From assembly GCA_019310485.1 (NCBI GenBank), contig JAFDEF010000015.1:1-64000 (forward strand): 64,000 nucleotides of DNA, given 5' to 3'. A program made the translations under genes and the position numbers. The DNA comes from Deltaproteobacteria bacterium (GTDB lineage: Bacteria; Desulfobacterota; DSM-4660; Desulfatiglandales; HGW-15). Positions 1 to 64,000 of this stretch are shown piece after piece (positions within the stretch are counted from its first letter, which is position 1; each line of letters begins with the position of its first letter). Below the pieces are notes generated by a model. That model saw only the letters and a program-made list of their open reading frames with translations. It was not told the DNA's origin and made no database searches.

Positions 1-239
1 TTGAGTCACCACGGGGAAAAATCAGGCAAAAGTGCCGGCTCTTTGATGGAATTGACCCCAGGGTTGTGCACGTTGAGCATGGCTGGTGGTTTCCCGAAGA
101 GGACGGTGCGGAACGCTCGCTTCACGGAGTATGGAAGTCGAATTGTAACGTGCTTACCGATGATGACCCTGCAATTTGTAACTCCATTAGCGGTGGCTGG
201 CCTCTTCGTGGATTCCTGTGCAAGGTCTATAAAGCTTGA
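1..239 (+). CDS. Molybdopterin oxidoreductase, C-terminal end (partial)
   Basis: The third frame is open from the window edge to a TGA at 237-239. It encodes the last 78 or so residues of a large DMSO-reductase-family molybdenum or tungsten oxidoreductase. Recognisable pieces are HGWWFPEE, NVLTDDDPAICN and the terminal SGGWPLRGFLCKVYKA, which belong to the C-terminal pterin dinucleotide-binding domain of this family. The start lies outside the window, so subunit type, cofactor residues and substrate cannot be judged. A Mo/W oxidoreductase here would be a plausible client of FdhD at 16419. I am fairly sure of the family and have no basis for a specific function. Confidence 0.72.
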   Translation, partial: ESPRGKIRQKCRLFDGIDPRVVHVEHGWWFPEEDGAERSLHGVWKSNCNVLTDDDPAICNSISGGWPLRGFLCKVYKA

Positions 240-391
240 AGGCAGCAAGGAAGCAATACTCGTTCTCTTTTTCCTGTAGTCCCCAGGCATTAACTGGGGG
301 GGGTCATTCACCAGATTTGGCTCCCCCAATGGAAATGCAAGTGAGCTGTTTGACGTATCACTGTTAGTTTAGCGCGGAGGAATTAAGTGAG

Positions 392-1792
392 ATGGACCGA
401 AGAAAGGTGCCGAAAACAAACCGTTATTTTCTCAAGAAACTGGAGACAATGTCTGTAGATGAAGTGAAGAAACTCCAGTTTGAGAAAACAAAGGAAACAT
501 TAGAGAGGGCTTATTATAAAAGCAAATTCTACCGTGAAATGTTTGACAGAGCTAGAGTGACTCCAGACAAGTTCAAGAAGCTCGAAGACATTTCCAGATT
601 TCCCTTTATCGATAAGCAAGACCTGGTGAGGGATCAAGAAGAAAATCCTCCCTTTGGAACAAGGCTTTGTGTACCGCCTGGAAAAATCCGGCGTATTAAC
701 ATAACAAGCGGCACTTCTGGAATGGGCCAGGAAGTTCACTGCCATGACGAAAAGGCCATCTGGGCTGCAAATGCTTCAACAGCATCCCATTTTGCTGCAA
801 TCGGCCTGAAAAAAGGAGACATATCCGCGGTCCTGTATCCCCTGGCAACCATGACAGGTGGAATGCTCTCTTACGAAGGCCTCAGAATCTTTGGCGCCAC
901 TCCCCTGCCACTGGCTGTTTTTAACACCAACCAGAGAATCGACATGATGAGAAGATTTAGTGTGCATCATATCCTTACCACGCCTGCTTATCTCACCCGA
1001 ATAACCACTACCTGCCTTGAACGCGGCCTTGACCTTAAAAAGGAGTTTCCTCGCCTAAAAGGGATTACGCTTTCAACCGAGCCGTTTTCAGTTTCCTGGG
1101 CTCTTAAAATGGAGGAAATGTGGGAAACGACAATCCATGATATTTACGGCTCAACACAATTGAATCTTAACTATGCCATCACTTGCAAGTATGGTGCTGT
1201 TCCCGACGGAGAATTTGGTTCCTACCACCTGGCTGATCATTTTGCGCTTGTGGAGGTGCTTGATAAAGAGACCAATAAGCAGGTGAAATATGGTGAGTGG
1301 GGAGAACCTGTGATAACCACCTTTTCCAGGGAAGCCATGCCACTCATTCGCTTTAGGTCAAACGATCGCGTCAGATTGCTTCCACCCAAAACCTGTGGAT
1401 GCGGAAGAGTGGGGGCTACCTGGGAGGTGGGGACAATTTCAAGATACGATGACATGATCAAGATTAAGGCCACCAATGTTTGGCCCCAGACAGTAGATGA
1501 AGCTGTGTTTAGTTTCGATGAAATCGAAGAATACAGCGGCAGGGTCTTCATTACAAACTCAGGCCAGGAAGTAGCTCTTCTAAACATCGAATTCAAGAAA
1601 ATACCCCTGGATCAAGACAAGAAATCGGCCATTCTCAGCAGGCTCGCCGACAAGATAAAAGAGATGACCCATGTGAGCATGAAACTTGAAGAGGTGCCCC
1701 ACGGAACCCTCCCTCGCTTTGAATACAAGGCAAGGCGCTGGACCGACGAAAGGGTAGAGGGCTTGGAGAGGGTAAAATACGTTGAAAAATAA
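392..1792 (+). CDS. Phenylacetate-CoA ligase family protein (PaaK-like)
   Basis: A 466-residue adenylate-forming enzyme of the PaaK type, expected to activate an aryl or other carboxylic acid with ATP and CoA in the cytoplasm. The nucleotide-binding loop TSGTSGMGQE is near residues 105-115, YGSTQLN near 250, and the C-terminal signature SRYDDMIKIKATNVWP near 349-364. PaaK proteins have the same SxxDDMIxxxGxNVxP element. The length is slightly above the usual 430-440. The ATG is preceded by GGAGG at a suitable distance. Its position beside an AOR and a benzoyl-CoA-reductase-like cluster suggests an aromatic acid substrate, but the family also takes indoleacetate and others, so the substrate is inferred. 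Confidence 0.85.
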   Translation: MDRRKVPKTNRYFLKKLETMSVDEVKKLQFEKTKETLERAYYKSKFYREMFDRARVTPDKFKKLEDISRFPFIDKQDLVRDQEENPPFGTRLCVPPGKIRRINITSGTSGMGQEVHCHDEKAIWAANASTASHFAAIGLKKGDISAVLYPLATMTGGMLSYEGLRIFGATPLPLAVFNTNQRIDMMRRFSVHHILTTPAYLTRITTTCLERGLDLKKEFPRLKGITLSTEPFSVSWALKMEEMWETTIHDIYGSTQLNLNYAITCKYGAVPDGEFGSYHLADHFALVEVLDKETNKQVKYGEWGEPVITTFSREAMPLIRFRSNDRVRLLPPKTCGCGRVGATWEVGTISRYDDMIKIKATNVWPQTVDEAVFSFDEIEEYSGRVFITNSGQEVALLNIEFKKIPLDQDKKSAILSRLADKIKEMTHVSMKLEEVPHGTLPRFEYKARRWTDERVEGLERVKYVEK

Positions 1793-1844
1793 AAAATCTT
1801 GATCCCCCGAGTCTTATCGCTTTTTTAGTCCTTCACGGTTTTCC

Positions 1845-2177
1845 GTGGACATGATCAAACACAAAGGTTACAGAATTGCCGCAGCAGAAATAGAAAGAGT
1901 GCTTCAGGAGCACCATGCAGTGGTGGCAGCGTGTGTGGTGGGAGTTCCTGATGAGACGGTAGGTGAAAGAGTTAAGGCGTTCGTGGTGCTGAAACAGGAT
2001 ATCAGGGGAATCAGCAGTTATGAACTGACGAGATGGTGCAGGGAGAGACTAGCTTCTGATAAGGTCCCGCACTACATAGAGTTTAGAGATATGCTACCCA
2101 AATCCAAGGTGGGCAAGATCCTTCGAAGAGAGATGCGAGCCGAGGAACAGAGAAAATTGATCTCCCAGCGGCTTTGA
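1845..2177 (+). pseudogene. Orphan C-terminal domain of an acyl/aryl-CoA synthetase
   Basis: These 110 residues match only the C-terminal lid domain of AMP-forming acyl-CoA synthetases. They begin at the hinge motif (DMIKHKGYRIAAAEIE) and include the final PKSKVGKILRRE with the conserved lysine. The large adenylating domain is absent: in-frame sequence upstream runs only 14 codons to a stop at 1800-1802 and shows no family motif. I see no convincing ribosome-binding site before the GTG at 1845. The most likely reading is a deletion remnant of a second CoA ligase next to the intact one at 392. A free-standing accessory domain is possible but less likely. Confidence 0.6.
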
Positions 2178-2303
2178 AGTCTTACCGTAGAGCAATACGA
2201 CCCTGAGTCAATACAAAGACCAGACGTGAGGAATACCTTCCTAAGTGTGTATCTCTGCTAGAGGCTTGACGCAAGGGGATAAGTATCGTGGAATGGCGCA
2301 AAA

Positions 2304-2600
2304 ATGGAAACAATCACGGTCAAGGTTCGCACCATACTGTCTATTAAGAAGATCCTGGGCAAAGGCGAAATCCAAGTGAACATTCCGGCGGGAAGCACTT
2401 TGCAGGATCTGCTCAAAGAAATGGTGCATACCTGGGGAGATAAGCTGGCATCCGAGCTATTTGATAAGGATCGTACTAAAACACTTCCCTATATTCGACT
2501 TATTATTAACGGGAGAGATATTGAATTCCTCAACGGCACGAAGACCGTTCTAAATAACGGGGATGAGGTCTTAATACTTCCTCCTGTTGGTGGCGGCTGA
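2304..2600 (+). CDS. MoaD/ThiS-family sulfur carrier protein
   Basis: A 98-residue ubiquitin-fold protein ending in VLILPPVGGG. The C-terminal glycines are the thiocarboxylated tail that MoaD-type proteins use to deliver sulfur to molybdopterin. The sequence also shows the usual NGRDIEFLNGTKTVLNNGDEV stretch before the tail (positions about 2505-2575). It sits 167 bases upstream of an aldehyde:ferredoxin oxidoreductase, a common pairing for tungstopterin enzymes, so a dedicated role in cofactor synthesis for that AOR is likely. It could instead serve general MPT synthase, since no MoaE is in the window. Confidence 0.85.
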   Translation: METITVKVRTILSIKKILGKGEIQVNIPAGSTLQDLLKEMVHTWGDKLASELFDKDRTKTLPYIRLIINGRDIEFLNGTKTVLNNGDEVLILPPVGGG

Positions 2601-2766
2601 ACAGCGGCAGTGTCAAAAGGAGCGCTATGGCATGGGGCTGTAGCAAACATGAGTCTTGAATTTGTTTTGAAGGTTTCATAAAAAGGGTTTTGGCTGACAG
2701 CTCGAAAGCTAAAACTGGGCTTTGGCCAAAATTTCAGGAAATATTTGATAGATAGGGAGGAGCGAT

Positions 2767-4641
2767 ATGTACAAAGGAGGATATACTGGAAAGATCTTGA
2801 GGGTCAATCTTACTGATCAAACTGCAAAGGAAGAACAATTACCCGTGGATACCGCAAGGGATTTTATCGGGGGAGCAGGATTTGGAATCAAGTACCTCTA
2901 CGACGAGGTGCCCGCAGGCACGGACCCCCTTGGACCTGATAACAAGCTTATCTTTGCCCCCGGCCCTTTTTCAGGCACCACCATACCCTGCGCAAGCCGA
3001 ATGGCCGTTACCGGCAAATCCCCGCTAACAGGCGCAGTGGGGATGGCACTTACGGGGGGATATTTCCCTGTGGAGCTCAAATTTGCCGGCTACGATGCAT
3101 TGATAATCGAGGGGAAGGCAAAAAATCCCACCTACCTGTGGATAAAGAACGGCGAAGTGAAGTTTCGCAGTGCAAAAAAAGTGTGGGGTATGAAAACCAC
3201 TGATACCCAGCAAATCATCAAAAACGAGCTGAACGACCAGAACGTGAGGATCGCCTGTATTGGGCCTGCAGGAGAGAACCTGTGCAAAATAGCCTGCATT
3301 ATTAACGAGATGAGGGCTGCAGGACGCAAGGGACTGGGTGCAGTGATGGGATCCAAGAATCTCAAGGCGATCGCAATCAGGGGAAAGGGGAAAGTACCTA
3401 TCGCTGATAAGGAAAAACTAAAAGCAGCAAGAGAGGGAATGACAAAAGCAATGAAGGAAAGCCATGTGCTGTATCCTAATTTCTCAAAAAAGGGCACTCC
3501 GATGGTGGTTGATGCGACTTGCGCCATGGGTATCTTCCCCACTAAGAACTTCTCGGCCACGGGTGAATATGCTCCTGCGGACAAGATCGGTGTTGACGTG
3601 CAGATGGGGCGTAATGTGGGCAGAGAGCACTGCTATGGATGCCCTGTGGGATGCAGCCAGTTAAAGCTTGCAAAGACTGCCCCTTATAAGGGAATATTAA
3701 CTGAGGGCCCGGAATACGAGACCTTTTTCTCCTTCGGCGGGGAAACGGGAGTGGACAATATCGATGCAATTATTGCCGCAGACCGGCTGGCCGACGAGCT
3801 GGGCCTGGATACCATATCAGCGGGCGTTACAATCGGTTTTGCCATGGAACTTTACGAAAAGGGGATACTGTCAAAAGAGGATACGGGAGGACTGGAACTA
3901 AACTTTGGTAACGACCAAGCAATGATTACGCTCTTGCGCCTGATGGCTTTTCGGGAAGGGATCGGCGATTTGCTTGCCGATGGTACAAAAGCGGCGGCAC
4001 AAAAAATCGGGAACGGGTCTGAGAAATACGCTGTACATGTTAAGGGTTTGGAGCTGCCCGCCTATGATGTAAGGGGTGCCAAGGCCCATGGATTAAACTA
4101 TGCAACCTCTTATACTGGTGCTGACCATAACCGCGGTTATGCATTCCAGGAAATTTTCGGTATTCCCATCCCTTATGGGGTAGACAGGTTAGCGGTAGGA
4201 GGAAAAGGGAAGCTTACCAAGTGGAACCAGGATGTTCGCTCTGCCACCTGCGATGCTCCGACCATGTGTGCTTTTCTTCTAGACATGGCCGTTGCCGAAA
4301 TAGCGACACAGAACACTGCATCTCTGATGGAAGCTGTGACCGGGCTCAAATTGAGCGCTGAAGAAGTGCAAAAAGTGGGGGAGAGGATAAACAACCTGGC
4401 AAGGGCCTTCAACGTGCGTGAAGGGTTTACCCGGGCTGACGACACCCTTCCTGAGAGACTGATGATGGAGCCTTTGAAGGAGGGAGCATCAAAGGGCCAG
4501 TTTATCAGCAAAGACGATCTAAACAAAATGCTCAATGAATATTACACTGAGAGGGGATGGGACCTTAACACAGGCGCTCCAACAAGAGGAAAGCTGGTTG
4601 AACTTGGTCTAGAATATGTAGCCAAAGACATCCACTCATAG
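2767..4641 (+). CDS. aor: Aldehyde:ferredoxin oxidoreductase (tungsten enzyme)
   Basis: A 624-residue AOR-family protein, the normal length for the family. These cytoplasmic tungsten-bispterin enzymes oxidise aldehydes to acids, or run in reverse, with ferredoxin. The N-terminal domain starts GGYTGKILRVNLT and the pterin-binding segment includes RKGLGAVMGSKNLKAIA. The cluster cysteines form HCYGCPVGCS (CX2CX3C) near residues 296-305, with the distal cysteine in DAPTMCAF near 500. The ATG has a strong GGGAGGAG upstream. A MoaD-like gene lies just upstream and an FAD/iron-sulfur oxidoreductase lies tail-to-tail downstream. It is a typical AOR and differs clearly from the BamB-like protein at 8438. 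Its substrate is unknown. Confidence 0.92.
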   Translation: MYKGGYTGKILRVNLTDQTAKEEQLPVDTARDFIGGAGFGIKYLYDEVPAGTDPLGPDNKLIFAPGPFSGTTIPCASRMAVTGKSPLTGAVGMALTGGYFPVELKFAGYDALIIEGKAKNPTYLWIKNGEVKFRSAKKVWGMKTTDTQQIIKNELNDQNVRIACIGPAGENLCKIACIINEMRAAGRKGLGAVMGSKNLKAIAIRGKGKVPIADKEKLKAAREGMTKAMKESHVLYPNFSKKGTPMVVDATCAMGIFPTKNFSATGEYAPADKIGVDVQMGRNVGREHCYGCPVGCSQLKLAKTAPYKGILTEGPEYETFFSFGGETGVDNIDAIIAADRLADELGLDTISAGVTIGFAMELYEKGILSKEDTGGLELNFGNDQAMITLLRLMAFREGIGDLLADGTKAAAQKIGNGSEKYAVHVKGLELPAYDVRGAKAHGLNYATSYTGADHNRGYAFQEIFGIPIPYGVDRLAVGGKGKLTKWNQDVRSATCDAPTMCAFLLDMAVAEIATQNTASLMEAVTGLKLSAEEVQKVGERINNLARAFNVREGFTRADDTLPERLMMEPLKEGASKGQFISKDDLNKMLNEYYTERGWDLNTGAPTRGKLVELGLEYVAKDIHS

Positions 4642-4670
4642 GCAGAGGGAGCACCCACTCGATTGAATGA

Positions 4671-7190
4671 TTAGAAGAGGTCGTTGTCTGGATCATTGTG
4701 CCCCGGCATCCTGCCGTGCTGCTGGATGTATTTCTGGATTAGCTCACTCTCTCTTTTTGAATACATTTTATCCGGTTCAAAATCAAACCAGGCTGCTTTT
4801 TCATTTTCATCCAGGGCCCGGAGCAACTCCTGCCTGAGATCGGGCGTACCCTTGATGGCAAGCACATTTTGGCCCTTGTCATAGAGCTTAAAGACGCCTT
4901 CCTCTTCCGCTACCTGGGAAATGTTTTCCCTGTTGAAAACCGAGAGCTTTTGTGGGGGCGATGGATCAGAGCTCATGTAAAGGCGCAGGTCGCACTGAAG
5001 GCAACGCTTTGCCTCTTTCAAAGCCTGATCGTTATTGAAGCCCAGACAAACCTCTTGAAACCCCCCGTGCCTGTCTTTGAGTTCAAGCTCAGGCATCTTT
5101 TCCCTGGGCCAGGAACAAAACCCCTCGTCCCTGCCAAGATACTGGCCGGGTGCGTCTCTTTCAAAAAGGACTTCTTCTATGTTGCCAGTGCCCCCAAGGG
5201 CCTTGTCAATTGACGAGGCAGCCTTCCTGCCTGCAACAACTGCATGAACAATGGAGCCTGCAAGGGAAGTAACATCACCGCCGGCATAAACACCCCTCAT
5301 GCCTGTTTCAAGAGTTTTCTCATCAACTACAATAAGACCTCCCTTTACCGAGATAGCGCTGCCTTCTTCTAAGAAAGAGAGATCCACCGCCTGGCCAATT
5401 GCAAGTATGATCTGATCAGTATACATCATTTTCCTTTTCTCGCTAAATGTGGGGTTAAATATGCCCTGATCATCGAACACTGAAACACAGTGGATCAGCT
5501 CCACTCCCTTGACCTCACCATTCTCACTAAGCACCCTGCCGGTTCCCCAGGATGTTATCAGCTTCACTCCTTCTTGAAGAGCCTCCTCTATCTGCCACTT
5601 CTGAGCAGGCATTTCATCGCGCTTTTCAAGGCACACCATGGTCACTTCCTGTGCCCCACATCTCAGGGCGGTTCTAGCCACGTCGAGCGCTACACTTCCG
5701 CCCCCAACCACAATAACTTTTTCTTTTATCCGCACACGCTCTCCCTCTGCTACTTTCGAAAGGAAGTCAACTCCCCACAGCACGTCTTGCAGTTCAACAC
5801 CTTCCAGTGCTATCTGCCTGCTTAGTTGTGCGCCCACCCCTATAAATACTACGTCAAATCCGTCATCTCTAAGCCCTTCAAGAGTGAAATCCCTGCCCAT
5901 GCGATAGTTTGGCTTAAAGTCAATGCCAAGCTCAAAAACCTCACTTATTTCCCTGTCCAGGACATCTTCAGGGAGTCGGTACCTGGGAATCCCGTACCGC
6001 ATCATGCCCCCTGCCCTGCTCCTGGCTTCAAAAACTGTAACGCTGTGCCCCTGTTTTCGAAGATAGAAGGCAGCGCTCAAACCTGAAGGACCGGCTCCGA
6101 CAACAGCCACCTTTTTCCCTGTTTCTTCTTTTACTCTTACGTTTTTCTTCCACAGGCCCTGATCAGCATCTGCTGCATATCTCTTGAGCCCGCAAATGGA
6201 GACCGCCTCATTTACTTCTCCCCTGCGGCATGCTTCCTCGCAAGGCCGAATGCATACCCTGCCAAGGATACCAGGGAAAGGCACCTTTTCTCTTATAACA
6301 GCATTTGCTTCCTCCGGCTTCCCTTGTGAAATCAGCCTCAAATATGTTGGTACATCAACATTTGCAGGGCAGGCCTTCATGCATGCTACTAAGTCTTCTT
6401 TTTCCTTACCCGGGATTAATGACTTATCTGTTAATGCCCCCGTGGGACAAACTTCAACACAGGCTGTACAAAACTTGCACCCTGACTCCTTAAGTGTGGG
6501 GGCAAGGCTTCCAACCTGCACGAGCCCCTTGGCATCATATACAAAGCCTATGGCCTCGATACCCTTCAGATCACGGCATGCTCTTACGCACCGCGTACAC
6601 CCCACACACAGGTTATAATCCCTCAGAAATAGAGGCTCGCTTTTGAGTACGGGTAAATCAGTAGGAGTCCACCTGGGAGTATCCGGCGATATTCCAACAT
6701 AGTTGGCAATGTCTTGAAGCTCGCAGTGACCAAGCTGTGGACAGCACCTCTCGTTTTCAGGAACATTGGAAGAGCACTGGGTTCGGCTGCAGCCCTCCTG
6801 CTCCGAACAGGTAAGGCAGGTGTGCGGATGGCGGGCCAAAATAGGAATCAGGTTTTGCTGCCTTTTCTTCCTGATTCGCTCGCTATCGGTCACCACGATC
6901 ATTCCTTCCACGATCTCCGTGGAGCAGGAAAATACGGGCTCTTTTTCTCCTTCAATTTCCACAACACACAAACCGCAGCCCGTAGCTGATTTTTCATGAA
7001 GCGAATTTTCAACCTTACGACCGCCCTGGTAAATGACCTCTGTCGGCTTACCTCCCTTTGCCTGCGGCAGGTCAGGATGGTAACAAAGTACCGGAATATA
7101 GATTCCCACGCTTCTGGCTGCTTCCAGGATAGTGCTCCCGGATACTGCTTCCACCGCTTGGCCGTCAATTGTAATGTTTAAAGTCTTCAT
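4671..7190 (-). CDS. NuoG-like ferredoxin / GltD-like FAD oxidoreductase fusion
   Basis: An 839-residue multidomain electron-transfer protein. In order it has an N-terminal [2Fe-2S] ferredoxin-like domain (residues 1-105, with [10 protein letters not shown]), a NuoG-type His/Cys cluster region ([14 protein letters not shown], about 118-132), two [4Fe-4S] sites ([13 protein letters not shown] and [16 protein letters not shown]), and a GltD-like module with its own cysteine-rich linker. That module has an FAD fold ([15 protein letters not shown], near 359) and an NAD(P)-binding fold ([17 protein letters not shown], near 490). Between the first and second [2Fe-2S] cysteines there is an unusually long insertion. 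Such proteins shuttle electrons between NAD(P)H and ferredoxin-like partners. The tail-to-tail AOR suggests it oxidises or reduces the AOR electron carrier, which is inference. Confidence 0.85.
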
Positions 7191-7607
7191 AGAGAGCTTA
7201 ACTCCTCTGTCCCTCGCACCTGATCACAAAGAACCGGGAAAAGCCACCTTTCTGTAAACCTCCACGCTAACAAGTTGGCCTCTTCTCAGTGAAGGGGTCC
7301 AAGTGTTAAATTGGTATTTCAATTTCCCCCTTTTTTCAAGGCATAGTATGGCAAAGGGATGTGTTAGCCTTTTTTCCTTGACATTACCACAATCCCCCCT
7401 TAAAGTTACTTTGTAGCTGAAATGTATCTAAAATGTGACTTTAACAGTACTGGAAAAATCAGCCCATATGGTACAATAATCAAATAGTTACCCTACTTCG
7501 GCGAGCAAGACCGCTAATTCTGGATTTATGGAAACACTTGGCCTAATGAGTTACCCGCAAACCGTTCCACGCTAACATTTTTAATTTGTTTGCAGGAAGC
7601 ATTTCAG
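7191..7607. other. Intergenic region between divergent genes, AT-rich
   Basis: This 417-base stretch separates two divergently transcribed genes. It must contain their promoters, but I could not fix a convincing -35/-10 pair. No open frame with recognisable protein features was seen. The only structure noted is a 12-base direct repeat at its two ends (separate entry). Confidence 0.5.
7261..7577. repeat. 12-bp direct repeat pair (TCCACGCTAACA) 305 bp apart
   Basis: The 12-mer TCCACGCTAACA occurs at 7261-7272 and again at 7566-7577, both on the plus strand. The segment between them is AT-rich and has no recognisable gene. The second copy ends 31 bases before a DUF2080 (transposon-type) gene. 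It could be a duplicated insertion scar, a regulatory repeat or chance. No terminal inverted repeats were found. Confidence 0.4.
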
Positions 7608-7790
7608 ATGCCCAAAGAAAGAAACCATAGCAAAGAGTCTCCTCCAAAAACACCCAGCAAAAAAGTCAAATTTGAGGTCTACGGAGAGGAGATGATCGAA
7701 AAAGAGATCAAAATGAGTGGGAATAGCGGCAGGGTATATCTTCCTCCAGACTGGGTGGGGCACAGGGTAAAGATCATCAGGATTGATTAG
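7608..7790 (+). CDS. DUF2080-type putative transposon-encoded protein
   Basis: A 60-residue protein when read from the ATG at 7608; a TTG lies 18 bases upstream. The C-terminal half, with GNSGRVYLPPDWVGHRVKII, matches the small family COG3466/DUF2080, annotated as transposon-encoded and best known from archaea. The core looks like an AbrB-like or SpoVT-like swapped-hairpin DNA-binding strand (sGRVYLP). The first 25 residues are Lys/Ser/Pro-rich and probably disordered. It is followed by a GNAT acetyltransferase gene 27 bases downstream. No transposase is nearby. Family assignment is by motif memory, so the function is open: a transposon remnant or an antitoxin-like DNA-binding protein. Confidence 0.6.
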   Translation: MPKERNHSKESPPKTPSKKVKFEVYGEEMIEKEIKMSGNSGRVYLPPDWVGHRVKIIRID

Positions 7791-7816
7791 ACATGTTTAC
7801 CTGAAGGAATTTGCCA

Positions 7817-8251
7817 GTGGAAAAACTCGTCATTAGAAAATTGAAAAAAGAAGACGCTCCGGAAATCGCCAGGATTAACAGCGTAATCACAAAGAGCCCT
7901 CCTAAGGACGAGTTTAGGCGTACGATAAAGGAACTCGCCCAGAGCCCGGGCAATGTGAGCTATGTTGCGGAACATAATGGAAAAGTTGTGGGGTACATGA
8001 TCAGCTATTTGCTCTTCGGCGGTTTCGGAATTGGGAAAAGCGCCTGGATTGCCACCCTAGGCGTTGAACCAAAGTTCATGGGGCAGGGCATAGGCAAGGC
8101 TTTGGCAAAAAAGATATTTGATTTTCATTCAAAGAAAGGGATCAAAAGTTTCTATACGTCAGTGCGGTGGGATTCCACTGACCTTTTGTCGTTTTTCAAG
8201 ACCTTGGGGTTTGACAGAAGCAATTTCATAAACCTCAAGAAAGAAATGTAA
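7817..8251 (+). CDS. GNAT-family N-acetyltransferase
   Basis: A 144-residue single-domain acetyltransferase. It starts EKLVIRKLKKEDAPEIARIN, typical of GNAT strand 1/helix 1. The acetyl-CoA binding segment is GVEPKFMGQGIGKALAKKI, with the Q/RxxGxG/A loop. The GTG at 7817 is chosen because AAGGA lies 8 bases upstream; the TTG at 7811 would be too close to that site. Many members of this RimI-like group acetylate protein N-termini or small amines. The substrate cannot be read from sequence. It may form a two-gene unit with the DUF2080 gene before it. Confidence 0.82.
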   Translation: MEKLVIRKLKKEDAPEIARINSVITKSPPKDEFRRTIKELAQSPGNVSYVAEHNGKVVGYMISYLLFGGFGIGKSAWIATLGVEPKFMGQGIGKALAKKIFDFHSKKGIKSFYTSVRWDSTDLLSFFKTLGFDRSNFINLKKEM

Positions 8252-8437
8252 TCCCGACAGAAAGCCTTCCGCTGCCGGCACTCACGCCCCAGATTCTAAG
8301 CGCAAGCAACTTCGGTTAAGCCCGAGTTTTTTTATTCTGAAGTCAGCCCTGAAGAACGTTCTAACTTAAGCATTTGCATTCCAGGACTGAACAAGGGGTA
8401 AGGCTCGGGTTTCGGTAATCTTTAGAAAGGGAAAAAA

Positions 8438-10441
8438 ATGCGGTATGCAGAGACAGGGTTTAACTTAGAGATTGATTTATCTCGAGGAAGCATTGAGAAG
8501 GTCCCGACCGAGCCAAAACTAACCGAACTCCACCTGGGCGGTCTCGGCACTAATGCCAAGATATTGTGGGATAGAGTTCCCCCCGAGGTAGACCCCCTTT
8601 CCCCTGATAATATACTGATATTTAGCTCTGGCATTTTGGCTGCCACGCCTGCTACAGGTGCCAATCGTACCATCGTTTCAACCTTTTCTCCCCAGACTCT
8701 TTTGATGGCCTTCTCGATGATGGGAGGTTTCTTTGCACCAGAGTTGAAATACGCCGGTTATGACAAAGTCATCATCAGCGGTAAGTCCCCAAGCCTGGTT
8801 TATCTGTGGATAAAAAATGATAAGGTTGAAATACGTGATGCCAGCCACCTTCATGGGAAAGGAGCTCTTGAAACTGCAGACCTCATCAGGCAGGAGTTGA
8901 ATGAACCAAAAGCGCAGGTGGCGGCTATTGGCCTTGCGGGCGAAAACAGCGTCTACTACGCATCCATCGAGCATGGCAGGTCCAGTGCGAGTCGTGGAGG
9001 AATTGGCGCCGTTATGGGGTCTAAAGGCTTAAAGGCCATAGCAGTTCGGGGCACAGGCGATATAAGCCTTGCACGACCTGATGAATTTATCGAGCTATGT
9101 AACGAAGTACTCAAATACATACAACACCGGGCAAGCAACCCTATTAAAGGAGTGCCTCCCATTTTAGCAGGAATTGGCTCACCTCAAGAGATGGCAATCC
9201 ATGATGAGCAATGGCATACCACCAGTTTTGCTTGGGGGCATGCACGTCAGAGAAGAAAAGATTTTTGGACCAAGGAGAGAGAAAAGGAGTGGAGAGAAAC
9301 TCAGGAAAAGGCGGTAGAAAGATTGATAAGCTGCTATAACTGCCCGATGAAATGTGGAGCAGTAGTTTCCTACCCTGCCCTTGGAGTTTCAAAATACATG
9401 ATGAAGTGCTACTCCAAACTTACTTATGTTATGGCTGCCATGGCCGATGACCTGGACTTTGGTTTCAGAATCGCGGGGCGTGCTCAAGAATATGGACTTG
9501 ACAGTTACACCACGCCGCAAGTTATGGCATTCGCAATTGAGCTTTACGAGGCAGGCATTTTGACTGAGGAGGATATGCCGGGGTTTCCATCCCGCAATGA
9601 GGATAGATTTTTTTACTTGGTTGATAAGATTGCCATGAGGGAAGGGATAGGAGATGTCCTGGCCAAGGGCGTTTACTGGGCCGCACGCCAAATAGGGAAA
9701 GGAGCTGAGGCCTTTGATCATAATACCACCAAGAAACATGAACAGATGGTTATTAAGCTGGGAATGCTTAATCCCATTTACTACCTTATGTATGCCACTG
9801 GAGAGAAGATAAGCATCACACAAATTGAGGGGCAGATGCCGCAGGCCCCTCTCCCCAAGGATTACAGAGAGGAATTTATAAAAGACTGGATCCATATTCC
9901 TACCGGAAAGGAAGAAGGGTTTAAACGATTCATCTTGGAGTGGGGCGATGAAGACAAGAGATTTCCGTTTTGGCCTCCTATCGATTTGATTTGTGAACTT
10001 GTAGACTGGCAGGAGACCATGCACTACATTGATGATTGTACGGGAATTTGCGCGGGCCTGTCCTCGTTTCCAATAAAACCTCCCTACCACATACACAATA
10101 TACCTCTTTTTCTTTCCGCGGGCACAGGATTAGATATCGATGAACCAGGGCTGCTGGAAATAGTTAGAAGGAATCGAAACTTGATTAGAGCCGTTAATGT
10201 GAGAAGAGGGCTGAGGAGAAAGGACGAGAAACCTCCTGAAGACCACTGGAAGAAGAGATTCCCCGAACTGGAAGCCAAGCTGCTTGACGAGTATTACAAG
10301 TTCAGGGGATGGAACAAAGAAGGTATCCCCACTAAAGAGGCTCTGGAGGGGCTTGGCCTGGATTATGTGGCCAAAGACCTAATAGAGAGGGGCATCCTGA
10401 CAAACGGTGAGAAACCCTCTTCTAAAGAGGCTTCTGCGTGA
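8438..10441 (+). CDS. bamB: BamB-like tungsten oxidoreductase (class II benzoyl-CoA reductase type)
   Basis: A 667-residue AOR-superfamily protein. Its opening MRYAETGFNLEIDLSRG and the segments LGGLGTNAKILWDRVPPE and SSASRGGIGAVMGSKGLKA are, as I recall the family, characteristic of BamB, the tungsten active-site subunit of ATP-independent benzoyl-CoA reductase. The [4Fe-4S] cysteines are in SCYNCPMKCGA (near residues 298-308), with the distal cysteine in DDCTGICAGL. It differs from the classical AOR at 2767 throughout and has a long mid-region insert. Genes for BamC-, BamD-, BamE- and BamF-like proteins follow on the same strand. No other benzoyl-CoA pathway gene (dienoyl-CoA hydratase, ring hydrolase) is in the window, so a different acyl-CoA substrate remains possible. 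Confidence 0.8.
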   Translation: MRYAETGFNLEIDLSRGSIEKVPTEPKLTELHLGGLGTNAKILWDRVPPEVDPLSPDNILIFSSGILAATPATGANRTIVSTFSPQTLLMAFSMMGGFFAPELKYAGYDKVIISGKSPSLVYLWIKNDKVEIRDASHLHGKGALETADLIRQELNEPKAQVAAIGLAGENSVYYASIEHGRSSASRGGIGAVMGSKGLKAIAVRGTGDISLARPDEFIELCNEVLKYIQHRASNPIKGVPPILAGIGSPQEMAIHDEQWHTTSFAWGHARQRRKDFWTKEREKEWRETQEKAVERLISCYNCPMKCGAVVSYPALGVSKYMMKCYSKLTYVMAAMADDLDFGFRIAGRAQEYGLDSYTTPQVMAFAIELYEAGILTEEDMPGFPSRNEDRFFYLVDKIAMREGIGDVLAKGVYWAARQIGKGAEAFDHNTTKKHEQMVIKLGMLNPIYYLMYATGEKISITQIEGQMPQAPLPKDYREEFIKDWIHIPTGKEEGFKRFILEWGDEDKRFPFWPPIDLICELVDWQETMHYIDDCTGICAGLSSFPIKPPYHIHNIPLFLSAGTGLDIDEPGLLEIVRRNRNLIRAVNVRRGLRRKDEKPPEDHWKKRFPELEAKLLDEYYKFRGWNKEGIPTKEALEGLGLDYVAKDLIERGILTNGEKPSSKEASA

Positions 10442-10477
10442 GCAGAGGACAAACAGAGTGAAGAGGTCGTAATTGCA

Positions 10478-11047
10478 ATGAGTGAGAAAAAAAAGAAAAT
10501 AGTAAAAAGCATAAAAGTGGATGTTGACAAATGCAATGGGTGCCGGGCATGTGAGGTTGCGTGCTCTGCTTTTCATGCATCGCCAAAGTACAGCAGCAAC
10601 AATCCTGGTAGGTCCCGGGTTCGTGTAATACATGAACCCCTCAAAAACATATTTGTTCCTGTGTTTGCAGGGGAGTACACGGAAGCTGAATGTGCGGGAA
10701 GAGACAAGTACGTGATTGACGGAAAGGAATACGATGAGTGTGCCTTTTGCAGGGCATCATGCCCTTCAAGAGATTTGTTTAAGGAACCCGACTCGGGTCT
10801 TCCTCTAAAATGCGATATGTGCGAATCAGAACCTCCGCTCGAGGAGCCCTTGTGTGTTCAGTGGTGCCTGGCGGATGCTCTCACATACGAGGAAAGGGAA
10901 GAGGAAGTGGAGGAAGAGGAAGAAGAAGAGCAGATGGAAGACATTGAGTTGGGGTTGGAGTCATTGGTGGACAAATATGGGTTTGACAAGATAGTTGATG
11001 CAGTTGCCAGGCTGGCTGAGTCAAAGAAGGGCGAAATATCTAAATGA
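10478..11047 (+). CDS. bamC: BamC-like polyferredoxin subunit
   Basis: A 189-residue iron-sulfur protein of the HycB/DmsB type, expected to carry electrons into the tungsten subunit encoded just upstream. Cysteine groups are DKCNGCRACEVACSAFH near residue 14, DECAFCRASCPSRD near 87, and KCDMCE followed by EEPLCVQWCLADAL near 112-135. This gives room for three [4Fe-4S] clusters. The C-terminal tail begins with a run of mostly glutamate (REEEVEEEEEEE) and then a short helical segment, unlike a plain ferredoxin. The gene starts 36 bases after bamB, consistent with co-transcription and with the BamBC complex known from Geobacter. Confidence 0.8.
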   Translation: MSEKKKKIVKSIKVDVDKCNGCRACEVACSAFHASPKYSSNNPGRSRVRVIHEPLKNIFVPVFAGEYTEAECAGRDKYVIDGKEYDECAFCRASCPSRDLFKEPDSGLPLKCDMCESEPPLEEPLCVQWCLADALTYEEREEEVEEEEEEEQMEDIELGLESLVDKYGFDKIVDAVARLAESKKGEISK

Positions 11048-11071
11048 GAACAAAGAGGACTGAGGAAGAAA

Positions 11072-12223
11072 GTGGAAAACCTGGCCGACTTTAAAGAGAT
11101 AGTAGATCTCATAAAAGACAACGGTGGAGAAGCCTTCAGTAGATGTTTTGAGTGCGGATTGTGCGATACTGTTTGTCCCTGGAACAGGGTAACAACACTC
11201 AGCATGCGCAAGATAGTTCGACAGGCCACTTTTGGTTTGACGGAAATTGAAAATGAAGAGATTTGGCGCTGCACCACTTGCGGAAGATGCCCTCAGCGCT
11301 GTCCACGGGACGTACAACAAATAGAATCGGTAGTATCCTTGCGTAGGATTGCAACGGAATACGGCGTTTTCCCCACCCCTGTCAAGCCTGTGCGTACGGC
11401 AAGTGCAAGTCTGGTCGCTGAAGGCAACCCCTTGAATGAGGAACGCAGCAAAAGGGCAGATTGGGCCAAGGATCTGTCCGTAAAGACTTTTGCCGAGGGA
11501 ATGGAGATTTTATACTTTCCCGGTTGCTATCTCAGCTATGACCCGAGACTAAAAAAGGTGGGCAGAGCTACGGCCACTATTCTTAGCCGTGCAGGAGTAG
11601 ATTTTGGGATACTCGGAGCGAAGGAGAATTGCTGCGGGGAAAGCATCCGAAAGACAGGGGAGGAGGAATTATTCAAACGCTTGGCCAGGGAAAACATCAA
11701 AAACTTTATTGATAACGGGGTGAAAAAGATCCTTGTCTCCTCGCCTCATTGCTACCACACCTTTAAAAACGAGTATCCTGAATTTAGGGTGAACTTCGAG
11801 ATCGTTCATATCACCCAGTTCTTGCTTGAGCTTATTAGCCAGGGAAGGCTTAAGCTCAACAAGGAGTATAAGAAGAAAGTTACCTATCATGATCCATGTT
11901 ACTTGGGACGGCATAACGGAATATATGAAGAGCCCCGAGAGATCCTGAAGAACGTGCCGGGCCTAGAATTGACGGAGATGCCCGACACCCTGGCAGACAG
12001 CCTGTGTTGCGGAGGGGGTGGGGGCAGGATATGGATGGAAACACCAAAGGGGGAAAGGTTCTCTGATCTCAGGTTAGGACAGGCCATAGGCGTGGGGGCT
12101 GAAGCTCTGGTCACGTGCTGCCCTTATTGCATTACCAATTTCGAAGACAGCAGGTTGAATCTGGAGGGGGGCGAAGCCATAGAGGTCAAAGATATAACGG
12201 AAATAGTACTGGAAACTATGTAG
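11072..12223 (+). CDS. bamD: BamD-like HdrC/HdrB fusion iron-sulfur protein
   Basis: A 383-residue protein joining an HdrC-like domain and an HdrB/HdrD-like domain. The N-terminal part has two [4Fe-4S] motifs, CFECGLCDTVCPWNR near residue 24 and CTTCGRCPQRCPRD near 67. The C-terminal part has two CCG modules, GCYLSYDP...ENCCGES (about 150-192) and DPCYLG...SLCCGGGGG (about 275-313), which in HdrB bind the noncubane clusters. It therefore resembles the disulfide-reducing arm of heterodisulfide reductase reused as an electron carrier. The GTG start at 11072 has GAGGAAG upstream and follows bamC by 24 bases. Confidence 0.82.
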   Translation: MENLADFKEIVDLIKDNGGEAFSRCFECGLCDTVCPWNRVTTLSMRKIVRQATFGLTEIENEEIWRCTTCGRCPQRCPRDVQQIESVVSLRRIATEYGVFPTPVKPVRTASASLVAEGNPLNEERSKRADWAKDLSVKTFAEGMEILYFPGCYLSYDPRLKKVGRATATILSRAGVDFGILGAKENCCGESIRKTGEEELFKRLARENIKNFIDNGVKKILVSSPHCYHTFKNEYPEFRVNFEIVHITQFLLELISQGRLKLNKEYKKKVTYHDPCYLGRHNGIYEEPREILKNVPGLELTEMPDTLADSLCCGGGGGRIWMETPKGERFSDLRLGQAIGVGAEALVTCCPYCITNFEDSRLNLEGGEAIEVKDITEIVLETM

Positions 12224-12356
12224 AATAAGCGCGGCCAGGCCGGCCAACTGCGTTACAATTATGACAAGAACCTTATGCTATTTCAGCTCTTTTCCATGAT
12301 CCTATTTCCTAGTTTTAGAAGGTTAAAGAGCTAAAATCTGATTGAGGTGATGGCAA

Positions 12357-15300
12357 GTGGAAAAGGAACTACTGATAAAAGAAAAGATTCAACAACTTCG
12401 CAAAAGTGTTGGGGACGGTAATTTCGGAGACGTAATGGTTGTTGGTGGAGGGATAAGCGGTATTCAAGCTTCTCTTGATCTAGCCACTGCCGGTTTCAGG
12501 GTCTACCTTGTTGAAAGATTACCTGCTATCGGCGGCCATATGGCTCAGCTGGACAAGACCTTCCCCACCAATGACTGCTCCATGTGAATACTTGCGCCCA
12601 AACTGGTCGAGGTCGGCCGGCATCCTAACATAGAGGTTCTTACCTATACCGAAATTGACCGCGTAGAAGGTGGAGCAGGAGACTTCAGGATAACCCTGAT
12701 TAAGAAGCCCAGGTATGTCATAGAGGACAAATGCACAGGGTGTACTACCTGTGTGGAATACTGCCCTGTGGAATTCCCTGATCCATACAACCAGGAAATA
12801 TCCAACAATAAAGCCGTGCATATCTACTTCTCGCAGGCAGTTCCTCTCATTACCTACATTGATGAGAGCTGTCTTTACCTTAAAGAGAAAAAATGCGCCA
12901 TCTGTGAATCAGTCTGCCAGAATGAAGCCATAGATCTCAAGCAGGAACCCGAAAAAATGGAAATAAAAGTAGGGGCGATAGTGCTTTCTCCCGGCTTTGA
13001 GCCGTTTGATCCAAGGGTCAAGGAAGAATATGGCTATGGAAAGCTCCAGAACGTGGTAACCAGCCTGGACTATGAACGGCTCCTGTGCTCTACTGGGCCA
13101 TACGAAGGTGAGATATTGCGCGCTTCGGACAAGAAACACCCTCACAAAATAGCCTGGATTCAATGCGTCGGATCAAGGCGAGTCACACATGGCGACAACA
13201 GTTACTGTTCGGCTGTGTGCTGCACCTATACACAAAAACAGGTAATCCTTACAAAAGATCATAACGCGGATGCAGAATGCACTGTATTTCATAATGATAT
13301 TCGCTCCTATGGCAAGGATTTTGAAACTTATTACCAGAGAGCTGAGCAGCTACCGGGGACACGCTTCATAAGAAGTTACGTTTCAATCGTGGGAGAAGAT
13401 CCGGAAACCAAGAATGTGATTGTAAGGTATGCTACTGCGCAGGAGGGAGTGAAAGAGGAAGACTTCGACCTGGTGGTGCTGTCAGTTGGATTGAATCCCC
13501 CTGCTGATTACAAAAGCCTGGCAGAGAAATTTGGCATCGAGCTTGATTCGCACGGTTTTTGCAAAACCAATCCTGTGAATCCTATTGAGACCTCTCGCCC
13601 GGGTATTTTTGCTAGCGGAGCCTTCCAGGGCCCTGTCGACATTCCCGAGTCGGTTTTTTCCGCCAGCGGAGCAGGTTCCCAGTGTGGAGAGCTTCTTGCC
13701 TACAGGCGTGGCAAGCTCGCAAAGGAAAGGGTATATGAGCCGGAAAAAGATCTTTCTGGGGAAGAACCTAGGGTAGGTGTTTTTGTGTGTCATTGCGGGG
13801 CAAACATTGGAAGAGTAGTGGATGTTCCATCTACGGTTGAATATGCACTGGGTCTACCTAATGTTGTCTATGCTCAAGAACAGCTATTTTCATGTGCTAC
13901 TAATTCTGCCAAAGAAATAACGGACATGATAAAGGAAAAAGGGCTCAACCGAGTGGTTGTTGCTGCCTGCAGTCCCAGAACTCTTGAACCCTTGTTCTGG
14001 GACACGCTTCGGGAAGCTGGAATCAATCAATATTTCCTTGAAATGGCCAATATCAGGGAACATTGCTCCTGGGTACACTCTTTAGAAAAGGAAGAAGCCA
14101 CACTGAAAGCAAAGGACATAATCAGGATGGCGGTAGCCAGGGCTCGTCACCTGGAGCCGCTTCAAGAAATTGACCTGCCTGTAAACAAAGCTGCATTGAT
14201 TGTGGGTGGAGGTATAGCCGGCATGACCTGTGCCCTGTCAATAGCCAAGCAGGGGCATGAGGTTCACCTGGTAGAAAAGAACCCAGAGCTTGGGGGAATG
14301 GCAAGAAGAATCCATTACACCCTGGAAGGGCTAGACGTTCAATCCTATTTGGGGGATCTTGTAGCCAAGGTCTATCAGCATCCCTCAATACACGTCTATA
14401 CTGATGCTACAATCACAGAGGCAACAGGGTATGTGGGCAATTTCGTCACCAAGGTGGAATCAGGAACAAGGGTGGCTGAGATAAAACACGGGGTAGCTAT
14501 TATCGCGGCAGGTGCGAGGGAATACAAGCCCACTGAGTATCTTTACGGAGAAGATGACAGGGTAATGACGCACCTCGAGCTGGAGGAGCACATTGCCAAA
14601 AGCGATGAAAAAGTAACTAAAGCAAAGAGCCTGGTAATGATTCAATGTGTGGGGTGTAGAAATGAAGACAGGAATTACTGCAGCCGGATATGCTGTACCC
14701 TCGCTGTAAAAAACGCCCTCAAATTGAAGGAGATAAATCCGGAGATGGATATCTACATCCTCTTCCGGGATATGAGAACCTATGGGTTCAGGGAAGATTA
14801 TTACCGTGAAGCATCAAATAAAGATGTAAAGTTCATTCGATATGAACCCGACGATAAACCCGGCGTAGAAGCGGCTGAGCGTGAGGGGCACCCTGTTCTG
14901 AGAGTTAGCGTGTCTGATAATATCTTAGGCCAAAAGCTCGCAATAGATGCAGACATAATAGCTCTGGCTGCAGCGGTTATACCTCCGGAAGCAAACAAAG
15001 AAATATCCCAATTGTTCAAGGTCACCCTGGGGCCGGATGACTTCTTCAAGGAAGCCCACGTTAAGCTAAGACCTGTGGAGTTTGCTGCAGAAGGCGTTTA
15101 TCTTTGCGGGATGGCTCATTATCCCAAGCATATTCCTGAGGCGATTAACCAGGCTTACGGAGCTGCGGGCCGAGCCTTGACTCTTCTTTCCCACGATATT
15201 GTCACTGTTTCGGGTTCTGTTTGCGAGGTGGAGGAAAAGAGGTGCATGGGATGTGGGGCGTGTATCTCGGTCTGTGCCTATAGTGCAATAGAGTTTCGTG

Positions 15301-15491
15301 AAACACGCCAGGGGAGAAAGGCCGTAGTTAATCCTGTTATCTGCAAAGGGGATGGTCTGTGTAATGCAATGTGCCCCACAGGGGCTATTTCGTTAAAGCA
15401 CTACACTGATGAAGAGATCATAAGCCAGATTGATGCAGCGGCAGAAGAGGAGATTCCACAAAAAATGGAAGCCGCTGTTGGTGATATATAG
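12357..15491 (+). CDS. bamE: BamE/HdrA-like bifurcating flavoprotein, predicted selenoprotein (Sec77)
   Basis: Reading through the in-frame TGA at 12585-12587 gives a 1044-residue HdrA-like protein. The TGA falls in [15 protein letters not shown], where HdrA proteins have cysteine or, in known selenoproteins, Sec. The sequence continues in frame with family features on both sides. Order: FAD fold [12 protein letters not shown] (about 27), Sec77, two ferredoxin motifs ([26 protein letters not shown]), CVGSRR...CSAVCC (about 267), a second FAD fold [15 protein letters not shown] (about 612), [17 protein letters not shown] (about 762), and C-terminal [10 protein letters not shown] and GDGLCNAMC clusters. 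It is thus a tandem HdrA-type protein. GTG start with GAGGTGA upstream. It probably bifurcates electrons for the BamB-like enzyme. Confidence 0.9.
12603..12620 (+). promoter_or_regulatory. bSECIS-like hairpin of the HdrA-like gene
   Basis: The mRNA 15 bases after the UGA can form a 7-bp stem, CUGGUCG with CGGCCGG (two G-U pairs near the base, one inside), closing a 4-base AGGU loop. Bacterial SECIS elements are small stem-loops shortly after UGA with a G among the first two loop bases. Here the loop begins 22 bases after UGA, inside the usual range. Confidence 0.72.
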
Positions 15492-15514
15492 AAGCACAAA
15501 TGGGGTAAGAACGA

Positions 15515-16372
15515 ATGAGTACTAGATCCATATTTAAGCCGAGAATTCTGGGCTTTGTGTGCCACTGGTGAGGATACGGGGCTGCTGACCTAGCTGGAGT
15601 TTCCAGACTACAATATTCAACTGAAATCAGGCTTATTAGAGTTATGTGCTCGGGCAGAGTGGACCTGGCGTTTGTGCTCAGAGCCTTCTTGAATGGAATG
15701 GACGGGGTATTTATTGGCGGGTGCCGTTTAAACGAATGTAACTATGTTACCCACGGGAATTACCGTGCGCTAAACATGGTGCTCCTGTGCAAAAGAATAA
15801 TGGAACACATTGGGCTCAACCCGGAGAGGCTAAGTATCGAATTTATGACTTCCGGCGAGGGAATCCGTTTTGCCCAGTTAATGAACATGTTCGGCAAGAA
15901 AATCAAGGGCCTGGGACCTCTTGGAAAAGCTGAAGGAATCAGTGAAAATGAACTAAAGTCTAAACTCGAAGAAGTGAGGAAGCTGATTCCCTACATTAAG
16001 ATAGTGGAAAGAGAGAAGCTGGAGTCTCGTCTTGAAAACGAAGAAGAATATGAGGGTTATTTCACACGCGAGGAGATAGAGAGTTTATTTCGCGAAGTAC
16101 CTTCCTACTACATTGATCCTGAAAAGTGCCAGGCCTGCATGATTTGCCTCAGGAAATGTCCTGCAGAGGCTGTTATAGGAGGCAAGAACCTGATACACGT
16201 AATTGACCAGGATAAATGCATAAAGTGCGGAACATGCTTTGAATCTTGCCCCCCGCGCTTTGCTGCCGTGAAAAAGATTACCGGTGAGCCTGCACCTCCT
16301 CCAATTCCTGAAGAACAAAGAACCATAGTCCGAAAGAGCAAGAAAACCAGCAAGAGAACCAGTGCCGCATAA
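15515..16372 (+). CDS. bamF: BamF/MvhD-like protein with ferredoxin domain, predicted selenoprotein (Sec19)
   Basis: From the ATG at 15515 the frame runs through TGA at 15569-15571 to 16372, giving 285 residues. The N-terminus reads RILGFVCHW-U-GYGAADLAGV; MvhD/FrhD proteins have FxCNWCxYxGAD here, so Sec replaces the second cysteine of the cluster-binding CxxC. The MvhD core continues (MCSGRVDLAFVLRAF, GCRLNECNY). The C-terminal part adds a two-cluster ferredoxin (KCQACMICLRKCP near 199, KCIKCGTCFESCPP near 233) and a basic tail. MvhD passes electrons to HdrA, and the gene starts 23 bases after bamE, so the two predicted selenoproteins probably contact each other. An annotation that stops at UGA would start at 15644 and lose the motif. 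Confidence 0.9.
15594..15606 (+). promoter_or_regulatory. bSECIS-like hairpin of the MvhD-like gene
   Basis: Twenty-two bases after the UGA, CUGGA pairs perfectly with UCCAG around a GUU loop. The stem is short (5 bp), but loop position and the G at the first loop base meet the bacterial SECIS pattern. It is weaker than the hairpins in the HdrA-like and rnfB genes. Confidence 0.6.
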
Positions 16373-16418
16373 AGCCCGGCAATGCTAAAATATCCTCCTC
16401 CACAAGGAAGAAAAATAG

Positions 16419-17273
16419 TTGAACGGGTCAGGAAATAATACTAGATCCTACCAGGTTATTTGGTGTGAAAGAGACATCTGCCGGAGCAGTTCTCAAGAAT
16501 TGATTGGAGAAGAACCTCTTTTGATTCGTATTGATGGGAAAGCATATTCAGTGGTAATGAGAACGCCCGGGGAGGAGGTATTCCACGCAGCGGGCCTATG
16601 TCTTGGGGAAGGGATCGTGGATTCTCCTGACGATTTTGCCACCATAGGCTACTGTGAAGAACTGGATCCAAATGCTATTGATATTCGGCTTAGACCCGAA
16701 AGGCGCCAAAGAATTCCTGATATTCTTGACAGAAGGGGCTTTGTCAGCCAGACCAGTTGCGGCATTTGCGGCAAAGAAATGATCAGGGACCTCTTTCAGA
16801 TACTGGCGCCCGCTCAAGATGACTTCAAAATTGAGATCAGCCGGGTTCTTGATTGTGCCAACAGACTTTCAAGAAACCAGAGCTACTACCAGAGAACAAA
16901 GGGATCGCACGCTGCAATGATATTTGACAATCAGCTTGAGGTGATCTCTTTTGCTGAAGATGTCGGTCGACACAATGCCCTTGACAAGGCAATAGGAAAG
17001 GCCTTTATGAATAAGAAGCTGCCCGAGGCCTCAATTCTGATTCTGTCTTCAAGGATAAGCTATGAATTGGTCCAAAAAGCCGCAAGAGCGCAGATCCCGA
17101 TCATGATCAGCAAATCAAGACCAACCGCCCTTGCCGCTGAAATGGGCCTAGCCCTTAACATGACTCTTGCATGCTCTCCCAGTGAATCAGAGTTGATAAT
17201 AGTATGCGGTGAAAAACGACTGCTGAGACAACAGAATACCTTGATGGGGCTGAAAACAGCAGGGCTGGCTTGA
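16419..17273 (+). CDS. fdhD: FdhD, sulfur-carrier/sulfurtransferase for formate dehydrogenase-type enzymes
   Basis: A 284-residue FdhD-family protein. FdhD transfers sulfur from a cysteine desulfurase to the Mo or W bis-pterin cofactor of formate dehydrogenases and relatives. The active-site loop TSCGICGKE with both cysteines is near residues 112-120, and ISFAEDVGRHNALDKAIGKA is the conserved cofactor-binding stretch. TTG start, with AAGGAAG about 10 bases upstream. It follows bamF by 46 bases and may share its transcript. The client enzyme is not certain: it could be the molybdopterin oxidoreductase cut by the left window edge or a formate dehydrogenase elsewhere. Confidence 0.9.
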   Translation: MNGSGNNTRSYQVIWCERDICRSSSQELIGEEPLLIRIDGKAYSVVMRTPGEEVFHAAGLCLGEGIVDSPDDFATIGYCEELDPNAIDIRLRPERRQRIPDILDRRGFVSQTSCGICGKEMIRDLFQILAPAQDDFKIEISRVLDCANRLSRNQSYYQRTKGSHAAMIFDNQLEVISFAEDVGRHNALDKAIGKAFMNKKLPEASILILSSRISYELVQKAARAQIPIMISKSRPTALAAEMGLALNMTLACSPSESELIIVCGEKRLLRQQNTLMGLKTAGLA

Positions 17274-17279
17274 AGATCA

Positions 17280-17996
17280 ATGATGAACAAGGTTGATAAG
17301 AAATATCTTGAACCAACATCCATTATAGATAGTGACAATAAGGATATCATCCATTTTGCCATTGACACTATCGGAGATAGCTCCGCTGACGAAATAGATA
17401 AAGCGGTAAAGCTTTACTATGCGGTGCGTGATGGAATATGGTACGATCCTTACTCTCCTTTTTACCTCCCCGAGCACTACCGTGCGAGCAATATCCTTAA
17501 AAGAAAAAGAGGGTTTTGCGTGCCAAAAGCTTCACTGCTTTGCGCTCTTGCAAGGGCAGTCGGCATTCCCGCAAGGGTCGGCTTTGCAGATGTGCGCAAT
17601 CACCTTGCCACCAAACAACTCCTTGAAAGGATGGGTTCTGATCTTTTTGTTTACCACGGCTTTGCCCACCTCTACCTCAAGGGAAAATGGGTCATAGCAA
17701 CGCCTGCTTTTAACGCCGAACTTTGCAAGAAACACAACGTGGCCCCGCTGGAATTCAACGGCCGTGAAGATTCCATTTTTCAGGCATACAACCTGGAACA
17801 AAAGGAATTCATGGAGTATGTAACCTATCACGGGGTGTTTGCGGATATCCCTGTGAAAGAGATTGTCTCTGCGTGGGAGAAGGCTTACGGCAAACACCGA
17901 ATTCAGCGGTGGATAGAGGAGCTTGAGCGATCCGGGGGCAAATCGCTCAAGGATTTCTATGCCGAGGACCTGATCGAAAAGAAAGCCTTTACCTGA
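17280..17996 (+). CDS. Transglutaminase-like domain protein
   Basis: A 238-residue protein with the papain-like transglutaminase fold seen in many bacterial cysteine proteases. The catalytic cysteine is in KRGFCVPKASLLCALARAVGIPAR (about 77-100) and the histidine is in VYHGFAHLYLKGKWV (about 125-139). A downstream ATPAFN supplies an Asn or nearby acidic position instead of a clear catalytic Asp. There is no signal peptide, so it is probably cytoplasmic. It begins 7 bases after fdhD and is likely co-transcribed with it. The family includes proteases and transferases, and the substrate is unknown. Confidence 0.78.
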   Translation: MMNKVDKKYLEPTSIIDSDNKDIIHFAIDTIGDSSADEIDKAVKLYYAVRDGIWYDPYSPFYLPEHYRASNILKRKRGFCVPKASLLCALARAVGIPARVGFADVRNHLATKQLLERMGSDLFVYHGFAHLYLKGKWVIATPAFNAELCKKHNVAPLEFNGREDSIFQAYNLEQKEFMEYVTYHGVFADIPVKEIVSAWEKAYGKHRIQRWIEELERSGGKSLKDFYAEDLIEKKAFT

Positions 17997-18108
17997 GGAC
18001 GGGCAACTCTAAGAGCCGCACTTGAGTTCAAATTTTCGATCGTGTGCCCTTTCATCTGCAAAGCTCTCATTCAACCTTGGAGGGCTAATGATCCCCAGGC
18101 AGTCATAG

Positions 18109-18966
18109 ATGAAAGAAAAAACCACCAGTCTTTTTAAGCTTCATTCTGCAATTCTTCTATTTGGACTGGCTGGGTTATTTGGCAAGTTACTCTCTCTTTC
18201 CCCGTTTATCATCGTTCTTGGCCGTGCTGCATTTGCTGCACTTTCCCTGGGGATAATATTAGGCTTGTCAGGGCATCAGCTGCGAGTGCGCCGATGGGAA
18301 GACTTACCCAGTTTTATTGGTCTGGGCGGCCTTCTTGCACTTCATTGGACGACGTTTTTTCATGCCATTCAGGTGTCGACGGTTGCAATTGGTTTGCTCA
18401 CATATGCCACCTTTCCCGCATTTGTCACCATCATGGAACCTTATTTTTTCAGGGAAAAAGTTTCCCCTGTCGACGTTCTGGCCACTGGCTTGGTGGTGCT
18501 GGGCATTGTGTTGATTGTTCCAAGCTTCGACCTGGTATCAGGCATAACGAGGGGTGCCCTGTGGGGAACCCTCTCCGGATTTTCTTTTGCAATACTGTCA
18601 CTTTTGAACCGCAAATACGTTAAGACTTATTCTTCCTTTGTGATTACCTTCTACCAAAACGCATTCGCAGCTTTGCTTCTTCTACCTTTCTTTTTCATGG
18701 AAACCCAATTACCCCGAGTCAGGGATCTCTTGCTCCTCTTCACCCTGGGAATCTTTTGCACCGCGCTTGCTCATGGACTTTTTGTCAAGGCACTTGAGCA
18801 CCTCCGTGCCCATGTGGCAAGTATCGCTGCATGTATGGAGCCTGTGTATGGAATTATTCTGGCTCTTGTGCTTCTGGGAGAGGTGCCAAAGCCCAGAACA
18901 GTGCTAGGTGGGGCTGTCATTCTGGGAACAGCACTTATGGTGACCGCAAGGCATAAAGGAAGCTAA
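18109..18966 (+). CDS. EamA/DMT-superfamily transporter
   Basis: A 285-residue inner-membrane protein with about ten hydrophobic segments in two repeats, the EamA layout. The first repeat includes LFKLHSAILLFGLAGLFGKL and the second GALWGTLSGFSFAILSLLNR. Each ends with the characteristic VLGIVLIV or LGGAVILGTALMV segment. Members export amino acids, purines or other metabolites. Nothing in the context points to a substrate. It is convergent with the degP-like gene, whose stop lies 45 bases downstream. Confidence 0.85.
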   Translation: MKEKTTSLFKLHSAILLFGLAGLFGKLLSLSPFIIVLGRAAFAALSLGIILGLSGHQLRVRRWEDLPSFIGLGGLLALHWTTFFHAIQVSTVAIGLLTYATFPAFVTIMEPYFFREKVSPVDVLATGLVVLGIVLIVPSFDLVSGITRGALWGTLSGFSFAILSLLNRKYVKTYSSFVITFYQNAFAALLLLPFFFMETQLPRVRDLLLLFTLGIFCTALAHGLFVKALEHLRAHVASIAACMEPVYGIILALVLLGEVPKPRTVLGGAVILGTALMVTARHKGS

Positions 18967-19010
18967 ATAAAGCTCAGGCAAGCATAAGCTTTTCTGCTTT
19001 GCGCTTCAGC

Positions 19011-20462
19011 CTATCCCTCCATTTTCAAGGTCAAATAAAGCGTGGCACCCCTGCGGCTTACAAGGAGTAGGACAGTATCTCCTGGTTTATAACTTCTTAT
19101 TTTTTGCTTAAAAGCCTTGAGATTTGTAATAGGCGCCTGGTCCACTTCCACTATAACGTCACCTGGCCTGAGGCCTGCTCCCGAGGCTGATGACCCGGGT
19201 TCAACTTCGACCACTACCAGGCCTCTTGTTTCCGACAACCCGAAAGTTCTTGCCAGCTCAGGCGTTATCTCCTCAACTCTCATCCCGAGTCTTTGGTTTG
19301 CTTCCTGGGCGGCCTCTTCTTCTGTCTCTTCTTTGAGCTTTCCTATTTTAACCTGGATTTCTTTTCTTTTTCCCCTGCGGATAACTTCAACCACCACTTT
19401 TTTGCCAACAGGAGTTGCTCCCACCAGGTAAGGCAGGTCATTCATTTCTTTGACCTCTCTCCCGTCATAGGTCACAATCACATCACCCCTCTGGATGCCT
19501 GCCTTGTCTGCAGGTCCTCCCGGGGTTATATCCGCAACCAGTGCTCCTTTTGCGCTCGCAAGCCCGAATTTCTTCCTCAGATCAGGAGTGATTTTCTGAA
19601 TCATAACCCCAAGCCAGCCTCTCACAACCTTGCCTTTTTTCAGTTGTGGGAGAAGATCCTTGGCAATGTTGACGGGAATGGCAAAACCAATGCCAATGCT
19701 CCCCCCGCTCTGTGAGTAAATTGCAGTGTTGATACCTATCACCCTGCCCTCTGTGTCGAGTAAAGGCCCGCCGCTGTTGCCCGGATTGATCGAGGCATCG
19801 GTCTGGATAAAATTATCGTAGGAACCTGCGCCAATGTGCCTGTATTTAGCGCTCACAATGCCTGCTGTAACTGTATTTCCAAGGCCGAAAGGGTTTCCAA
19901 TTGCTATGACCCAATCGCCCACTTCCAGTTTTTCCGAGTCACCAAGAGGCAGGGGTTTGAAAGGGGTCCCGGAGTCGATTTTGATCAGGGCTAAATCGCT
20001 TTTCGAGTCCCGGCCAATGACTTTGGCCTTAAACTCTCTTCCATCCGCAAGCTTGACCTTGATCTCGTTCGCCTTTTCAACCACGTGATTGTTGGTTAAT
20101 ATGAATCCTTGCTCGTCGATTATGAAACCTGTTCCAAGGCTCTGTTGCTTGAAATTTCGCGGAACCTGGTTTCCAAAAAAACGCTCAAAAAAGTCCCTAA
20201 AAGGATCATCTTGCCCGAAAGGCAACACTAATTGTCCCCTCCCCTTCACTACCTTCACTGTGCTGATGTTAACCACCGAGGGACTGGCCTGTTTGGCAAG
20301 TTGAGCAAATGAAGCAGGGGGTCCTGCCTGAGCTGCGCAGAAGGCTCCAGTGGCGCAAGGGAATAAGCTCAAAGCTCCCACAATAAGAAAAATGGCAACC
20401 ACAAAATATAACTTTACCCCCGGTTTCACCTTGTTTTTGCAAAAGATTTTCTCATGCTTCAT
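19011..20462 (-). CDS. degP: Periplasmic Do/Deg serine protease
   Basis: A 483-residue HtrA-family protease with an N-terminal hydrophobic signal (KLYFVVAIFLIVGALSLFP) for export to the periplasm. The catalytic triad is visible: His in TNNHVVEKANE, Asp in SKSDLALIKI and Ser in NPGNSGGPLLD. Two PDZ domains follow (VVRGWLGVMIQ... and RLGMRVEEITPEL...). The length and two PDZ domains match DegP/DegQ, which degrade or chaperone misfolded envelope proteins. A 7-bp inverted repeat lies about 90 bases upstream of the start. Monocistronic as far as I can see. Confidence 0.93.
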   Translation of the reverse strand: MKHEKIFCKNKVKPGVKLYFVVAIFLIVGALSLFPCATGAFCAAQAGPPASFAQLAKQASPSVVNISTVKVVKGRGQLVLPFGQDDPFRDFFERFFGNQVPRNFKQQSLGTGFIIDEQGFILTNNHVVEKANEIKVKLADGREFKAKVIGRDSKSDLALIKIDSGTPFKPLPLGDSEKLEVGDWVIAIGNPFGLGNTVTAGIVSAKYRHIGAGSYDNFIQTDASINPGNSGGPLLDTEGRVIGINTAIYSQSGGSIGIGFAIPVNIAKDLLPQLKKGKVVRGWLGVMIQKITPDLRKKFGLASAKGALVADITPGGPADKAGIQRGDVIVTYDGREVKEMNDLPYLVGATPVGKKVVVEVIRRGKRKEIQVKIGKLKEETEEEAAQEANQRLGMRVEEITPELARTFGLSETRGLVVVEVEPGSSASGAGLRPGDVIVEVDQAPITNLKAFKQKIRSYKPGDTVLLLVSRRGATLYLTLKMEG

Positions 20463-20553
20463 AAAAAATCCTAACCTTTCCAGTATTTCTTTTTAAAGGA
20501 TTGACGAAGGAGAAGCTCCAAATATCGTGAGGCTTGCACTTCCAACCTTATTT

Positions 20554-20575
20554 CCTGAAAAGTCATTATTTCAGG
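20554..20575. promoter_or_regulatory. Inverted repeat CCTGAAA-N8-TTTCAGG upstream of degP
   Basis: CCTGAAA at 20554-20560 is an exact inverted match to TTTCAGG at 20569-20575, with an 8-base spacer AGTCATTA. It lies about 92 bases upstream of the degP-like start on the minus strand, a reasonable place for an operator of a stress-response regulator. No T-tract follows on either strand, so it is not a terminator. No regulator is identified. Confidence 0.4.
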
Positions 20576-20698
20576 ATAAAGAGGCTATTTCAAGCTTCAA
20601 TCTTGCCCTCTCCCCGAAAATCGTTTCAAAACCTTGGAGCATATGGGAATTCAGTTAGTCGCTGATGCCTTGTGTTCATTCAAGAGAAGACAATGTTT

Positions 20699-20729
20699 TG
20701 AAAAAGCGAAAAGCCACCAAAAGTGGCTT
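20699..20729 (-). terminator. Rho-independent terminator of tRNA-Leu
   Basis: On the minus strand AAGCCAC and GTGGCTT form a perfect 7-bp stem around a TTTTG loop, followed by TTCGCTTTTTC. It lies about 64 bases downstream of the tRNA 3' end, so it probably ends that transcript. Confidence 0.65.
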
Positions 20730-20792
20730 ATTGAATCTGCGGGGTATCAAAGCGGATTCGAATGCTAAGTGTAACAAATTAAAGTCTGACCC

Positions 20793-20879
20793 TGGTGCCG
20801 AAGGGGGGACTCGAACCCCCACAGGCATTCGCCCACTAGACCCTGAACCTAGCGCGTCTACCAGTTCCGCCACTTCGGC
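20793..20879 (-). tRNA. tRNA-Leu (anticodon CAG)
   Basis: The minus strand folds into an 87-base leucine tRNA with encoded CCA. The acceptor stem is GCCGAAG with CTTCGGC. The D arm carries the class II GGTAGACGC sequence, and the anticodon stem CTAGG/TCTAG encloses loop TTCAGGG with anticodon CAG. A long variable arm (class II) follows, then a T arm with GGTTCGAGTCC. The discriminator is A. It reads CUG codons. The gene appears to stand alone with its own promoter and terminator. Confidence 0.95.
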
Positions 20880-20910
20880 ACGATAATGGGAGTTGATATT
20901 TTTGATTAAA

Positions 20911-20939
20911 TATTTATATTATCAACAAATTTGTGTCAA
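20911..20939 (-). promoter_or_regulatory. Sigma-70-type promoter of tRNA-Leu
   Basis: On the minus strand a perfect -35 TTGACA (20939-20934) precedes an AT-rich stretch containing TATAAA (20918-20913, 15-base spacer) or TAAATA (17-base spacer). The expected transcription start is about 25-30 bases before the tRNA 5' end at 20879. Confidence 0.6.
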
Positions 20940-21025
20940 CTACATAATTAAAACGCGATCAGCCTGACTGGCTGTCTCTTGTTTTTCCTGGCATAAATCT
21001 TCATCGAGGAAAGCACGGCTTATTG

Positions 21026-21967
21026 ATGGATGTTATTCGTGATCTGGATTCGCTGCAAGAACCGCTTCGCAATCCTGTGCTGACCATAGGCAACTTTGAC
21101 GGGGTACACAGAGGCCACTTAGCGCTTTTTGAAAAAGTCAAGCAAAGGGCCAAGGCCATCGGGGGGCAGTCCGCGGTTATGACATTTGAACCCCACCCTA
21201 CGAAAGTGATGAACTTCGGGAAAGGGCCCCCTCTCATCACTCCTGTTAATCAGAAGCTGGATCTAATAAAGAAAGCGGGGATCGAAGTAATTTTTTGCCT
21301 TCCTTTTACACGTCAATTTGCCGCCATTTCTGCAGAGGATTTTGTCAGGAAGATCCTTGTTCAAAAAATTGGTATTAAGGAAATTGTCGTTGGCTACGAC
21401 TACACCTTTGGGCACAACCGCGAAGGGAACATTTCGTTCTTGAAGAAAAGGGGCGCTGAGCTGGGCTTTGTTGTTCATATTGTTGAGCCCGTCCATATTG
21501 ATAACAAGCTGGTGTCAAGCACTTCCATCAGAAAGCTTGTGCAGGAAGGAAATCTTGAGGAGGCAAAAAAATACCTCGGAAGGGACTACCAGATTCAGGG
21601 GACAGTGGTAAAGGGTCAAAGCAGGGGCGTAAAACTGCTCGGTTTTCCCACCGCCAATCTGAAATTGATTGATGAACTGTTTCCAAAACGCGGCGTATAC
21701 GCCGTAACCGTCCTGATTGACGGCAAAAAGTATCAGGGGGTCACAAATATAGGCCACAATCCCACATTCGGGAGTAACGCATTGTCGCTTGAAACCCATG
21801 TGCTTGATTTCAATAAAAATATTCTTGGAAAAACTATAAAAGTGAATTTTGTTCAAAGATTGAGGGATGAGAAATCTTTTCAAAGTGCTGAAGCACTCTC
21901 CAGGCAGATTGCCAAGGATGTTGAAGAGGCGAGAAAAATCCTGAAGCAGCGCAAAAATAGCCAGTAG
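21026..21967 (+). CDS. ribF: Bifunctional riboflavin kinase / FAD synthetase
   Basis: A 313-residue RibF converting riboflavin to FMN and then to FAD in the cytoplasm. The N-terminal nucleotidyltransferase domain shows VLTIGNFDGVHRGHLALF (HxGH-type motif) and VSSTSIRKLVQEG. The C-terminal flavokinase domain shows GVKLLGFPTANLKL and GVTNIGHNPTFG. The length is normal. ATG at 21026 is used; a TTG one codon upstream is possible. It lies next to the Rnf operon, whose RnfC, RnfD and RnfG subunits need FMN, but it appears to have a separate transcript since a promoter precedes rnfC. Confidence 0.93.
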   Translation: MDVIRDLDSLQEPLRNPVLTIGNFDGVHRGHLALFEKVKQRAKAIGGQSAVMTFEPHPTKVMNFGKGPPLITPVNQKLDLIKKAGIEVIFCLPFTRQFAAISAEDFVRKILVQKIGIKEIVVGYDYTFGHNREGNISFLKKRGAELGFVVHIVEPVHIDNKLVSSTSIRKLVQEGNLEEAKKYLGRDYQIQGTVVKGQSRGVKLLGFPTANLKLIDELFPKRGVYAVTVLIDGKKYQGVTNIGHNPTFGSNALSLETHVLDFNKNILGKTIKVNFVQRLRDEKSFQSAEALSRQIAKDVEEARKILKQRKNSQ

Positions 21968-22086
21968 AAATGGCCACATCCAATTTGATGCAAATTGCTT
22001 TCTTCCTGATAAGGAAAGTCCCCCGCACCTGATCCGGGCTGGTGCTCCTGCCGCACAAATACTTAAATACTTGCTCAAAAAATTGC

Positions 22087-22115
22087 TGGACATTTAGGAG
22101 CGATTTTCCTATAAA
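22087..22115 (+). promoter_or_regulatory. Sigma-70-type promoter upstream of rnfC
   Basis: TGGACA (22087-22092) and TATAAA (22110-22115) are each one mismatch from consensus with the ideal 17-base spacer. The predicted start of transcription is near 22122, about 60 bases before the rnfC ATG. It would drive the rnfCDGEAB-apbE operon. Confidence 0.6.
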
Positions 22116-22184
22116 TTCCAGATTGTGCTGATTGCTGCACCTAAGCCCATTTGAATTGAGCGACTCTCAAGTTTGCCTGGGACT

Positions 22185-23513
22185 ATGAACAAAGGATTGC
22201 TGACTTTTCCAAAAGGCGGCGTTCATCCGCCGGAATCAAAAGAACTGACAGAGCATTTGCCTGTAGAAGCAGTGCCTGTTCCCTCGCAAGTGGATATTCT
22301 GCTAACCCAGCACTTCGGGGCGCCTTGCGAGCCCGTGGTGAAAAAGAAGGACCAGGTTGCCGAAGGAGATCGCATTGGCGATGTGGAAGCAGGGCTGGGG
22401 GCAAGCGTGCACGCTAGCGTTAGCGGGAAAGTCAAGAACATAGGCTTTGCTGCCCACCCCATAACTGTCAGGGCACCTTGCATCACCATAGAAACAGACA
22501 CTGAGGCTCCTCCCCGCAAGTTTGAACCTTGCGAGTGGTCCAGCCTTTCAAAAGAAGGGCTCCTTGCCAAAATCAAGAAAGCAGGAATAGTAGGTATTGG
22601 GGGCGCGGGATTTCCCACGCATGTGAAACTGTCTCCTCCTCCGGAAGCAAAAGTAGACACCCTGATAATTAACGGAGCTGAATGTGAGCCTTACCTTACC
22701 ACGGACCATCGTCTCATGCTGGAGCATGCGGAGGAAATCATTGAGGGCGCAAAGATTATCCTTACCATTCTTGGCATCAAGCAGGCCCATATTGGCATTG
22801 AGGTTAACAAGGCTGATGCCATTGAGGCAATGATGGAGGCTGTTTCAAAAGCTTCCCTGAACGGTTTTGATGTCAAAGTGGCGCCCCTTAAAGTCAAGTA
22901 TCCACAGGGATCTGAGAAACAACTCATTCAGAGCATAACCGGACGCAAAGTTCCCGGATTCGGCCTGCCCTTTGATGTGGGAGTCATCGTTCAAAACGCT
23001 GGAACCACGAAGGCTATTTATGATGCAGTGGTTCTTGACAAACCCTTGTATGAAAAAGTGATAACCGTGTCCGGGAAAGGGATCAAGAGGCCTGCCAACT
23101 TGCTTGTCAGGATTGGTACAAGAGTTTCCGATATTGTATCCTTCCTAGGCGGGATAAACGAGGACCTGGCAAAAGTAGTGCTGGGCGGGCCCATGATGGG
23201 TTTTGCGGTTCCCAGCCTGGATGTGCCGGTCATCAAGACCACTTCTGGGATCCTATTCTTGACCCAAGATGAAATTGACACGAGCCCTCACGGGCAGTGC
23301 ATTCGGTGCGGGTGGTGCCTTGAGGCCTGCCCTATGGGCCTTTCTCCAAATGAAATAGGCATATACGTTGAAGGAGGACAGGCTGAAAATACGGCCCAAT
23401 TCGGGGTATTTGAGTGTTTCGAGTGCGGCTGCTGCGCCTATGTCTGCCCTGCCAAGAGGCCTCTGGTACAGTTTATTCGGCTGGCAAAAATGAAGGCAAA
23501 GAAAAGCATGTGA
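22185..23513 (+). CDS. rnfC: Rnf complex subunit C (NADH/FMN and FeS subunit)
   Basis: A 442-residue RnfC, the peripheral subunit that handles NAD(H) with FMN and two [4Fe-4S] clusters. The NADH/FMN-binding region has VGIGGAGFPTHVKLSPP near residue 136 and NGAECEPYLTTDHRLM. The C-terminal clusters are QCIRCGWCLEACPMG (about 370) and CFECGCCAYVCPAKRP (about 411). I use the ATG at 22185 (NKGLLTFPKGGVHPPESK); a TTG at 22173 is in frame. It is the first gene of the rnfCDGEAB order seen in many anaerobes. Length is typical of short RnfC proteins without the alanine-rich tail. Confidence 0.94.
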   Translation: MNKGLLTFPKGGVHPPESKELTEHLPVEAVPVPSQVDILLTQHFGAPCEPVVKKKDQVAEGDRIGDVEAGLGASVHASVSGKVKNIGFAAHPITVRAPCITIETDTEAPPRKFEPCEWSSLSKEGLLAKIKKAGIVGIGGAGFPTHVKLSPPPEAKVDTLIINGAECEPYLTTDHRLMLEHAEEIIEGAKIILTILGIKQAHIGIEVNKADAIEAMMEAVSKASLNGFDVKVAPLKVKYPQGSEKQLIQSITGRKVPGFGLPFDVGVIVQNAGTTKAIYDAVVLDKPLYEKVITVSGKGIKRPANLLVRIGTRVSDIVSFLGGINEDLAKVVLGGPMMGFAVPSLDVPVIKTTSGILFLTQDEIDTSPHGQCIRCGWCLEACPMGLSPNEIGIYVEGGQAENTAQFGVFECFECGCCAYVCPAKRPLVQFIRLAKMKAKKSM

Positions 23514-23617
23514 TCTTACTTTATGGCTAGAACGGAATGTAGGTTTAGGCATCGAAATTAGAAGCGAACAGGAGGCGTAAGAAGGCCATCGAAGATCAGG
23601 CAAAAGAAAACCAGGCT

Positions 23618-24643
23618 ATGGCACCGGAACCCTCCATTCTGGCAGTCTCCGTGTCCCCGCACATCAGGAGCGGAGAATCTGTTGAGAAAATAATGTGGAC
23701 GGTCGTTGCCTGCTTGCTGCCCCCCCTCATCCTGTCTATTTTCATTTTCGGCTTTCAAACCCTGATTATCACCCTGATCAGCGTTGCAAGCTGTGTTGTA
23801 GTGGAAGCCGTTTCTCAAAAGCTCTTGCACCGCCCAATTACAATCAAAGATGGCAGCGCAGTGATCACAGGACTTTTGCTCGCCTACATTATTCCGCCCG
23901 GTGTCCCATACTGGATGCCGATCCTGGGTTCTGTAATGGCCATTTATGTAGCCAAGCATCTTCTCGGCGGCATTGGATTCAATTTTTTCAACCCCGCTCT
24001 TATTGGTCGCGCTTTCCTGGTCGCCACTTTTCCCGTTGCCATGACATCTGCCTGGCTTCCTCCCATTCGCCATGCGTCCATCTTCAAGTACATGGGAGGT
24101 GGGGTGGATGCTGTGTCAACCGCTACACCACTCTATGTTCTCAAACATTACGGACTTGGAGCCGTAATAGAAAAGTTTGGCTCTATAAGTACAATATATG
24201 GAAATTTCTTCATCGGCTGGAGGCCGGGCTGCATTGGCGAGACTTCTGCCCTGCTTCTCCTTCTTGGAGGCCTTTTTCTGCTCTACAAGAAATATATCAC
24301 CTGGCACATACCCGTCTCCATGATCGGGACCATCGCCCTTCTCACGTGGGCATTTGGTGGAGAAAGAGCTTTTGGCGGAGACCCGCTTCTGGCTATTCTC
24401 TCAGGCGGCGTAATAATTGGCGCTTTTTTTATGGCCACGGACTATGTTACATCCCCGTCCCAGCCTACTGCAAAGCTGATATTCGGAGTATGTATTGGGG
24501 CATTAACGGTTTTGATCAGATTGAAAGGCGGGTACCCAGAGGGAGTATGCTATGCGATTCTTTTGATGAATCCGCTGACACCTGCTTTTGAACTGTGGTT
24601 TAAACCCAAGCGTTTCGCTGCACAAAAAGGTGCGCTTAAATGA
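23618..24643 (+). CDS. rnfD: Rnf complex subunit D (membrane, FMN-binding)
   Basis: A 341-residue multi-pass inner-membrane subunit homologous to NqrB. It begins SILAVSVSPHIRSGESVEKIM, typical of RnfD. The covalent flavinylation site is probably STATPL near residue 166, in the position of the S(T/G)AT motif modified by ApbE. Several hydrophobic helices follow. The strongest ribosome-binding site (AGGAGG) is unusually far, about 40 bases before the ATG, so the true start may be a non-standard codon upstream. It overlaps rnfG by 4 bases. Confidence 0.92.
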   Translation: MAPEPSILAVSVSPHIRSGESVEKIMWTVVACLLPPLILSIFIFGFQTLIITLISVASCVVVEAVSQKLLHRPITIKDGSAVITGLLLAYIIPPGVPYWMPILGSVMAIYVAKHLLGGIGFNFFNPALIGRAFLVATFPVAMTSAWLPPIRHASIFKYMGGGVDAVSTATPLYVLKHYGLGAVIEKFGSISTIYGNFFIGWRPGCIGETSALLLLLGGLFLLYKKYITWHIPVSMIGTIALLTWAFGGERAFGGDPLLAILSGGVIIGAFFMATDYVTSPSQPTAKLIFGVCIGALTVLIRLKGGYPEGVCYAILLMNPLTPAFELWFKPKRFAAQKGALK

Positions 24644-25554
24644 GAGAAATTCTGAGAATCACTATTGGCCTGACGGTTTCTTGTCTGATCGCCGCGCTCG
24701 TGATGGGAGCGGTGTTCACCATTACCGACAAGGCGAAAAAGCACAACGAGTACATGAACGTGCAGCAAACCATGCTCGGTCTTCTCGGGTATTCCAAATC
24801 ACATCCTGCACCATCCGAGCTGAAGTTTGAGACTATTTACAGATACATTGTGGCTGAAGGCCAAACCCGCTACCTGGGCTACCTGGTGCCTGTCAAAAAG
24901 AATGGAAAAGAAAATTACGCATTCTTGCTGCTTGATTTAGAAGGTAAACTCAAGAAGCTTTATAGTGTCGATATGAGGCCGGAGGCGGCCATCGAGGCAT
25001 CAGAGAGAGAAAAAGCGCTTCATGAGATTCTAAAGCCACCAAGAAAATTTAACTATGCGGATTCATTTATTATAGCAGTGCTGGGCCGGCAACGCGTGGC
25101 ATACCTTATCCCAGGGGAATTTCCCGGCTTCAAGACTTTTGTAAGAGTTATGCTTGCGCTTGATCCATCCTTCACCATTAAGGGACTTGAAATAATGGAA
25201 CAAGAAGAAGATCCGGGCCTTGGTGGAGAAATTGTCCAGGAATATTTCAAGAACCAGTTTGTAGATAAACCCTTTAAGAAGATTGCATCACTGAAAGTAA
25301 TAAAAAAGCCGCTTCCAAGCGAATACAGGAAGTATCTTGAAAGGAAGAAATGGAAGAAGGGCATGTTTACGCGGGAACAAATTGAGGAGATCCGCAAGAA
25401 ATACCGGAGCGCGGATATCTATGCCCTAACAGGAGCTACTATTTCAAGCAGGGCCGTGACCAATGGTGTGAAGAACATGGTCAAGAAATTTGCTTACAGA
25501 GAAAAGATGCTTGAACGAGTAATTGCCGAAGAAAACATTCAGGCTGCGTTCTAA
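24640..25554 (+). CDS. rnfG: Rnf complex subunit G (covalent FMN)
   Basis: A 304-residue protein with one N-terminal membrane segment (ILRITIGLTVSCLIAALVMG) and a large extracytoplasmic domain. The conserved flavinylation site LTGATISSRAV near residues 262-272 has the threonine to which ApbE attaches FMN. It is somewhat longer than Escherichia RsxG (about 206) because of an insert in the middle. It overlaps rnfD (ATGA), indicating translational coupling, and 139 bases separate it from rnfE. Confidence 0.93.
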   Translation: MREILRITIGLTVSCLIAALVMGAVFTITDKAKKHNEYMNVQQTMLGLLGYSKSHPAPSELKFETIYRYIVAEGQTRYLGYLVPVKKNGKENYAFLLLDLEGKLKKLYSVDMRPEAAIEASEREKALHEILKPPRKFNYADSFIIAVLGRQRVAYLIPGEFPGFKTFVRVMLALDPSFTIKGLEIMEQEEDPGLGGEIVQEYFKNQFVDKPFKKIASLKVIKKPLPSEYRKYLERKKWKKGMFTREQIEEIRKKYRSADIYALTGATISSRAVTNGVKNMVKKFAYREKMLERVIAEENIQAAF

Positions 25555-25693
25555 GAAATTTTGTGCGGCTTTTTCCGAGTGGCGGGAAGCTGGTTTTTAA
25601 ACTGGAGTGAAACGATAACAAGCTACGCATTTCACAAGGCAGAAATTGTGAAGAATAGCTTTTTGTGGATGAAAACTTAGGAGGGATGAAAGC

Positions 25694-26314
25694 TTGGCAA
25701 CTACAAAGACCCCCTCTCGCCTGGTCTTAAACGGGCTGTTAAACGAAAATCCGATTTTTCGCCTCGCGCTTTCAATGTGCCCGGCTGTCGGTATCAGCAC
25801 CACTGTTATGAACGGGCTGATGCTGGGCACCGCAGTGCTTTTTGTACAGGTCTGCTCCAGTTGCACAATTGCCGCTATCAAAAACTACATTCATCCCCGG
25901 ATTCGCATCCCCACCTATACCCTGACCATTGCAACATGGGTAACGGTAATTGACCTGGTGCTTTCCGCATACGCTCCCGAAGCATATAAGGCGATGGGAA
26001 TCTTTATCAAATTGATAGTAGCCTTTGCTATTATTACCATGCGCCTTGAGGTATTTGCCTGCAAAAACACGGTAGCCATGTCTTTCTGGGATGGCTTGGG
26101 GATGGGACTTGGTTTTATGTTCGGCATGGTTACGCTTGGTTTCATCCGTGAACTTCTTGGGATGGGAACCCTTCTCGGACATAATGTACTGGGGTTTCGC
26201 CCGCTTCTGTTCTTTGCGCTTCCGCTCGCCGGGTTTTTTTGTGTGGGTTTTATGATGGCAATCTTTAATTACGTGGAGCTCGTTTTTAACAGGAGAAAGA
26301 AAAGGAGAGGCTGA
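25694..26314 (+). CDS. rnfE: Rnf complex subunit E (membrane)
   Basis: A 206-residue RnfE/NqrD-type integral membrane protein with about six helices. It shows the family elements ENPIFRLALSMCPAVG and LEVFACKNTVAMSFWDGLGMGLGF, whose cysteine lies in the membrane-embedded [2Fe-2S] site shared by RnfA and RnfE. TTG start at 25694, selected for GGAGGG eight bases upstream. It precedes rnfA by 6 bases. Confidence 0.93.
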   Translation: MATTKTPSRLVLNGLLNENPIFRLALSMCPAVGISTTVMNGLMLGTAVLFVQVCSSCTIAAIKNYIHPRIRIPTYTLTIATWVTVIDLVLSAYAPEAYKAMGIFIKLIVAFAIITMRLEVFACKNTVAMSFWDGLGMGLGFMFGMVTLGFIRELLGMGTLLGHNVLGFRPLLFFALPLAGFFCVGFMMAIFNYVELVFNRRKKRRG

Positions 26315-26320
26315 GAGACA

Positions 26321-27289
26321 ATGGCACGCTTAAGACGAATTACTTACCTTACCCTGGGCTTTCTCCTGCTGGCGTACTTGCTGGTTTTCTCGGGGTGTGC
26401 AGGCTCTCAGAATCGGTTCATAAAAAAGACATCTTTTAGGGGGACCCACAGTATTCTAATTACCTTTGCCGGTCCGGTTGACGAGGAGTGGGCCACAAAG
26501 GCGTCAAACTATCGCGTGTACGAAAAGCCAGATCCTGACATTGTGCTCAAGATTAGCACGATAGAGCTGAGTACGAACAGGCAAACGGTTATTCTCCACT
26601 TTGAAGAACCCCTCAACCAGAATCAGCCCCACATGGTAACCATGAGGGGAATTATGACTGAGGGAAAATCCGTGGGCACGGCCATTGTCAAGGTAAGGAA
26701 ACTTTACCTTGGTTACCTGTTTTCCATCCTAATCGGTGCAATGCTCGTACAAAACTTTGTGTTCACCAAGTACCTGGGTCTCTGCGTGTTTTTTGGGACT
26801 TCGCAGAAAAGGTCAACTGCCGTTGGGATGGGAGTCACCTTTACTATTGTGATTGTGGCGAGTGCAATGATGTCGTGGTTCCTTTACCAGTTTTTCTTAA
26901 AGCCCTTTCACCTGGATTTTCTGCAGATCATTGTATTTATCGGCCTGGTTTCCCTGTCTGTGCAGGCGGTGGATACGATTCTTAGAAAGGTGAACCCGAT
27001 GCTGTTTAAGGCGTTCGGCGTGTACCTAGTTCTCGTAATCGCCAACTGTATTATCCTGGCCGTTCCCCTTATTCTGGCCGATAATGAGTACAATGCTGCC
27101 GAGAGTCTCATGCTCGCGCTTGGTGCCGGGCTTGGATTCTTGATTGCTCTGTTTCTAATGTCCTCTGTACGAGAGCGCCTTGAGCTCGCTAATGTTCCGC
27201 CCACGTACAGAGGACTGCCGATAGCATTTGTTGTGGCAGGGCTTTTTGCCCTGGCATTCCTGGGGTTTTCAGGAATGTCAATTTTTTGA
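26321..27289 (+). CDS. rnfA: RnfA with an N-terminal lipoprotein/Ig-like extension
   Basis: A 322-residue protein. Residues from about 128 onwards are a complete RnfA/NqrE (LYLGYLFSILIGAMLVQNFVF, KYLGLCVFFGTS, VSLSVQAVDTILRKVNP) with about six helices. Ordinary RnfA is about 190 residues. The extra N-terminus has a lipoprotein-type signal with lipobox LVFSGC (Cys26) and then a beta-rich stretch of about 95 residues (ITFAGPVDEEWATKASNYRV, VILHFEEPLNQNQPHMVTM) resembling SbsA/Ig-like domains. If Cys26 is lipidated, the domain sits outside the cytoplasmic membrane at the N-terminal end of RnfA. The coding frame is continuous, so this is not two genes. Confidence 0.9.
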   Translation: MARLRRITYLTLGFLLLAYLLVFSGCAGSQNRFIKKTSFRGTHSILITFAGPVDEEWATKASNYRVYEKPDPDIVLKISTIELSTNRQTVILHFEEPLNQNQPHMVTMRGIMTEGKSVGTAIVKVRKLYLGYLFSILIGAMLVQNFVFTKYLGLCVFFGTSQKRSTAVGMGVTFTIVIVASAMMSWFLYQFFLKPFHLDFLQIIVFIGLVSLSVQAVDTILRKVNPMLFKAFGVYLVLVIANCIILAVPLILADNEYNAAESLMLALGAGLGFLIALFLMSSVRERLELANVPPTYRGLPIAFVVAGLFALAFLGFSGMSIF

Positions 27290-27392
27290 CTTGTTATATA
27301 CGAGAAGATCATGCTTCTTGCCGAGAACCCAGTTCCTGCGCGGAACTTGTTACCAGAGAATTCATCATGGAAACCAGAGGGGAAGTACATAT

Positions 27393-28259
27393 ATGGATCC
27401 AACGCTTATTAAACTGGCAATTGGCGGCATTGTATTACTTGGCTGCATAGGTTTGTTTTTTGGAATAGGCCTGGCCCTTGCCGCCCATAAATTTGCTGTA
27501 AAAGCCAATCCAAAAGTCGAAGCGGTGCTTGAAGTTTTGGCAGGCGCACAGTGAGGCGGGTGCGGCTTCGCAGGTTGCGAAGGATATGCTGAAGCAGTGG
27601 TTAATGATCCTGAGGTGCCACCAAATCTTTGTTTTCCAGGAAAAGAGGAAGTGGCGAAAAGGGTGGCAGAAATCACCGGGAAAAAGATGGCCGCGGTGGA
27701 AAACATGATTGCCGCGGTGCGTTGCTCAAGGATCGAAGGCAACGTGCAAAAAGGCCTCTCCTATATTGGCGACCAGACCTGCGAAGGGGCCAACCTGGCC
27801 TTTGGCGGACCAATGGCCTGCAAGTTTGCCTGCATAGGTTTCGGGGATTGTGCGAGGGCCTGCCCATTCGATGCTATCACAATGGAGAACAACTTTCCCC
27901 GTGTGGACTCTGTTGCCTGCGTTGGATGCGGTACGTGCGTGCGTGCTTGCCCTAAGAAAATAATAGAGCTTGTACCCCGCAGCCCCAGAGTCTGGGTTCC
28001 GTGCAGTACGCAAGACCCCGGCAAAGATGTCAGGCAGGTGTGTGAGGCCGGGTGCATCTCGTGTAAAATGTGTGTCAAGGTTTGCCCCGCAAAAGCAGTT
28101 ACAATGGATCAAAACAGGGTTCTTATTGACCATAAAAAATGTATCGAATACGGGCCGGAATGCGGTGAAATATGCGTTGAGAAATGTCCTAGAAATATTT
28201 TCAGATATTACCGCCCGGATCAAAAGAAGATATCGGAAATACACGCTTCGGCCGCTTAG
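27393..28259 (+). CDS. rnfB: RnfB, predicted selenoprotein (Sec54)
   Basis: Reading through TGA at 27552-27554 gives a 288-residue RnfB. It begins with one membrane segment (LIKLAIGGIVLLGCIGLFFGIGLALAAHKFA) and reads VLEVLAGAQ-U-GGCGFAGCEGYAEAVV. RnfB proteins have GANCGGCGYAGC here, so UGA replaces the first of four cysteines (U54, C57, C62, C80) of the Fe-S-domain cluster. Ferredoxin motifs follow (ACIGFGDCARACP, CVGCGTCVRACP, CISCKMCVKVCP, CGEICVEKCP). RnfB accepts electrons from ferredoxin on the cytoplasmic side. ATG at 27393. A perfect hairpin follows the UGA. A UGA-terminated annotation would give a 53-residue fragment plus a headless ferredoxin protein. Confidence 0.9.
27566..27582 (+). 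promoter_or_regulatory. bSECIS-like hairpin of rnfB
   Basis: CUUCGC pairs perfectly with GCGAAG around an AGGUU loop, beginning 11 bases after the UGA. The loop starts 17 bases after UGA with G in its second position, fitting the bacterial SECIS pattern. The AGGU loop is shared with the HdrA-like gene hairpin. Confidence 0.75.
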
Positions 28260-28355
28260 AACGAGAAATTCAAAACTTGTTCGACACAAGGAATTGTGTT
28301 GCCATCAAGGCTAGTTGGTGGTAAATGTTTTGTAATTTTTGAGTGGAGGCACACA

Positions 28356-29417
28356 ATGGGAAGAATAAACAACATGCTTCGTCAGGATGGGGGCATGGAT
28401 AGAAGGTCATTTTTGAAACTTTCAGGCTTGCTTGGAATCGGGGCGGCATCAGCGACCATTGTACCCGTATCAGCAGAAGCAGTCCGCTTTAACAGAAAAT
28501 TGGTAAAGGTTTCCAAAACCAGGCTCGCTATGGGTACGTTTGTTTCCATGACCCTCATACACCATTCAACCGACCAGGCCCAGGAGGCTATGGGCCTTGC
28601 TTTTGAAGAAATTGATAGGCTCGCTGCCCTCTTAAGCCGTTTCAACGAGTCTGCCGCGGTGGCACAGCTCAACAAGGAGGGTTACCTCAAAGGTGTTCCT
28701 CCTGAGCTAATGCTTGTTGTTTCCAGGGCCCTTTATTATAACAACCTGACTGGCGGCAGCTTTGATATTACGGTCAAGCCGGTAATAGACCTTTTCGTAA
28801 AAGACTTCGAAGGTAGCAAGAAACGAATACCCTCCGAGGCCGAGCTTCAGAAGGTGCTGAGATTTGTCGGATCGGAAAAGGTCAAGGTAAAGCAGGGATC
28901 CATCTTTTTTAAGAGACCGGGTATGGGTATCACCCTCGATGGAATTGCAAAGGGCTTCATTGTTGATCGGGCATCGGAGATCCTGACCAGGAACAAGATA
29001 AAGAACCATCTTATAAATGCTGGTGGCGACATAAGAACCAAGGGAAGCAAGGCGAAGGGAAGGCCCTGGAGTATAGCCATCCAGGACCCTTTAAAGAGAA
29101 AGCATTACCCGGACATTATCCAGATGAGAGACGGCGCCATTGCAACATCGGGGAACTACGAAGTCTACTTCGATCGCGAAAAGATGTTTTACCACATTGT
29201 TGACCCCAAAACAGGGCTATCACCGGAAATGACCACCAGCGTCTCTGTTACGGCCAGAACCACGATGGAGGCTGACGCCCTTTCAACCAGTGTATTTGTA
29301 ATGGGTCCCCGAAAAGGAATGGCGTTCATCAACAGGTTGCAGAACTGCGAATCTCTCGTTGTTTCAAGGGGAGGTACTCTCTCGAAATCCCGGGGCTGGA
29401 AAAGCGCGGCCATATAG
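28356..29417 (+). CDS. apbE: ApbE-type FAD:protein FMN transferase
   Basis: A 353-residue flavin transferase with an N-terminal twin-arginine signal (MDRRSFLKLSG followed by a hydrophobic stretch), so it acts outside the cytoplasmic membrane. ApbE attaches FMN to threonines of RnfG and RnfD, whose sites are encoded upstream. Visible family features are TRLAMGTFVSMTL, GGSFDITVKPVIDLF, ITLDGIAKGFIVD and NAGGDIRTKGSKAKGRPWSI. The ATG at 28356 has GTGGAGG upstream; an earlier in-frame start at 28296 would give a signal peptide with a long unlikely leader. The last 89 bases overlap the 3' end of hflX on the other strand. Confidence 0.92.
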   Translation: MGRINNMLRQDGGMDRRSFLKLSGLLGIGAASATIVPVSAEAVRFNRKLVKVSKTRLAMGTFVSMTLIHHSTDQAQEAMGLAFEEIDRLAALLSRFNESAAVAQLNKEGYLKGVPPELMLVVSRALYYNNLTGGSFDITVKPVIDLFVKDFEGSKKRIPSEAELQKVLRFVGSEKVKVKQGSIFFKRPGMGITLDGIAKGFIVDRASEILTRNKIKNHLINAGGDIRTKGSKAKGRPWSIAIQDPLKRKHYPDIIQMRDGAIATSGNYEVYFDREKMFYHIVDPKTGLSPEMTTSVSVTARTTMEADALSTSVFVMGPRKGMAFINRLQNCESLVVSRGGTLSKSRGWKSAAI

Positions 29418-31023
29418 TCTTTTCCATCTCCTGGAGAAGACCGGAGAAGCTTTTCGGATCTAGCGCAGAAATCGGAATGCCCTCTAACCTTTTTGACAAA
29501 GCGACTGCCTCGCCGGGTGCAAGGCGGTCGCACTTGTTTAGAACAAGCAGGGTTGGAATCTCTCCAAGATTCAGCCTAAAAAGAATCCTTTCCACCGCCT
29601 TAATCTGATCCTCCATACGCGGGCTTGTCACATCGACCACGTGAAGGAGCAGATCGGCATCGTGGAGTTCCTCCAGTGTGGCTGCAAACGTCTCCATCAA
29701 GTCCTCGGGAAGGTTCCTTATAAACCCGACCGTGTCGGTAATAATTACCTCCCTTTCACGGGGGAACCTGAGGCGCCGGCTGCTCGGGTCCAGGGTCTCA
29801 AACATCCGGTTGCCAACATTAACCCTGCTATTAGTAAGGCTGTTTAAGAGAGTGGATTTCCCCGCATTCGTGTAACCTACAATTGAAACCACAGGCAGCC
29901 CTTTCGCATTGCGCAGCCTTCGCCTTCCCTTCCTCTGGCGCCTGATTTCTTTAAGCTCCCTGTTAAGCCTCGCAATCCGCTCCCTTACCCGGCGGCGATT
30001 TATCTCCAGCTTTGTCTCGCCTGGTCCTCTGCCCCCTATCCCTCCAGTGAGTCTGGACATGGCTGTATTCTTGGAAGCAAGCCGTGGGAGGAGATACTTC
30101 AACTGTGCCAGTTCCACCTGTATCTTGCCTTCCCTGGTGACAGCCCTCCTGGCAAAAATGTCAAGGATAAGCTGACTTCGGTCAATAATCTTTAGCTCTG
30201 TTGCATCGGTTAAGCTTCTTACTTGGGCTGGTGTTAACTCATTGTCGAAGATCAGTAGGTTCGTTCCAGTTTGAAGGCATCTTAATGCCAGCTCCCCGAG
30301 CTTCCCTTTCCCGATCAAGAACCGAGGGTGCACCCTGCTTACGTGCTGGACCACAGTGTCTACAACCTGGAGGTTGTTTGAAACGGCAAGATCCCGCAGC
30401 TCATCCAGTGACTCCTTCACTTCCCATGAAGCCCCTGTCGTCACCCCCACCAGCAATGCCTTCTCTTTCTGCTCTAACGATAAGCCTCCTTCAGCTCTTC
30501 CAAGTTCATCCTCGAGCGAGTGTATGAAGGCATCGAAGTCCAGGTCAAGCCTGCCTATGTCCGGAACTGTTGAAACATTGCACCCCTGCCTCTGCAGGTT
30601 ATTGGGTAGCACGTGAGCAAAGGAAATACGCCCCGGAATGCCCGATTCCCCTACCTGGATACAAACCATCAGGTCCAGGCCAAGAAGCACGAGGTCGGAA
30701 AGATCTTCCTTTGTAAGGGACTCCCCGTTCAGATGGGTATGAACACACCTCAGTCCCCTGAGCCTGCTTGTCCCGGATCTATACCTGCCAAGGTCAGGGA
30801 TAAGTATTCTTTTGTCTTCGCCCACAACAACATAGGCTGTCTCGCCCTTGCGGGTGATAATTAATGCGACCTGTCTTTTTATTTCAAAAGATATGCTGGA
30901 AAGCCGACGGCACAGTTCCCGGGTGATAACTTCGCGGCTGGGTACTTTTCTGCGGTAAAGATTCTGTAGGGCTTTTAAGTGGCTGGCTTTAAGCCCGCCT
31001 ATTTTGCCGTATACTCTTTCTAT
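29329..31023 (-). CDS. hflX: GTPase HflX, probable AUA start
   Basis: A ribosome-associated GTPase that splits stalled ribosomes. GTPase motifs are GYTNAGKST, DTVGFIRNLPEDL and NKCD; the N-terminal HflX domain has GKGKLGELAL and GGIGGRGPGETKLE. The first standard start (GTG at 30825) would cut into the domain. In-frame sequence upstream is open to 31023 and encodes typical HflX N-terminal sequence (ERVYGKIGGLKASHLKALQN and RRKVPSREVITRELCRRLSS). The only start-like codon there is ATA at 31023, exactly where the family methionine is expected, with GAGGGG five bases before it. That gives 564 residues. The 3' end overlaps apbE by 89 bases. Confidence 0.85.
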   Translation of the reverse strand: MERVYGKIGGLKASHLKALQNLYRRKVPSREVITRELCRRLSSISFEIKRQVALIITRKGETAYVVVGEDKRILIPDLGRYRSGTSRLRGLRCVHTHLNGESLTKEDLSDLVLLGLDLMVCIQVGESGIPGRISFAHVLPNNLQRQGCNVSTVPDIGRLDLDFDAFIHSLEDELGRAEGGLSLEQKEKALLVGVTTGASWEVKESLDELRDLAVSNNLQVVDTVVQHVSRVHPRFLIGKGKLGELALRCLQTGTNLLIFDNELTPAQVRSLTDATELKIIDRSQLILDIFARRAVTREGKIQVELAQLKYLLPRLASKNTAMSRLTGGIGGRGPGETKLEINRRRVRERIARLNRELKEIRRQRKGRRRLRNAKGLPVVSIVGYTNAGKSTLLNSLTNSRVNVGNRMFETLDPSSRRLRFPREREVIITDTVGFIRNLPEDLMETFAATLEELHDADLLLHVVDVTSPRMEDQIKAVERILFRLNLGEIPTLLVLNKCDRLAPGEAVALSKRLEGIPISALDPKSFSGLLQEMEKTIWPRFSSPGISREYLPLKQREIRSSATC

Positions 31024-31189
31024 GGCTACCCCTCAATAAATATGAATTGTGTAGCTCTTCCCCTTAATCATTATAAGACACGCTAAAAAAGATAAAAACA
31101 TATATTTGTGAGTCTCACTTCGAATGGTCAAGAAGCCTCTTCTGAAAGCTCTTACTGCATAAGAGCAATAACTGAGAGAGTACAAGCCC

Positions 31190-32557
31190 TCAAAATTCGT
31201 ACCGATCCTCTTCCACATAGTCTTTGAAGCGAGTAAGTTCTTTTTGAAAAGTCAGCTTAAAAAGGCCTGTAGGTCCGTTGCGTTGCTTGGCGATAATAAT
31301 TTCCGCCACATTTCGGTTTTCCTCCGAAACAGGATGATACAGTTCGTCCCGGTAAATAAAGGCAATGACATCTGCATCCTGCTCAATTGCGCCGCTCTCT
31401 CTCAAATCGGCCAACTGGGGCCGTTTGTTGGGCCTGTCCTCCACCTTTCTGTTCAATTGAGATAGAGCCATCACGGGCACGTTCAGATCCTTGGCAAGTG
31501 CCTTCAACGACCTGGAAATTTCCGATATTTCCATTTGGCGAGATTCAGCAGACCTTCTTCCCTGGATCAACTGGAGATAGTCAATTATGACAAGGCCGAG
31601 CCTCACTTTTTTCATCAATCTCCTGCACTTGGCTTTCATCTCAAGCACATTCAACCAGGATGTATCATCAATGAATATCGGTAGCTCAGAGAGACGATTC
31701 GCCGAATCCGTGAGCTTCATCCAGTCGGTATCTCTCAAAAATCCCGTCCTCAGCTTGGTGGCATCAATACCTGCATGAAAGCCAAGGAGCCTGAGTCCGA
31801 GTTGAAGCTTTGCCATTTCGAGCGAAAAAATCGCCACGCCTTTCCCTGTTTGTTCCGCCGCATTGTACCCGATATTCAAAGCAAGAGAGGTCTTCCCCAT
31901 GCTGGGTCTGCCTGCGATAATAATCAGATCAGAAGGCTGCAAGCCGGCGGTATAACGGTCAAAGTCCTTGAACCCTGTGGATATGCCTGTTACAAAGCCC
32001 TCCTGCTCTGCCACGCTCTCAAGTTTCTTGAAACTTCCCTTGATAACATCTTCAATTGGGGAGAATGTCTCCCCTATTTTGTCCTCGGCGATATCAAAGA
32101 TCGACTGCTCGGCGAGGTCAAGAAGCTCATCAGTCCCCTGCCAGCTTTGAAAGCACGACTCGGATATAGCCGAACACTGGTTGATTAGCTTCCTTCTGAC
32201 CGATAGATCCCTCACTATCTCCGCGTGATGAACAATGCCAGCGGAAGTGGAAACAGCGTCCACGAGTGAGGCAAGGTAATCGGTACTACCCACCTTTTCC
32301 AGAAGGTCTTTTTCCTTCAAGTACTGGGAAAGAGTTACCAAATCAATGGGTTCATTGTTATTGTAAAGTTCGGTCATTCCTTCAAACAAGTGCATGTGGG
32401 ATTCCCGGTAAAAATCGTCCGGCGAGAGAATATCTACAACCTGGTTCATTGCCTCATTATTAATCAGGATACCTGACAAAACAGCCTGCTCTGCCTCGAT
32501 ATTTTGAGGAGGCACTTTGACGGGAGCGCTTACCAGCTTTTCTCTTGCCTGGGCCAT
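31190..32557 (-). CDS. dnaB: Replicative DNA helicase DnaB
   Basis: A 455-residue DnaB, the hexameric helicase of the replisome. It has the N-terminal DnaG-interaction domain (PQNIEAEQAVLSGILI), Walker A GRPSMGKTSLALN, Walker B region LGLVIIDYLQLIQG, and LADLRESGAIEQDADVIAFI near the end. The ATG at 32557 has AAGGAT upstream; a TTG at 32584 is in frame. It is the last gene of the rpsF-rpsR-DUF2232-rplI-dnaB unit, an order common in Desulfobacterota. Confidence 0.95.
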   Translation of the reverse strand: MAQAREKLVSAPVKVPPQNIEAEQAVLSGILINNEAMNQVVDILSPDDFYRESHMHLFEGMTELYNNNEPIDLVTLSQYLKEKDLLEKVGSTDYLASLVDAVSTSAGIVHHAEIVRDLSVRRKLINQCSAISESCFQSWQGTDELLDLAEQSIFDIAEDKIGETFSPIEDVIKGSFKKLESVAEQEGFVTGISTGFKDFDRYTAGLQPSDLIIIAGRPSMGKTSLALNIGYNAAEQTGKGVAIFSLEMAKLQLGLRLLGFHAGIDATKLRTGFLRDTDWMKLTDSANRLSELPIFIDDTSWLNVLEMKAKCRRLMKKVRLGLVIIDYLQLIQGRRSAESRQMEISEISRSLKALAKDLNVPVMALSQLNRKVEDRPNKRPQLADLRESGAIEQDADVIAFIYRDELYHPVSEENRNVAEIIIAKQRNGPTGLFKLTFQKELTRFKDYVEEDRYEF

Positions 32558-32674
32558 TTTCTTATCCTTTATGCCAAGGTGCAACGTGATTCAAAAACTC
32601 CCTCTCTTCCAAGAGGCTTTCAGGATGTGGAGCGCCAGATGCCGAATTCAGCCACCGCCAACTACCTTTTTCGC

Positions 32675-33121
32675 CTATTCTTCAGGAATAACTACAACTT
32701 TGACCGAACCTGTCACCTCAGGGTGCAGCTTCACTGGAACTTCAAATTCCCCCAAGGTCTTGATGGGCCTGTCAAGGCTTATCTTTCTTCGATCAATTTC
32801 GATGCCTTGCTTTGCCAATTGGGAGGCAATATCCATAGTGGTCACAGAGCCATAGAGCTTTTCCTCTTCACCTACTTTTTGGGAAATGGTCACTACCACA
32901 CCTTCTATTTTTTCCTTGACTTTTTCAGCATCCTCTTTGGCTTTCAGCTTTTTTACTTCAATCTTTTTCCTTTGCTGCTCCATTGACTTAACGTTCTGTT
33001 CGGTCGCAGGCAAAGCCAGCCCTTTTGGAATCAGGAAGTTCCGTGCGTAGCCTTTGGCCACATCCAATATTTCCCCCTCAAAACCCAAATCTTCCATGTC
33101 TCTTTTCAAAATAACCTTCAC
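32675..33121 (-). CDS. rplI: Ribosomal protein bL9
   Basis: A 148-residue L9 of standard length. The N-terminal rRNA-binding domain reads MKVILKRDMEDLGFEGEI and KGYARNFLIPKGLALPAT. A long charged helix (KKIEVKKLKAKEDAEKVKEK) leads to the C-terminal domain (LYGSVTTMDIASQL). It belongs to the minus-strand ribosomal operon, between the DUF2232 membrane protein and dnaB. Confidence 0.96.
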   Translation of the reverse strand: MKVILKRDMEDLGFEGEILDVAKGYARNFLIPKGLALPATEQNVKSMEQQRKKIEVKKLKAKEDAEKVKEKIEGVVVTISQKVGEEEKLYGSVTTMDIASQLAKQGIEIDRRKISLDRPIKTLGEFEVPVKLHPEVTGSVKVVVIPEE

Positions 33122-33158
33122 GCCTTAAAGATCCTCCTAGCCTTATCCATTAATGTAT

Positions 33159-34100
33159 TCAACTAACAGCCTTCCTTTGATGAATCCTCCTGAAATCGAC
33201 CCACTGGTCAAAAAGTCCAGCCAGCGCAAGCACCAGCAAAAATATTTGCTGGAAGAAAATCAGAAAATATACTGCAAACCTGATCCACGCCGGAGCACGA
33301 TACTTGTTAAGAAAAAACAAGACAATAGAAAGGCCGTGAAAAGCATAAACCGTCATAAAGACGATAAAAACATTTACTGAAACCCATCTTATACCACCGA
33401 CCGGAAGAAATAAAGAAAAACCCGCAACGATTACGACCCAAACCATGGGCTCTGGTGACCGCCATTGGTCCAGGAAACCAAAATCAGGATATTGCAGCTT
33501 TCCAGCGAGAAAAAGCGGTTTGCTCAAAACAACGTTTAGCCACACAATCAGTCCAGTTCCAAGGATCGTAAGAGCCGGATACGTCTTCCTCACTATGCTT
33601 ATAAGCGCCTTAGCGTATTGTTGAAGTTCTACAGTTTTGTCTTGATTCGCCGCCATATTGCCGTAGATCTTAGCAGTATCAGATAGAGTGTTACTCACAT
33701 AATTCAGAAGCAATTCTATGGGTCCCATGTTTCTTGTAAACCCCAGCACCGAAAGCATAACAAACCCGACCAGAAGCATTAATCCTGTCCCCAGTGTTAT
33801 TGTGCGCCCAATACTAAGTTTCAAGTGGTAAAGGTAGGAGATAATCAGACCCATAATGCCGAACTCAAGGCAGAGGAACAAGAGCTGAGGGTATTTCAAC
33901 AGGTGCCCAATTAATCCGACCACGACCAGGGAGAGAGCAAGCGTTTTGGCTCCCTCCAGGAAACCAAATTTTGTTGCGAAATAAAGAAAAGGCAGAGGGA
34001 CCAGAAAGCTCAGGAAAGGGCCCACAAACGGGATCAAGCTCGAAATCAGTAACAAGGCAGTTGCTGTGCCGACGCAGCCAATGAGGTCAGTAGTTTTCAT
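33159..34100 (-). CDS. DUF2232 multi-pass membrane protein
   Basis: A 313-residue membrane protein with about eight hydrophobic segments, matching the YybS/DUF2232 type commonly found between rpsR and rplI. The N-terminus ALLLISSLIPFVGPFLSFLVPLPF and the C-terminal half fit that family, whose function is unknown. Members resemble small-molecule importers of the ECF S-component kind. Position inside the ribosomal operon supports the assignment. Confidence 0.8.
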   Translation of the reverse strand: MKTTDLIGCVGTATALLLISSLIPFVGPFLSFLVPLPFLYFATKFGFLEGAKTLALSLVVVGLIGHLLKYPQLLFLCLEFGIMGLIISYLYHLKLSIGRTITLGTGLMLLVGFVMLSVLGFTRNMGPIELLLNYVSNTLSDTAKIYGNMAANQDKTVELQQYAKALISIVRKTYPALTILGTGLIVWLNVVLSKPLFLAGKLQYPDFGFLDQWRSPEPMVWVVIVAGFSLFLPVGGIRWVSVNVFIVFMTVYAFHGLSIVLFFLNKYRAPAWIRFAVYFLIFFQQIFLLVLALAGLFDQWVDFRRIHQRKAVS

Positions 34101-34173
34101 GGCTTTTACTGGTTCTTCACTCTCAAACCAGGACCAGGCATTTGTCGCACTTAGCTATCAGCTTCAAGCCGTC

Positions 34174-34425
34174 TTATCTGAGAGTGGACGTTGTATAGGG
34201 CAGCAGTGCGATCTTTCTCGCTCTCTTTATGGCTACGGTCAGCATCCTCTGATGTTTGGCGCAGTTGCCGGATATTCTTCGAGGGATAATCTTGCCACGC
34301 TCCGTGGTAAACATCCGTAGGGTTCTGGGATCCTTGTAATCAATAACAAAGTTGCTGTCAGCACAAAACCTGCAAATTTTCCGCCTGTGATAGGTCATTT
34401 TGTGCCGTCTGTTTCTACTAATCAT
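34174..34425 (-). CDS. rpsR: Ribosomal protein bS18
   Basis: An 83-residue S18 with the core [28 protein letters not shown]-like [17 protein letters not shown] and [24 protein letters not shown]. It overlaps the end of rpsF by 8 bases, with AGAGGTGAG a few bases before the ATG, indicating coupled translation. The two cysteines of CRFC and a third at NCAK are of the zinc-type C+ form. Confidence 0.96.
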
Positions 34426-34852
34426 GATTGCTCACCTCTTGAGGGGATTCTGGCCTTTCTTCCACGGCCGCTTCTCTTTCCGCAGTCTCCGTGGTTTCCT
34501 CTGGCGCGGGGCGCTCTTTTTCCGCTTTTTGCGTTTCCTTGCGCAATAATTCCTCGGGATCCACCTTGTTGGCCAGTTTAACTGTCATATACTTGAGAAC
34601 AGCGTCGTCAATTTTTGTTTCTCTCTCAAGTCTGCTTACAAGTCCAGGCTCCCCACAGTACTCGATCCTTACGTAGAAACCTCTTTCAAATTTTTTCACC
34701 GGGTATGCCAAATTCTGGCTGCCCCACTCATCTATTTTTATCACAATGCCTTTCTCTTTTTCAATAAAACCGCCAAATTTTTTGAGCTTTTCAGCATAAG
34801 CATCTTCACCCAGTTCCGGGTTCAAAATAAGTACTGTTTCATAATGCCTCAT
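34418..34852 (-). CDS. rpsF: Ribosomal protein bS6
   Basis: A 144-residue S6 with a standard ferredoxin-like core ([34 protein letters not shown]) and a long acidic C-terminal tail rich in Glu, Ala and Pro from about residue 105, which is longer than in Escherichia. First gene of the minus-strand ribosomal operon. No ssb or priB sits between it and rpsR, a normal variant. Confidence 0.95.
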
Positions 34853-35268
34853 AATCTGCGTTCTCCTTCCGGCCTTTTTATGCTATTGATGGTCCCCTTT
34901 GAAGGTTCGAAACCTCTCTTCCCCCCAAGAATTTGTCTGATCCCGGGAACTTCTGAGAAAAACATCCTTTTGCCTTCGCGCGGGACAAGGAGGCGAAAAG
35001 TTCAAATACCACCAGACAAACTGCTTGTCAAGGCGTTTTGTCCATGATAAGAAGCAAACTCCCTTGGAATTTTGACGCTGAACAAACTATAAAAACACCC
35101 CTCGCGCCCGTTCACGTTGTTCGCTCCGGATGCAAAGCTGTAAGAAAAAAGTAATTTTTGTTTTTGCTCCTATAACTCTGCGATCTCTGTGTGCTCTAGG
35201 GCTCTGTGTGAGATAATCTATGTCAAATATTGCGAGGGGAAAAGGATAATTTTCGTGAAGGTGTAGAA
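34853..35268. other. Intergenic region between rpsF and suhB
   Basis: This divergent intergenic region contains the rpsF promoter (listed). Near 35172-35215 lies a low-complexity CTCTGCGATCTCTGTGTGCT-type stretch resembling dispersed non-coding repeats seen in other genomes, but only one copy is present here. No protein gene is seen. Confidence 0.5.
35003..35031 (-). promoter_or_regulatory. Sigma-70-type promoter of the rpsF operon
   Basis: On the minus strand a perfect TTGACA (35031-35026) is followed after 17 bases by TATTTG (35008-35003, four of six consensus bases). The leader before the rpsF ATG would be about 145 bases, long enough for ribosomal-protein autoregulation. Confidence 0.55.
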
Positions 35269-36042
35269 ATGTGGGAAAAAGAATTGGACACCGTACGCCT
35301 CGCCGCACAGGAGGCAGGAGATATAATCAACAGCCTCTACGGTCGGGTAGATGTAATCAAGAAAAAAGGGGACATTGACCTTGTTACAGAAGCCGATCTT
35401 CAGGCTGAAAGCAAAATTGTTGAAGTCATCACCCGCGCCTTTCCACAGGATAGCCTGGTGACCGAGGAGGCAGGCCACTATGATCACCATTCCAAGAGAA
35501 TATGGCTCATCGATCCCCTGGATGGAACCACGAACTTTACTCACGCTTTTCCCTTTTTCGGAATCTCTATCGCTCTTGAGATTGAGAAAAGGGTCGTGGT
35601 CGGAGCAGTGTATGATCCTCTAAGAGACGAATATTTTTGTGCTGCAGAAGGTACGGGCGCCTTCTTGAATGGAAACAGGATAAAGGTTTCCACGATCGGA
35701 AAGCTAGAGGACTCACTTCTAGCCACTGGTTTCCCTTACGAGGTTTACAACGACGCCCACGAACTTACAAAGCGTTTTGAGAAAATGCTTACCCTGACAC
35801 AGGGTGTTCGAAGACCCGGCTCCGCAGCCCTTGATCTGTGTTACGTTGCTGCGGGAAGAGTGGATGGATACTGGGAAGAGAGGCTGTTCCCCTGGGATAC
35901 TGCTGCAGGCAGCATTATCGTCAAGGAGGCCGGTGGTCAGGTAACCGACTACACTGGAAAAACCTACACCCCCTACTCAAGGACCATCCTGGCAACAAAC
36001 GGGCTCATACACGCGGAAATGATGGAAGCCCTGAAAATCTAG
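35269..36042 (+). CDS. suhB: Inositol-1-monophosphatase family protein (SuhB-like)
   Basis: A 257-residue Mg-dependent phosphatase of the inositol monophosphatase superfamily. Metal-binding motifs are LVTEEAG, the signature DPLDGTTNFTHAFPFFGIS (about residues 82-100) and WDTAAGSIIVKEAGGQVTD. The size is standard. I use ATG at 35269 (MWEKELDTVRLAAQEAG), 13 codons inside a longer frame. Likely substrates are inositol phosphates or other sugar phosphates. It could also have the ribosome-related role of SuhB. Confidence 0.9.
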   Translation: MWEKELDTVRLAAQEAGDIINSLYGRVDVIKKKGDIDLVTEADLQAESKIVEVITRAFPQDSLVTEEAGHYDHHSKRIWLIDPLDGTTNFTHAFPFFGISIALEIEKRVVVGAVYDPLRDEYFCAAEGTGAFLNGNRIKVSTIGKLEDSLLATGFPYEVYNDAHELTKRFEKMLTLTQGVRRPGSAALDLCYVAAGRVDGYWEERLFPWDTAAGSIIVKEAGGQVTDYTGKTYTPYSRTILATNGLIHAEMMEALKI

Positions 36043-36081
36043 CTTCCCCTCCGTTTTAACTCTTTTCCATGACTCTTCGGA

Positions 36082-37089
36082 TCAGCGAGAAAAGGCATCC
36101 ATTGCCTCTTTTTCAATCTCATGGGCTAGTCCGTTGTATCGGGGAGAAAAATGGAACACTGTGAAGCGCTTAACTCCAGCCTCTTTTGCAAGCCACCCGG
36201 CCTCCTTTGCTGTTAAGTGGTATTTTCTCTTTGCCGTGTTCCTATCGCGGTCCAGGAAAGCCGCCTCAATAAAAAGATGATCAGCATCTCGGGCGAGACT
36301 GATGACTTTTTCATAGTTTTCTGCGCTGCCCACAACGTCAGTGATGTACGTTATCTTCCGGCCCGGTGAAATTCTTGTGATACTTTCGGCCAGATCTCCC
36401 AGCACAAAACCTTTTCTTTTTACCACCTCGCCTCCTTCCTCCCATGTTACATAGAACTTCTCTTTTGGATTTCTCTTTTCATAAAGGGCTTTCTTGAAGC
36501 GCGTTAGCCAAGGGCCAACTGGAAGCCCCCGGGCTTTGAGCTTCTCCTTGTCGATATTAATGTAAAAGTTCTCCACCATGGAAAGGCCAAGGCAGTGAAT
36601 ACGATGGTCGAGAAAAGAAGCTTCCACCTTGAACCGGGGCTCCTTAACGAGACTACCTGAAAAAGGAAGTACCTGGTCTTTACCCTTGGGTTTGAACCGA
36701 TCCCTGCATGGATATACCCTTGTTATCACTTTTGCGGGGTGTACCTCGCTCACCCTCAGCACAAGTTCGTAGTGGTAGTCATCCACCAGGTTCCAGGTGT
36801 ACCCCGATAGCTTTCCTTCAACCTGCCTGAAAAAGCCTGGAGGACCAAAGAGGTGGATTTCTTTTTCTCGACCAAGACTAACCCGCAGCAGTGTATCAAA
36901 CCCTATAAAGTGATCCATATGGGTGTGAGTAACAAAAACATGGGTGACCTTGAGCAGGTCTCTCGGGGAAAGAGGGCCGAGGTCGCCAAGGTCGAACATG
37001 ATGGCCCTTCTCTCAAAAAGAAAAGCAATGAAAAGGCCGGGGTCTGAGAAAGGATCGTTCACCAGTCTCGCGCGAAATGAGGATCTCAT
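36082..37089 (-). CDS. RNase Z-like metallo-beta-lactamase-fold hydrolase
   Basis: A 335-residue MBL-fold protein. The zinc motif HTHMDHFIGFD is near residues 55-65, with further ligands in FIEAAF and the C-terminal FHFSPRY. The start MRSSFRARLVNDPFSDPGLF is of the ribonuclease BN/Z-related type that lacks the usual N-terminal strands. RNase Z matures tRNA 3' ends. The assignment to tRNA processing is tentative because tRNALeu here encodes CCA and this subgroup is not well studied. Convergent with suhB. Confidence 0.75.
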   Translation of the reverse strand: MRSSFRARLVNDPFSDPGLFIAFLFERRAIMFDLGDLGPLSPRDLLKVTHVFVTHTHMDHFIGFDTLLRVSLGREKEIHLFGPPGFFRQVEGKLSGYTWNLVDDYHYELVLRVSEVHPAKVITRVYPCRDRFKPKGKDQVLPFSGSLVKEPRFKVEASFLDHRIHCLGLSMVENFYINIDKEKLKARGLPVGPWLTRFKKALYEKRNPKEKFYVTWEEGGEVVKRKGFVLGDLAESITRISPGRKITYITDVVGSAENYEKVISLARDADHLFIEAAFLDRDRNTAKRKYHLTAKEAGWLAKEAGVKRFTVFHFSPRYNGLAHEIEKEAMDAFSR

Positions 37090-37245
37090 ATGAATTTGTC
37101 CTGACCTTCCAAGAACTGACCCCCACGAAAAACGGAACTATACCTGATGGAGCTTGTGGGTCAAGAGTTGACAAACTCTACCAGATGTGCGATCTTTTGC
37201 CAATAACTAATCAGAATCAATAGTCATTTCCGTGCGAGGCATGCA

Positions 37246-37608
37246 GTGACGTTGACCAAGGCCGACATTGTTAAAAGCGTAAGGGATAAGATCAAGCTAA
37301 AAAAAGCGAGAAGCGACGAGCAACCGCTTCTCTTCCCGGAACTTGCCTATGAGAGGCTGAGCAGCAAGCGTGCAGCGCAACTTGTCGACACCATGTTTGA
37401 AATCATCAAGAAGAACCTGGAAAAAGGGGACAGCGTACTAATTCATCGCTTCGGCAAGTTCAAAGTAAAATTCAAGTGGGCGAGAAAGGGAAGAAACCCG
37501 AGGACAGGAGAATCAATTATTTTAGATACAAGAAGGATCGTCACTTTCCACTGTTCCCCCAAACTAAAAGAGAAAATTAACAAAGGCCTTGCCGCCCGGT
37601 CCAAATGA
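37246..37608 (+). CDS. IHF/HU-family DNA-binding protein with helix insertion
   Basis: A 120-residue bacterial histone-like protein, about 25 longer than HU. It keeps the core: TKADIVKSVRDKI, AAQLVDTMFEIIKKNLEKGD, HRFGKFKVKFKWARKGRNPRTGE and the C-terminal DTRRIVTFHCSPKLKEKIN. Between the first and second helices there is an insert of about 15 residues (KKARSDEQPLLFPELAYERL). The RNPRTGE arm is the DNA-bending loop with the conserved proline. GTG start. It is 3 bases upstream of a lytic transglycosylase gene, an unusual partner. Confidence 0.88.
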   Translation: MTLTKADIVKSVRDKIKLKKARSDEQPLLFPELAYERLSSKRAAQLVDTMFEIIKKNLEKGDSVLIHRFGKFKVKFKWARKGRNPRTGESIILDTRRIVTFHCSPKLKEKINKGLAARSK

Positions 37609-37611
37609 ACA

Positions 37612-39036
37612 ATGGAGCGAAACCTTACTAACCTGAAGGCCTTGTTGAAGCCCTTTGTGATACTGCTTGGACTGACAGGTCTGCTGGGCACTTGCCCCCT
37701 GGATGCCGTTGCAGACGAGCTGGATCTCCTCAGCAAAATCATTTCCACTCAAAACTCCCTTGAGCTAAAGCAAAGCCTTGCCGAGGGTTCCTATCGTGGT
37801 GAGGCGGGAATTCTGAGGGTAAAGCCTGACGTGGCAAGTTCCCTGGGTCTTAGTGTTTATATGGACCAGGACTACCTGGACTCAGCCAAGCTTTTCAAAG
37901 AAGCCGAGGCCTCCCTAGAAAGAGCTCAGGAAGAGCTTGCTTCCACGGAAAAGGAATCATTCCTAGAAGAACATGTTCACCGCGCTGCAAGCTTTTTCTT
38001 GGCTTACAAACGCTCCTCTCAAGAAGCCGAGGAAAAGCTGGAAGCATACCGGCTAAGAATCTCCCCCAAAAACGATGAAAGGCTGAACGAGAAGATCTGC
38101 TTCTCCCTAATGAAACGGCTCCTAAACGAAGCCCTTGAAAAGGCTGGTTACAACTTAAGGGATACCCTTGGTTATTTCTATAATGCCTGCAGAGGAGCTG
38201 ACAAAGATACCCCTTTTCTTACAACCGAAAACGTAAAATTCGTCAATAAAGTTTTCTATCAATTCACCCGGCTTTGCCCGAAGGAGGCGTTGAAAAGATT
38301 TGATCTGGGAACACAAGAGGATTTTTACCATGGAAAAGATCCTGCAATGTGGAAGGAGATCATCGCGGAAACAGAGTTCCCTTACCTGAGCTTGCTGGAA
38401 ACAACCTTGAAAAAACATAACAATGGAAAACATCGAGTTGACCCACTGCTCTTTGTTGCGCTCATGAGAAAGGAATCGAATTTTCACCCCCATGCTATCT
38501 CATCCGTGGGAGCGGCAGGTCTAACCCAGATAATGCCGCGAACAGCGCTTGGCCTGGGCATGAAAAATATCTTCATTCCCCCATACCTTTCCAAGGCAGG
38601 CTTGATGCTTGAAAAGCAAAGGAAAACAAAGGAGCAGGCCCTCAACGTACTCTTTCAGATCAACGAGAACAACAAACTCGAGAAGGCCAGGCTTGCCCGC
38701 TCGTTAATGCAGAAATCGCTAAAATTCAGCAAGAAAAAAGATAGGCTATTTGGAAGATACCGAAAAGAATTGCTCTTGAGCAATACGGATGACCGTCTTA
38801 AGCCCGAGCTTGCGATCGAATATGGATTCAAATATTTTCAACAGCTTATGAGGGCTCAAAAAGGTGATATAACTCTTGCCCTTGCATCATATAATGCCGG
38901 CCCCCACCGCGTGAGGCGCTTTAACGGTGTACCCCCGTTTGATGAAACGGTGAACTTCCGAAACCAGGTTCTAAGGTTTTACAAGGCATACTTGGACAAA
39001 CTCAAAGGAGCGCGGCAGGTCTCAAAAGGGCCTTAG
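37612..39036 (+). CDS. Lytic transglycosylase (SLT domain)
   Basis: A 474-residue exported protein with an N-terminal signal-like segment (PFVILLGLTGLLGTCPLDAVA). The SLT domain is in the C-terminal half: catalytic glutamate in ALMRKESNFHPHAIS, then SVGAAGLTQIMPRTA, and ASYNAGPHRVRRFNG near the end. These enzymes cleave peptidoglycan between MurNAc and GlcNAc, forming 1,6-anhydro ends. The SLT domain carries a long insertion of about 80 residues between the catalytic motif and the YNAG motif. The N-terminal half is helical and Glu-rich with no assignable domain. Confidence 0.88.
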   Translation: MERNLTNLKALLKPFVILLGLTGLLGTCPLDAVADELDLLSKIISTQNSLELKQSLAEGSYRGEAGILRVKPDVASSLGLSVYMDQDYLDSAKLFKEAEASLERAQEELASTEKESFLEEHVHRAASFFLAYKRSSQEAEEKLEAYRLRISPKNDERLNEKICFSLMKRLLNEALEKAGYNLRDTLGYFYNACRGADKDTPFLTTENVKFVNKVFYQFTRLCPKEALKRFDLGTQEDFYHGKDPAMWKEIIAETEFPYLSLLETTLKKHNNGKHRVDPLLFVALMRKESNFHPHAISSVGAAGLTQIMPRTALGLGMKNIFIPPYLSKAGLMLEKQRKTKEQALNVLFQINENNKLEKARLARSLMQKSLKFSKKKDRLFGRYRKELLLSNTDDRLKPELAIEYGFKYFQQLMRAQKGDITLALASYNAGPHRVRRFNGVPPFDETVNFRNQVLRFYKAYLDKLKGARQVSKGP

Positions 39037-39074
39037 GCAGAGCAAAAAGGAAAGATTTCCTTGCCAGGGTACCC

Positions 39075-39350
39075 TCAACTTATTCCATGAAATTCCTGAA
39101 CCCACTTGAGCCAGATTTTTTTCCTGTTCTGGAACTTGTAAAGAACCCTGTCAAGATGTCTTGACAGCTCCAAATCAATGAGTTTCCGCCTGGAGAAAAC
39201 AATGAGTTGTCTTTCAAGACTCTCCCAATCGGGCATACTCGACTGGAGTCCTTTGCAGTATTTCTGGAACCCCAGGTGCATCTCTTCTATCTTAGTATCA
39301 AAGTCGAGAATTTGATTTCTTATTTTAAGGTTTTCCTCAGAGATCAGCAT
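39075..39350 (-). CDS. Hypothetical helical protein
   Basis: A 91-residue protein from the internal ATG (MLISEENLKIRNQIL). It is predicted helical and charged (FDTKIEEMHLGFQKYCKGLQ, ESLERQLIVFSRRKLIDLEL), with a basic C-terminus. I do not recognise a family. The longer frame from a TTG at 39416 would add 22 residues. Reasons to think it real are the even amphipathic pattern and a compact fit between convergent slt and upstream sequence; there is no direct support. It has no signal peptide. Confidence 0.5.
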   Translation of the reverse strand: MLISEENLKIRNQILDFDTKIEEMHLGFQKYCKGLQSSMPDWESLERQLIVFSRRKLIDLELSRHLDRVLYKFQNRKKIWLKWVQEFHGIS

Positions 39351-39557
39351 AAGGTCTTCTTGAAAAAAAGCACCTGCTGGTACAAAAGGGCCTGGTTTGC
39401 AGATTCTTGCAATCAAGATAGAGTTTTTTACCTTAAATTGATCAGTCTTTCAACACAAATAGTTGCATTAATAAACTGAAATACTTTCTTGACATACCCG
39501 CCTTCATGATGAAATATACAAAACCTGTCACCGGGAGCTCAGGGGTAAACGGAATTC

Positions 39558-39574
39558 GCCAGCCTCAGGCTGGC
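39558..39574. other. Perfect hairpin GCCAGCC-TCA-GGCTGGC upstream of purC
   Basis: A 7-bp GC-rich perfect stem with a 3-base loop, 101 bases before the purC ATG. It is followed by AAGAATTTG on the plus strand and has no T-tract on either strand, so it is not a simple terminator. It may be a leader structure or an operator; nothing identifies a ligand. Confidence 0.35.
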
Positions 39575-39674
39575 AAGAATTTGAGTCTGACGCAAAGATT
39601 GGGCAAAAGGGGGCATTTTTCAAAGGCCTCAAAAGCAAGAAGCATATTATCCACGACATTGTGGGGAGAAAGAA

Positions 39675-40580
39675 ATGGGAGATAACAACGTTTTAATAGA
39701 ATCGCACTTTGATGACCTGCAGCTTGTCAAGCGGGGCAAAGTCAGAGACGTATATGAAATTGACGGAAAGCTTCTTATAGTGGCGAGCGACCGAATTTCT
39801 GCCTTTGATGTTGTCATGGACGACCCCGTGCCTGACAAGGGAAAGATATTGACCAAGATTTCCCTTTTCTGGTTCGAACATCTTAAATCAATTGTCGAGA
39901 ACCACGTTATATCGGCCAAGCCCTCCGAGTATCCTGCTCCGTGCAACAAGTACCATCAGGAGCTCCAGGGCCGCAGCATGCTGGTAAAAAAGGCAATCCC
40001 CCTGCCGGTTGAGTGCGTTGTTAGGGGCTATTTGTCCGGATCAGGGTGGCTTGAGTACCAGTCTACGGGCACCATATGCGGCATACCTCTGCCAGAAGGG
40101 CTTTCTGAGTCCGAACAACTTCCCGCGCCCATCTTCACCCCTTCTACAAAGGCAGAGCATGGCATTCACGATGAGAACATATCTTTTGAAAGGGTGATAG
40201 ACCTGGTAGGTGAGGAGACAGCAAGAAAAATACGGGACCTGAGTATCCAGATATACAACTTTGGAAGAGAATTTGCTGCTGACAGGGGGATCATTATAGC
40301 TGACACTAAATTTGAGTTCGGCATGAGCGACAGTCGCCTAATACTGATTGACGAAGTCCTCACCCCTGACTCTTCAAGATTCTGGCCCATGGACTCTTAC
40401 CAGCCGGGAGGTCCGCAGGAAAGCTTTGACAAACAGTTCCTCAGAGACTACCTAAATGGTCTTGACTGGCCAAAGAAGCCTCCCCCTCCAAAACTCCCAC
40501 CCGATATCATCGAAAAGACAAGGGAAAGATACGTGGAGGCTCTAAGACGACTGACAGGGTCAGGGCTCGAAGAGAATTGA
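39675..40580 (+). CDS. purC: Phosphoribosylaminoimidazole-succinocarboxamide synthase
   Basis: A 301-residue SAICAR synthetase of purine biosynthesis, the longer form found in many bacteria and yeast. Signatures are [27 protein letters not shown] near the N-terminus, [12 protein letters not shown], and [17 protein letters not shown]. The ATG follows GGGGAGAAAG. It appears to be a stand-alone gene with a 258-base upstream region that has no other gene. A TTGACA at 39491 lies in that region but its -10 spacing is poor. Confidence 0.95.
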
Positions 40581-40695
40581 TCAAGCAATTTCCAGTCCTC
40601 GTGAGACCTTCCTTTCAAAAAATACCTCACCTGGTCCGCCTTGACAAAGACCTTCCCGATGCTTAACGTAAGTTGTAATCTTAACTTTGTATTGA

Positions 40696-40702
40696 CTTGA
40701 AA
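40696..40702 (+). promoter_or_regulatory. CTTGAAA, sigma-32-like -35 element before grpE
   Basis: CTTGAAA is the consensus -35 of heat-shock (sigma-32) promoters and lies 54 bases upstream of the grpE ATG. No good CCCCAT-type -10 follows at 13-15 bases, and no CIRCE inverted repeat is present in the upstream 170 bases. The match is therefore partial. Confidence 0.35.
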
Positions 40703-40755
40703 TTACTATATTTCGCTTTGATCCCGGACGGAGAAGAGAGGGCCAGTTTGGTACT

Positions 40756-41406
40756 ATGGTTGAGGACAAAAACGACATAGCTGTCAATTCAGAGCAGTCA
40801 TCAGCAGAGGAGAGAAGAGGAGTAAGTTCCAAGAAGGAGGAACAAACTCGAAAAACCGAGGAAAAGCCTCTGGAGAAGCTGACCAAGGCTGAGCTTATTC
40901 AGAAGGTCAAATCGCTCCAGGAAGAGGTGCAAAAGCAATACGAGCTTTACCTTCGCTCACAGGCAGAGATTGAAAATATCAAGAAGAGAACGGCCAAAGA
41001 AAAACAGGAATGGGTCAAGTATGCCAATGAGACCCTGATCAAAGACGTACTTCCTGTGATGGATAATCTTGAAAAGGCTATTTCCCACTCTCAAAATGAG
41101 GCTTCTCTTGAGGCCCTGCGCGAAGGAGTTGAGCTGACTCTCAAAGGATTAAAGGATACCTTGAAAAAGTCAGGCCTTGAAGAAATAAAGGCTGTAGGTG
41201 AAAAGTTCGACCCTTCATTCCATGAGGCTGTTTCAGAAGCTGAAGACGAAAACCTCAAGCCGGGTACTGTGGTTCATGAACTCCAAAAGGGCTATATTCT
41301 GAATAATCGGCTTATTCGCCCTTCCATGGTGGTGGTAAGCAAGAGTGGCAGCTCTAACAGGGGCAGTGACGATAAAGAGCCCGAGAGGGTATCCGAAGGG
41401 ATCTAG
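40756..41406 (+). CDS. grpE: GrpE nucleotide-exchange factor
   Basis: A 216-residue GrpE, the ADP-release co-chaperone for DnaK. The N-terminal 60 residues are charged and low in complexity; a long coiled coil follows ([20 protein letters not shown]). The C-terminal beta domain has [20 protein letters not shown] and [20 protein letters not shown]. Length is normal. It is 30 bases before dnaK, forming the usual grpE-dnaK unit. No dnaJ or hrcA follows in the window. Confidence 0.95.
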
Positions 41407-41435
41407 AAAAGCGTTTATTTTCCAAGGAGGTCAAA

Positions 41436-43349
41436 ATGGGCAAAATAATAGGAATTGATTTGGGAACAACTAATTCTTGCGTGGCTGTGATGGAAAGTGG
41501 CGATCCTGTTGTTATTCCCAATGCGGAAGGCAGCAGAACAACCCCCTCTATAGTTGCGTTTAACGACAAAGGCGAAAGGCTTGTGGGCCAGATAGCCAAG
41601 AGACAGGCAATCACGAATCCTGATAACACGATTTTTGCCGTAAAGAGGCTTATTGGGAGAAAGTACGATTCCCCTGAGGTTCAAAGAGATATCGCCGTGC
41701 TTCCTTACAAGATAGTAAAGGCACCTAACGGGGACGCCCACGTGAGGGTAAGAGGCAAGGACTACAGCCCGGCAGAGATATCTTCCATGATACTTCAAAA
41801 GATGAAACAAACCGCCGAAGACTACCTGGGAGAAAAGGTTACCGACGCTGTGATCACAGTCCCTGCATACTTTAATGACAGCCAGAGACAGGCAACCAAG
41901 GATGCCGGGCGCATTGCGGGGCTAAACGTGCAAAGGATCATCAATGAACCGACTGCCGCATCCCTGGCATATGGGCTGGACAAGAAGGGGGAGAAAAAGA
42001 TCGCAGTCTTCGACCTGGGAGGTGGTACTTTCGACATATCTATACTGGAAATTGGTGAAGGCGTTTTTGAAGTTAAGTCCACTAACGGTGACACGCATCT
42101 GGGAGGAGAGGATTTTGACCTCAGGGTAGTAGATTACCTGGCTGACGAGTTTAAGAAGGACCAGGGCATTGACCTCCGAAACGATAAGATGGCGCTTCAA
42201 AGGTTAAAGGAAGCAGCTGAGAAAGCGAAAATGGAGCTCTCCACTTCAATGGAAACAGATATCAACCTTCCCTTTATTACTGCAGATGCCAGCGGTCCCA
42301 AGCACCTCAACATAAAACTTACCAGAGCGAAGCTGGAAGCCCTGGTAGATGACCTTATTGAAAAAGTGGTGGAGCCGTGTAACATTGCGCTCAAAGATGC
42401 CAGTTTGAGCCCTAGCGATATTAGCGAGGTCATACTGGTAGGCGGCATGACCAGGATGCCCAAAGTTCAGGAGAAGGTGAAAGAGATATTTGGCCGCGAA
42501 CCGAGCAAGGGCGTCAATCCTGATGAAGTGGTCGCTATCGGTGCTGCGATCCAGGGTGGCGTTCTCAAGGGGGACGTTAAAGATGTTCTCCTTCTGGATG
42601 TCACTCCTCTTTCGCTTGGGATCGAAACTCTTGGTGGCGTGTTTACAAAGCTGATTGAGAAAAACACAACCATACCGACCAAGAAAAGCCAGATTTTTTC
42701 CACGGCCGCAGACAACCAGCCTGCCGTGGAGATCCACGTGCTTCAGGGCGAGCGTGAAATGGCAGCCAACAACAAAACTCTTGGCCGTTTTCAGCTTGTG
42801 GGAATTCCACCTGCTCCCAGGGGGGTGCCCCAGATTGAGGTCACGTTCGATATTGATGCAAACGGCATTGTGAATGTTTCGGCAAAAGACCTGGCCACAG
42901 GGAAAGAGCAGTCAATAAAAATCACGGCATCAAGCGGACTGAGTGAAGAGGAAATTCAGAAGCTTGTGAAAGATGCTGAACTTCACGCAGAGGAAGACAG
43001 GAAAAAGAGAGAACTTGTGGATGCCCGAAACATGGCAGACTCACTCATCTATTCGACCGAAAAATCGTTGAAAGAGATTGGCGACAAGCTGGATGAGTCA
43101 ACCAAGAGCGATATTAACAGGGCAATTGAGAACTTGAAAAAAGCAATGGAAGGTGATAACGTTCAAGAGATCAAACTTCTGGCCGATGAGTTGACCCAGG
43201 CTTCTCATAAGCTCGCTGAACAAATGTATTCCCAGACCGCCCAGCAACAGGCTCAGGCGGCTGGAGGATCTGGCTCTTCCCAGGCCGGGTCACAGTCTTC
43301 AAAGGATGAGGACGTTGTAGACGCTGATTTCGAGGAAGTGAAAAAGTAA
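41436..43349 (+). CDS. dnaK: Chaperone DnaK (Hsp70)
   Basis: A 637-residue Hsp70. The ATPase domain opens [17 protein letters not shown], with [13 protein letters not shown] and [11 protein letters not shown]. The substrate domain has [18 protein letters not shown]. The C-terminal region is helical with the usual variable tail, and it ends [12 protein letters not shown], near to the typical EEVxK ending. The ribosome-binding site is AAGGAGG. Full length and apparently intact. Confidence 0.98.
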
Positions 43350-43352
43350 AAC

Positions 43353-45332
43353 ATGAAACATGGGTTTTGCCCAATTAGCAGGGCTATCTCCACTATCGCA
43401 GTGGTGATAGCCCTTTTTATTGTTGGATGCCAGCCTAGACCCCCGGCCAGGAAGGCACCGGAGGTCGTAAGGAAGCCTGAGGAGACGCTTCTTGCCAGAG
43501 CCGAATCCGATTTTGAAAAGGGTAAATTTGATGCTGCATTGGCTGAATATGAGCGCTACCTAAAAGAGTACCCAATGGGCAAGGGCGCATGGAAAGCGCT
43601 TTACAGAATGGCCGAGGTCCACATCTACAGGCATAATTATGAAAAAGCACTCACCCTGCTGGAGAGAATCGAGACAGAATATCCTGGCATTTCCGCACTG
43701 CCCGGAATTCAATACGAGACAGCCCATATTGATTATATGCTGGGAAATTATCAACGCTCCAGGGAAAAATTACTCAAGTGGATCCAAAGCCATCCGGAAA
43801 GCCCTTTAACAGGCCATATCTTTTTTCTACTCGCCAGGAATTTGGAAGCATTACAGGATAAGCCCGGGGCTTTTCACTGGTATCTCAGTGCGGCCGCCTT
43901 ATTTGCCCAGTCCCCTGAAATGCAGAAAGAAATTGAAAAAGACATTGTCGACCTCATAGAAGGTGCCGTGCCTTCAGAGCTCGATACAATGCAGGCCTAT
44001 GCAAGGGGAAGCAAACTTGCCCCTCCCCTATATTACGGAATCGCCAAGAACTATCTCAGGCAGGACATGTTCGAGCAGGCGAAAGCCGCAGCAATGTCTC
44101 TGGTGCGCTCCAGCCCCGAACAAGTCTGGGTAGATATTGGAAGGGAAATCCTCGAAAAGGCGAACAACGAACTTTCCGTTAAGCCAAACGTCATCGGATG
44201 CTTGCTGCCGTTAAGCGGACCCTTTGCCATTTACGGCCAGGAACTTTTGAACGGTATAGAGCTTGGGATGGATCTATTCAATTCCGAGGCAGGAGACAAT
44301 AAGCTGGAGCTGGCTATAGAAGATACTTTTGGAAAAGAAAAAGAAACGGTCATAGCCTTGCAAAACCTGGTGCTTAAGGACAACGTGATTGCCGTTATCG
44401 GCCCGCTCGTCAGCAAGCCTGCTCTGGCAGCAGCCAGGAAGGCTCAAGAACTGGGCGTGCCCATTATCACCTTCACGCAAAGGGAAGGGATCACTCAAGA
44501 GGGGGACATGGTTTTCAGGAACTTCATGACTCCCTCGAAAGAGGTTGACTCGGTTCTCGAAAGGGTGAGTGGCAGCCTGGAATTGAAAAGCTTCGCCGTT
44601 CTCTATCCTGACAATCGCTATGGCCACTTTTTTATGAATCTTTTCTGGGACAAGGTGGAGGAGCTGGGTGGGAGCATTACTGCCGTAGAATCTTATGAGC
44701 CGGATGAAACGGACTTTGCCACGCAGATTAAGAAAATGGTGGGCCTTTACTATCCCAGGCCGGAGCCCCTGGTTCAGTTCCTTCAGGCCTTGAAATTTCC
44801 TCAATACGAAGTTGAAGGCGCGGAGATCGATCTGAGTTCATTAAAAGAGCCCGATCCGATAGTGGATTTCGACGCCGTGTTTATTCCTGACAATTCCGAG
44901 CACATTGCCCTAATAGCACCACAGTTCCCTTTCCATAATGTTTTTGATATCCGTCTTCTGGGAACCAGCCTCTGGCAATCTCCGCAACTCGTAGAAATGG
45001 CAGGTGACTACTTGCAGGGCGCTATCTTCCCTTCAGGCTTCTTTCCGCAAAGCGAAAAAGAATCTGTAAAAAAATTCATGGCCCTTTATGAGGAAAACTT
45101 CGAATCAGCGCCAGGCATACTGGCGGCAACAGGGTATGACACCATAAGAGTTCTGAAAACTCTCTTGAGCCAACAAAGCATCCGCACAAGGAAGCAGCTC
45201 CAGAAGGCTTTATTGAGTCCTCACAACTTTGACGGCGTAACGGGCCAGATTTCTTTTGATAGCTCGGGCGAGGTGGTAAAGAAGCCGCTTTTACTCACCG
45301 TAAGCGGGCACCGCATGGTTCCCCTTCCCTAA
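43353..45332 (+). CDS. LppC/PBP-activator-like outer-membrane lipoprotein
   Basis: A 659-residue predicted lipoprotein. Signal sequence and lipobox IVGC place the lipidated cysteine at residue 26. N-terminal TPR-like repeats (ALAEYERYLKEYPMGKGAWK and on, about 50-230) precede a periplasmic-binding-protein domain (VIGCLLPLSGPFAIYGQELL from about 284), as in LpoA, the activator of PBP1A. The family stimulates peptidoglycan synthases. It starts 4 bases after dnaK. The signal peptide codons 10-22 form a terminator-like hairpin (see that entry). Convergent with tatC, overlapping by 4 bases. Confidence 0.82.
   Translation: MKHGFCPISRAISTIAVVIALFIVGCQPRPPARKAPEVVRKPEETLLARAESDFEKGKFDAALAEYERYLKEYPMGKGAWKALYRMAEVHIYRHNYEKALTLLERIETEYPGISALPGIQYETAHIDYMLGNYQRSREKLLKWIQSHPESPLTGHIFFLLARNLEALQDKPGAFHWYLSAAALFAQSPEMQKEIEKDIVDLIEGAVPSELDTMQAYARGSKLAPPLYYGIAKNYLRQDMFEQAKAAAMSLVRSSPEQVWVDIGREILEKANNELSVKPNVIGCLLPLSGPFAIYGQELLNGIELGMDLFNSEAGDNKLELAIEDTFGKEKETVIALQNLVLKDNVIAVIGPLVSKPALAAARKAQELGVPIITFTQREGITQEGDMVFRNFMTPSKEVDSVLERVSGSLELKSFAVLYPDNRYGHFFMNLFWDKVEELGGSITAVESYEPDETDFATQIKKMVGLYYPRPEPLVQFLQALKFPQYEVEGAEIDLSSLKEPDPIVDFDAVFIPDNSEHIALIAPQFPFHNVFDIRLLGTSLWQSPQLVEMAGDYLQGAIFPSGFFPQSEKESVKKFMALYEENFESAPGILAATGYDTIRVLKTLLSQQSIRTRKQLQKALLSPHNFDGVTGQISFDSSGEVVKKPLLLTVSGHRMVPLP
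43380..43421 (+). terminator. Rho-independent terminator-type hairpin inside the lipoprotein signal peptide
   Basis: AGGGCTATC pairs with GATAGCCCT and, after one T-T mismatch, CCACT with AGTGG, around loop ATCGC. The stem is about 14 bp with a following TTTTTATTGTT run, a classical intrinsic terminator 30 bases after the dnaK stop. It also encodes residues 10-22 of the LppC-like lipoprotein. It should reduce read-through from grpE-dnaK. Confidence 0.75.
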
Positions 45333-46084
45333 GCTCCTTCTTCCGCGACCTCCTCTTTGGGCGCCTTTTTTCTTTCTGCTATTTTGGCAACATAGATACT
45401 GATCTCGTAGAGCAGGAGCAAGGGCCCAGCCATCATGAGCTGGGTTACCATATCAGGCGGGGTCAGAATGGCAGCAGTAACAAAAATCAGAAGAATGGCA
45501 AATTTTCGTTGCCGCTTCAAGAATTTGGATGTAACAAGCCCCATCTTGGCCAGGAAAAACGCAACCACTGGAAGCTCAAAAACAACTCCAAAAGCCAGAA
45601 GCAGCTTAATGGCAAATGAAAAATACTGCTTAACCGAAGGAAGAGCCTGGATATATTCGTTGGCAAAGCTCAGAAAGAATTTAAAACCAAAAGGGAATAC
45701 AACAAAATAGCCAAAAAGGGCGCCACCAACAAATAGAATTGATGAAAAAACTACAAAGGGAATCAGGAATTTTCTTTCCTTCTGGTAAAGCCCCGGGGCA
45801 ATGAACATCCAGATTTCATAGAAAATGAAGGGAGATGAAAGTAAAATTCCTGCAATAAAAGCAGTCTTAAGATATGTGAAAAACATTTCAGGAAGATTTG
45901 TGAAAATTAGCTTATCCCCTGCTGGCATGTTTGCTTTTAGAGGCAGGATCAGTATAAGGAAAAGCTTCTTGGAGAAAACATAGGAAATTCCAAACCCAAT
46001 GCCCACCGCTATTGCACATGCTATAAGCCTGCTTCGCAGCTCTTCCAGATGGGCCATGAAAGGTTGCTTTTCATCACTGTTCAT
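45329..46084 (-). CDS. tatC: Sec-independent translocase subunit TatC
   Basis: A 251-residue TatC with six hydrophobic segments. The family start [32 protein letters not shown] and the conserved [24 protein letters not shown] are present. It recognises twin-arginine signals such as that of the ApbE protein at 28356. The gene overlaps tatB by 11 bases upstream and the lipoprotein gene by 4 bases at its 3' end. Confidence 0.96.
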
Positions 46085-46463
46085 CCTTTTTGGCCTCCGG
46101 TGCCACAGTCTCTACTTCCGGCTCAGTTGAGGTCACTGCTTTTTCAACATTTTCCTCTTCTCGATCTCCCGGACCTTCCTCACCCACAGCGTGTTCAGGC
46201 TCTCTTTCTTTTTCCGGCTCCAGGACATTGTCCGGTAAATCCGCCGGTCTCTCGATTCCACTGATAGAGTCGGCGAGGTCCGCTTTCACTTCCTCAATAT
46301 CCTCCTCAATGTCCAGGCTTTCCTTAATCTCCTCCGTTGCTTTGCGAAACTCCGCCATCCCTTTGCCAAGGGCTCTAGCCAGGTCGGGCAGTTTTTTCGG
46401 TCCAATAACGATCAAGGCTATCGCCAGGATAATAAGCAACTCAGACATACCTATGCCAAACAT
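46074..46463 (-). CDS. tatB: Twin-arginine translocase subunit TatB
   Basis: A 129-residue TatA/B protein: one N-terminal membrane helix ([21 protein letters not shown]), an amphipathic helix ([19 protein letters not shown]) and an acidic, glutamate- and proline-rich C-terminus. The GPKKLP hinge and length favour TatB; TatA-type single use of one protein as both cannot be excluded, since no second tatA is in the window. It precedes and overlaps tatC. Confidence 0.9.
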
Positions 46464-46519
46464 CCCTATTCCCCCCTCATTACCTCAAACAAAGGTCCTT
46501 TGACATTTCCGGGTCCTGT

Positions 46520-46978
46520 TCACAATTTCAGTATCATCGCACTTTCGTCGCAGTCCGGAAACTTTGGACACTTGAGACAATCTGCCCATACCTTGTGAGG
46601 CAGAGTCGCCTTCTCCACCAGCTCAAACCCAAGCCTGGAAAAGAAATCTTCCAGGTATGTGAGAACGAAAACCTGACTTAGACCCAAGGACCTGGCCTCC
46701 TGCAGGCACGCATCTACAAGTTGTGAGCCGAACTTCTTTCCCTGATGCTTTTCAATAACTGCCAAAGAACGGATCTCTGCCAGCTTATCCCAGCAAATGC
46801 CAAGCGCGCAAACGCCCACGATTCTGTGATTACGGCTATTATCCTCTAGAACAAAAAAATCCCTCAGGTGTTCATAAAGTTCGCTCAAAGGTCTCGGCAA
46901 CAAGAGGCCCTTGGCTGCAAAATAGCCCAGGATCTTGTGAATGGACCCAACATCTTCAACCATTGCTTTTCTTATCAT
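46520..46978 (-). CDS. GNAT acetyltransferase, N-acetylglutamate-synthase-like
   Basis: A 152-residue acetyltransferase of the ArgA-like group. It reads MIRKAMVEDVGSIHKILGYFAAKGLLL, ALGICWDKLAEIRSLAVIEKHQGKKFG (acetyl-CoA loop) and VLTYLEDFFSRLGFELVEK. It ends in a CXXCPXXXXC-type cysteine pattern (CLKCPKFPDCDE) that could bind metal. Such stand-alone proteins act as N-acetylglutamate synthases for arginine biosynthesis in several bacteria. Its place next to a SPOR gene and argS is compatible with that, but not decisive. Confidence 0.78.
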   Translation of the reverse strand: MIRKAMVEDVGSIHKILGYFAAKGLLLPRPLSELYEHLRDFFVLEDNSRNHRIVGVCALGICWDKLAEIRSLAVIEKHQGKKFGSQLVDACLQEARSLGLSQVFVLTYLEDFFSRLGFELVEKATLPHKVWADCLKCPKFPDCDESAMILKL

Positions 46979-46982
46979 GAGT

Positions 46983-47699
46983 TCACTCAACTCTCCACAC
47001 AAACCCCTTTAACCCTGTTTCTTTTGCCAGGCGCCTTGCATGGTCAACAGCTTGCTCCCGGGTATCGAACCTCCCTGACCTCACCCGATAGTATATCCTT
47101 CCCCTTAGGTGCGCTTCACAGTAGTAAGCCTGGTAACCACGGTTCCCCAACTTCCTGATCAGGTTCTCCGCTTTTCCCCTCTCTCCAAGGGAAGCAAGTT
47201 GCACCGTATAATATGTTCTCCCAAACCCAAGCCCCTGGCTTGAAGATTGATCACCTCTCTCTTTGCTTTCATCCAAAAGAGTGGTGACTGATTCGCCCTT
47301 TTCCGTTTTGGCTTTTGTGTGCCCTTGTACTGGCCTCCGGCCCGAAGAGCGGCTTTTTGCAACAACTACCACATGTTTCTTGCTTGTGCCTTCATTTTCG
47401 CTGGAAAGGCCCTTGTAAAAAGCCAGCTCAGGGTTAAGATCTTTCTTCTTTTGCTCCTCGGACTGACCGGAATTCTTTTCCGTAACAATACCCTGAATTT
47501 TGCTTAACTTGTCTTTCAAATCGGAAAAAACACGCATTCCATCCGGAAGAAAGCCCCGGCCGACAAATATTCCCAGTACAAAAATCCACGCCATAAGAAA
47601 AAAAAAGCAAAAGCCCCAGAAAAACATTGAAGAAGAACTCATTTCAAGGCGATAGATTTTCTTGGCTTTCTTTTGGGTTTTGCTTTTTTTCTGTGCCAT
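46983..47699 (-). CDS. SPOR-domain membrane protein
   Basis: A 238-residue protein from MAQKKSKTQK: a basic N-terminus, one membrane segment (MFFWGFCFFFLMAWIFVLGIFVGRG) and a long polar linker. The C-terminal SPOR domain (YTVQLASLGERGKAENLIRK, YYRVRSGRFDTREQAVDHAR) binds denuded peptidoglycan at division sites. FtsN-like architecture; it lies directly after argS (17 bases), an arrangement common in deltaproteobacteria. Confidence 0.86.
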   Translation of the reverse strand: MAQKKSKTQKKAKKIYRLEMSSSSMFFWGFCFFFLMAWIFVLGIFVGRGFLPDGMRVFSDLKDKLSKIQGIVTEKNSGQSEEQKKKDLNPELAFYKGLSSENEGTSKKHVVVVAKSRSSGRRPVQGHTKAKTEKGESVTTLLDESKERGDQSSSQGLGFGRTYYTVQLASLGERGKAENLIRKLGNRGYQAYYCEAHLRGRIYYRVRSGRFDTREQAVDHARRLAKETGLKGFVWRVE

Positions 47700-47715
47700 T
47701 GGATAGACTTTACAA

Positions 47716-49392
47716 TCACATACGCTCCGGCGCACTAATGCCCAGAAGGCAGAGACCGTTTACAAGAACTTTTCTCACTGCCTCAGCAAGGATTAGCCTG
47801 GCCTGACTCCTTGACACATTATCGGTGACAATCCGCTTATCGGGTTCCTTTGTCCCCAGGTTGAAGTACTTGTGAAAGCCTGAAGCCAGTTCTGTTAAGT
47901 AGTAAGTGAGGCGATGTGGTTCGAGTCTCCTGGCAATGTCTTCCAGAAGAGGGGGAAACTCGGCCATAAGTCTCACGAGAGCCATTTCCTCTTCCAGGTT
48001 CAGCTCGTTCAACACCTCCTGCGGCCTATCAGGGAGAGAAATCCCCTCTGAAGCTGCTTTCCTGAAAATACTGCATATCCTCGCATGGGCATACTGCACG
48101 TAATAGACCGGGTTCTCACTATCCTGTCTTTTTACCATGTCCACGTCAAAATCAAGCTGGGAGTCGTGATTTTTCGTAAGAAAAACGAAGCGAACCGCGT
48201 CTACTCCTACTTCCCCAACCAGTTCTTTAAGAGTAACGTAGTGTCCCGCCCTCTTAGACATCTTTATTTCCTGGCCACCTTTCCATAGCTTTACCAGTTG
48301 TATGAGCAAAACAGAAAGCCAGCTATCATCAAGGCCGTTTGCTTTCAGAGCAGCCTTCATCCTCTGGACATATCCATGATGGTCAGCACCCCAAATATTT
48401 ACCGCTTTTGAGAATCCTCTCTTCCACTTTTCGAGGTGGTAGGCAATGTCAGAGGCAAAATATGTATACTGGCCGTCCTTCTTTCTAACCACTCTATCCT
48501 TGTCATCCCCGTATAGAGACGTCCTGATCCACAGAGCTCCGTCCTTTTCGTAAAGCTGGCCTTTTTCCTTGATCGCCTCAAGTGCTTCTTCAACGGATCC
48601 GGAAGCATAAAGGGCGCTTTCGCTTGACCAGACGTCAAAAATAACACGAAACTCCTCCAAGTCTTTCTTGATCTCCTCAAGCATCGTGTGCTTGCCCAGT
48701 TCAGAGCACCTGGAAATGGCTTCCTCCTCAGGGAGAGATTTCAGGTCAACGCTCCGAGATATTTCCTTTACCAGGTCCAGGATGTAGTCTCCGTGGTAGC
48801 CGTTTTCCGGAAATGGATACTCTGGCTCTGTTAGCTGTCTCCAGCGACTGTATATTGACTCCCCCAACAACCTCATTTGCTGTCCGGCATCGTTGATGTA
48901 AAACTCACGAGCGACATCGTAACCTGTAAACTCCAGTATCCTGCAGAGGGTATCGCCAAGCGCCGCCCCACGGCCGTGACCAAGGTGAAGGGGTCCCGTC
49001 GGATTGGCGCTTACAAACTCAACGAGTATCTTTTTGCCTGCTCCCTGATCGCTCCGGCCAAAGTCTTTTTCAGGTGACGCTATTTCCAGCAAGAGCCTGT
49101 ACCATTCTTCCCTGCTGATAGTGAAGTTTAGGAAACCCGGGCCTGCTATTTCCACCCCTTCTAGAAGGTCCCCGGTATCAACAAGATGCTCCACAATTAT
49201 CTCCGCGATCTCCCTTGGAGGTCGTCTTTGGGATGAAGCGAGGGCCAGGGCCAGGTTCGTGGCAAAATGACCGTGGTTGGTGTTATTCGGAATCTCTATT
49301 ACGTAGTCGGGTAGCGCCGTTTTTTCGAGCACTCCTTTGTTGAAGCATTTTTCAAGCGTCTCCTTAAGGATAAGGTCTAATTTCTTTTTCAT
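47716..49392 (-). CDS. argS: Arginyl-tRNA synthetase
   Basis: A 558-residue class I synthetase. The HIGH motif appears as ANPTGPLHLGHGRGAALGD and the KMSKS motif as KMSKRAGHYVTLKEL. The C-terminal anticodon-binding domain ends LCLLGISAPERM, the usual family ending. The ATG at 49392 overlaps the alr stop in TAATG, showing translational coupling; an earlier in-frame start exists but lies inside alr. Confidence 0.97.
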   Translation of the reverse strand: MKKKLDLILKETLEKCFNKGVLEKTALPDYVIEIPNNTNHGHFATNLALALASSQRRPPREIAEIIVEHLVDTGDLLEGVEIAGPGFLNFTISREEWYRLLLEIASPEKDFGRSDQGAGKKILVEFVSANPTGPLHLGHGRGAALGDTLCRILEFTGYDVAREFYINDAGQQMRLLGESIYSRWRQLTEPEYPFPENGYHGDYILDLVKEISRSVDLKSLPEEEAISRCSELGKHTMLEEIKKDLEEFRVIFDVWSSESALYASGSVEEALEAIKEKGQLYEKDGALWIRTSLYGDDKDRVVRKKDGQYTYFASDIAYHLEKWKRGFSKAVNIWGADHHGYVQRMKAALKANGLDDSWLSVLLIQLVKLWKGGQEIKMSKRAGHYVTLKELVGEVGVDAVRFVFLTKNHDSQLDFDVDMVKRQDSENPVYYVQYAHARICSIFRKAASEGISLPDRPQEVLNELNLEEEMALVRLMAEFPPLLEDIARRLEPHRLTYYLTELASGFHKYFNLGTKEPDKRIVTDNVSRSQARLILAEAVRKVLVNGLCLLGISAPERM

Positions 49393-50510
49393 TACAAATA
49401 TTCCCTGGTATTTCTCTGGCCAAGTGAGCAAAAAATTTCATACGAAATTGTCCCGCTCCAGGCTGCAACTTCATCGCCGGTAATAACCTCCCTGCCCTGT
49501 GTCCCCAGGAACACAACCTCCTCACCCGGCCCGACATCTTCCAGCTCGCTCACATCAGCCATAACCATATTCATACAGACCGTGCCCACAATCGGGACTC
49601 TTTTCCCCCTGATCAGCACTTTCCCTGTATTGGACAGGCTTCTCGGAAGCCCGTCTCCATAACCGGCAGATACGACAGCTATCCTTTGCCTGCCCTTGGT
49701 ATAGTAGGTACGACCGTAACTGACGGGCGAGCTCCCAGGTAAGTCTCTCACCTGGATAACTTTGCCCTTGAAATGCATAACAGGCCTCAGCGACACGCTG
49801 GCGGAGAGCTCAGGCGAAGGAAGCCCCCCGTAAAGCATAATGCCGGGTCTCACCATATCGTAATGGGATTGTCTGTACTTTATCAGCGCTGCGCTGTTGG
49901 CCAGGTTGTTAAGCGGCAAACTAAATTCCATAGCCCGTCCGATTTCAATTGCCCTGTCAAAATTTTCAATCTGAGAAGAGGTGAAATCATTTTCAGGTTC
50001 ATCTGCAGAAGAAAGGTGCGAAAAAAGCCCTTCCAGCAAAAGGCCTCTCAGTGCTCTCAGCTTTTCCAAAAACCCTTGCAACTCAGCAATGAATATGCCC
50101 AGGCGCCCCATACCCGTATCCAGTTTCAAAAAAACACGGGCTATTCGATTAGCCCTGAGGGCCTCAGCGTTCAATATCTCGGCCTGCTGCCGGTCAAAGA
50201 GAACGGGCATAAGGCCATTTTCTACAGCAGCCCTGGCCTCATCACCTGTCGTTGTCCCGCAAAGAACCACGATGGGAGCCCTGATCCCTCCTTTTCGCAG
50301 ATTAAGGGCTTCATGCACATGGGCAACCCCCAGGCTATGAACACCCTTTTTTTCAAGTACCTCAGATACATGCAACGCGCCGTGACCGTAAGCATCAGAT
50401 TTCACAATGCCCATGATTTTGGTCATAGACCCAACCAGCCTTTTCACCTGGTTAAGGTTATGCACCAGAGCTGAAAGATCAACTTGAACCGTGTTAGGCG
50501 AGTAATTCAT
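49392..50510 (-). CDS. alr: Alanine racemase
   Basis: A 372-residue PLP-dependent racemase making D-alanine for peptidoglycan. The PLP lysine is in MGIVKSDAYGHGALHV; the catalytic tyrosine is in VVSAGYGDGLPRSLSN near the C-terminus. The ATG at 50510 (MNYSPNTVQVDLSALVHNL) is chosen by family alignment, since a longer frame adds an unlikely N-terminus. It is co-transcribed with argS. Confidence 0.95.
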   Translation of the reverse strand: MNYSPNTVQVDLSALVHNLNQVKRLVGSMTKIMGIVKSDAYGHGALHVSEVLEKKGVHSLGVAHVHEALNLRKGGIRAPIVVLCGTTTGDEARAAVENGLMPVLFDRQQAEILNAEALRANRIARVFLKLDTGMGRLGIFIAELQGFLEKLRALRGLLLEGLFSHLSSADEPENDFTSSQIENFDRAIEIGRAMEFSLPLNNLANSAALIKYRQSHYDMVRPGIMLYGGLPSPELSASVSLRPVMHFKGKVIQVRDLPGSSPVSYGRTYYTKGRQRIAVVSAGYGDGLPRSLSNTGKVLIRGKRVPIVGTVCMNMVMADVSELEDVGPGEEVVFLGTQGREVITGDEVAAWSGTISYEIFCSLGQRNTREYL

Positions 50511-51040
50511 CGCAACATTTCCAAATTCTTTCAAATAAATAAGGCTAGCGGATATGGTGCAATATATCAAGAATTATATCCCCCCGATTCACAATCAAAC
50601 ACCATTTCCCGCATTACACTCATCTCTTGTCCTTGCAGCGTACCTGTATGTACGTTTCGCTTCCCCAGATTTTGTAAACCTTGCATCCGATGTTTGCTGG
50701 TGAGATGGGTTACCCCCAAAGCGCTTTTTTTGTAGACAAACCAAAAGTTGACGGCGGACTTGGGTCCACAGCAATTCTCAGGGAACGCTGCGTCTCTGGA
50801 ATTGACCTTGCCTGTTCCTCTCTGGGTAAAGCAGGTCGTATTGACATGAAAAATTGGAGAAACTAGTATGAAAAAAGAGCCTATTGACACTCCGGGATGA
50901 ACTTCCCCGCCGCAAGCAGCGGGGTATCAATCGGAAACTATCTTAACGCCCAAAGGGGCGGTGGATTAAACCCTCGTCCGCCTCTGCTGGATTAAATTGT
51001 TTGACTTTAGATTTCCATTTGTTTAATCTAATTAACTTTA
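50511..51040. other. Intergenic region upstream of queA with a structured repeat
   Basis: 530 bases between alr and queA. The right part holds repeat copy A (listed). In the left part both strands have open frames of about 60-110 codons, neither with a recognised family. Just before the repeat, GGAG and ATG at 50868 start a reading frame of 10 codons that ends at the repeat edge. I see no confirmed gene. Confidence 0.5.
50897..50994 (+). repeat. Structured repeat, copy A (upstream of queA)
   Basis: A 98-base element related to 53359-53452. Shared blocks include CGGGGTATCA, AAACTATCT, AACGCC and CTCGTCCG, in the same order. It contains a hairpin, CCCCGC with GCGGGG around CGCAAGCA. Copy B has CCCCGT with ACGGGG, a compensating pair change. 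The form resembles palindrome-ended elements mobilised by Y1 (IS200/IS605-type) transposases; no transposase is present. Confidence 0.65.
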
Positions 51041-52096
51041 ATGTTTGATCTCGAAACTTATAATTACTCTCTGCCCAAAGCACTAATAGCGCAGGAGCCT
51101 GCATCTGAACGTGACGCCGCGCGTCTCCTATGCGTGGAGCGACTGAGGGGGCATATTTCCGATCACCTTTTTTCTGACCTCCCCCACTTACTCCAGCCTG
51201 GAGACCTTCTGGTCGTAAACAACACCCGGGTGGTTCCGGCCAGACTTTTTGGCCGCAAGGAGACTGGGGGAAGTGTTGAAATACTGGTCCTGGAATCCTC
51301 TAACGGGAATGAGCCAGGATCTGATACGCGCTGGTGTTTACTGAGGTCTTCCAAGCGGCCAAAAAAGGGCAGCAAGTTATTTTTTGAATCCGGTATTTCA
51401 GGCGAAGTGACAAGGCTGGGGGAGGACGGCCTGGTTCAGGTTTGCTTTCAGGGAAAGCAATCAATTGACGAAATTCTTGAAGAAAAAGGAGCAATGCCTG
51501 TCCCTCCCTACATCAAGAGGGAGAGCAGGGATCCCCGCTTCGCAATTGATCGGGAAAGGTATCAGACAATCTTCTCCAAGAAAAGGGGGGCGGTTGCAGC
51601 GCCGACTGCAGGCCTCCATTTCACAGAGAAGCTTGTTGAACGATTGCGACAGAGGGGTATCTTGCTGGCCGAGGTAACCCTCCACGTCGGTTGCGGCACC
51701 TTCAGACCCGTAAGAACCAGGGACATACGAAAGCATGACCTGGGAGCTGAAGACTACGTCATTGAATCGGGGACCGCGAAGACAATCAGTGAATGCAAAA
51801 GTCGGGGAAGAAGGGTCATTGCCGTGGGAACAACAGTGGTGAGGACCCTTGAAACAGCAGCGGATGGCAAAGGCAAGGTCAATCCGGGAACGGGTAAAAC
51901 AGATCTTTTGATAACCCCGGGGTACCGGTTCAAAATTGTTGATGGCTTGATAACTAACTTTCACTTGCCCCGCTCTTCGCTTCTTTTTCTGGTATGCGCT
52001 TTTGCAGGCACAGAGCTTATAAAGAGAGCTTATCAGTGGGCTATAGAAAAGGCTTACAGGTTTTACAGTTATGGTGATGCCATGCTCATTACTTGA
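51041..52096 (+). CDS. queA: S-adenosylmethionine:tRNA ribosyltransferase-isomerase
   Basis: A 351-residue QueA that adds the epoxycyclopentane part of queuosine to tRNA. Family elements are LPKALIAQEPASERDAARLL, GDLLVVNNTRVVPARLFG, AAPTAGLHFTEKLVERL and LVCAFAGTELIKRAYQWAI. The length is normal. The ATG at 51041 lacks a clear Shine-Dalgarno. It pairs with tgt 53 bases downstream in a two-gene unit bracketed by the structured repeats. Confidence 0.96.
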   Translation: MFDLETYNYSLPKALIAQEPASERDAARLLCVERLRGHISDHLFSDLPHLLQPGDLLVVNNTRVVPARLFGRKETGGSVEILVLESSNGNEPGSDTRWCLLRSSKRPKKGSKLFFESGISGEVTRLGEDGLVQVCFQGKQSIDEILEEKGAMPVPPYIKRESRDPRFAIDRERYQTIFSKKRGAVAAPTAGLHFTEKLVERLRQRGILLAEVTLHVGCGTFRPVRTRDIRKHDLGAEDYVIESGTAKTISECKSRGRRVIAVGTTVVRTLETAADGKGKVNPGTGKTDLLITPGYRFKIVDGLITNFHLPRSSLLFLVCAFAGTELIKRAYQWAIEKAYRFYSYGDAMLIT

Positions 52097-52149
52097 AAAA
52101 AAGCCTGCAAAGACTACTTAGAGCCAAAAGGGATACCCTGGTATATTAA

Positions 52150-53295
<1,146 letters not shown>

Positions 53296-53358
53296 CTTCC
53301 GTGTGCAGCAGCGAGTGAGTTGTTCTGCACAGGATGTGGTGCTATAATGCGCCGAATA

Positions 53359-53452
53359 ATGAAGCTCCCCGTTTCAAGGAACGGGGTATCAGTCGTAAAC
53401 TATCTAACGCCACGGGGGCAAGGAGTCAAATTCTCGTCCGGCGGCGGATTTA
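53359..53452 (+). repeat. Structured repeat, copy B (downstream of tgt)
   Basis: Second copy of the element at 50897-50994, in the same orientation, between tgt and yajC and ending 10 bases before the yajC Shine-Dalgarno. By eye it is about three-quarters identical to copy A. The hairpin pair differs in a covarying way (T-A for C-G). Confidence 0.65.
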
Positions 53453-53475
53453 TCCAATAGAATGGAGGTTATAGA

Positions 53476-53805
53476 ATGAATTTTTTGGCATATGCAATGG
53501 GATCCGGGGGAACAGGAGGTGGAGGAGGTGGGGGCATGGGTGCCTTTGTTCCTCTTATCCTTATGTTTGCCATTTTTTATTTTCTGCTCATAAGACCGCA
53601 GCAAAAAAAGGCAAAACAACACAAAAGCATGCTTGCATCGATAAAGAAAGGCGACAGGGTTGTAACTTCCGGTGGCCTCCATGGAGTTATTACCGGGATA
53701 ACTGACGATGTGGTCACAATGGAGATTGCTCCCAAAGTGAGGGTGAAGGTTTCCAGAGGATCCATTGCCGGAGTAGCTCGGAGAGATGAATCAAGCGCAT
53801 CTTGA
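53476..53805 (+). CDS. yajC: Preprotein translocase subunit YajC
   Basis: A 109-residue YajC: a glycine-rich N-terminus (GSGGTGGGGGGGMGAFVPL), one membrane helix (ILMFAIFYFLLIRPQQKKAK) and a small soluble domain (GDRVVTSGGLHGVITGI). It is an accessory of SecDF. GGAGG at 7 bases before ATG. It heads a yajC-secD-secF order. Confidence 0.95.
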   Translation: MNFLAYAMGSGGTGGGGGGGMGAFVPLILMFAIFYFLLIRPQQKKAKQHKSMLASIKKGDRVVTSGGLHGVITGITDDVVTMEIAPKVRVKVSRGSIAGVARRDESSAS

Positions 53806-53850
53806 TTGTACCTGGAGCATAAAGCTACTTATTGCTAAGGAGTGCGGACA

Positions 53851-55455
53851 GTGACGAAGAAGTTAGGCTGGCGAGCAGGAATCATTGGTTTCCTTGTTGT
53901 TGTAGCATTCATTTACCTTGTTCCTTCCTTCAATTTGAAACTGCCCTCGTGGTGGTCAGGTTTATTGCCCAAGGATAAGATTCATCTTGGACTCGATCTC
54001 CAAGGTGGAGTGCACCTGGTTCTCGGTGTCGAGGTCCAAAAAGCTGTAGAGAGTGACCTTGAAAGGATGATCGAGGAGCTAAAAAACGATCTTCGAAAAA
54101 ATAAGATCCGCTACCTGGAACTTAAACGCCAGGGCACTGAAGGAATCAAACTCACCCTGATGAGAGAAAAGGACGAAAAGGCCCTCCAGGACCTGGTGAA
54201 ATCATCTTACAGGGACTTTGACATAAAACCGCTCAGCACGACTGATACAAAGGGCTATGCCCTTGAGCTGGTTTTGAGCGACAAGGCGAGAAACCACATT
54301 ATGAAGCTTGCGGCTGACCAAGCGCTGGAGACTATAAGAAACCGCGTGGACCAGTTCGGGGTCAGTGAACCGGACATCAGACCCCAGGAAGATTACAGGA
54401 TACTGATACAACTTCCAGGCATTAAAGACCCAAAAAGAGCCATTGATCTTATCGGAAAAACAGCCCTTCTTGAGTTCAAACTCCTTGATGAAGAAAACAG
54501 TGTGGAAGAGGCCCTTAAGGGGAATATACCGGTTGGAGATCAGATTCTTTACCAGATTGCAGTTGACCCGAAAACAGGGATAAAAAGAAAAATCCCCTAC
54601 CTTGTAAAGAAAAGAACGCTTCTCACGGGAGAGTACCTGACTGATGCCAGGGTTCAGATTGACCCGCAATACAATGAGCCATACGTCTCTCTTTCCTTTG
54701 ATGCCCGGGGGGCCAGACTTTTTGAAAGGATTACGGGAGAAAACATCGGGAAAAGACTTGCCATCGTTCTTGACAACAACGTTTACTCCGCACCGGTGAT
54801 CAGGGACAAGATCGCTGGTGGACGGGCACAAATTACCGGCCGCTTTACTATGGATGAGGCGAGGGACCTTTCCATCGTACTGAGGGCGGGCGCACTTCCC
54901 GCACCGGTCAAGATCCTTGAAGAACGAACCGTGGGTCCTTCACTTGGCAAGGATTCAATAAACAAGGGGTTTAAATCCACCATAATCGGGGGAATTGTCG
55001 TGGTAGCCTTTATGGCCATATACTACGGGCTCTCGGGCCTCTTTGCCGACCTGGCGCTTGTACTGAACATGCTTTTTATAATGGCGGGACTTGCCTTTTT
55101 TGGTGCGACTCTGACCCTGCCCGGAATAGCCGGGATTATTCTTACAATAGGCATGTCAGTTGATGCAAACGTTCTGATCTTTGAACGAATAAGAGAAGAA
55201 CTAAGAGTGGGCAAACCACCGCGCGCAGCTATTGAAGCAGGATACGGGAGGGCCATGGTTACCATCCTGGATGCTAATGTTACCACATTCATCGCCGCGC
55301 TCGTGCTGTTCCAGTTCGGTACAGGTCCTGTTAAAGGTTTTGCAGTAACACTCAGCATTGGCATTGTTGCGAGCTTTGTTACAGCGGTATTTGTGACCAG
55401 GATTATTTTCGACTACCTTTTTCTTTACCGTAGGTGGAAAAAAATCAGCATATAG
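53851..55455 (+). CDS. secD: Protein-export protein SecD
   Basis: A 534-residue SecD, the proton-driven export partner of SecF. An N-terminal helix is followed by LGLDLQGGVHLVLGVEV and a large periplasmic domain, then five helices. The MMPL-like region has GMSVDANVLIFERIREELR. The GTG at 53851 is selected because AAGGAG is eight bases before it; a GTG at 53842 would be inside that site. Confidence 0.95.
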   Translation: MTKKLGWRAGIIGFLVVVAFIYLVPSFNLKLPSWWSGLLPKDKIHLGLDLQGGVHLVLGVEVQKAVESDLERMIEELKNDLRKNKIRYLELKRQGTEGIKLTLMREKDEKALQDLVKSSYRDFDIKPLSTTDTKGYALELVLSDKARNHIMKLAADQALETIRNRVDQFGVSEPDIRPQEDYRILIQLPGIKDPKRAIDLIGKTALLEFKLLDEENSVEEALKGNIPVGDQILYQIAVDPKTGIKRKIPYLVKKRTLLTGEYLTDARVQIDPQYNEPYVSLSFDARGARLFERITGENIGKRLAIVLDNNVYSAPVIRDKIAGGRAQITGRFTMDEARDLSIVLRAGALPAPVKILEERTVGPSLGKDSINKGFKSTIIGGIVVVAFMAIYYGLSGLFADLALVLNMLFIMAGLAFFGATLTLPGIAGIILTIGMSVDANVLIFERIREELRVGKPPRAAIEAGYGRAMVTILDANVTTFIAALVLFQFGTGPVKGFAVTLSIGIVASFVTAVFVTRIIFDYLFLYRRWKKISI

Positions 55456-55507
55456 GATTCGCGTGAAAACCTGATGGGCCGAATGGCCCGATTTTGGGGA
55501 GTTACGT

Positions 55508-56575
55508 ATGCAATTTATAAAGCCCGGAATAAATATTGATTTCATAGGAAGAAGAAAACTGGCTTTCGCCCTGTCAGTAGCCCTGATACTCGCAACTTTT
55601 GTCTCGCTCCTGTGGAGAGGCGGGCCCAACTATGGCGTGGATTTTGCCGGAGGTATCGTTATTCAGGTTAAGCTCGAGAAAAAGCACAAGCCTTCTGATA
55701 TAAGGGAAGCCCTTAAGCCCATTAATCTCCAGGACAGCATCATCCAGGAGTTCGGAGGTCAGGGGGCCTCTGAATACCTTATCAGGGTCCGGAAGACAGG
55801 TGTAAAGGTAACGGGTTTAAATGAGAAGGTAAGAGATGCTCTGACATCTTATTTCAAGCAAGGGGTCGAGATAAGGCGCGTGGAAATGGTGGGGCCGAAA
55901 GTGGGCAAGGATCTCCGGCAAAAGGCCCTTTTTGCAATCTTCTATGCCATTCTTTTTATCGCGATCTATATTTCAGGTCGCTTTGAACACCGATGGTTGA
56001 TGAGCATTGTGATGGCGCTGTCATTAATTATCGTCGTATACGTGGCCTCAAGTTTTGGGGCAGGCGTGACATGGCTGATAGTTATCGCCTTGCTTGTCAC
56101 CCTCGGGCTTTGCTGGTTCCTCAAGCTCAAATGGGCACTCGGTGCCATAGTCGCCCTTATCCACGATGTTACCATCACGGTTGGCGCCTTCTCTTTTGCA
56201 AACAAGGAAATCTCCCTGCCAATCATAGCAGCGCTTCTCACAATCGTAGGATATTCTCTTAATGATACAATCATTGTGTTTGACAGAATAAGAGAAAACA
56301 TGAACCGGTTCAGAAGGCGCAAGTTTGAAGAAGTTATGAATTCCAGCATCAATGAGACGCTCAGCCGCACCATCCTTACTTCCGGAACCACGCTGCTCGT
56401 TGTAATGTGCCTCTTTGTTATGGGCGGCGCGGTTATTCATGATTTTGCATTCGCCTTGCTTGTGGGTATTTTCGTTGGGACGTATTCTTCGATTTTTGTT
56501 GCGAGCCCCATCCTCCTGGTCTGGGAAGGTCGGTTTTCAGATAAGGTGAAGGTCAAGAAACGTGCCCGGAGGTAA
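55508..56575 (+). CDS. secF: Protein-export protein SecF with extra helical insert
   Basis: A 355-residue SecF. Family elements are RRGGPNYGVDFAGGIVI-like WRGGPNYGVDFAGGIV, VGPKVGKDLRQKALFA, GAIVALIHDVTITVGAF and GYSLNDTIIVFDRIREN. Typical SecF is about 300-320 residues. Here about 45 additional, mostly hydrophobic residues (SIVMALSLIIVVYVASSFGA and WLIVIALLVTLGLCWFLKLK) sit between the second helix and the conserved LGAIVALIHDV, enough for a membrane hairpin. It follows secD by 52 bases. Confidence 0.93.
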   Translation: MQFIKPGINIDFIGRRKLAFALSVALILATFVSLLWRGGPNYGVDFAGGIVIQVKLEKKHKPSDIREALKPINLQDSIIQEFGGQGASEYLIRVRKTGVKVTGLNEKVRDALTSYFKQGVEIRRVEMVGPKVGKDLRQKALFAIFYAILFIAIYISGRFEHRWLMSIVMALSLIIVVYVASSFGAGVTWLIVIALLVTLGLCWFLKLKWALGAIVALIHDVTITVGAFSFANKEISLPIIAALLTIVGYSLNDTIIVFDRIRENMNRFRRRKFEEVMNSSINETLSRTILTSGTTLLVVMCLFVMGGAVIHDFAFALLVGIFVGTYSSIFVASPILLVWEGRFSDKVKVKKRARR

Positions 56576-56670
56576 AAACCCGGAAGAAAGACTGCAGCGC
56601 ATTTTGAATGAAAAGCAGCATTGCCTTCGAGGGTATTGAGCATATCAGGATTTGCTTCGGGGGAGCTTGA

Positions 56671-58602
56671 TTGGTAAAGCATAGGAAAAAAAGGACACGC
56701 AGGAGTGCGGCGGTTTTTTGGGTTATTGTCATCCTTGCCATTGGGGCTTTTTCCATTGCGTGGTGGGTGTGGCCGGGGCTTTACACCGTATCGCCCGAGT
56801 TCTACTATATTGTAATTGAGAAAAACGACCAGCCACTGAAGCTGCTCAAAGGTGAAACCTGCCACCTTCATCCCCAGGACAAAGTAAGAATTCTTAAAGT
56901 ATCCACCAATATCACCTTCAATATCGGCGTGCGGCTGGTGTCAACAGACTTTGATATCAATGCGCTATCCTACGAAAAGCTCCCCATTGCATCACTCTTA
57001 CCAAGCAGGTCTGTTTTTCATCGATACCAGTTCAGGGTGAATGTGAAAAAGTACAACCGGGACCTTGGTTATGTGGATTTTGTAATTGAACCATCCGTGG
57101 AAGACTGGCTGGAAAAGGCTGAAAGGACTATCAAACCGGATCGCAAACTCAAGCTTCTTGAAGAAGCTCATAAATTTGCCCCCAATGATATGCGTGTCAC
57201 CGAAGAGCTTATCAGGCAGTACAAGGCCCTCAAGAAGTGGCCACAGGCAGCCGCCTTGCTGGAACAGCTTGCAAAAAATAAAACCGACCAGAAAGTGCTT
57301 TTTGAGCTTCTTGAAGTTTACCGGGCCATGGGGAATGCTGCAAAAAGCGCCTCCATGCTGCAAAAGCTTGTGAAGCTAAATCCCGATAACCTGGACCTCT
57401 GGTTCCAACTTGCCGACCTGTACGAAAAACAGGGAAAACTGAAGCAGGAAATTAAAGTTTACGAAGCACTGCTGCCCAGGGTGCCGAAAAAAAGGAGGCT
57501 GGACCTTTACAAGACCCTTGGATATCTTTACTCAAAGACCCACCAGACAGATAAGGCCATTTCCATGTACCTGAAAGCAGAGGCAATGGATAAAAAGGAT
57601 GTTAACCTTTACTATAACCTGGCTACCCTTTACGAAAAGAAAGGGAACAAGGAAAAGGCCGATTTGTTCTTGAGCAAAGCAGTAAATCTCAGGCCCGGAG
57701 ACATTAACAGCCGAATAAAGCTCGCTGAAAGTCTTGTCAAGAAAGGAAGACTAAAAGAAGCCGACAAACAGCTTTCCCAGGTCCTGAAAAAGAAACCCAA
57801 CTCAGTCAAGGCCTTGCTGCTTACAATGAAGATCCTGGAAAAGCAGGGGGACAAAACGCGACTAAAAGGCATTTACAGAAAGCTCCTTTCGATTGATCCG
57901 AACAACGACGTTATTATTTATAACCTGGCAGTGCTTGAATACGAAACAAACTATATCACGAGAAGCATTCCTTATTTCAAGAAATACTTGAAAAAGCATC
58001 CAAGGGATATAGAAACCCATCGATTCTTGTTTGACATTTACAGGAGGAAAAAGCAAAGCGACCTGGCCCTGAAAGAAGCCAAAACCATCATTTCCTTGAA
58101 CCCGAAGGAAACCGACCTTTATCCTTACATTTTTGACTCCCTCAACAAGAAAGGCGATTATAAGACCATTATAAGGATCATCAAGAAGGGCCTGAAAGCC
58201 AATCCAGGAAAAGTCGAGCTTCGAGAGTACCTGGTTGTGGCCTATCTGAAAACCAAGCAGACAGAACTGGCCATTGACCAAATGGTTCAAATCTTAAAGG
58301 CAAGGCCAAAAGACGCCAAGCTGCGCCTGCAACTCGCAAAGCTCCAAGAAAAACAGGGGCACACTCAGGATGCTATCGATTCCTACAGGAAAGTGCTGGA
58401 TCTTTTGCCCGGCAACACGGAAGCAAACAAATCTTACGTCCGGCTACTTTTACAGGTGGCAAGGCGCCAGGAAAGGGAAGGCAATTTTGGCGAAGCCCTG
58501 GATGCATATAAGAAGATCCTGGATGTCTCCCCCGAACAGGAAGAAGCCCAGGAAGCCTACCTCAGATTAAGAATCAAGGTACTCCCACTTGAGAAAAAAT
58601 AG
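56671..58602 (+). CDS. TPR-repeat protein with N-terminal membrane anchor
   Basis: A 643-residue protein. A basic N-terminus and one membrane segment (AAVFWVIVILAIGAFSIAWWVW) lead into a beta-like region and then many tetratricopeptide repeats from about residue 150 to the end (e.g. YYNLATLYEKKGNKEKADLF, IYNLAVLEYETNYITRSIPY). It lacks an enzymatic domain and is probably a scaffold in the cell envelope. The TTG start follows GGGGGAG. Frame and length are intact, and it overlaps the NUDIX gene by 14 bases. Confidence 0.85.
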   Translation: MVKHRKKRTRRSAAVFWVIVILAIGAFSIAWWVWPGLYTVSPEFYYIVIEKNDQPLKLLKGETCHLHPQDKVRILKVSTNITFNIGVRLVSTDFDINALSYEKLPIASLLPSRSVFHRYQFRVNVKKYNRDLGYVDFVIEPSVEDWLEKAERTIKPDRKLKLLEEAHKFAPNDMRVTEELIRQYKALKKWPQAAALLEQLAKNKTDQKVLFELLEVYRAMGNAAKSASMLQKLVKLNPDNLDLWFQLADLYEKQGKLKQEIKVYEALLPRVPKKRRLDLYKTLGYLYSKTHQTDKAISMYLKAEAMDKKDVNLYYNLATLYEKKGNKEKADLFLSKAVNLRPGDINSRIKLAESLVKKGRLKEADKQLSQVLKKKPNSVKALLLTMKILEKQGDKTRLKGIYRKLLSIDPNNDVIIYNLAVLEYETNYITRSIPYFKKYLKKHPRDIETHRFLFDIYRRKKQSDLALKEAKTIISLNPKETDLYPYIFDSLNKKGDYKTIIRIIKKGLKANPGKVELREYLVVAYLKTKQTELAIDQMVQILKARPKDAKLRLQLAKLQEKQGHTQDAIDSYRKVLDLLPGNTEANKSYVRLLLQVARRQEREGNFGEALDAYKKILDVSPEQEEAQEAYLRLRIKVLPLEKK

Positions 58603-58990
58603 TAGTAAACGCCACTTCAACGTGGCAGCAGGCATTATCTGGAAGGGAGGAAAGCTGCTTATCACGAAACGCCCTGAAGGCGGGCACCTCTCCGGATTTT
58701 GGGAATTCCCGGGGGGAAAGCAGGAAGGGAATGAATCTCTCACACAATGCCTGGAAAGAGAGATAAGAGAGGAACTTGGCATAAGCATAAAGCCGAGCAG
58801 GCTTCTTCTAACAGTTAACCACGAATACGGCTCAAAGCAGGTGAGCCTTCATTTTTTCGAGTGTTCCCTTCTCAGTGGTCAGCCCCAGGTTCTTCAGTGT
58901 GCTGAGATAAGGTGGGTGCGCCCCGAAGAGCTCCACCTTTACCACATGCCGCCCCCGGACCAAAAAATAATTCCCCTTCTCCTTTCCTAA
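58589..58990 (+). CDS. NUDIX hydrolase, MutT-like (8-oxo-dGTP class)
   Basis: A 133-residue NUDIX enzyme. The Nudix box GGKQEGNESLTQCLEREIREELGI (GX5EX7REUXEEXGU) is clear, with FWEFPGGK before it, which is common in the MutT/8-oxo-dGTP group. TTG start inside the end of the TPR gene. A role in nucleotide sanitation is likely but not proven; its context is not informative. Confidence 0.88.
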   Translation: MRKNSSKRHFNVAAGIIWKGGKLLITKRPEGGHLSGFWEFPGGKQEGNESLTQCLEREIREELGISIKPSRLLLTVNHEYGSKQVSLHFFECSLLSGQPQVLQCAEIRWVRPEELHLYHMPPPDQKIIPLLLS

Positions 58991-60132
58991 CCCCTGAGGA
59001 GCGATCTGGCCACAATGAGCTTTTCTATCTCTTTGGTCCCTTCGTAAATTTCCACTATCTTAGCGTCCCTGTAAATCCTTTGGACCTTGTACTCGTCAAT
59101 GTAGCCGTAGCCTCCATGCATCTGAAGCGCCTCATCAGCACACTTTACAGCAATCTGCCCTGAAAACCATTTTGCCATTGCGGTGAGTGCATGATCCATC
59201 TTTCCATTGTCCGTCAGCCAGGCAGCCTCGTAGTAAAGGTTTCTGGCAGCCCGAATCATTGTGGCCATTTCCGCAACCTTGAACTGGTTTACCTGGAATG
59301 AAGCCAGGGGGGCACCAAACTGGTGTCTCTTCTTGATGTGGGCAATGCTTTCCTCAAGCGCTGCCCTTGCAATACCCACTGCCTGGGCGCATATGTGAAG
59401 TCTGGTCATATTAAAAAAGTTCATCAATTCCTTGAACCCGTTCCCCTCCTGCCCTATTAGGTTGGAGGCCGGGATCCTCACGTTGGAAAAGGATATTTCC
59501 GCAGTATCGTTTGCTCTTATTCCGAGTTTTCCGTGTATCTTGGTAGCTTCAAATCCGGGCCTGTCAGTTTCAACGATAAAAAAAGAATGTCTCTTGTGCC
59601 GGTCAGGGTTGTCAGGATCAGTCAGGCAGAAGACATTGAGGTAGTTGGCACGGGTCCCGTTGGTGATAAACATCTTTGAGCCGTTGATTACGTATTCATC
59701 ATCGTCTTTTTCTGCCGAAGTTACGGCACAGGTAACATCTGAGCCTGCATCGGGTTCCGTGATGGCCGTACCTATCACAGCCTTGCCCTCCACGAGAGGC
59801 GGAAGGTACTTCTTTTTCTGCTCCTCGGTCCCGAAGAGACCCAATAGCTCTGCACCGAATGTGGTTGTTAGCACAGCATTGCCCATTCCGGCATCAACTG
59901 CCCAGAACTCCTCGGTGATAAGACAGTGCTCGAGAAGTCCCAGACCCGCACCCCCATACGCTTCATCAATAAATACTCCCACAAAACCAAGGTCGCATGC
60001 CTTCTTCCAGATTTGCGGGTCAAATGTCTCGTTTCGGTCAAACTCCTGTGCTTTCTCAGAAAACTCCCCCAGGGCAAACTCTCTTGCCGCCTTTTGAATA
60101 TCGATTTGTTCCTTGCTGAGCGTAAAATCCAT
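58987..60132 (-). CDS. Acyl-CoA dehydrogenase
   Basis: A 381-residue FAD enzyme of the acyl-CoA dehydrogenase family. Elements are ITEPDAGSDVTCAVTSAEK, SKMFITNGTRANYLNVFCLTD, the C-terminal MHGGYGYIDEYKVQRIYRDAK and the catalytic-loop IYEGTKEIEKLIVARSLL. The glutamate in IYEGT is at the position of the catalytic base used in most members. Substrate is not determined. It is transcribed with etfA and etfB, its probable electron acceptors, which it follows. Confidence 0.93.
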   Translation of the reverse strand: MDFTLSKEQIDIQKAAREFALGEFSEKAQEFDRNETFDPQIWKKACDLGFVGVFIDEAYGGAGLGLLEHCLITEEFWAVDAGMGNAVLTTTFGAELLGLFGTEEQKKKYLPPLVEGKAVIGTAITEPDAGSDVTCAVTSAEKDDDEYVINGSKMFITNGTRANYLNVFCLTDPDNPDRHKRHSFFIVETDRPGFEATKIHGKLGIRANDTAEISFSNVRIPASNLIGQEGNGFKELMNFFNMTRLHICAQAVGIARAALEESIAHIKKRHQFGAPLASFQVNQFKVAEMATMIRAARNLYYEAAWLTDNGKMDHALTAMAKWFSGQIAVKCADEALQMHGGYGYIDEYKVQRIYRDAKIVEIYEGTKEIEKLIVARSLLRG

Positions 60133-60240
60133 CAAAACCTCCCCTTACCCTTTCCGCAAGCACGCTGCACCACTCTTGGAAAGCTCTTCCCTTACGCAGT
60201 TATTTAACCTTACTAAACCACTGATCTGAGGCCCTTGGGC

Positions 60241-61209
60241 TCAGGCAGCTAATCTCTCCTTTAAGGCGTCTACAATTTTGAAAAGATCATCTACTACGCC
60301 GTAATCCGCCACTCTGAATATGGGCGCTTTCTTATCCTTGTTAACTGCAATTATGGTACCCGCACCGCTGATTCCAGCCACGTGCTGAAAGGCCCCACTT
60401 ATCCCGAGGGCAAGGTAGACCTTCGGCTTCACAGATTTTCCGGAAGTACCCACCTGGTGATACTTCGGTAACCAGTTCTTGTCCACCACCGGGCGAGAGC
60501 AGGAAAGAACGCCTCCCATCATATCCGCCAGCTCTTTTGCAATAGCCACGTTATCCTCCTCCCCGATCCCGCGACCAATTGAGACAAGCAGATCTGCCTG
60601 CGTTATATCAACTTCTCCTGCAGCGGCCTCCTCAAAGGCGATAAACTCTTTGCCGACTTCCGGAAGGTCAGCCGGCATTTCCTGCTTGATAACTTCCCCT
60701 TTGTGCTCTCCTGCCTTGTCAGGCGGAAAAGCGCCGCTTCTTACTGTTATTAGGTAGCCATCCGATTCTTTGAAAGAAACCTTTGAAAAAAGTTTACCAG
60801 TATATATCTGGCGAACCGCCTTAAGACGGCCATCTTCCACCAGAATATCCACGCAATCCGTTGCAATAGGAAATCCTGTTTTTATGGAAAGGGGAGGCCC
60901 AAAATCCATTCCCCATGGTGTATGCCCGATCATAGTGAGCAAAGGGTGGCGCTCCTGAATCAGCCTGTAAAGGATCTCCTTGTAATAATCTCCATTGAAA
61001 TCCTTCAGTCTTTCATCTTCTACAACAATAACCCTGTCCGCCCTCTCAGTGAGCTCCTGGATAAACGGTTCGTCCTTTCCGCCGATAATCACTGCTGTGA
61101 GCGTGTTTGAAAGGCTCTGGCAGAGTTCATTCGCCTTCCACAGCATCTGCTGTGTTATTTCCCGCAATTCTCCGTCTCTGTGTTCAACAACAACAAATAT
61201 CTCGCCCAT
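60241..61209 (-). CDS. etfA: Electron transfer flavoprotein alpha subunit
   Basis: A 322-residue EtfA with the C-terminal FAD-binding segment SVKPKVYLALGISGAFQHVAGI. It pairs with EtfB to take electrons from acyl-CoA dehydrogenases. The ATG follows immediately after the etfB stop codon. Nothing marks it as a bifurcating type. Confidence 0.95.
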   Translation of the reverse strand: MGEIFVVVEHRDGELREITQQMLWKANELCQSLSNTLTAVIIGGKDEPFIQELTERADRVIVVEDERLKDFNGDYYKEILYRLIQERHPLLTMIGHTPWGMDFGPPLSIKTGFPIATDCVDILVEDGRLKAVRQIYTGKLFSKVSFKESDGYLITVRSGAFPPDKAGEHKGEVIKQEMPADLPEVGKEFIAFEEAAAGEVDITQADLLVSIGRGIGEEDNVAIAKELADMMGGVLSCSRPVVDKNWLPKYHQVGTSGKSVKPKVYLALGISGAFQHVAGISGAGTIIAVNKDKKAPIFRVADYGVVDDLFKIVDALKERLAA

Positions 61210-61989
61210 TTATGTGCTCACCCCCTTTTCCTTGATAATCCGCAAGATCTCCTCAGCTACGGTTCCTGGATCGCCCTCGATGATCTCTGCACCTTCTGTC
61301 TCTGGAGGCAGAAAAACTTCGTCAACGCTCACCCACGGGGTAAGATCATCTTCTGAAAGACCCAGCTCTTCCACTTTCACTACTTTCAGCTCTTTTTTAG
61401 CTGCTTTTCTAATACCCATGATCGAGACATACCTTGGCTCGTTGATCCCGGTCTGAATGCTCAAAAGCGCTGGAAACTTGATCTTTGAAACCTCGTCCGT
61501 CCCACCCTCCAGCTCGATATGAATGGTGGCTTCATTTCCCTCGGGCTCAACGCGGGTGACGACCGCGGCGTGGTTCAGGCCCAGATGCTCCGCCAGCATT
61601 GTCCCAACCGCTCCATCATTTACATCGTCCGCCTGAACCCCGGTTAGAACAAGGTCATGTTTAACGCCCTTGATCACTTCAGCAAGTATCCTTGAAATCA
61701 CAAAAGGGTCCAGAGAAAGGTCGCCCGGCTCAACTCTGATCGCCCTGTCAGCCCCCATTGCCAGGCACCTGCGCAGGACTTCCTCGTCATCCTCAACACC
61801 TACGGTTACGGCTGTTACATCACCCCCAAATTTTTCCTTGAGGAGAACAGCTTCTTCAATGGCATAGTTGTCCCACTCATTGATAGAGTAAGCCAACATG
61901 TCCTTGCGCACCTCTTTTTTTTGTGGATCAATCTCCAGGTCAACTTCCTGGGTAAGGGGCACCCTTTTCACGCACACCACAATATCCAT
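61210..61989 (-). CDS. etfB: Electron transfer flavoprotein beta subunit
   Basis: A 259-residue EtfB from MDIVVCVKRVPLTQEVDLEI; family elements are DLVLTGVQADDVNDGAVGTMLAEHL and INEPRYVSIMGIRKA. The ATG at 61989 has GGAGGTG seven bases before it; an earlier in-frame start is not used. It heads etfB-etfA-acyl-CoA dehydrogenase. A FadR-type palindrome lies about 260 bases upstream. Confidence 0.95.
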   Translation of the reverse strand: MDIVVCVKRVPLTQEVDLEIDPQKKEVRKDMLAYSINEWDNYAIEEAVLLKEKFGGDVTAVTVGVEDDEEVLRRCLAMGADRAIRVEPGDLSLDPFVISRILAEVIKGVKHDLVLTGVQADDVNDGAVGTMLAEHLGLNHAAVVTRVEPEGNEATIHIELEGGTDEVSKIKFPALLSIQTGINEPRYVSIMGIRKAAKKELKVVKVEELGLSEDDLTPWVSVDEVFLPPETEGAEIIEGDPGTVAEEILRIIKEKGVST

Positions 61990-62247
61990 CTCTTTCACCT
62001 CCCATGGCAATGGAATATCACGCAAGTTGCATTAGTTAAACCACCTTTACTTGGTTCTGGATTAGCGTAAGGCCGTAATAATTTCTTTATCAAAAAAGCT
62101 CTCAGGCACCGGCATGCAGGAAACGCATCTTATATACAAAAAGCTGTTTTGGCAAGCAAAGCCCGTAACTTTTCAGGGGCTTCTGATACAAAACTATCCA
62201 TCCAATGCGACCTATTGACTTAGTATATTTAGGTATTTTCGCTTGGC

Positions 62248-62267
62248 ATGAATGAATTCTCATTCAT
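62248..62267. promoter_or_regulatory. FadR-type operator palindrome ATGAATGA-N4-TCATTCAT
   Basis: A perfect 8-bp inverted repeat with a 4-base ATTC spacer. It matches the box of Bacillus TetR-type FadR, TGAATGA-N4-TCATTCA, an acyl-CoA-responsive repressor that controls etfBA and beta-oxidation genes. A TATACT sequence (62227-62222, minus strand) lies 20 bases away, where the palindrome would cover the -35 region of an etfB promoter. The regulator gene is not in the window. Confidence 0.5.
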
Positions 62268-62339
62268 TTCGCGGGAACCCTAGCACACCTCGCGGGGGCA
62301 AGTCAAAGCTTTTTCATACATGCTGGGACCGGGAAAGCG

Positions 62340-62519
62340 CTACCCTTCTGCTTCTGCAATTTTGCATATCTGGTAGCGTTTGGAAGATCTCAGGGCTGCC
62401 AGGATTTGGGCGGATTCACAAAACACCAACGCCTTTGTCGGGCACACTGTCACACAAAAAGGTTCGAGCCCTTGAGCAAAGGTTTCTGCGGGATGGATTG
62501 GTGGTGTTGCGCTTTTTGC
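62340..62519 (-). pseudogene. Ferredoxin-domain remnant
   Basis: On the minus strand a 59-codon open stretch runs between TAA at 62522-62520 and a TAG at 62342-62340, without a standard start. It reads GLEPFCVTVCPTKALVFC then ESAQILAALRSSKRYQICKI. CX3CPTKAL is a [4Fe-4S] half-motif like the end of HycB/DmsB-type subunits (compare EEPLCVQWCLADAL in the BamC-like protein). No upstream partner cysteines are found in frame. The simplest reading is a decayed gene. Chance similarity is possible. Confidence 0.4.
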
Positions 62520-62591
62520 TTACAAATGCAAGAATCTGTGCCAAAGTCTTACAACTGATACCGTTAAAATCAGCTTTTGCGGGAAATAGCC

Positions 62592-63395
62592 ATGAAGATT
62601 GCCATCTCAGCAGAGGGTCCGGACCCGGAAGCCACGGTCTCCCACAGGCTCGGCACATCGCCCTATTTAATCATCGTGGACTCTGAAACAATGAGCTTTG
62701 AGGCCATCCCAAGCGAAGCGGGTGCATCAGGGCAGCACGCGGGCATGCATCTTGTTTCTCTTGCAATTGCTAAAGAGGTCGATGCAGTTTTGACCGGCTA
62801 CTGTAGCCCTATTGCAGAGAACTACCTTTCAGCAAAAGGCATCCGAGTCGTGACCGATGTAACCGGAACTGTATCGGATGCCGTGGAAAGATATATTCAC
62901 AGTGAGTCTCAATCGCTTAAGATGACAGCTTCTTCACCACCAACAAGCAAAGCTCTCCTCAGAAAAGATACCTTGAGCGCATCACTAAAAAAATCAGGAA
63001 GCCAGTTTAAAGGGTTCCTTCCCATTCTTATCGGCGTGGTGCTGCTCATAGGCTTACTTAGTACCTTTGTTTCAAAAGATGTCCTCTCCTTTATTTTCAC
63101 CGGTGATGCGCCGCTAGACACCTTGCTGGGCGCTTGCTTTGGAAGTATCTTTACCGGCAACCCGATCAATAGCTATGTCATAGGGGGTGAGATGCTTGGA
63201 TACGGCATCAGCCTCTTTGCTGTAACAGCCCTGATGATCTCATGGGTTACAGTGGGTATCGCACAACTACCGGCGGAAATCATGGCCTTTGGGAGCAGGT
63301 TCGCCTTGATCAGAAACATTACTTCTTTCGTTCTCTCTATCATAATTGCCTTCATCACTGTGATTATCTTGAATCTTCTGGGGGTAAGACTTTGA
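62592..63395 (+). CDS. NifX/NifB-type domain fused to a permease half
   Basis: A 267-residue protein from ATG at 62592. Residues 1 to about 107 form a dinitrogenase iron-molybdenum-cofactor-type (NifX/NifB C-terminal) domain: MKIAISAEGPDPEATVSHRL, SGQHAGMHLVSLAIAKEVDAV and LSAKGIRVVTDVTGTVSDAV. After a polar linker come about four to five membrane helices (FLPILIGVVLLIGLLSTFVS, GNPINSYVIGGEMLGYGISL) like half of a DUF318/ArsP-type permease. No nitrogenase genes are nearby, so a metal-cluster chaperone or metal-linked transporter role is inferred. It overlaps the next gene (TTGA). Confidence 0.75.
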   Translation: MKIAISAEGPDPEATVSHRLGTSPYLIIVDSETMSFEAIPSEAGASGQHAGMHLVSLAIAKEVDAVLTGYCSPIAENYLSAKGIRVVTDVTGTVSDAVERYIHSESQSLKMTASSPPTSKALLRKDTLSASLKKSGSQFKGFLPILIGVVLLIGLLSTFVSKDVLSFIFTGDAPLDTLLGACFGSIFTGNPINSYVIGGEMLGYGISLFAVTALMISWVTVGIAQLPAEIMAFGSRFALIRNITSFVLSIIIAFITVIILNLLGVRL

Positions 63396-63916
63396 TACGC
63401 ACTAAAAGAAGCAGATACCTTATAAGGAAGAAACTGACCGCGCGCATGATATTTCCGGGCTCAGTATTGATCATTTATTTCGTGCTCTTCCTTTTAGCCC
63501 AGGATAGGGCAATGTTTGCCCTCAAAGCCAGCTATGGTGTGTTCTTGAGGATCCTTGTTCCTCTTGCCTTTGTCTTCATTCTCATGTTCCTAATGAACTT
63601 ATTCATAAAGCCGCCACAAATTGCCGGCCTTATTGGCAAGGAGTCAGGTGTCAGCGGGGTTCTATTCTCAATAGGTGCAGGCATTGTTTCCACCGGTCCC
63701 ATCTTTGCCTGGTATCCGTTACTAGAGGAGTTAAAGAAGCGAGGGGCCAGGGAATCCCTGATTGCGATCTTTTTGAACAACAGGGCCGTGAAGCCTGTCC
63801 TCATCCCCGTGATGGTCTCCTATTTTGGCTGGGTATATGTGGCCCTGTTGACGGCATTAACAATTCTGGGCTCACTTGCATGCGGCTCAATTATAAGCAT
63901 TGCGCAGCGCAAGTGA
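63392..63916 (+). CDS. Second permease half (DUF318-like membrane protein)
   Basis: A 174-residue membrane protein with about five helices. It reads MIFPGSVLIIYFVLFLLAQD, LRILVPLAFVFILMFLMNLF, GAGIVSTGPIFAWYPLLEEL and GARESLIAIFLNNRAVKPVL. It seems to supply the other half of the permease begun in the previous gene. TTG start at 63392 overlapping the previous TGA by 4 bases, which indicates coupled translation and equal production of both halves. The transported substrate is unknown. Confidence 0.72.
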   Translation: MIRTKRSRYLIRKKLTARMIFPGSVLIIYFVLFLLAQDRAMFALKASYGVFLRILVPLAFVFILMFLMNLFIKPPQIAGLIGKESGVSGVLFSIGAGIVSTGPIFAWYPLLEELKKRGARESLIAIFLNNRAVKPVLIPVMVSYFGWVYVALLTALTILGSLACGSIISIAQRK

Positions 63917-64000
63917 ACGCCACACGAGAAATGATGGTGCCCCAGTACTGAAACAATACGCTTCCGGGCTTATTTCAGCCAAAAGATCACAGCAGTTTAA

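Follow-up and report, generated by a model that had tools for sequence, protein, structure and literature searches.

Class II benzoyl-CoA reductase works at an extreme redox potential and needs no ATP to reduce the benzene ring; to our knowledge, how electrons are raised to this enzyme is an open question. The Geobacter enzyme reportedly contains selenium, with BamF as a selenoprotein, in work of the Boll group (Wischgoll 2005, Loeffler 2011, Huwiler 2019).

The gene described here most closely recalls the Geobacter-type BamF of the class II (tungsten) enzyme, Gmet_2083 (accessible text of PMC1924859), the likeness being in the operon order bamBCDEF and the MvhD domain. TGA stands at the same bamF codon in five loci of the Geobacter branch (L115, L117, L123, L127 and L135), but these differ in having a BamE with cysteine and a BamF that is 57-58% identical. 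A further difference is the lack of bamGHI beside bamF in the window (the whole stretch of DNA analysed, 64,000 nucleotides of contig JAFDEF010000015.1); in strain NaphS2, too, bamB-F and bamG-I are in two clusters (PMC2988823, available part).

Selenocysteine (Sec) in a CxxU motif occurs in FrhD/MvhD/VhuD and in HdrA, at times within one operon in Deltaproteobacteria (PMC13188914 and PMC2702500, as far as their accessible text extends). The former proteins have the family (PF02662) and the CxxU motif in common with BamF (PMC13188914, same portion), but the window BamF is fused to a C-terminal two-cluster ferredoxin part and is placed with BamE and BamB, whereas Sec-FrhD/MvhD/VhuD are placed with hydrogenase or formate dehydrogenase. 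In D. multivorans, Sec is described in BamE (dmul_C24500/10) and in an mvhD gene, and the available part of that account names no Sec in BamF (PMC5109826). Sec-HdrA and Sec-BamE resemble BamF as complex neighbours with a CxxU motif and a SECIS of their own, but belong to another protein family. BamF itself appears as a selenite-related subunit by prediction only (PMC13119186, accessible text). The literature searched, partly accessible and with the primary papers on the complex outside its scope, yielded no printed statement of Sec in BamF. Sec-MvhD, Sec-HdrA and Sec-BamE are already published; Sec-BamF reportedly is as well.

The bam operon and the bamF reading frame

Almost certainly, the gene at the center of this analysis is bamF, whose MvhD-like product transfers electrons within a class II (tungsten) benzoyl-CoA reductase, and its UGA is read as Sec19 by means of a SECIS element. 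The gene order bamBCDEF is found in the window (8438-16372) and in related loci (Table 1). The match of BamB to the solved chain spans the whole length (1042.8 bits), and the alignment conserves Glu251, His255, His260 and Cys322 of 4z3w, which we take to be the active-site residues of the solved enzyme. The bamC product is 56-80% identical to that of the gene in the same place at other loci. The product of the adjoining fdhD would take part in cofactor maturation of the Bam complex.

Table 1. Coordinates of the bam genes and of the predicted recoding signals in the window
Feature	Position	Strand	Description	Basis
bamB	8438..10441	+	tungsten benzoyl-CoA reductase catalytic subunit	phmmer to 4z3w_A
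bamC	10478..11047	+	ferredoxin-like subunit	weak Fer4 matches
bamD	11072..12223	+	CCG-domain HdrBC-like subunit	PF02754, E 4.7e-39
bamE	12381..15491	+	double HdrA-type flavin/Fe-S protein with predicted Sec; start approximate (12381 used)	
UGA of bamE	12585..12587	+	predicted codon for Sec in CSMUILAPK	in-frame codon, orthologue comparison
SECIS of bamE	12603..12620	+	predicted hairpin, CUGGUCG-AGGU-CGGCCGG	consensus fold, seven pairs
bamF	15515..16372	+	285 aa with TGA as Sec19; MvhD/FlpD domain and C-terminal ferredoxin part	
UGA of bamF	15569..15571	+	predicted codon for Sec19	reading frame and orthologue comparison
SECIS of bamF	15594..15606	+	predicted bacterial SECIS, CUGG-A-GU-U-(U)-CCAG, 22 nt after the UGA	pairs conserved across orthologues
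fdhD	16419..17273	+	sulfurtransferase gene adjoining bamF	PF02634, E 2.3e-58

An Rnf-type operon (22173-29417, plus strand) lies a few kb from the bam genes. It encodes an rnfC-like protein, an RnfD-like protein, an FMN-binding protein, two membrane subunits of the Rnf-Nqr type and ApbE (28296-29417). The nearby Complex1_51K gene was considered as part of bamGHI and rejected, as it is rnfC-like and within this operon; two further Complex1_51K genes are on contigs C9 and C97 of the genome. On the other side of the bam genes are a gene for a second enzyme of the aldehyde:ferredoxin-oxidoreductase type (2767-4641, plus strand) and, convergent with it, a HoxU-like/GltD-like fusion gene (4671-7190, minus strand).

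Translated from the ATG at 15515 to the stop at 16370-16372, bamF contains the TGA as its sole internal stop. With this codon as Sec, the translation begins MSTRSIFKPRILGFVCHW-U-GYGAADLAGVSRLQY... and includes the motif FVCHW-U-GYG. The preliminary description held that the TGA interrupts the standard gene model, and it does: the ORF list made with table 11 has bamF begin only at ATG 15644 (242 aa), without residues 1-43. Annotation with table 11 accordingly truncates the gene and loses the Sec motif.

The selenocysteine site of BamF

BamF residues 11-134 match Pfam PF02662 (FlpD/MvhD; E 1.6e-44, 151.3 bits against a curated cut-off of 22.3), and the C-terminus contains two [4Fe-4S] ferredoxin motifs at about residues 198-247 (Fer4 profile match). 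The solved chains nearest in sequence are MvhD and its kin from Hdr complexes (5odc_D, 8rvu_F and 7bkb_F). An AlphaFold2 model of BamF has a mean pLDDT of 89.9, and its N-domain superimposes on the MvhD-type chains 5odh_D, 5odc_D, 8rvu_F and 7bkb_F with target TM values of 0.92-0.97; the prediction places no cluster, and a [2Fe-2S] cluster in BamF is suggested by homologues.

Alignment with the solved MvhD chains 5odc_D and 7bkb_F puts the TGA at the second Cys of the MvhD CxxC, as had been proposed from the window alone. Among the best 80 of 570 confirmed matches in GTDB loci, this site is TGA in 74 and TGC or TGT in six (L084, L095, L099, L100, L113 and L119), with no third state; the query was the part of BamF after the Sec and was therefore blind to the codon at the site. 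Within the same order, TGA is found in each of the 28 orthologues whose sequence reaches the site (29 loci besides the window's own, of which L041 stops short of it). One further locus, L164, with a BamF of 70% and no stop, was considered as a Cys form and excluded from that count: an assembly gap (NN, L164:10010-10020) occupies the expected TGA, and the SECIS sequence is intact downstream.

Counting Sec as Cys, C16, position 19, C45, C70 and C75 are invariant in a 30-row alignment (28 BamF and two paralogues). Sec19 replaces the second residue of a CxxC which, with C45, C70 and C75, makes up the five-cysteine site of MvhD proteins; most probably it is a selenolate ligand to, or next to, a [2Fe-2S] cluster. 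Alternatively, Sec19 could ligate no cluster and act as a redox-active selenol, for example in a selenenylsulfide with a neighboring Cys, gating the transfer of electrons to the flavin of BamE. Two observations point this way. The five invariant Cys/Sec positions are one more than a [2Fe-2S] cluster needs, and a second, vicinal Cys directly follows the site (CNW-C-C) in all 18 Cys forms of BamF (the six above and L165-L176), while the residue after Sec in the 74 Sec forms is Ala, Gly or Val and never Cys. Yet the Cys beyond the cluster's need may have a structural function, and the one that follows the site in the Cys forms could mark a single clade; we regard a redox selenol as possible, if clearly the less probable role.

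With Sec19 in its likeliest role, BamF would hand electrons to the flavin of BamE and then on towards BamB. Both the contact between BamE and BamF and this direction of flow are presumed, the former by analogy with complexes in which HdrA and MvhD touch and the MvhD [2Fe-2S] cluster is near the FAD of HdrA (accessible part of PMC12350162).

Recoding of the UGA codon

We compared the region after the TGA in 100 sequences: that of the window, those of the 80 GTDB loci, and 19 taken from the 28 orthologues of the order that cover the site. A length filter and the removal of copies left 97, of which 91 have TGA and six have Cys; twelve more Cys orthologues were read from codons, for a total of 18. 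All five pairs of the hairpin are present in each of the 91 Sec orthologues. The pair between the third base of codon 8 and the first base of codon 12 is UA in 90 and GC in one (L087), and that joining codons 9 and 10 at their third bases is AU in 84, CG in four and GC in three, so that two pairs are kept through compensatory synonymous changes. In codons 8-12 after the UGA, the third base hardly varies (entropy 0.00-0.47), compared with mean entropies of 1.63 (codons 27-60) and 1.76 (codons 61-119) at fourfold sites further downstream. A covariation count on 30 rows, picked to include pair variants, found both partners changed in eight cells, where shuffles gave 0.9 (0 of 500 as high), and in none with slid versions of the hairpin. 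The codon-8/codon-12 pair is found in none of the 18 Cys orthologues.

The preliminary description had noted a hairpin after the TGA. A conserved SECIS does stand there, but the fold of the window sequence alone is not above chance (z -0.55, with 49 of 200 shuffles as good) and its minimum-energy fold differs from the conserved hairpin. Likewise, the sequences after the UGA in the 91 Sec orthologues have a mean z of +0.53 to +0.74 against synonymous recodings, and so are slightly the less stable. We therefore rejected stability as proof of the SECIS, which rests on conservation and on covariation of few events; together these lead us to predict that the hairpin is a real SECIS. Two variants of its structure were also rejected: a GUU loop whose closing pair joins codon 9 (third base) to codon 11 (first base; 97.2% of cells paired versus 100%, with one cell changed on either side of the pair versus eight), and a longer lower stem with codons 7 and 13, which is not kept throughout the orthologues. 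The apical GU with its covarying closing pair presumably resembles the SECIS of E. coli fdhF.

The hairpin, 22 nt downstream, would recruit SelB with Sec-tRNA, by which the UGA would be read as Sec. The genome encodes a tRNA-Sec with anticodon TCA and has matches to SelB (388.5 bits), SelA (623.7 bits) and SelD (372 bits); its selD (L141, G000:C2:12271-13197) itself contains an in-frame TGA. From the comparison of reading frames and orthologues, BamF with Sec19 is thus predicted to be a selenoprotein of class II benzoyl-CoA reductase.

Three other accounts of the codon were weighed. The UGA could truly terminate, with a short BamF made from ATG 15644, which is the ORF that table 11 gives; we consider this very improbable, as the protein encoded ahead of 15644 is conserved (FKPRILGFVCHW) and includes two of the five invariant Cys positions, and a SECIS follows the UGA. 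The chance of a sequencing error (a true TGC or TGT) or of a dead gene is smaller still: TGA is only one base away from a codon for Cys and the assembly is in 103 pieces, but the relatives described above share the TGA, which refutes this reading, and bamF has no other stop, conserved residues on both sides of the TGA, and a SECIS that is kept only where the TGA stands. Genome-wide reassignment of UGA, for instance to Trp, would fit the several genes of the genome that are open only with TGA read through, but it is next to impossible given that bamB and bamC end at TGA and readthrough would fuse both with bamD, that the tRNA-Trp seen has a CCA anticodon and relatives have Cys, not Trp, at the TGA, and that tRNA-Sec and SelA/B/D are present.

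BamE and the distribution of Sec and Cys

BamE matches NCBIfam HdrA2 (E 4.2e-288) and is 60-81% identical to BamE of those related loci that show one. The suggestion that it, too, carries Sec is borne out by the in-frame TGA and a SECIS of its own (Table 1). The consensus of 53 Sec orthologues, the window's included, folds into a seven-pair hairpin (-10.3 kcal/mol), and codons 6-11 after the UGA are frozen at their third bases in these orthologues; the consensus of 21 Cys orthologues does not fold into this hairpin. On these grounds, BamE and BamF are both predicted to be selenoproteins of one class II benzoyl-CoA reductase.

The two proteins were surveyed together in 93 loci, the best 80 of the 570 matches plus 13 picked for lacking the stop, so that the share of Cys forms is not a frequency. 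BamE was unreadable in 17 loci with Sec-BamF and three with Cys-BamF, and the BamF site is an assembly gap in one. In the 72 loci where both are readable, the BamF/BamE pairs are Sec/Sec in 51, Sec/Cys in six, Cys/Cys in 15 and Cys/Sec in none; that is, BamE has Sec in 0 of 15 loci where BamF has Cys. In the Cys forms of BamE, a further Cys follows nine residues after the first (CIESPKFxEC, 21 of 21), at a place where 48 of the 53 Sec forms have Val.

This pattern, together with the extra Cys near the site in the Cys forms of both proteins, could mean that BamF is the first to gain Sec and that BamE follows only where BamF already has it. If so, such ordered, paid-for use of Sec would suggest that the two Sec act as a single relay, with one selenolate in the role of two Cys. 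We advance this only tentatively and think it rather doubtful. A quick tree (97 rows) shows clustering of Sec and of Cys orthologues; it places the Geobacter-type Sec-BamF inside the branch with the Cys forms and requires two changes of the Cys label. The 18 Cys loci therefore amount to about two independent changes, and the links noted above may be clade marks.

BamB was found in six of the 18 loci with Cys-BamF. Such Cys versions alongside bamB show that neither the fold nor this type of operon strictly requires selenium; because Cys forms of both proteins exist, also with bamB, the chemistry works without selenium in other lineages. An electron path that depends on selenium, as the preliminary description proposed, a potential tuned by selenium, and a benefit of the element are matters of inference. 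Paired Sec sites around the presumed bifurcating flavin, together with the natural Sec/Cys variants, offer a direct handle on the importance of selenium for the electron-raising step. Separately, in L084 (20.8 kb), L167 and L168, bamE-bamF pairs occur with no BamB match in several kb upstream, and the BamEF module may serve other complexes too.

In-frame TGA codons are found in four of the eight FlpD genes of the source genome. In one paralogous MvhD (L002, G000:C15:38264-38650, minus strand), CNWC is kept and the TGA is at a later Cys (SG-U-HPGDCHY), which suggests Sec at two different Cys positions of the MvhD family within one genome.

Follow-up and report, generated by a model that had tools for sequence, protein, structure and literature searches.

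The rnfA gene of the window, the whole stretch of 64,000 nucleotides of Deltaproteobacteria DNA that was analysed, encodes an RnfA subunit fused to an N-terminal export signal and an Ig-like domain, and this fused RnfA apparently marks a divergent, undescribed Rnf subtype of Desulfobacterales and Desulfobulbales. The architecture is not confined to one genome, and within the subtype other Rnf subunits are altered as well.

Reality of the fused rnfA gene

26321..27289, + strand: fused rnfA gene, 322 aa, composed of signal sequence, Ig-like domain and RnfA (open reading frame and translation; full length kept in 80 loci)

The gene is a single uninterrupted frame of 322 codons, of which the ATG start is located 6 nt past the rnfE stop, and the sequence AAGGAGAGG lies 8-16 nt 5' of this ATG. 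By scanning 85,000 species, a total of 128 relatives were confirmed and the best 80 loci were analysed; the fused frame was intact in all 80. The earlier note had described an RnfA fused to an extra N-terminal part, and this description is borne out, since the same architecture is shared by all of these best loci in other Desulfobacterota and the whole frame is open in each, with no frame error. Within an order-level sample, the fused frame was open in 10 of 40 related genomes, or in 11 of 41 when the genome of the window itself is included. The carriers belong to Desulfobacterales and Desulfobulbales and are mostly Desulfobacterota MAGs, and the cultured carriers are Desulfopila aestuarii DSM 18488, Desulfofustis glycolicus DSM 9705, Desulfosediminicola flagellatus and Desulforhopalus sp.

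The N-terminal domain is under purifying selection and evolves as protein, because the rates of difference at codon positions 1, 2 and 3 among 27 relatives were 0.30, 0.22 and 0.59, respectively. It was detected in 29 of 85 genomes of the window's order, in one copy each and always within a frame of 314-403 aa, and no stand-alone copy was present in these 85 genomes, indicating that the domain is only ever a part of fused RnfA. An artefact, with the true start near residue 125 and the upstream part being separate or non-coding, might be considered from the in-frame ATG and GTG codons at about residues 105-118 of the window RnfA. These internal codons, however, are without a Shine-Dalgarno-like sequence; such a sequence precedes in-frame starts near residues 101-140 in 10 of 81 loci, the window not being among them, and no internal start is conserved. 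In addition, the upstream part evolves as protein, folds confidently and is kept in all relatives. An internal start of rnfA was thus rejected and the artefact deserves next to no credence; the fusion is confirmed to be real, arising neither from a misplaced start codon nor from a frame artefact.

Organization and phylogeny of the rnf cluster

21023..21967, + strand: ribF (FAD synthetase/riboflavin kinase), upstream neighbour, also in several relatives
22173..23513, + strand: rnfC, canonical, with RnfC_N, Complex1_51K, SLBB and Fe-S domains
23618..24643, + strand: rnfD
28296..29417, + strand: apbE flavin transferase at the cluster end (conserved neighbour in relatives)

Fused RnfA is always encoded within rnfCDGEAB(-apbE) clusters, and the order in the window and in complete fusion loci is C-D-G-E-A-B-ApbE, often with ribF in front. 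RibF, whose gene lies just upstream of rnf, is a plausible partner of a complex so rich in flavins. The curated cut-offs are exceeded by RnfC and RnfD, and that of NF005503 by RnfB, while RnfG is under its curated cut-off, and RnfE is under TIGR01948 yet above PRK12405.

On the phylogenetic tree, all the fused RnfA proteins form one clade (support 100/100) on a stem of 2.3 changes per site; neither the canonical RnfA of the window's order nor the solved RnfA fall within it. Since all the traits of the subtype arose on one long branch, their association represents one evolutionary event and provides no independent support. A survey of 395 genomes of the phylum identified RnfA-like matches in 144 and the fusion type in 14; the fusions scored at least 365 bits and the others at most 212 bits, with no intermediate among the matches listed.

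The Tol2-type Rnf of D. toluolica (PMC5109826), with a large RnfB and an RnfC without NADH domain, is likewise a non-standard Rnf of Desulfobacterota, but in the fusion type RnfB is small (about 290 aa) and RnfC is complete, with Complex1_51K and SLBB domains. Canonical Rnf paralogues of the same order as the window (loci L012-L028) often stand beside a long, Tol2-type-like rnfB frame of 427-515 aa or more, most of these frames ending at the locus edge. Near the fusion-type cluster of loci L058 and L059, the opposite strand carries a further rnfC/rnfD-like pair, which is divergent.

Signal sequence and membrane topology

26321..26398, + strand: signal sequence, residues 1-26, with RLRR n-region, hydrophobic core and lipobox FSG↓C26 (sequence, hydropathy; aligned Cys in about 30 of 81)

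The lipobox pattern [LVIF][ASTG][GAS]C is matched in the window by FSGC at residues 23-26. Therefore the lipobox at Cys26, which the earlier note had pointed out, stands for the window protein; as a general trait it does not hold, because an aligned lipobox Cys was found in about 30 of the 81 fused RnfA (32 by alignment, with L035 and L092 judged improper by eye), and the remainder carry signal-peptidase-I-type sequences. The window protein and most of its Desulfobacterales relatives have the lipobox, and the fused RnfA of Desulfobulbales carry signal peptides of the LAQA↓E type. A lipoprotein identity for fused RnfA in general was accordingly rejected. Export is predicted for all 81 proteins and is thus general to fused RnfA, and lipidation is a predicted trait of a sub-branch.

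Positive charges of the RnfA core sit in loops that, by the positive-inside rule, place the N-terminus in the periplasm, in agreement with the inverted topology of RnfA and RnfE (PMC12174285). Because of this charge pattern, the Ig-like domain should be located outside the membrane, in the periplasm; the same sequence rule supports the position on the outer face that had been assigned to the domain from the window alone.

Fold and conservation of the Ig-like domain

26417..26698, + strand: exported Ig-like (Big_5/SbsC-type) domain, residues 33-126, 94 residues (AlphaFold, Foldseek, Big_5 in 36 of 81, invariant columns)

When residues 28-127 were modelled alone by AlphaFold, an all-beta sandwich of about seven strands was obtained (pLDDT 94, pTM 0.85). 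The closest folds found by Foldseek were S-layer Ig-like domains, among which SbsC was superimposed with an rmsd of 1.4 A over 93-95 positions. The beta-rich, Ig-like nature proposed in the earlier note is thus upheld by structure prediction. Pfam Big_5 was matched by 36 of 81 members with a best E-value of 2.2e-6, and the domain of the window itself gave an E-value of 0.099 and 13.8 bits against the curated threshold of 23.6. For the full-length RnfA, the model is of modest confidence (mean pLDDT 78, pTM 0.64), so that the orientation of the domain on the membrane is not fixed by it. The fold is common to the S-layer Ig-like domains of SbsC/SbsB and Sap (Pfam Big_5), but the RnfA domain differs from these in being single, in being tethered to a membrane pump subunit and in having its own invariant E..DPDI...H motif: F39, P72, D73, I74 and H104 are invariant among 81 sequences, and E68 and D71 nearly so.

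The invariant His104 and the (near-)invariant acidic residues might form a CopC-like site for copper or another metal, by which the domain would sense or buffer metal beside the pump, all the more as CopC-like folds are the second group of Foldseek matches. The rmsd to this group is about 3-4 A, however, far from the 1.4 A to SbsC, a non-metal S-layer domain, and the Pfam match is Big_5. The copper ligands of CopC include an N-terminal His. No conserved His was found in the alignment at the mature N-terminus of fused RnfA, and on this ground the CopC metal site was rejected; a metal-related function as a whole is very improbable.

The RnfA core

26708..27277, + strand: RnfA core, residues 130-319, six TM helices, Cys155 and Cys243 (PF02508; TIGR01943 below cut-off; alignment to solved RnfA)

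Residues 134-319 match Pfam Rnf-Nqr (PF02508) with an E-value of 3.9e-46, and the best-scoring NCBIfam model is TIGR01943 rnfA, with 194.4 bits under a cut-off of 229.3. Since the solved RnfA and NqrE chains all start, in the alignment, within a few residues of window residue 133, about 127 residues are extra in the window RnfA. Fused RnfA has in common with canonical RnfA/RsxA (A. woodii 9eri, C. tetanomorphum 7zc6, A. vinelandii 8ahx) the six-helix core, both [2Fe-2S] cysteines, the predicted N-out topology and the position within rnfCDGEAB; Cys155 and Cys243, corresponding to A. woodii RnfA C25 and C113, are both kept in 81 of 81. It differs from them by the 127 extra N-terminal residues (export signal and Ig-like domain), by the score under the TIGR01943 cut-off (194 versus 229 bits) and by changes in residues neighbouring the cluster, namely T110 to I/L, T111 to A (81/81) and P26 to V (81/81). 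NqrE of Na+-NQR (V. cholerae 7xk3) shares a homologous fold and the ligands with fused RnfA, but lacks the exported domain; the partners of fused RnfA are RnfB and RnfC, not NqrF and NqrA.

As fused RnfA is the sole RnfA in the window's genome, which is 94% complete, it must serve as the core subunit. Some genomes hold both the fused and the canonical type of RnfA.

Loss of a cluster ligand in RnfE

25694..26314, + strand: rnfE, without the second [2Fe-2S] ligand cysteine
26027..26029, + strand: RnfE codon 112 (Ala) at the position of A. woodii RnfE Cys108, motif KLIVAFA (alignment)

The intramembrane [2Fe-2S] cluster of A. woodii is bound by four cysteines, C25 and C113 of RnfA and C25 and C108 of RnfE, and mutation of the cluster cysteines led to loss of two Fe and abolished growth (PMC11889175). 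At the position of RnfE C108, the fusion type carries Ala in 78 and Ser in 2 of 80 loci, whereas Cys is invariably found in canonical RnfE of the same order (19/19) and in solved RnfE/NqrD (4/4). The flanking LIV..xIIxxRxE segment is aligned without gaps, and the equivalent of RnfE C25 is kept in 79 of 79 readable fusion-type loci. The four-cysteine [2Fe-2S] site (AE1), to which RnfA and RnfE contribute two each, is therefore not found in the fusion type. Residues of RnfE close to this position are changed as well: N107 to F (80/80), P102 to K/R (80/80) and V106 to A (78/80). No universal replacement cysteine was identified in RnfE, Cys56, Cys123 and Cys183 each being present in only 51-58 of 80 loci. 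The two members with Ser (L061 and L065) branch off first in the fusion clade on a tree with the root drawn at midpoint, and this branching suggests a path from Cys through Ser to Ala.

A probable selenocysteine in RnfB

27393..28259, + strand: rnfB, 288 aa, read through an in-frame TGA
27552..27554, + strand: TGA codon 54 of rnfB, probable Sec, first ligand of the N-terminal [4Fe-4S] (B8) motif
27566..27582, + strand: SECIS-like hairpin CUUCGC-AGGUU-GCGAAG

The TGA of rnfB stands exactly where the N-terminal CxxCxxxxC..C motif has its first cysteine; in A. woodii, this motif is the site of the mobile shuttle cluster B8 (PMC11889175). Among 80 readable loci, this codon is TGA in 28, as in the window, and TGC or TGT in 52, and neither TAA nor TAG was found at the position. 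A hairpin with a GGN(U) apical loop follows the TGA, with a mean folding energy of -8.8 kcal/mol in TGA loci versus -5.8 kcal/mol in Cys loci, although it is weak in some TGA loci; the folding energy of a long stretch was uninformative as to a SECIS (z -0.4). The genome of the window encodes both SelB (388 bits, cut-off 242) and tRNA-Sec (69 bits, gathering threshold 47). From these features of the sequence, RnfB is probably a selenoprotein in which Sec54 replaces the first B8 cysteine.

Enlargement of RnfG and a proposed role of the exported domain

24640..25554, + strand: rnfG, 304 aa, with FMN-attachment motif TGAT (about 100 aa beyond canonical paralogues)
24814..25056, + strand: RnfG insertion region 1, about residues 59-139 (alignment with canonical RnfG)
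25276..25386, + strand: RnfG insertion 2, about residues 213-249, just ahead of the FMN-attachment motif (alignment)

Fusion loci encode an RnfG of about 300 aa, versus 193-217 aa in canonical paralogues of the same order. The extra residues fall in two places, one separating the membrane anchor from the FMN domain and the other directly preceding TGAT, which is retained. In A. woodii, RnfA/E is the major contact of RnfG (PMC11889175). Partial distance correlations of N-domain divergence among 51 operons were 0.40 with the RnfG insertion, 0.54 with RnfD and 0.22 with ApbE, and -0.02 with RnfC, -0.02 with RnfE and -0.16 with the RnfA core; this pattern points weakly to the periplasmic face, as RnfD exceeds RnfG and fast-evolving parts may correlate for other reasons.

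Taking these observations together, we consider it somewhat probable that the Ig-like domain is a fixed periplasmic module for docking or guiding the enlarged RnfG, with which it would make contact. The rigid domain would be exported by means of a cleavable signal sequence, which in the branch of the window is of the lipoprotein kind; the chain would then re-enter the membrane as the six RnfA helices in the usual N-out orientation, leaving the domain on the periplasmic side of the RnfA/RnfE heterodimer. In this position it would dock or guide RnfG, the FMN shuttle that swings between RnfA/E and RnfD, and by keeping FMN-G close it might offset the altered membrane cluster, such help in electron transfer being conjectural.

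Signal and domain could instead be an aid to topology or assembly that forces N-out Sec insertion or stabilizes RnfA/E, with no role in electron transfer. RnfA must indeed be N-out, and export is retained in all 81 members in spite of variation in the signal type and in much of the domain sequence; but canonical RnfA reaches the N-out orientation although its tail is just a few residues long, and the invariant, non-structural DPDI and His104, together with the co-occurring RnfG insertions, exceed what topogenesis needs. We regard such an aid as the rather unlikely explanation.

The exposed conserved surface of the domain could also recruit a periplasmic cytochrome or another carrier, by which Rnf would exchange electrons on the outside as well. 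Periplasmic cytochromes are common in sulfate reducers. The Rnf of M. acetivorans has an added cytochrome (PMC12174285), and electron exchange on the outer face has been proposed for the Methanosarcina Rnf with its multihaem cytochrome. The window, however, contains no open reading frame with at least two CxxCH motifs, and frames with at least three occurred in no more than 5 of 80 flanks, where their positions were scattered. A linked multihaem cytochrome was thus rejected, none being regularly present near the fusion loci in these 80 flanks, and recruitment of an external redox partner is improbable.

Implications for the Rnf mechanism

No description of the RnfA N-terminal domain, of the missing RnfE cysteine or of Sec in RnfB was found in the open-access literature. 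With about an even chance of being correct, the fusion type is a naturally occurring Rnf subtype whose entire branch, running from the shuttle cluster of RnfB by way of the RnfA/E membrane cluster to FMN-G, has been rebuilt: the intramembrane [2Fe-2S] site retains three of its four cysteines, the proposed Na+-site residues beside it are replaced, a Sec ligand is frequent in the RnfB shuttle cluster, RnfG is enlarged and a periplasmic Ig-like module is added. Such an Rnf would have an unconventional cluster with a non-Cys fourth ligand, or no cluster, and a different ion coupling.

As a redox-driven ion pump (ferredoxin:NAD+ oxidoreductase), Rnf is both ancient and widespread, and its mechanism is disputed with respect to the passage of ions through RnfA/E or RnfD and to the way RnfG shuttles. 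Mutants of A. woodii in the RnfB shuttle cluster and in the [2Fe-2S] cysteines are dead. Dozens of sulfate-reducer lineages carry the subtype, some of them with no other Rnf, and it constitutes a natural experiment on the Rnf mechanism, in which one cysteine of an essential cluster is gone in every member and the periplasmic docking face appears rebuilt. The cultured members make this subtype testable.
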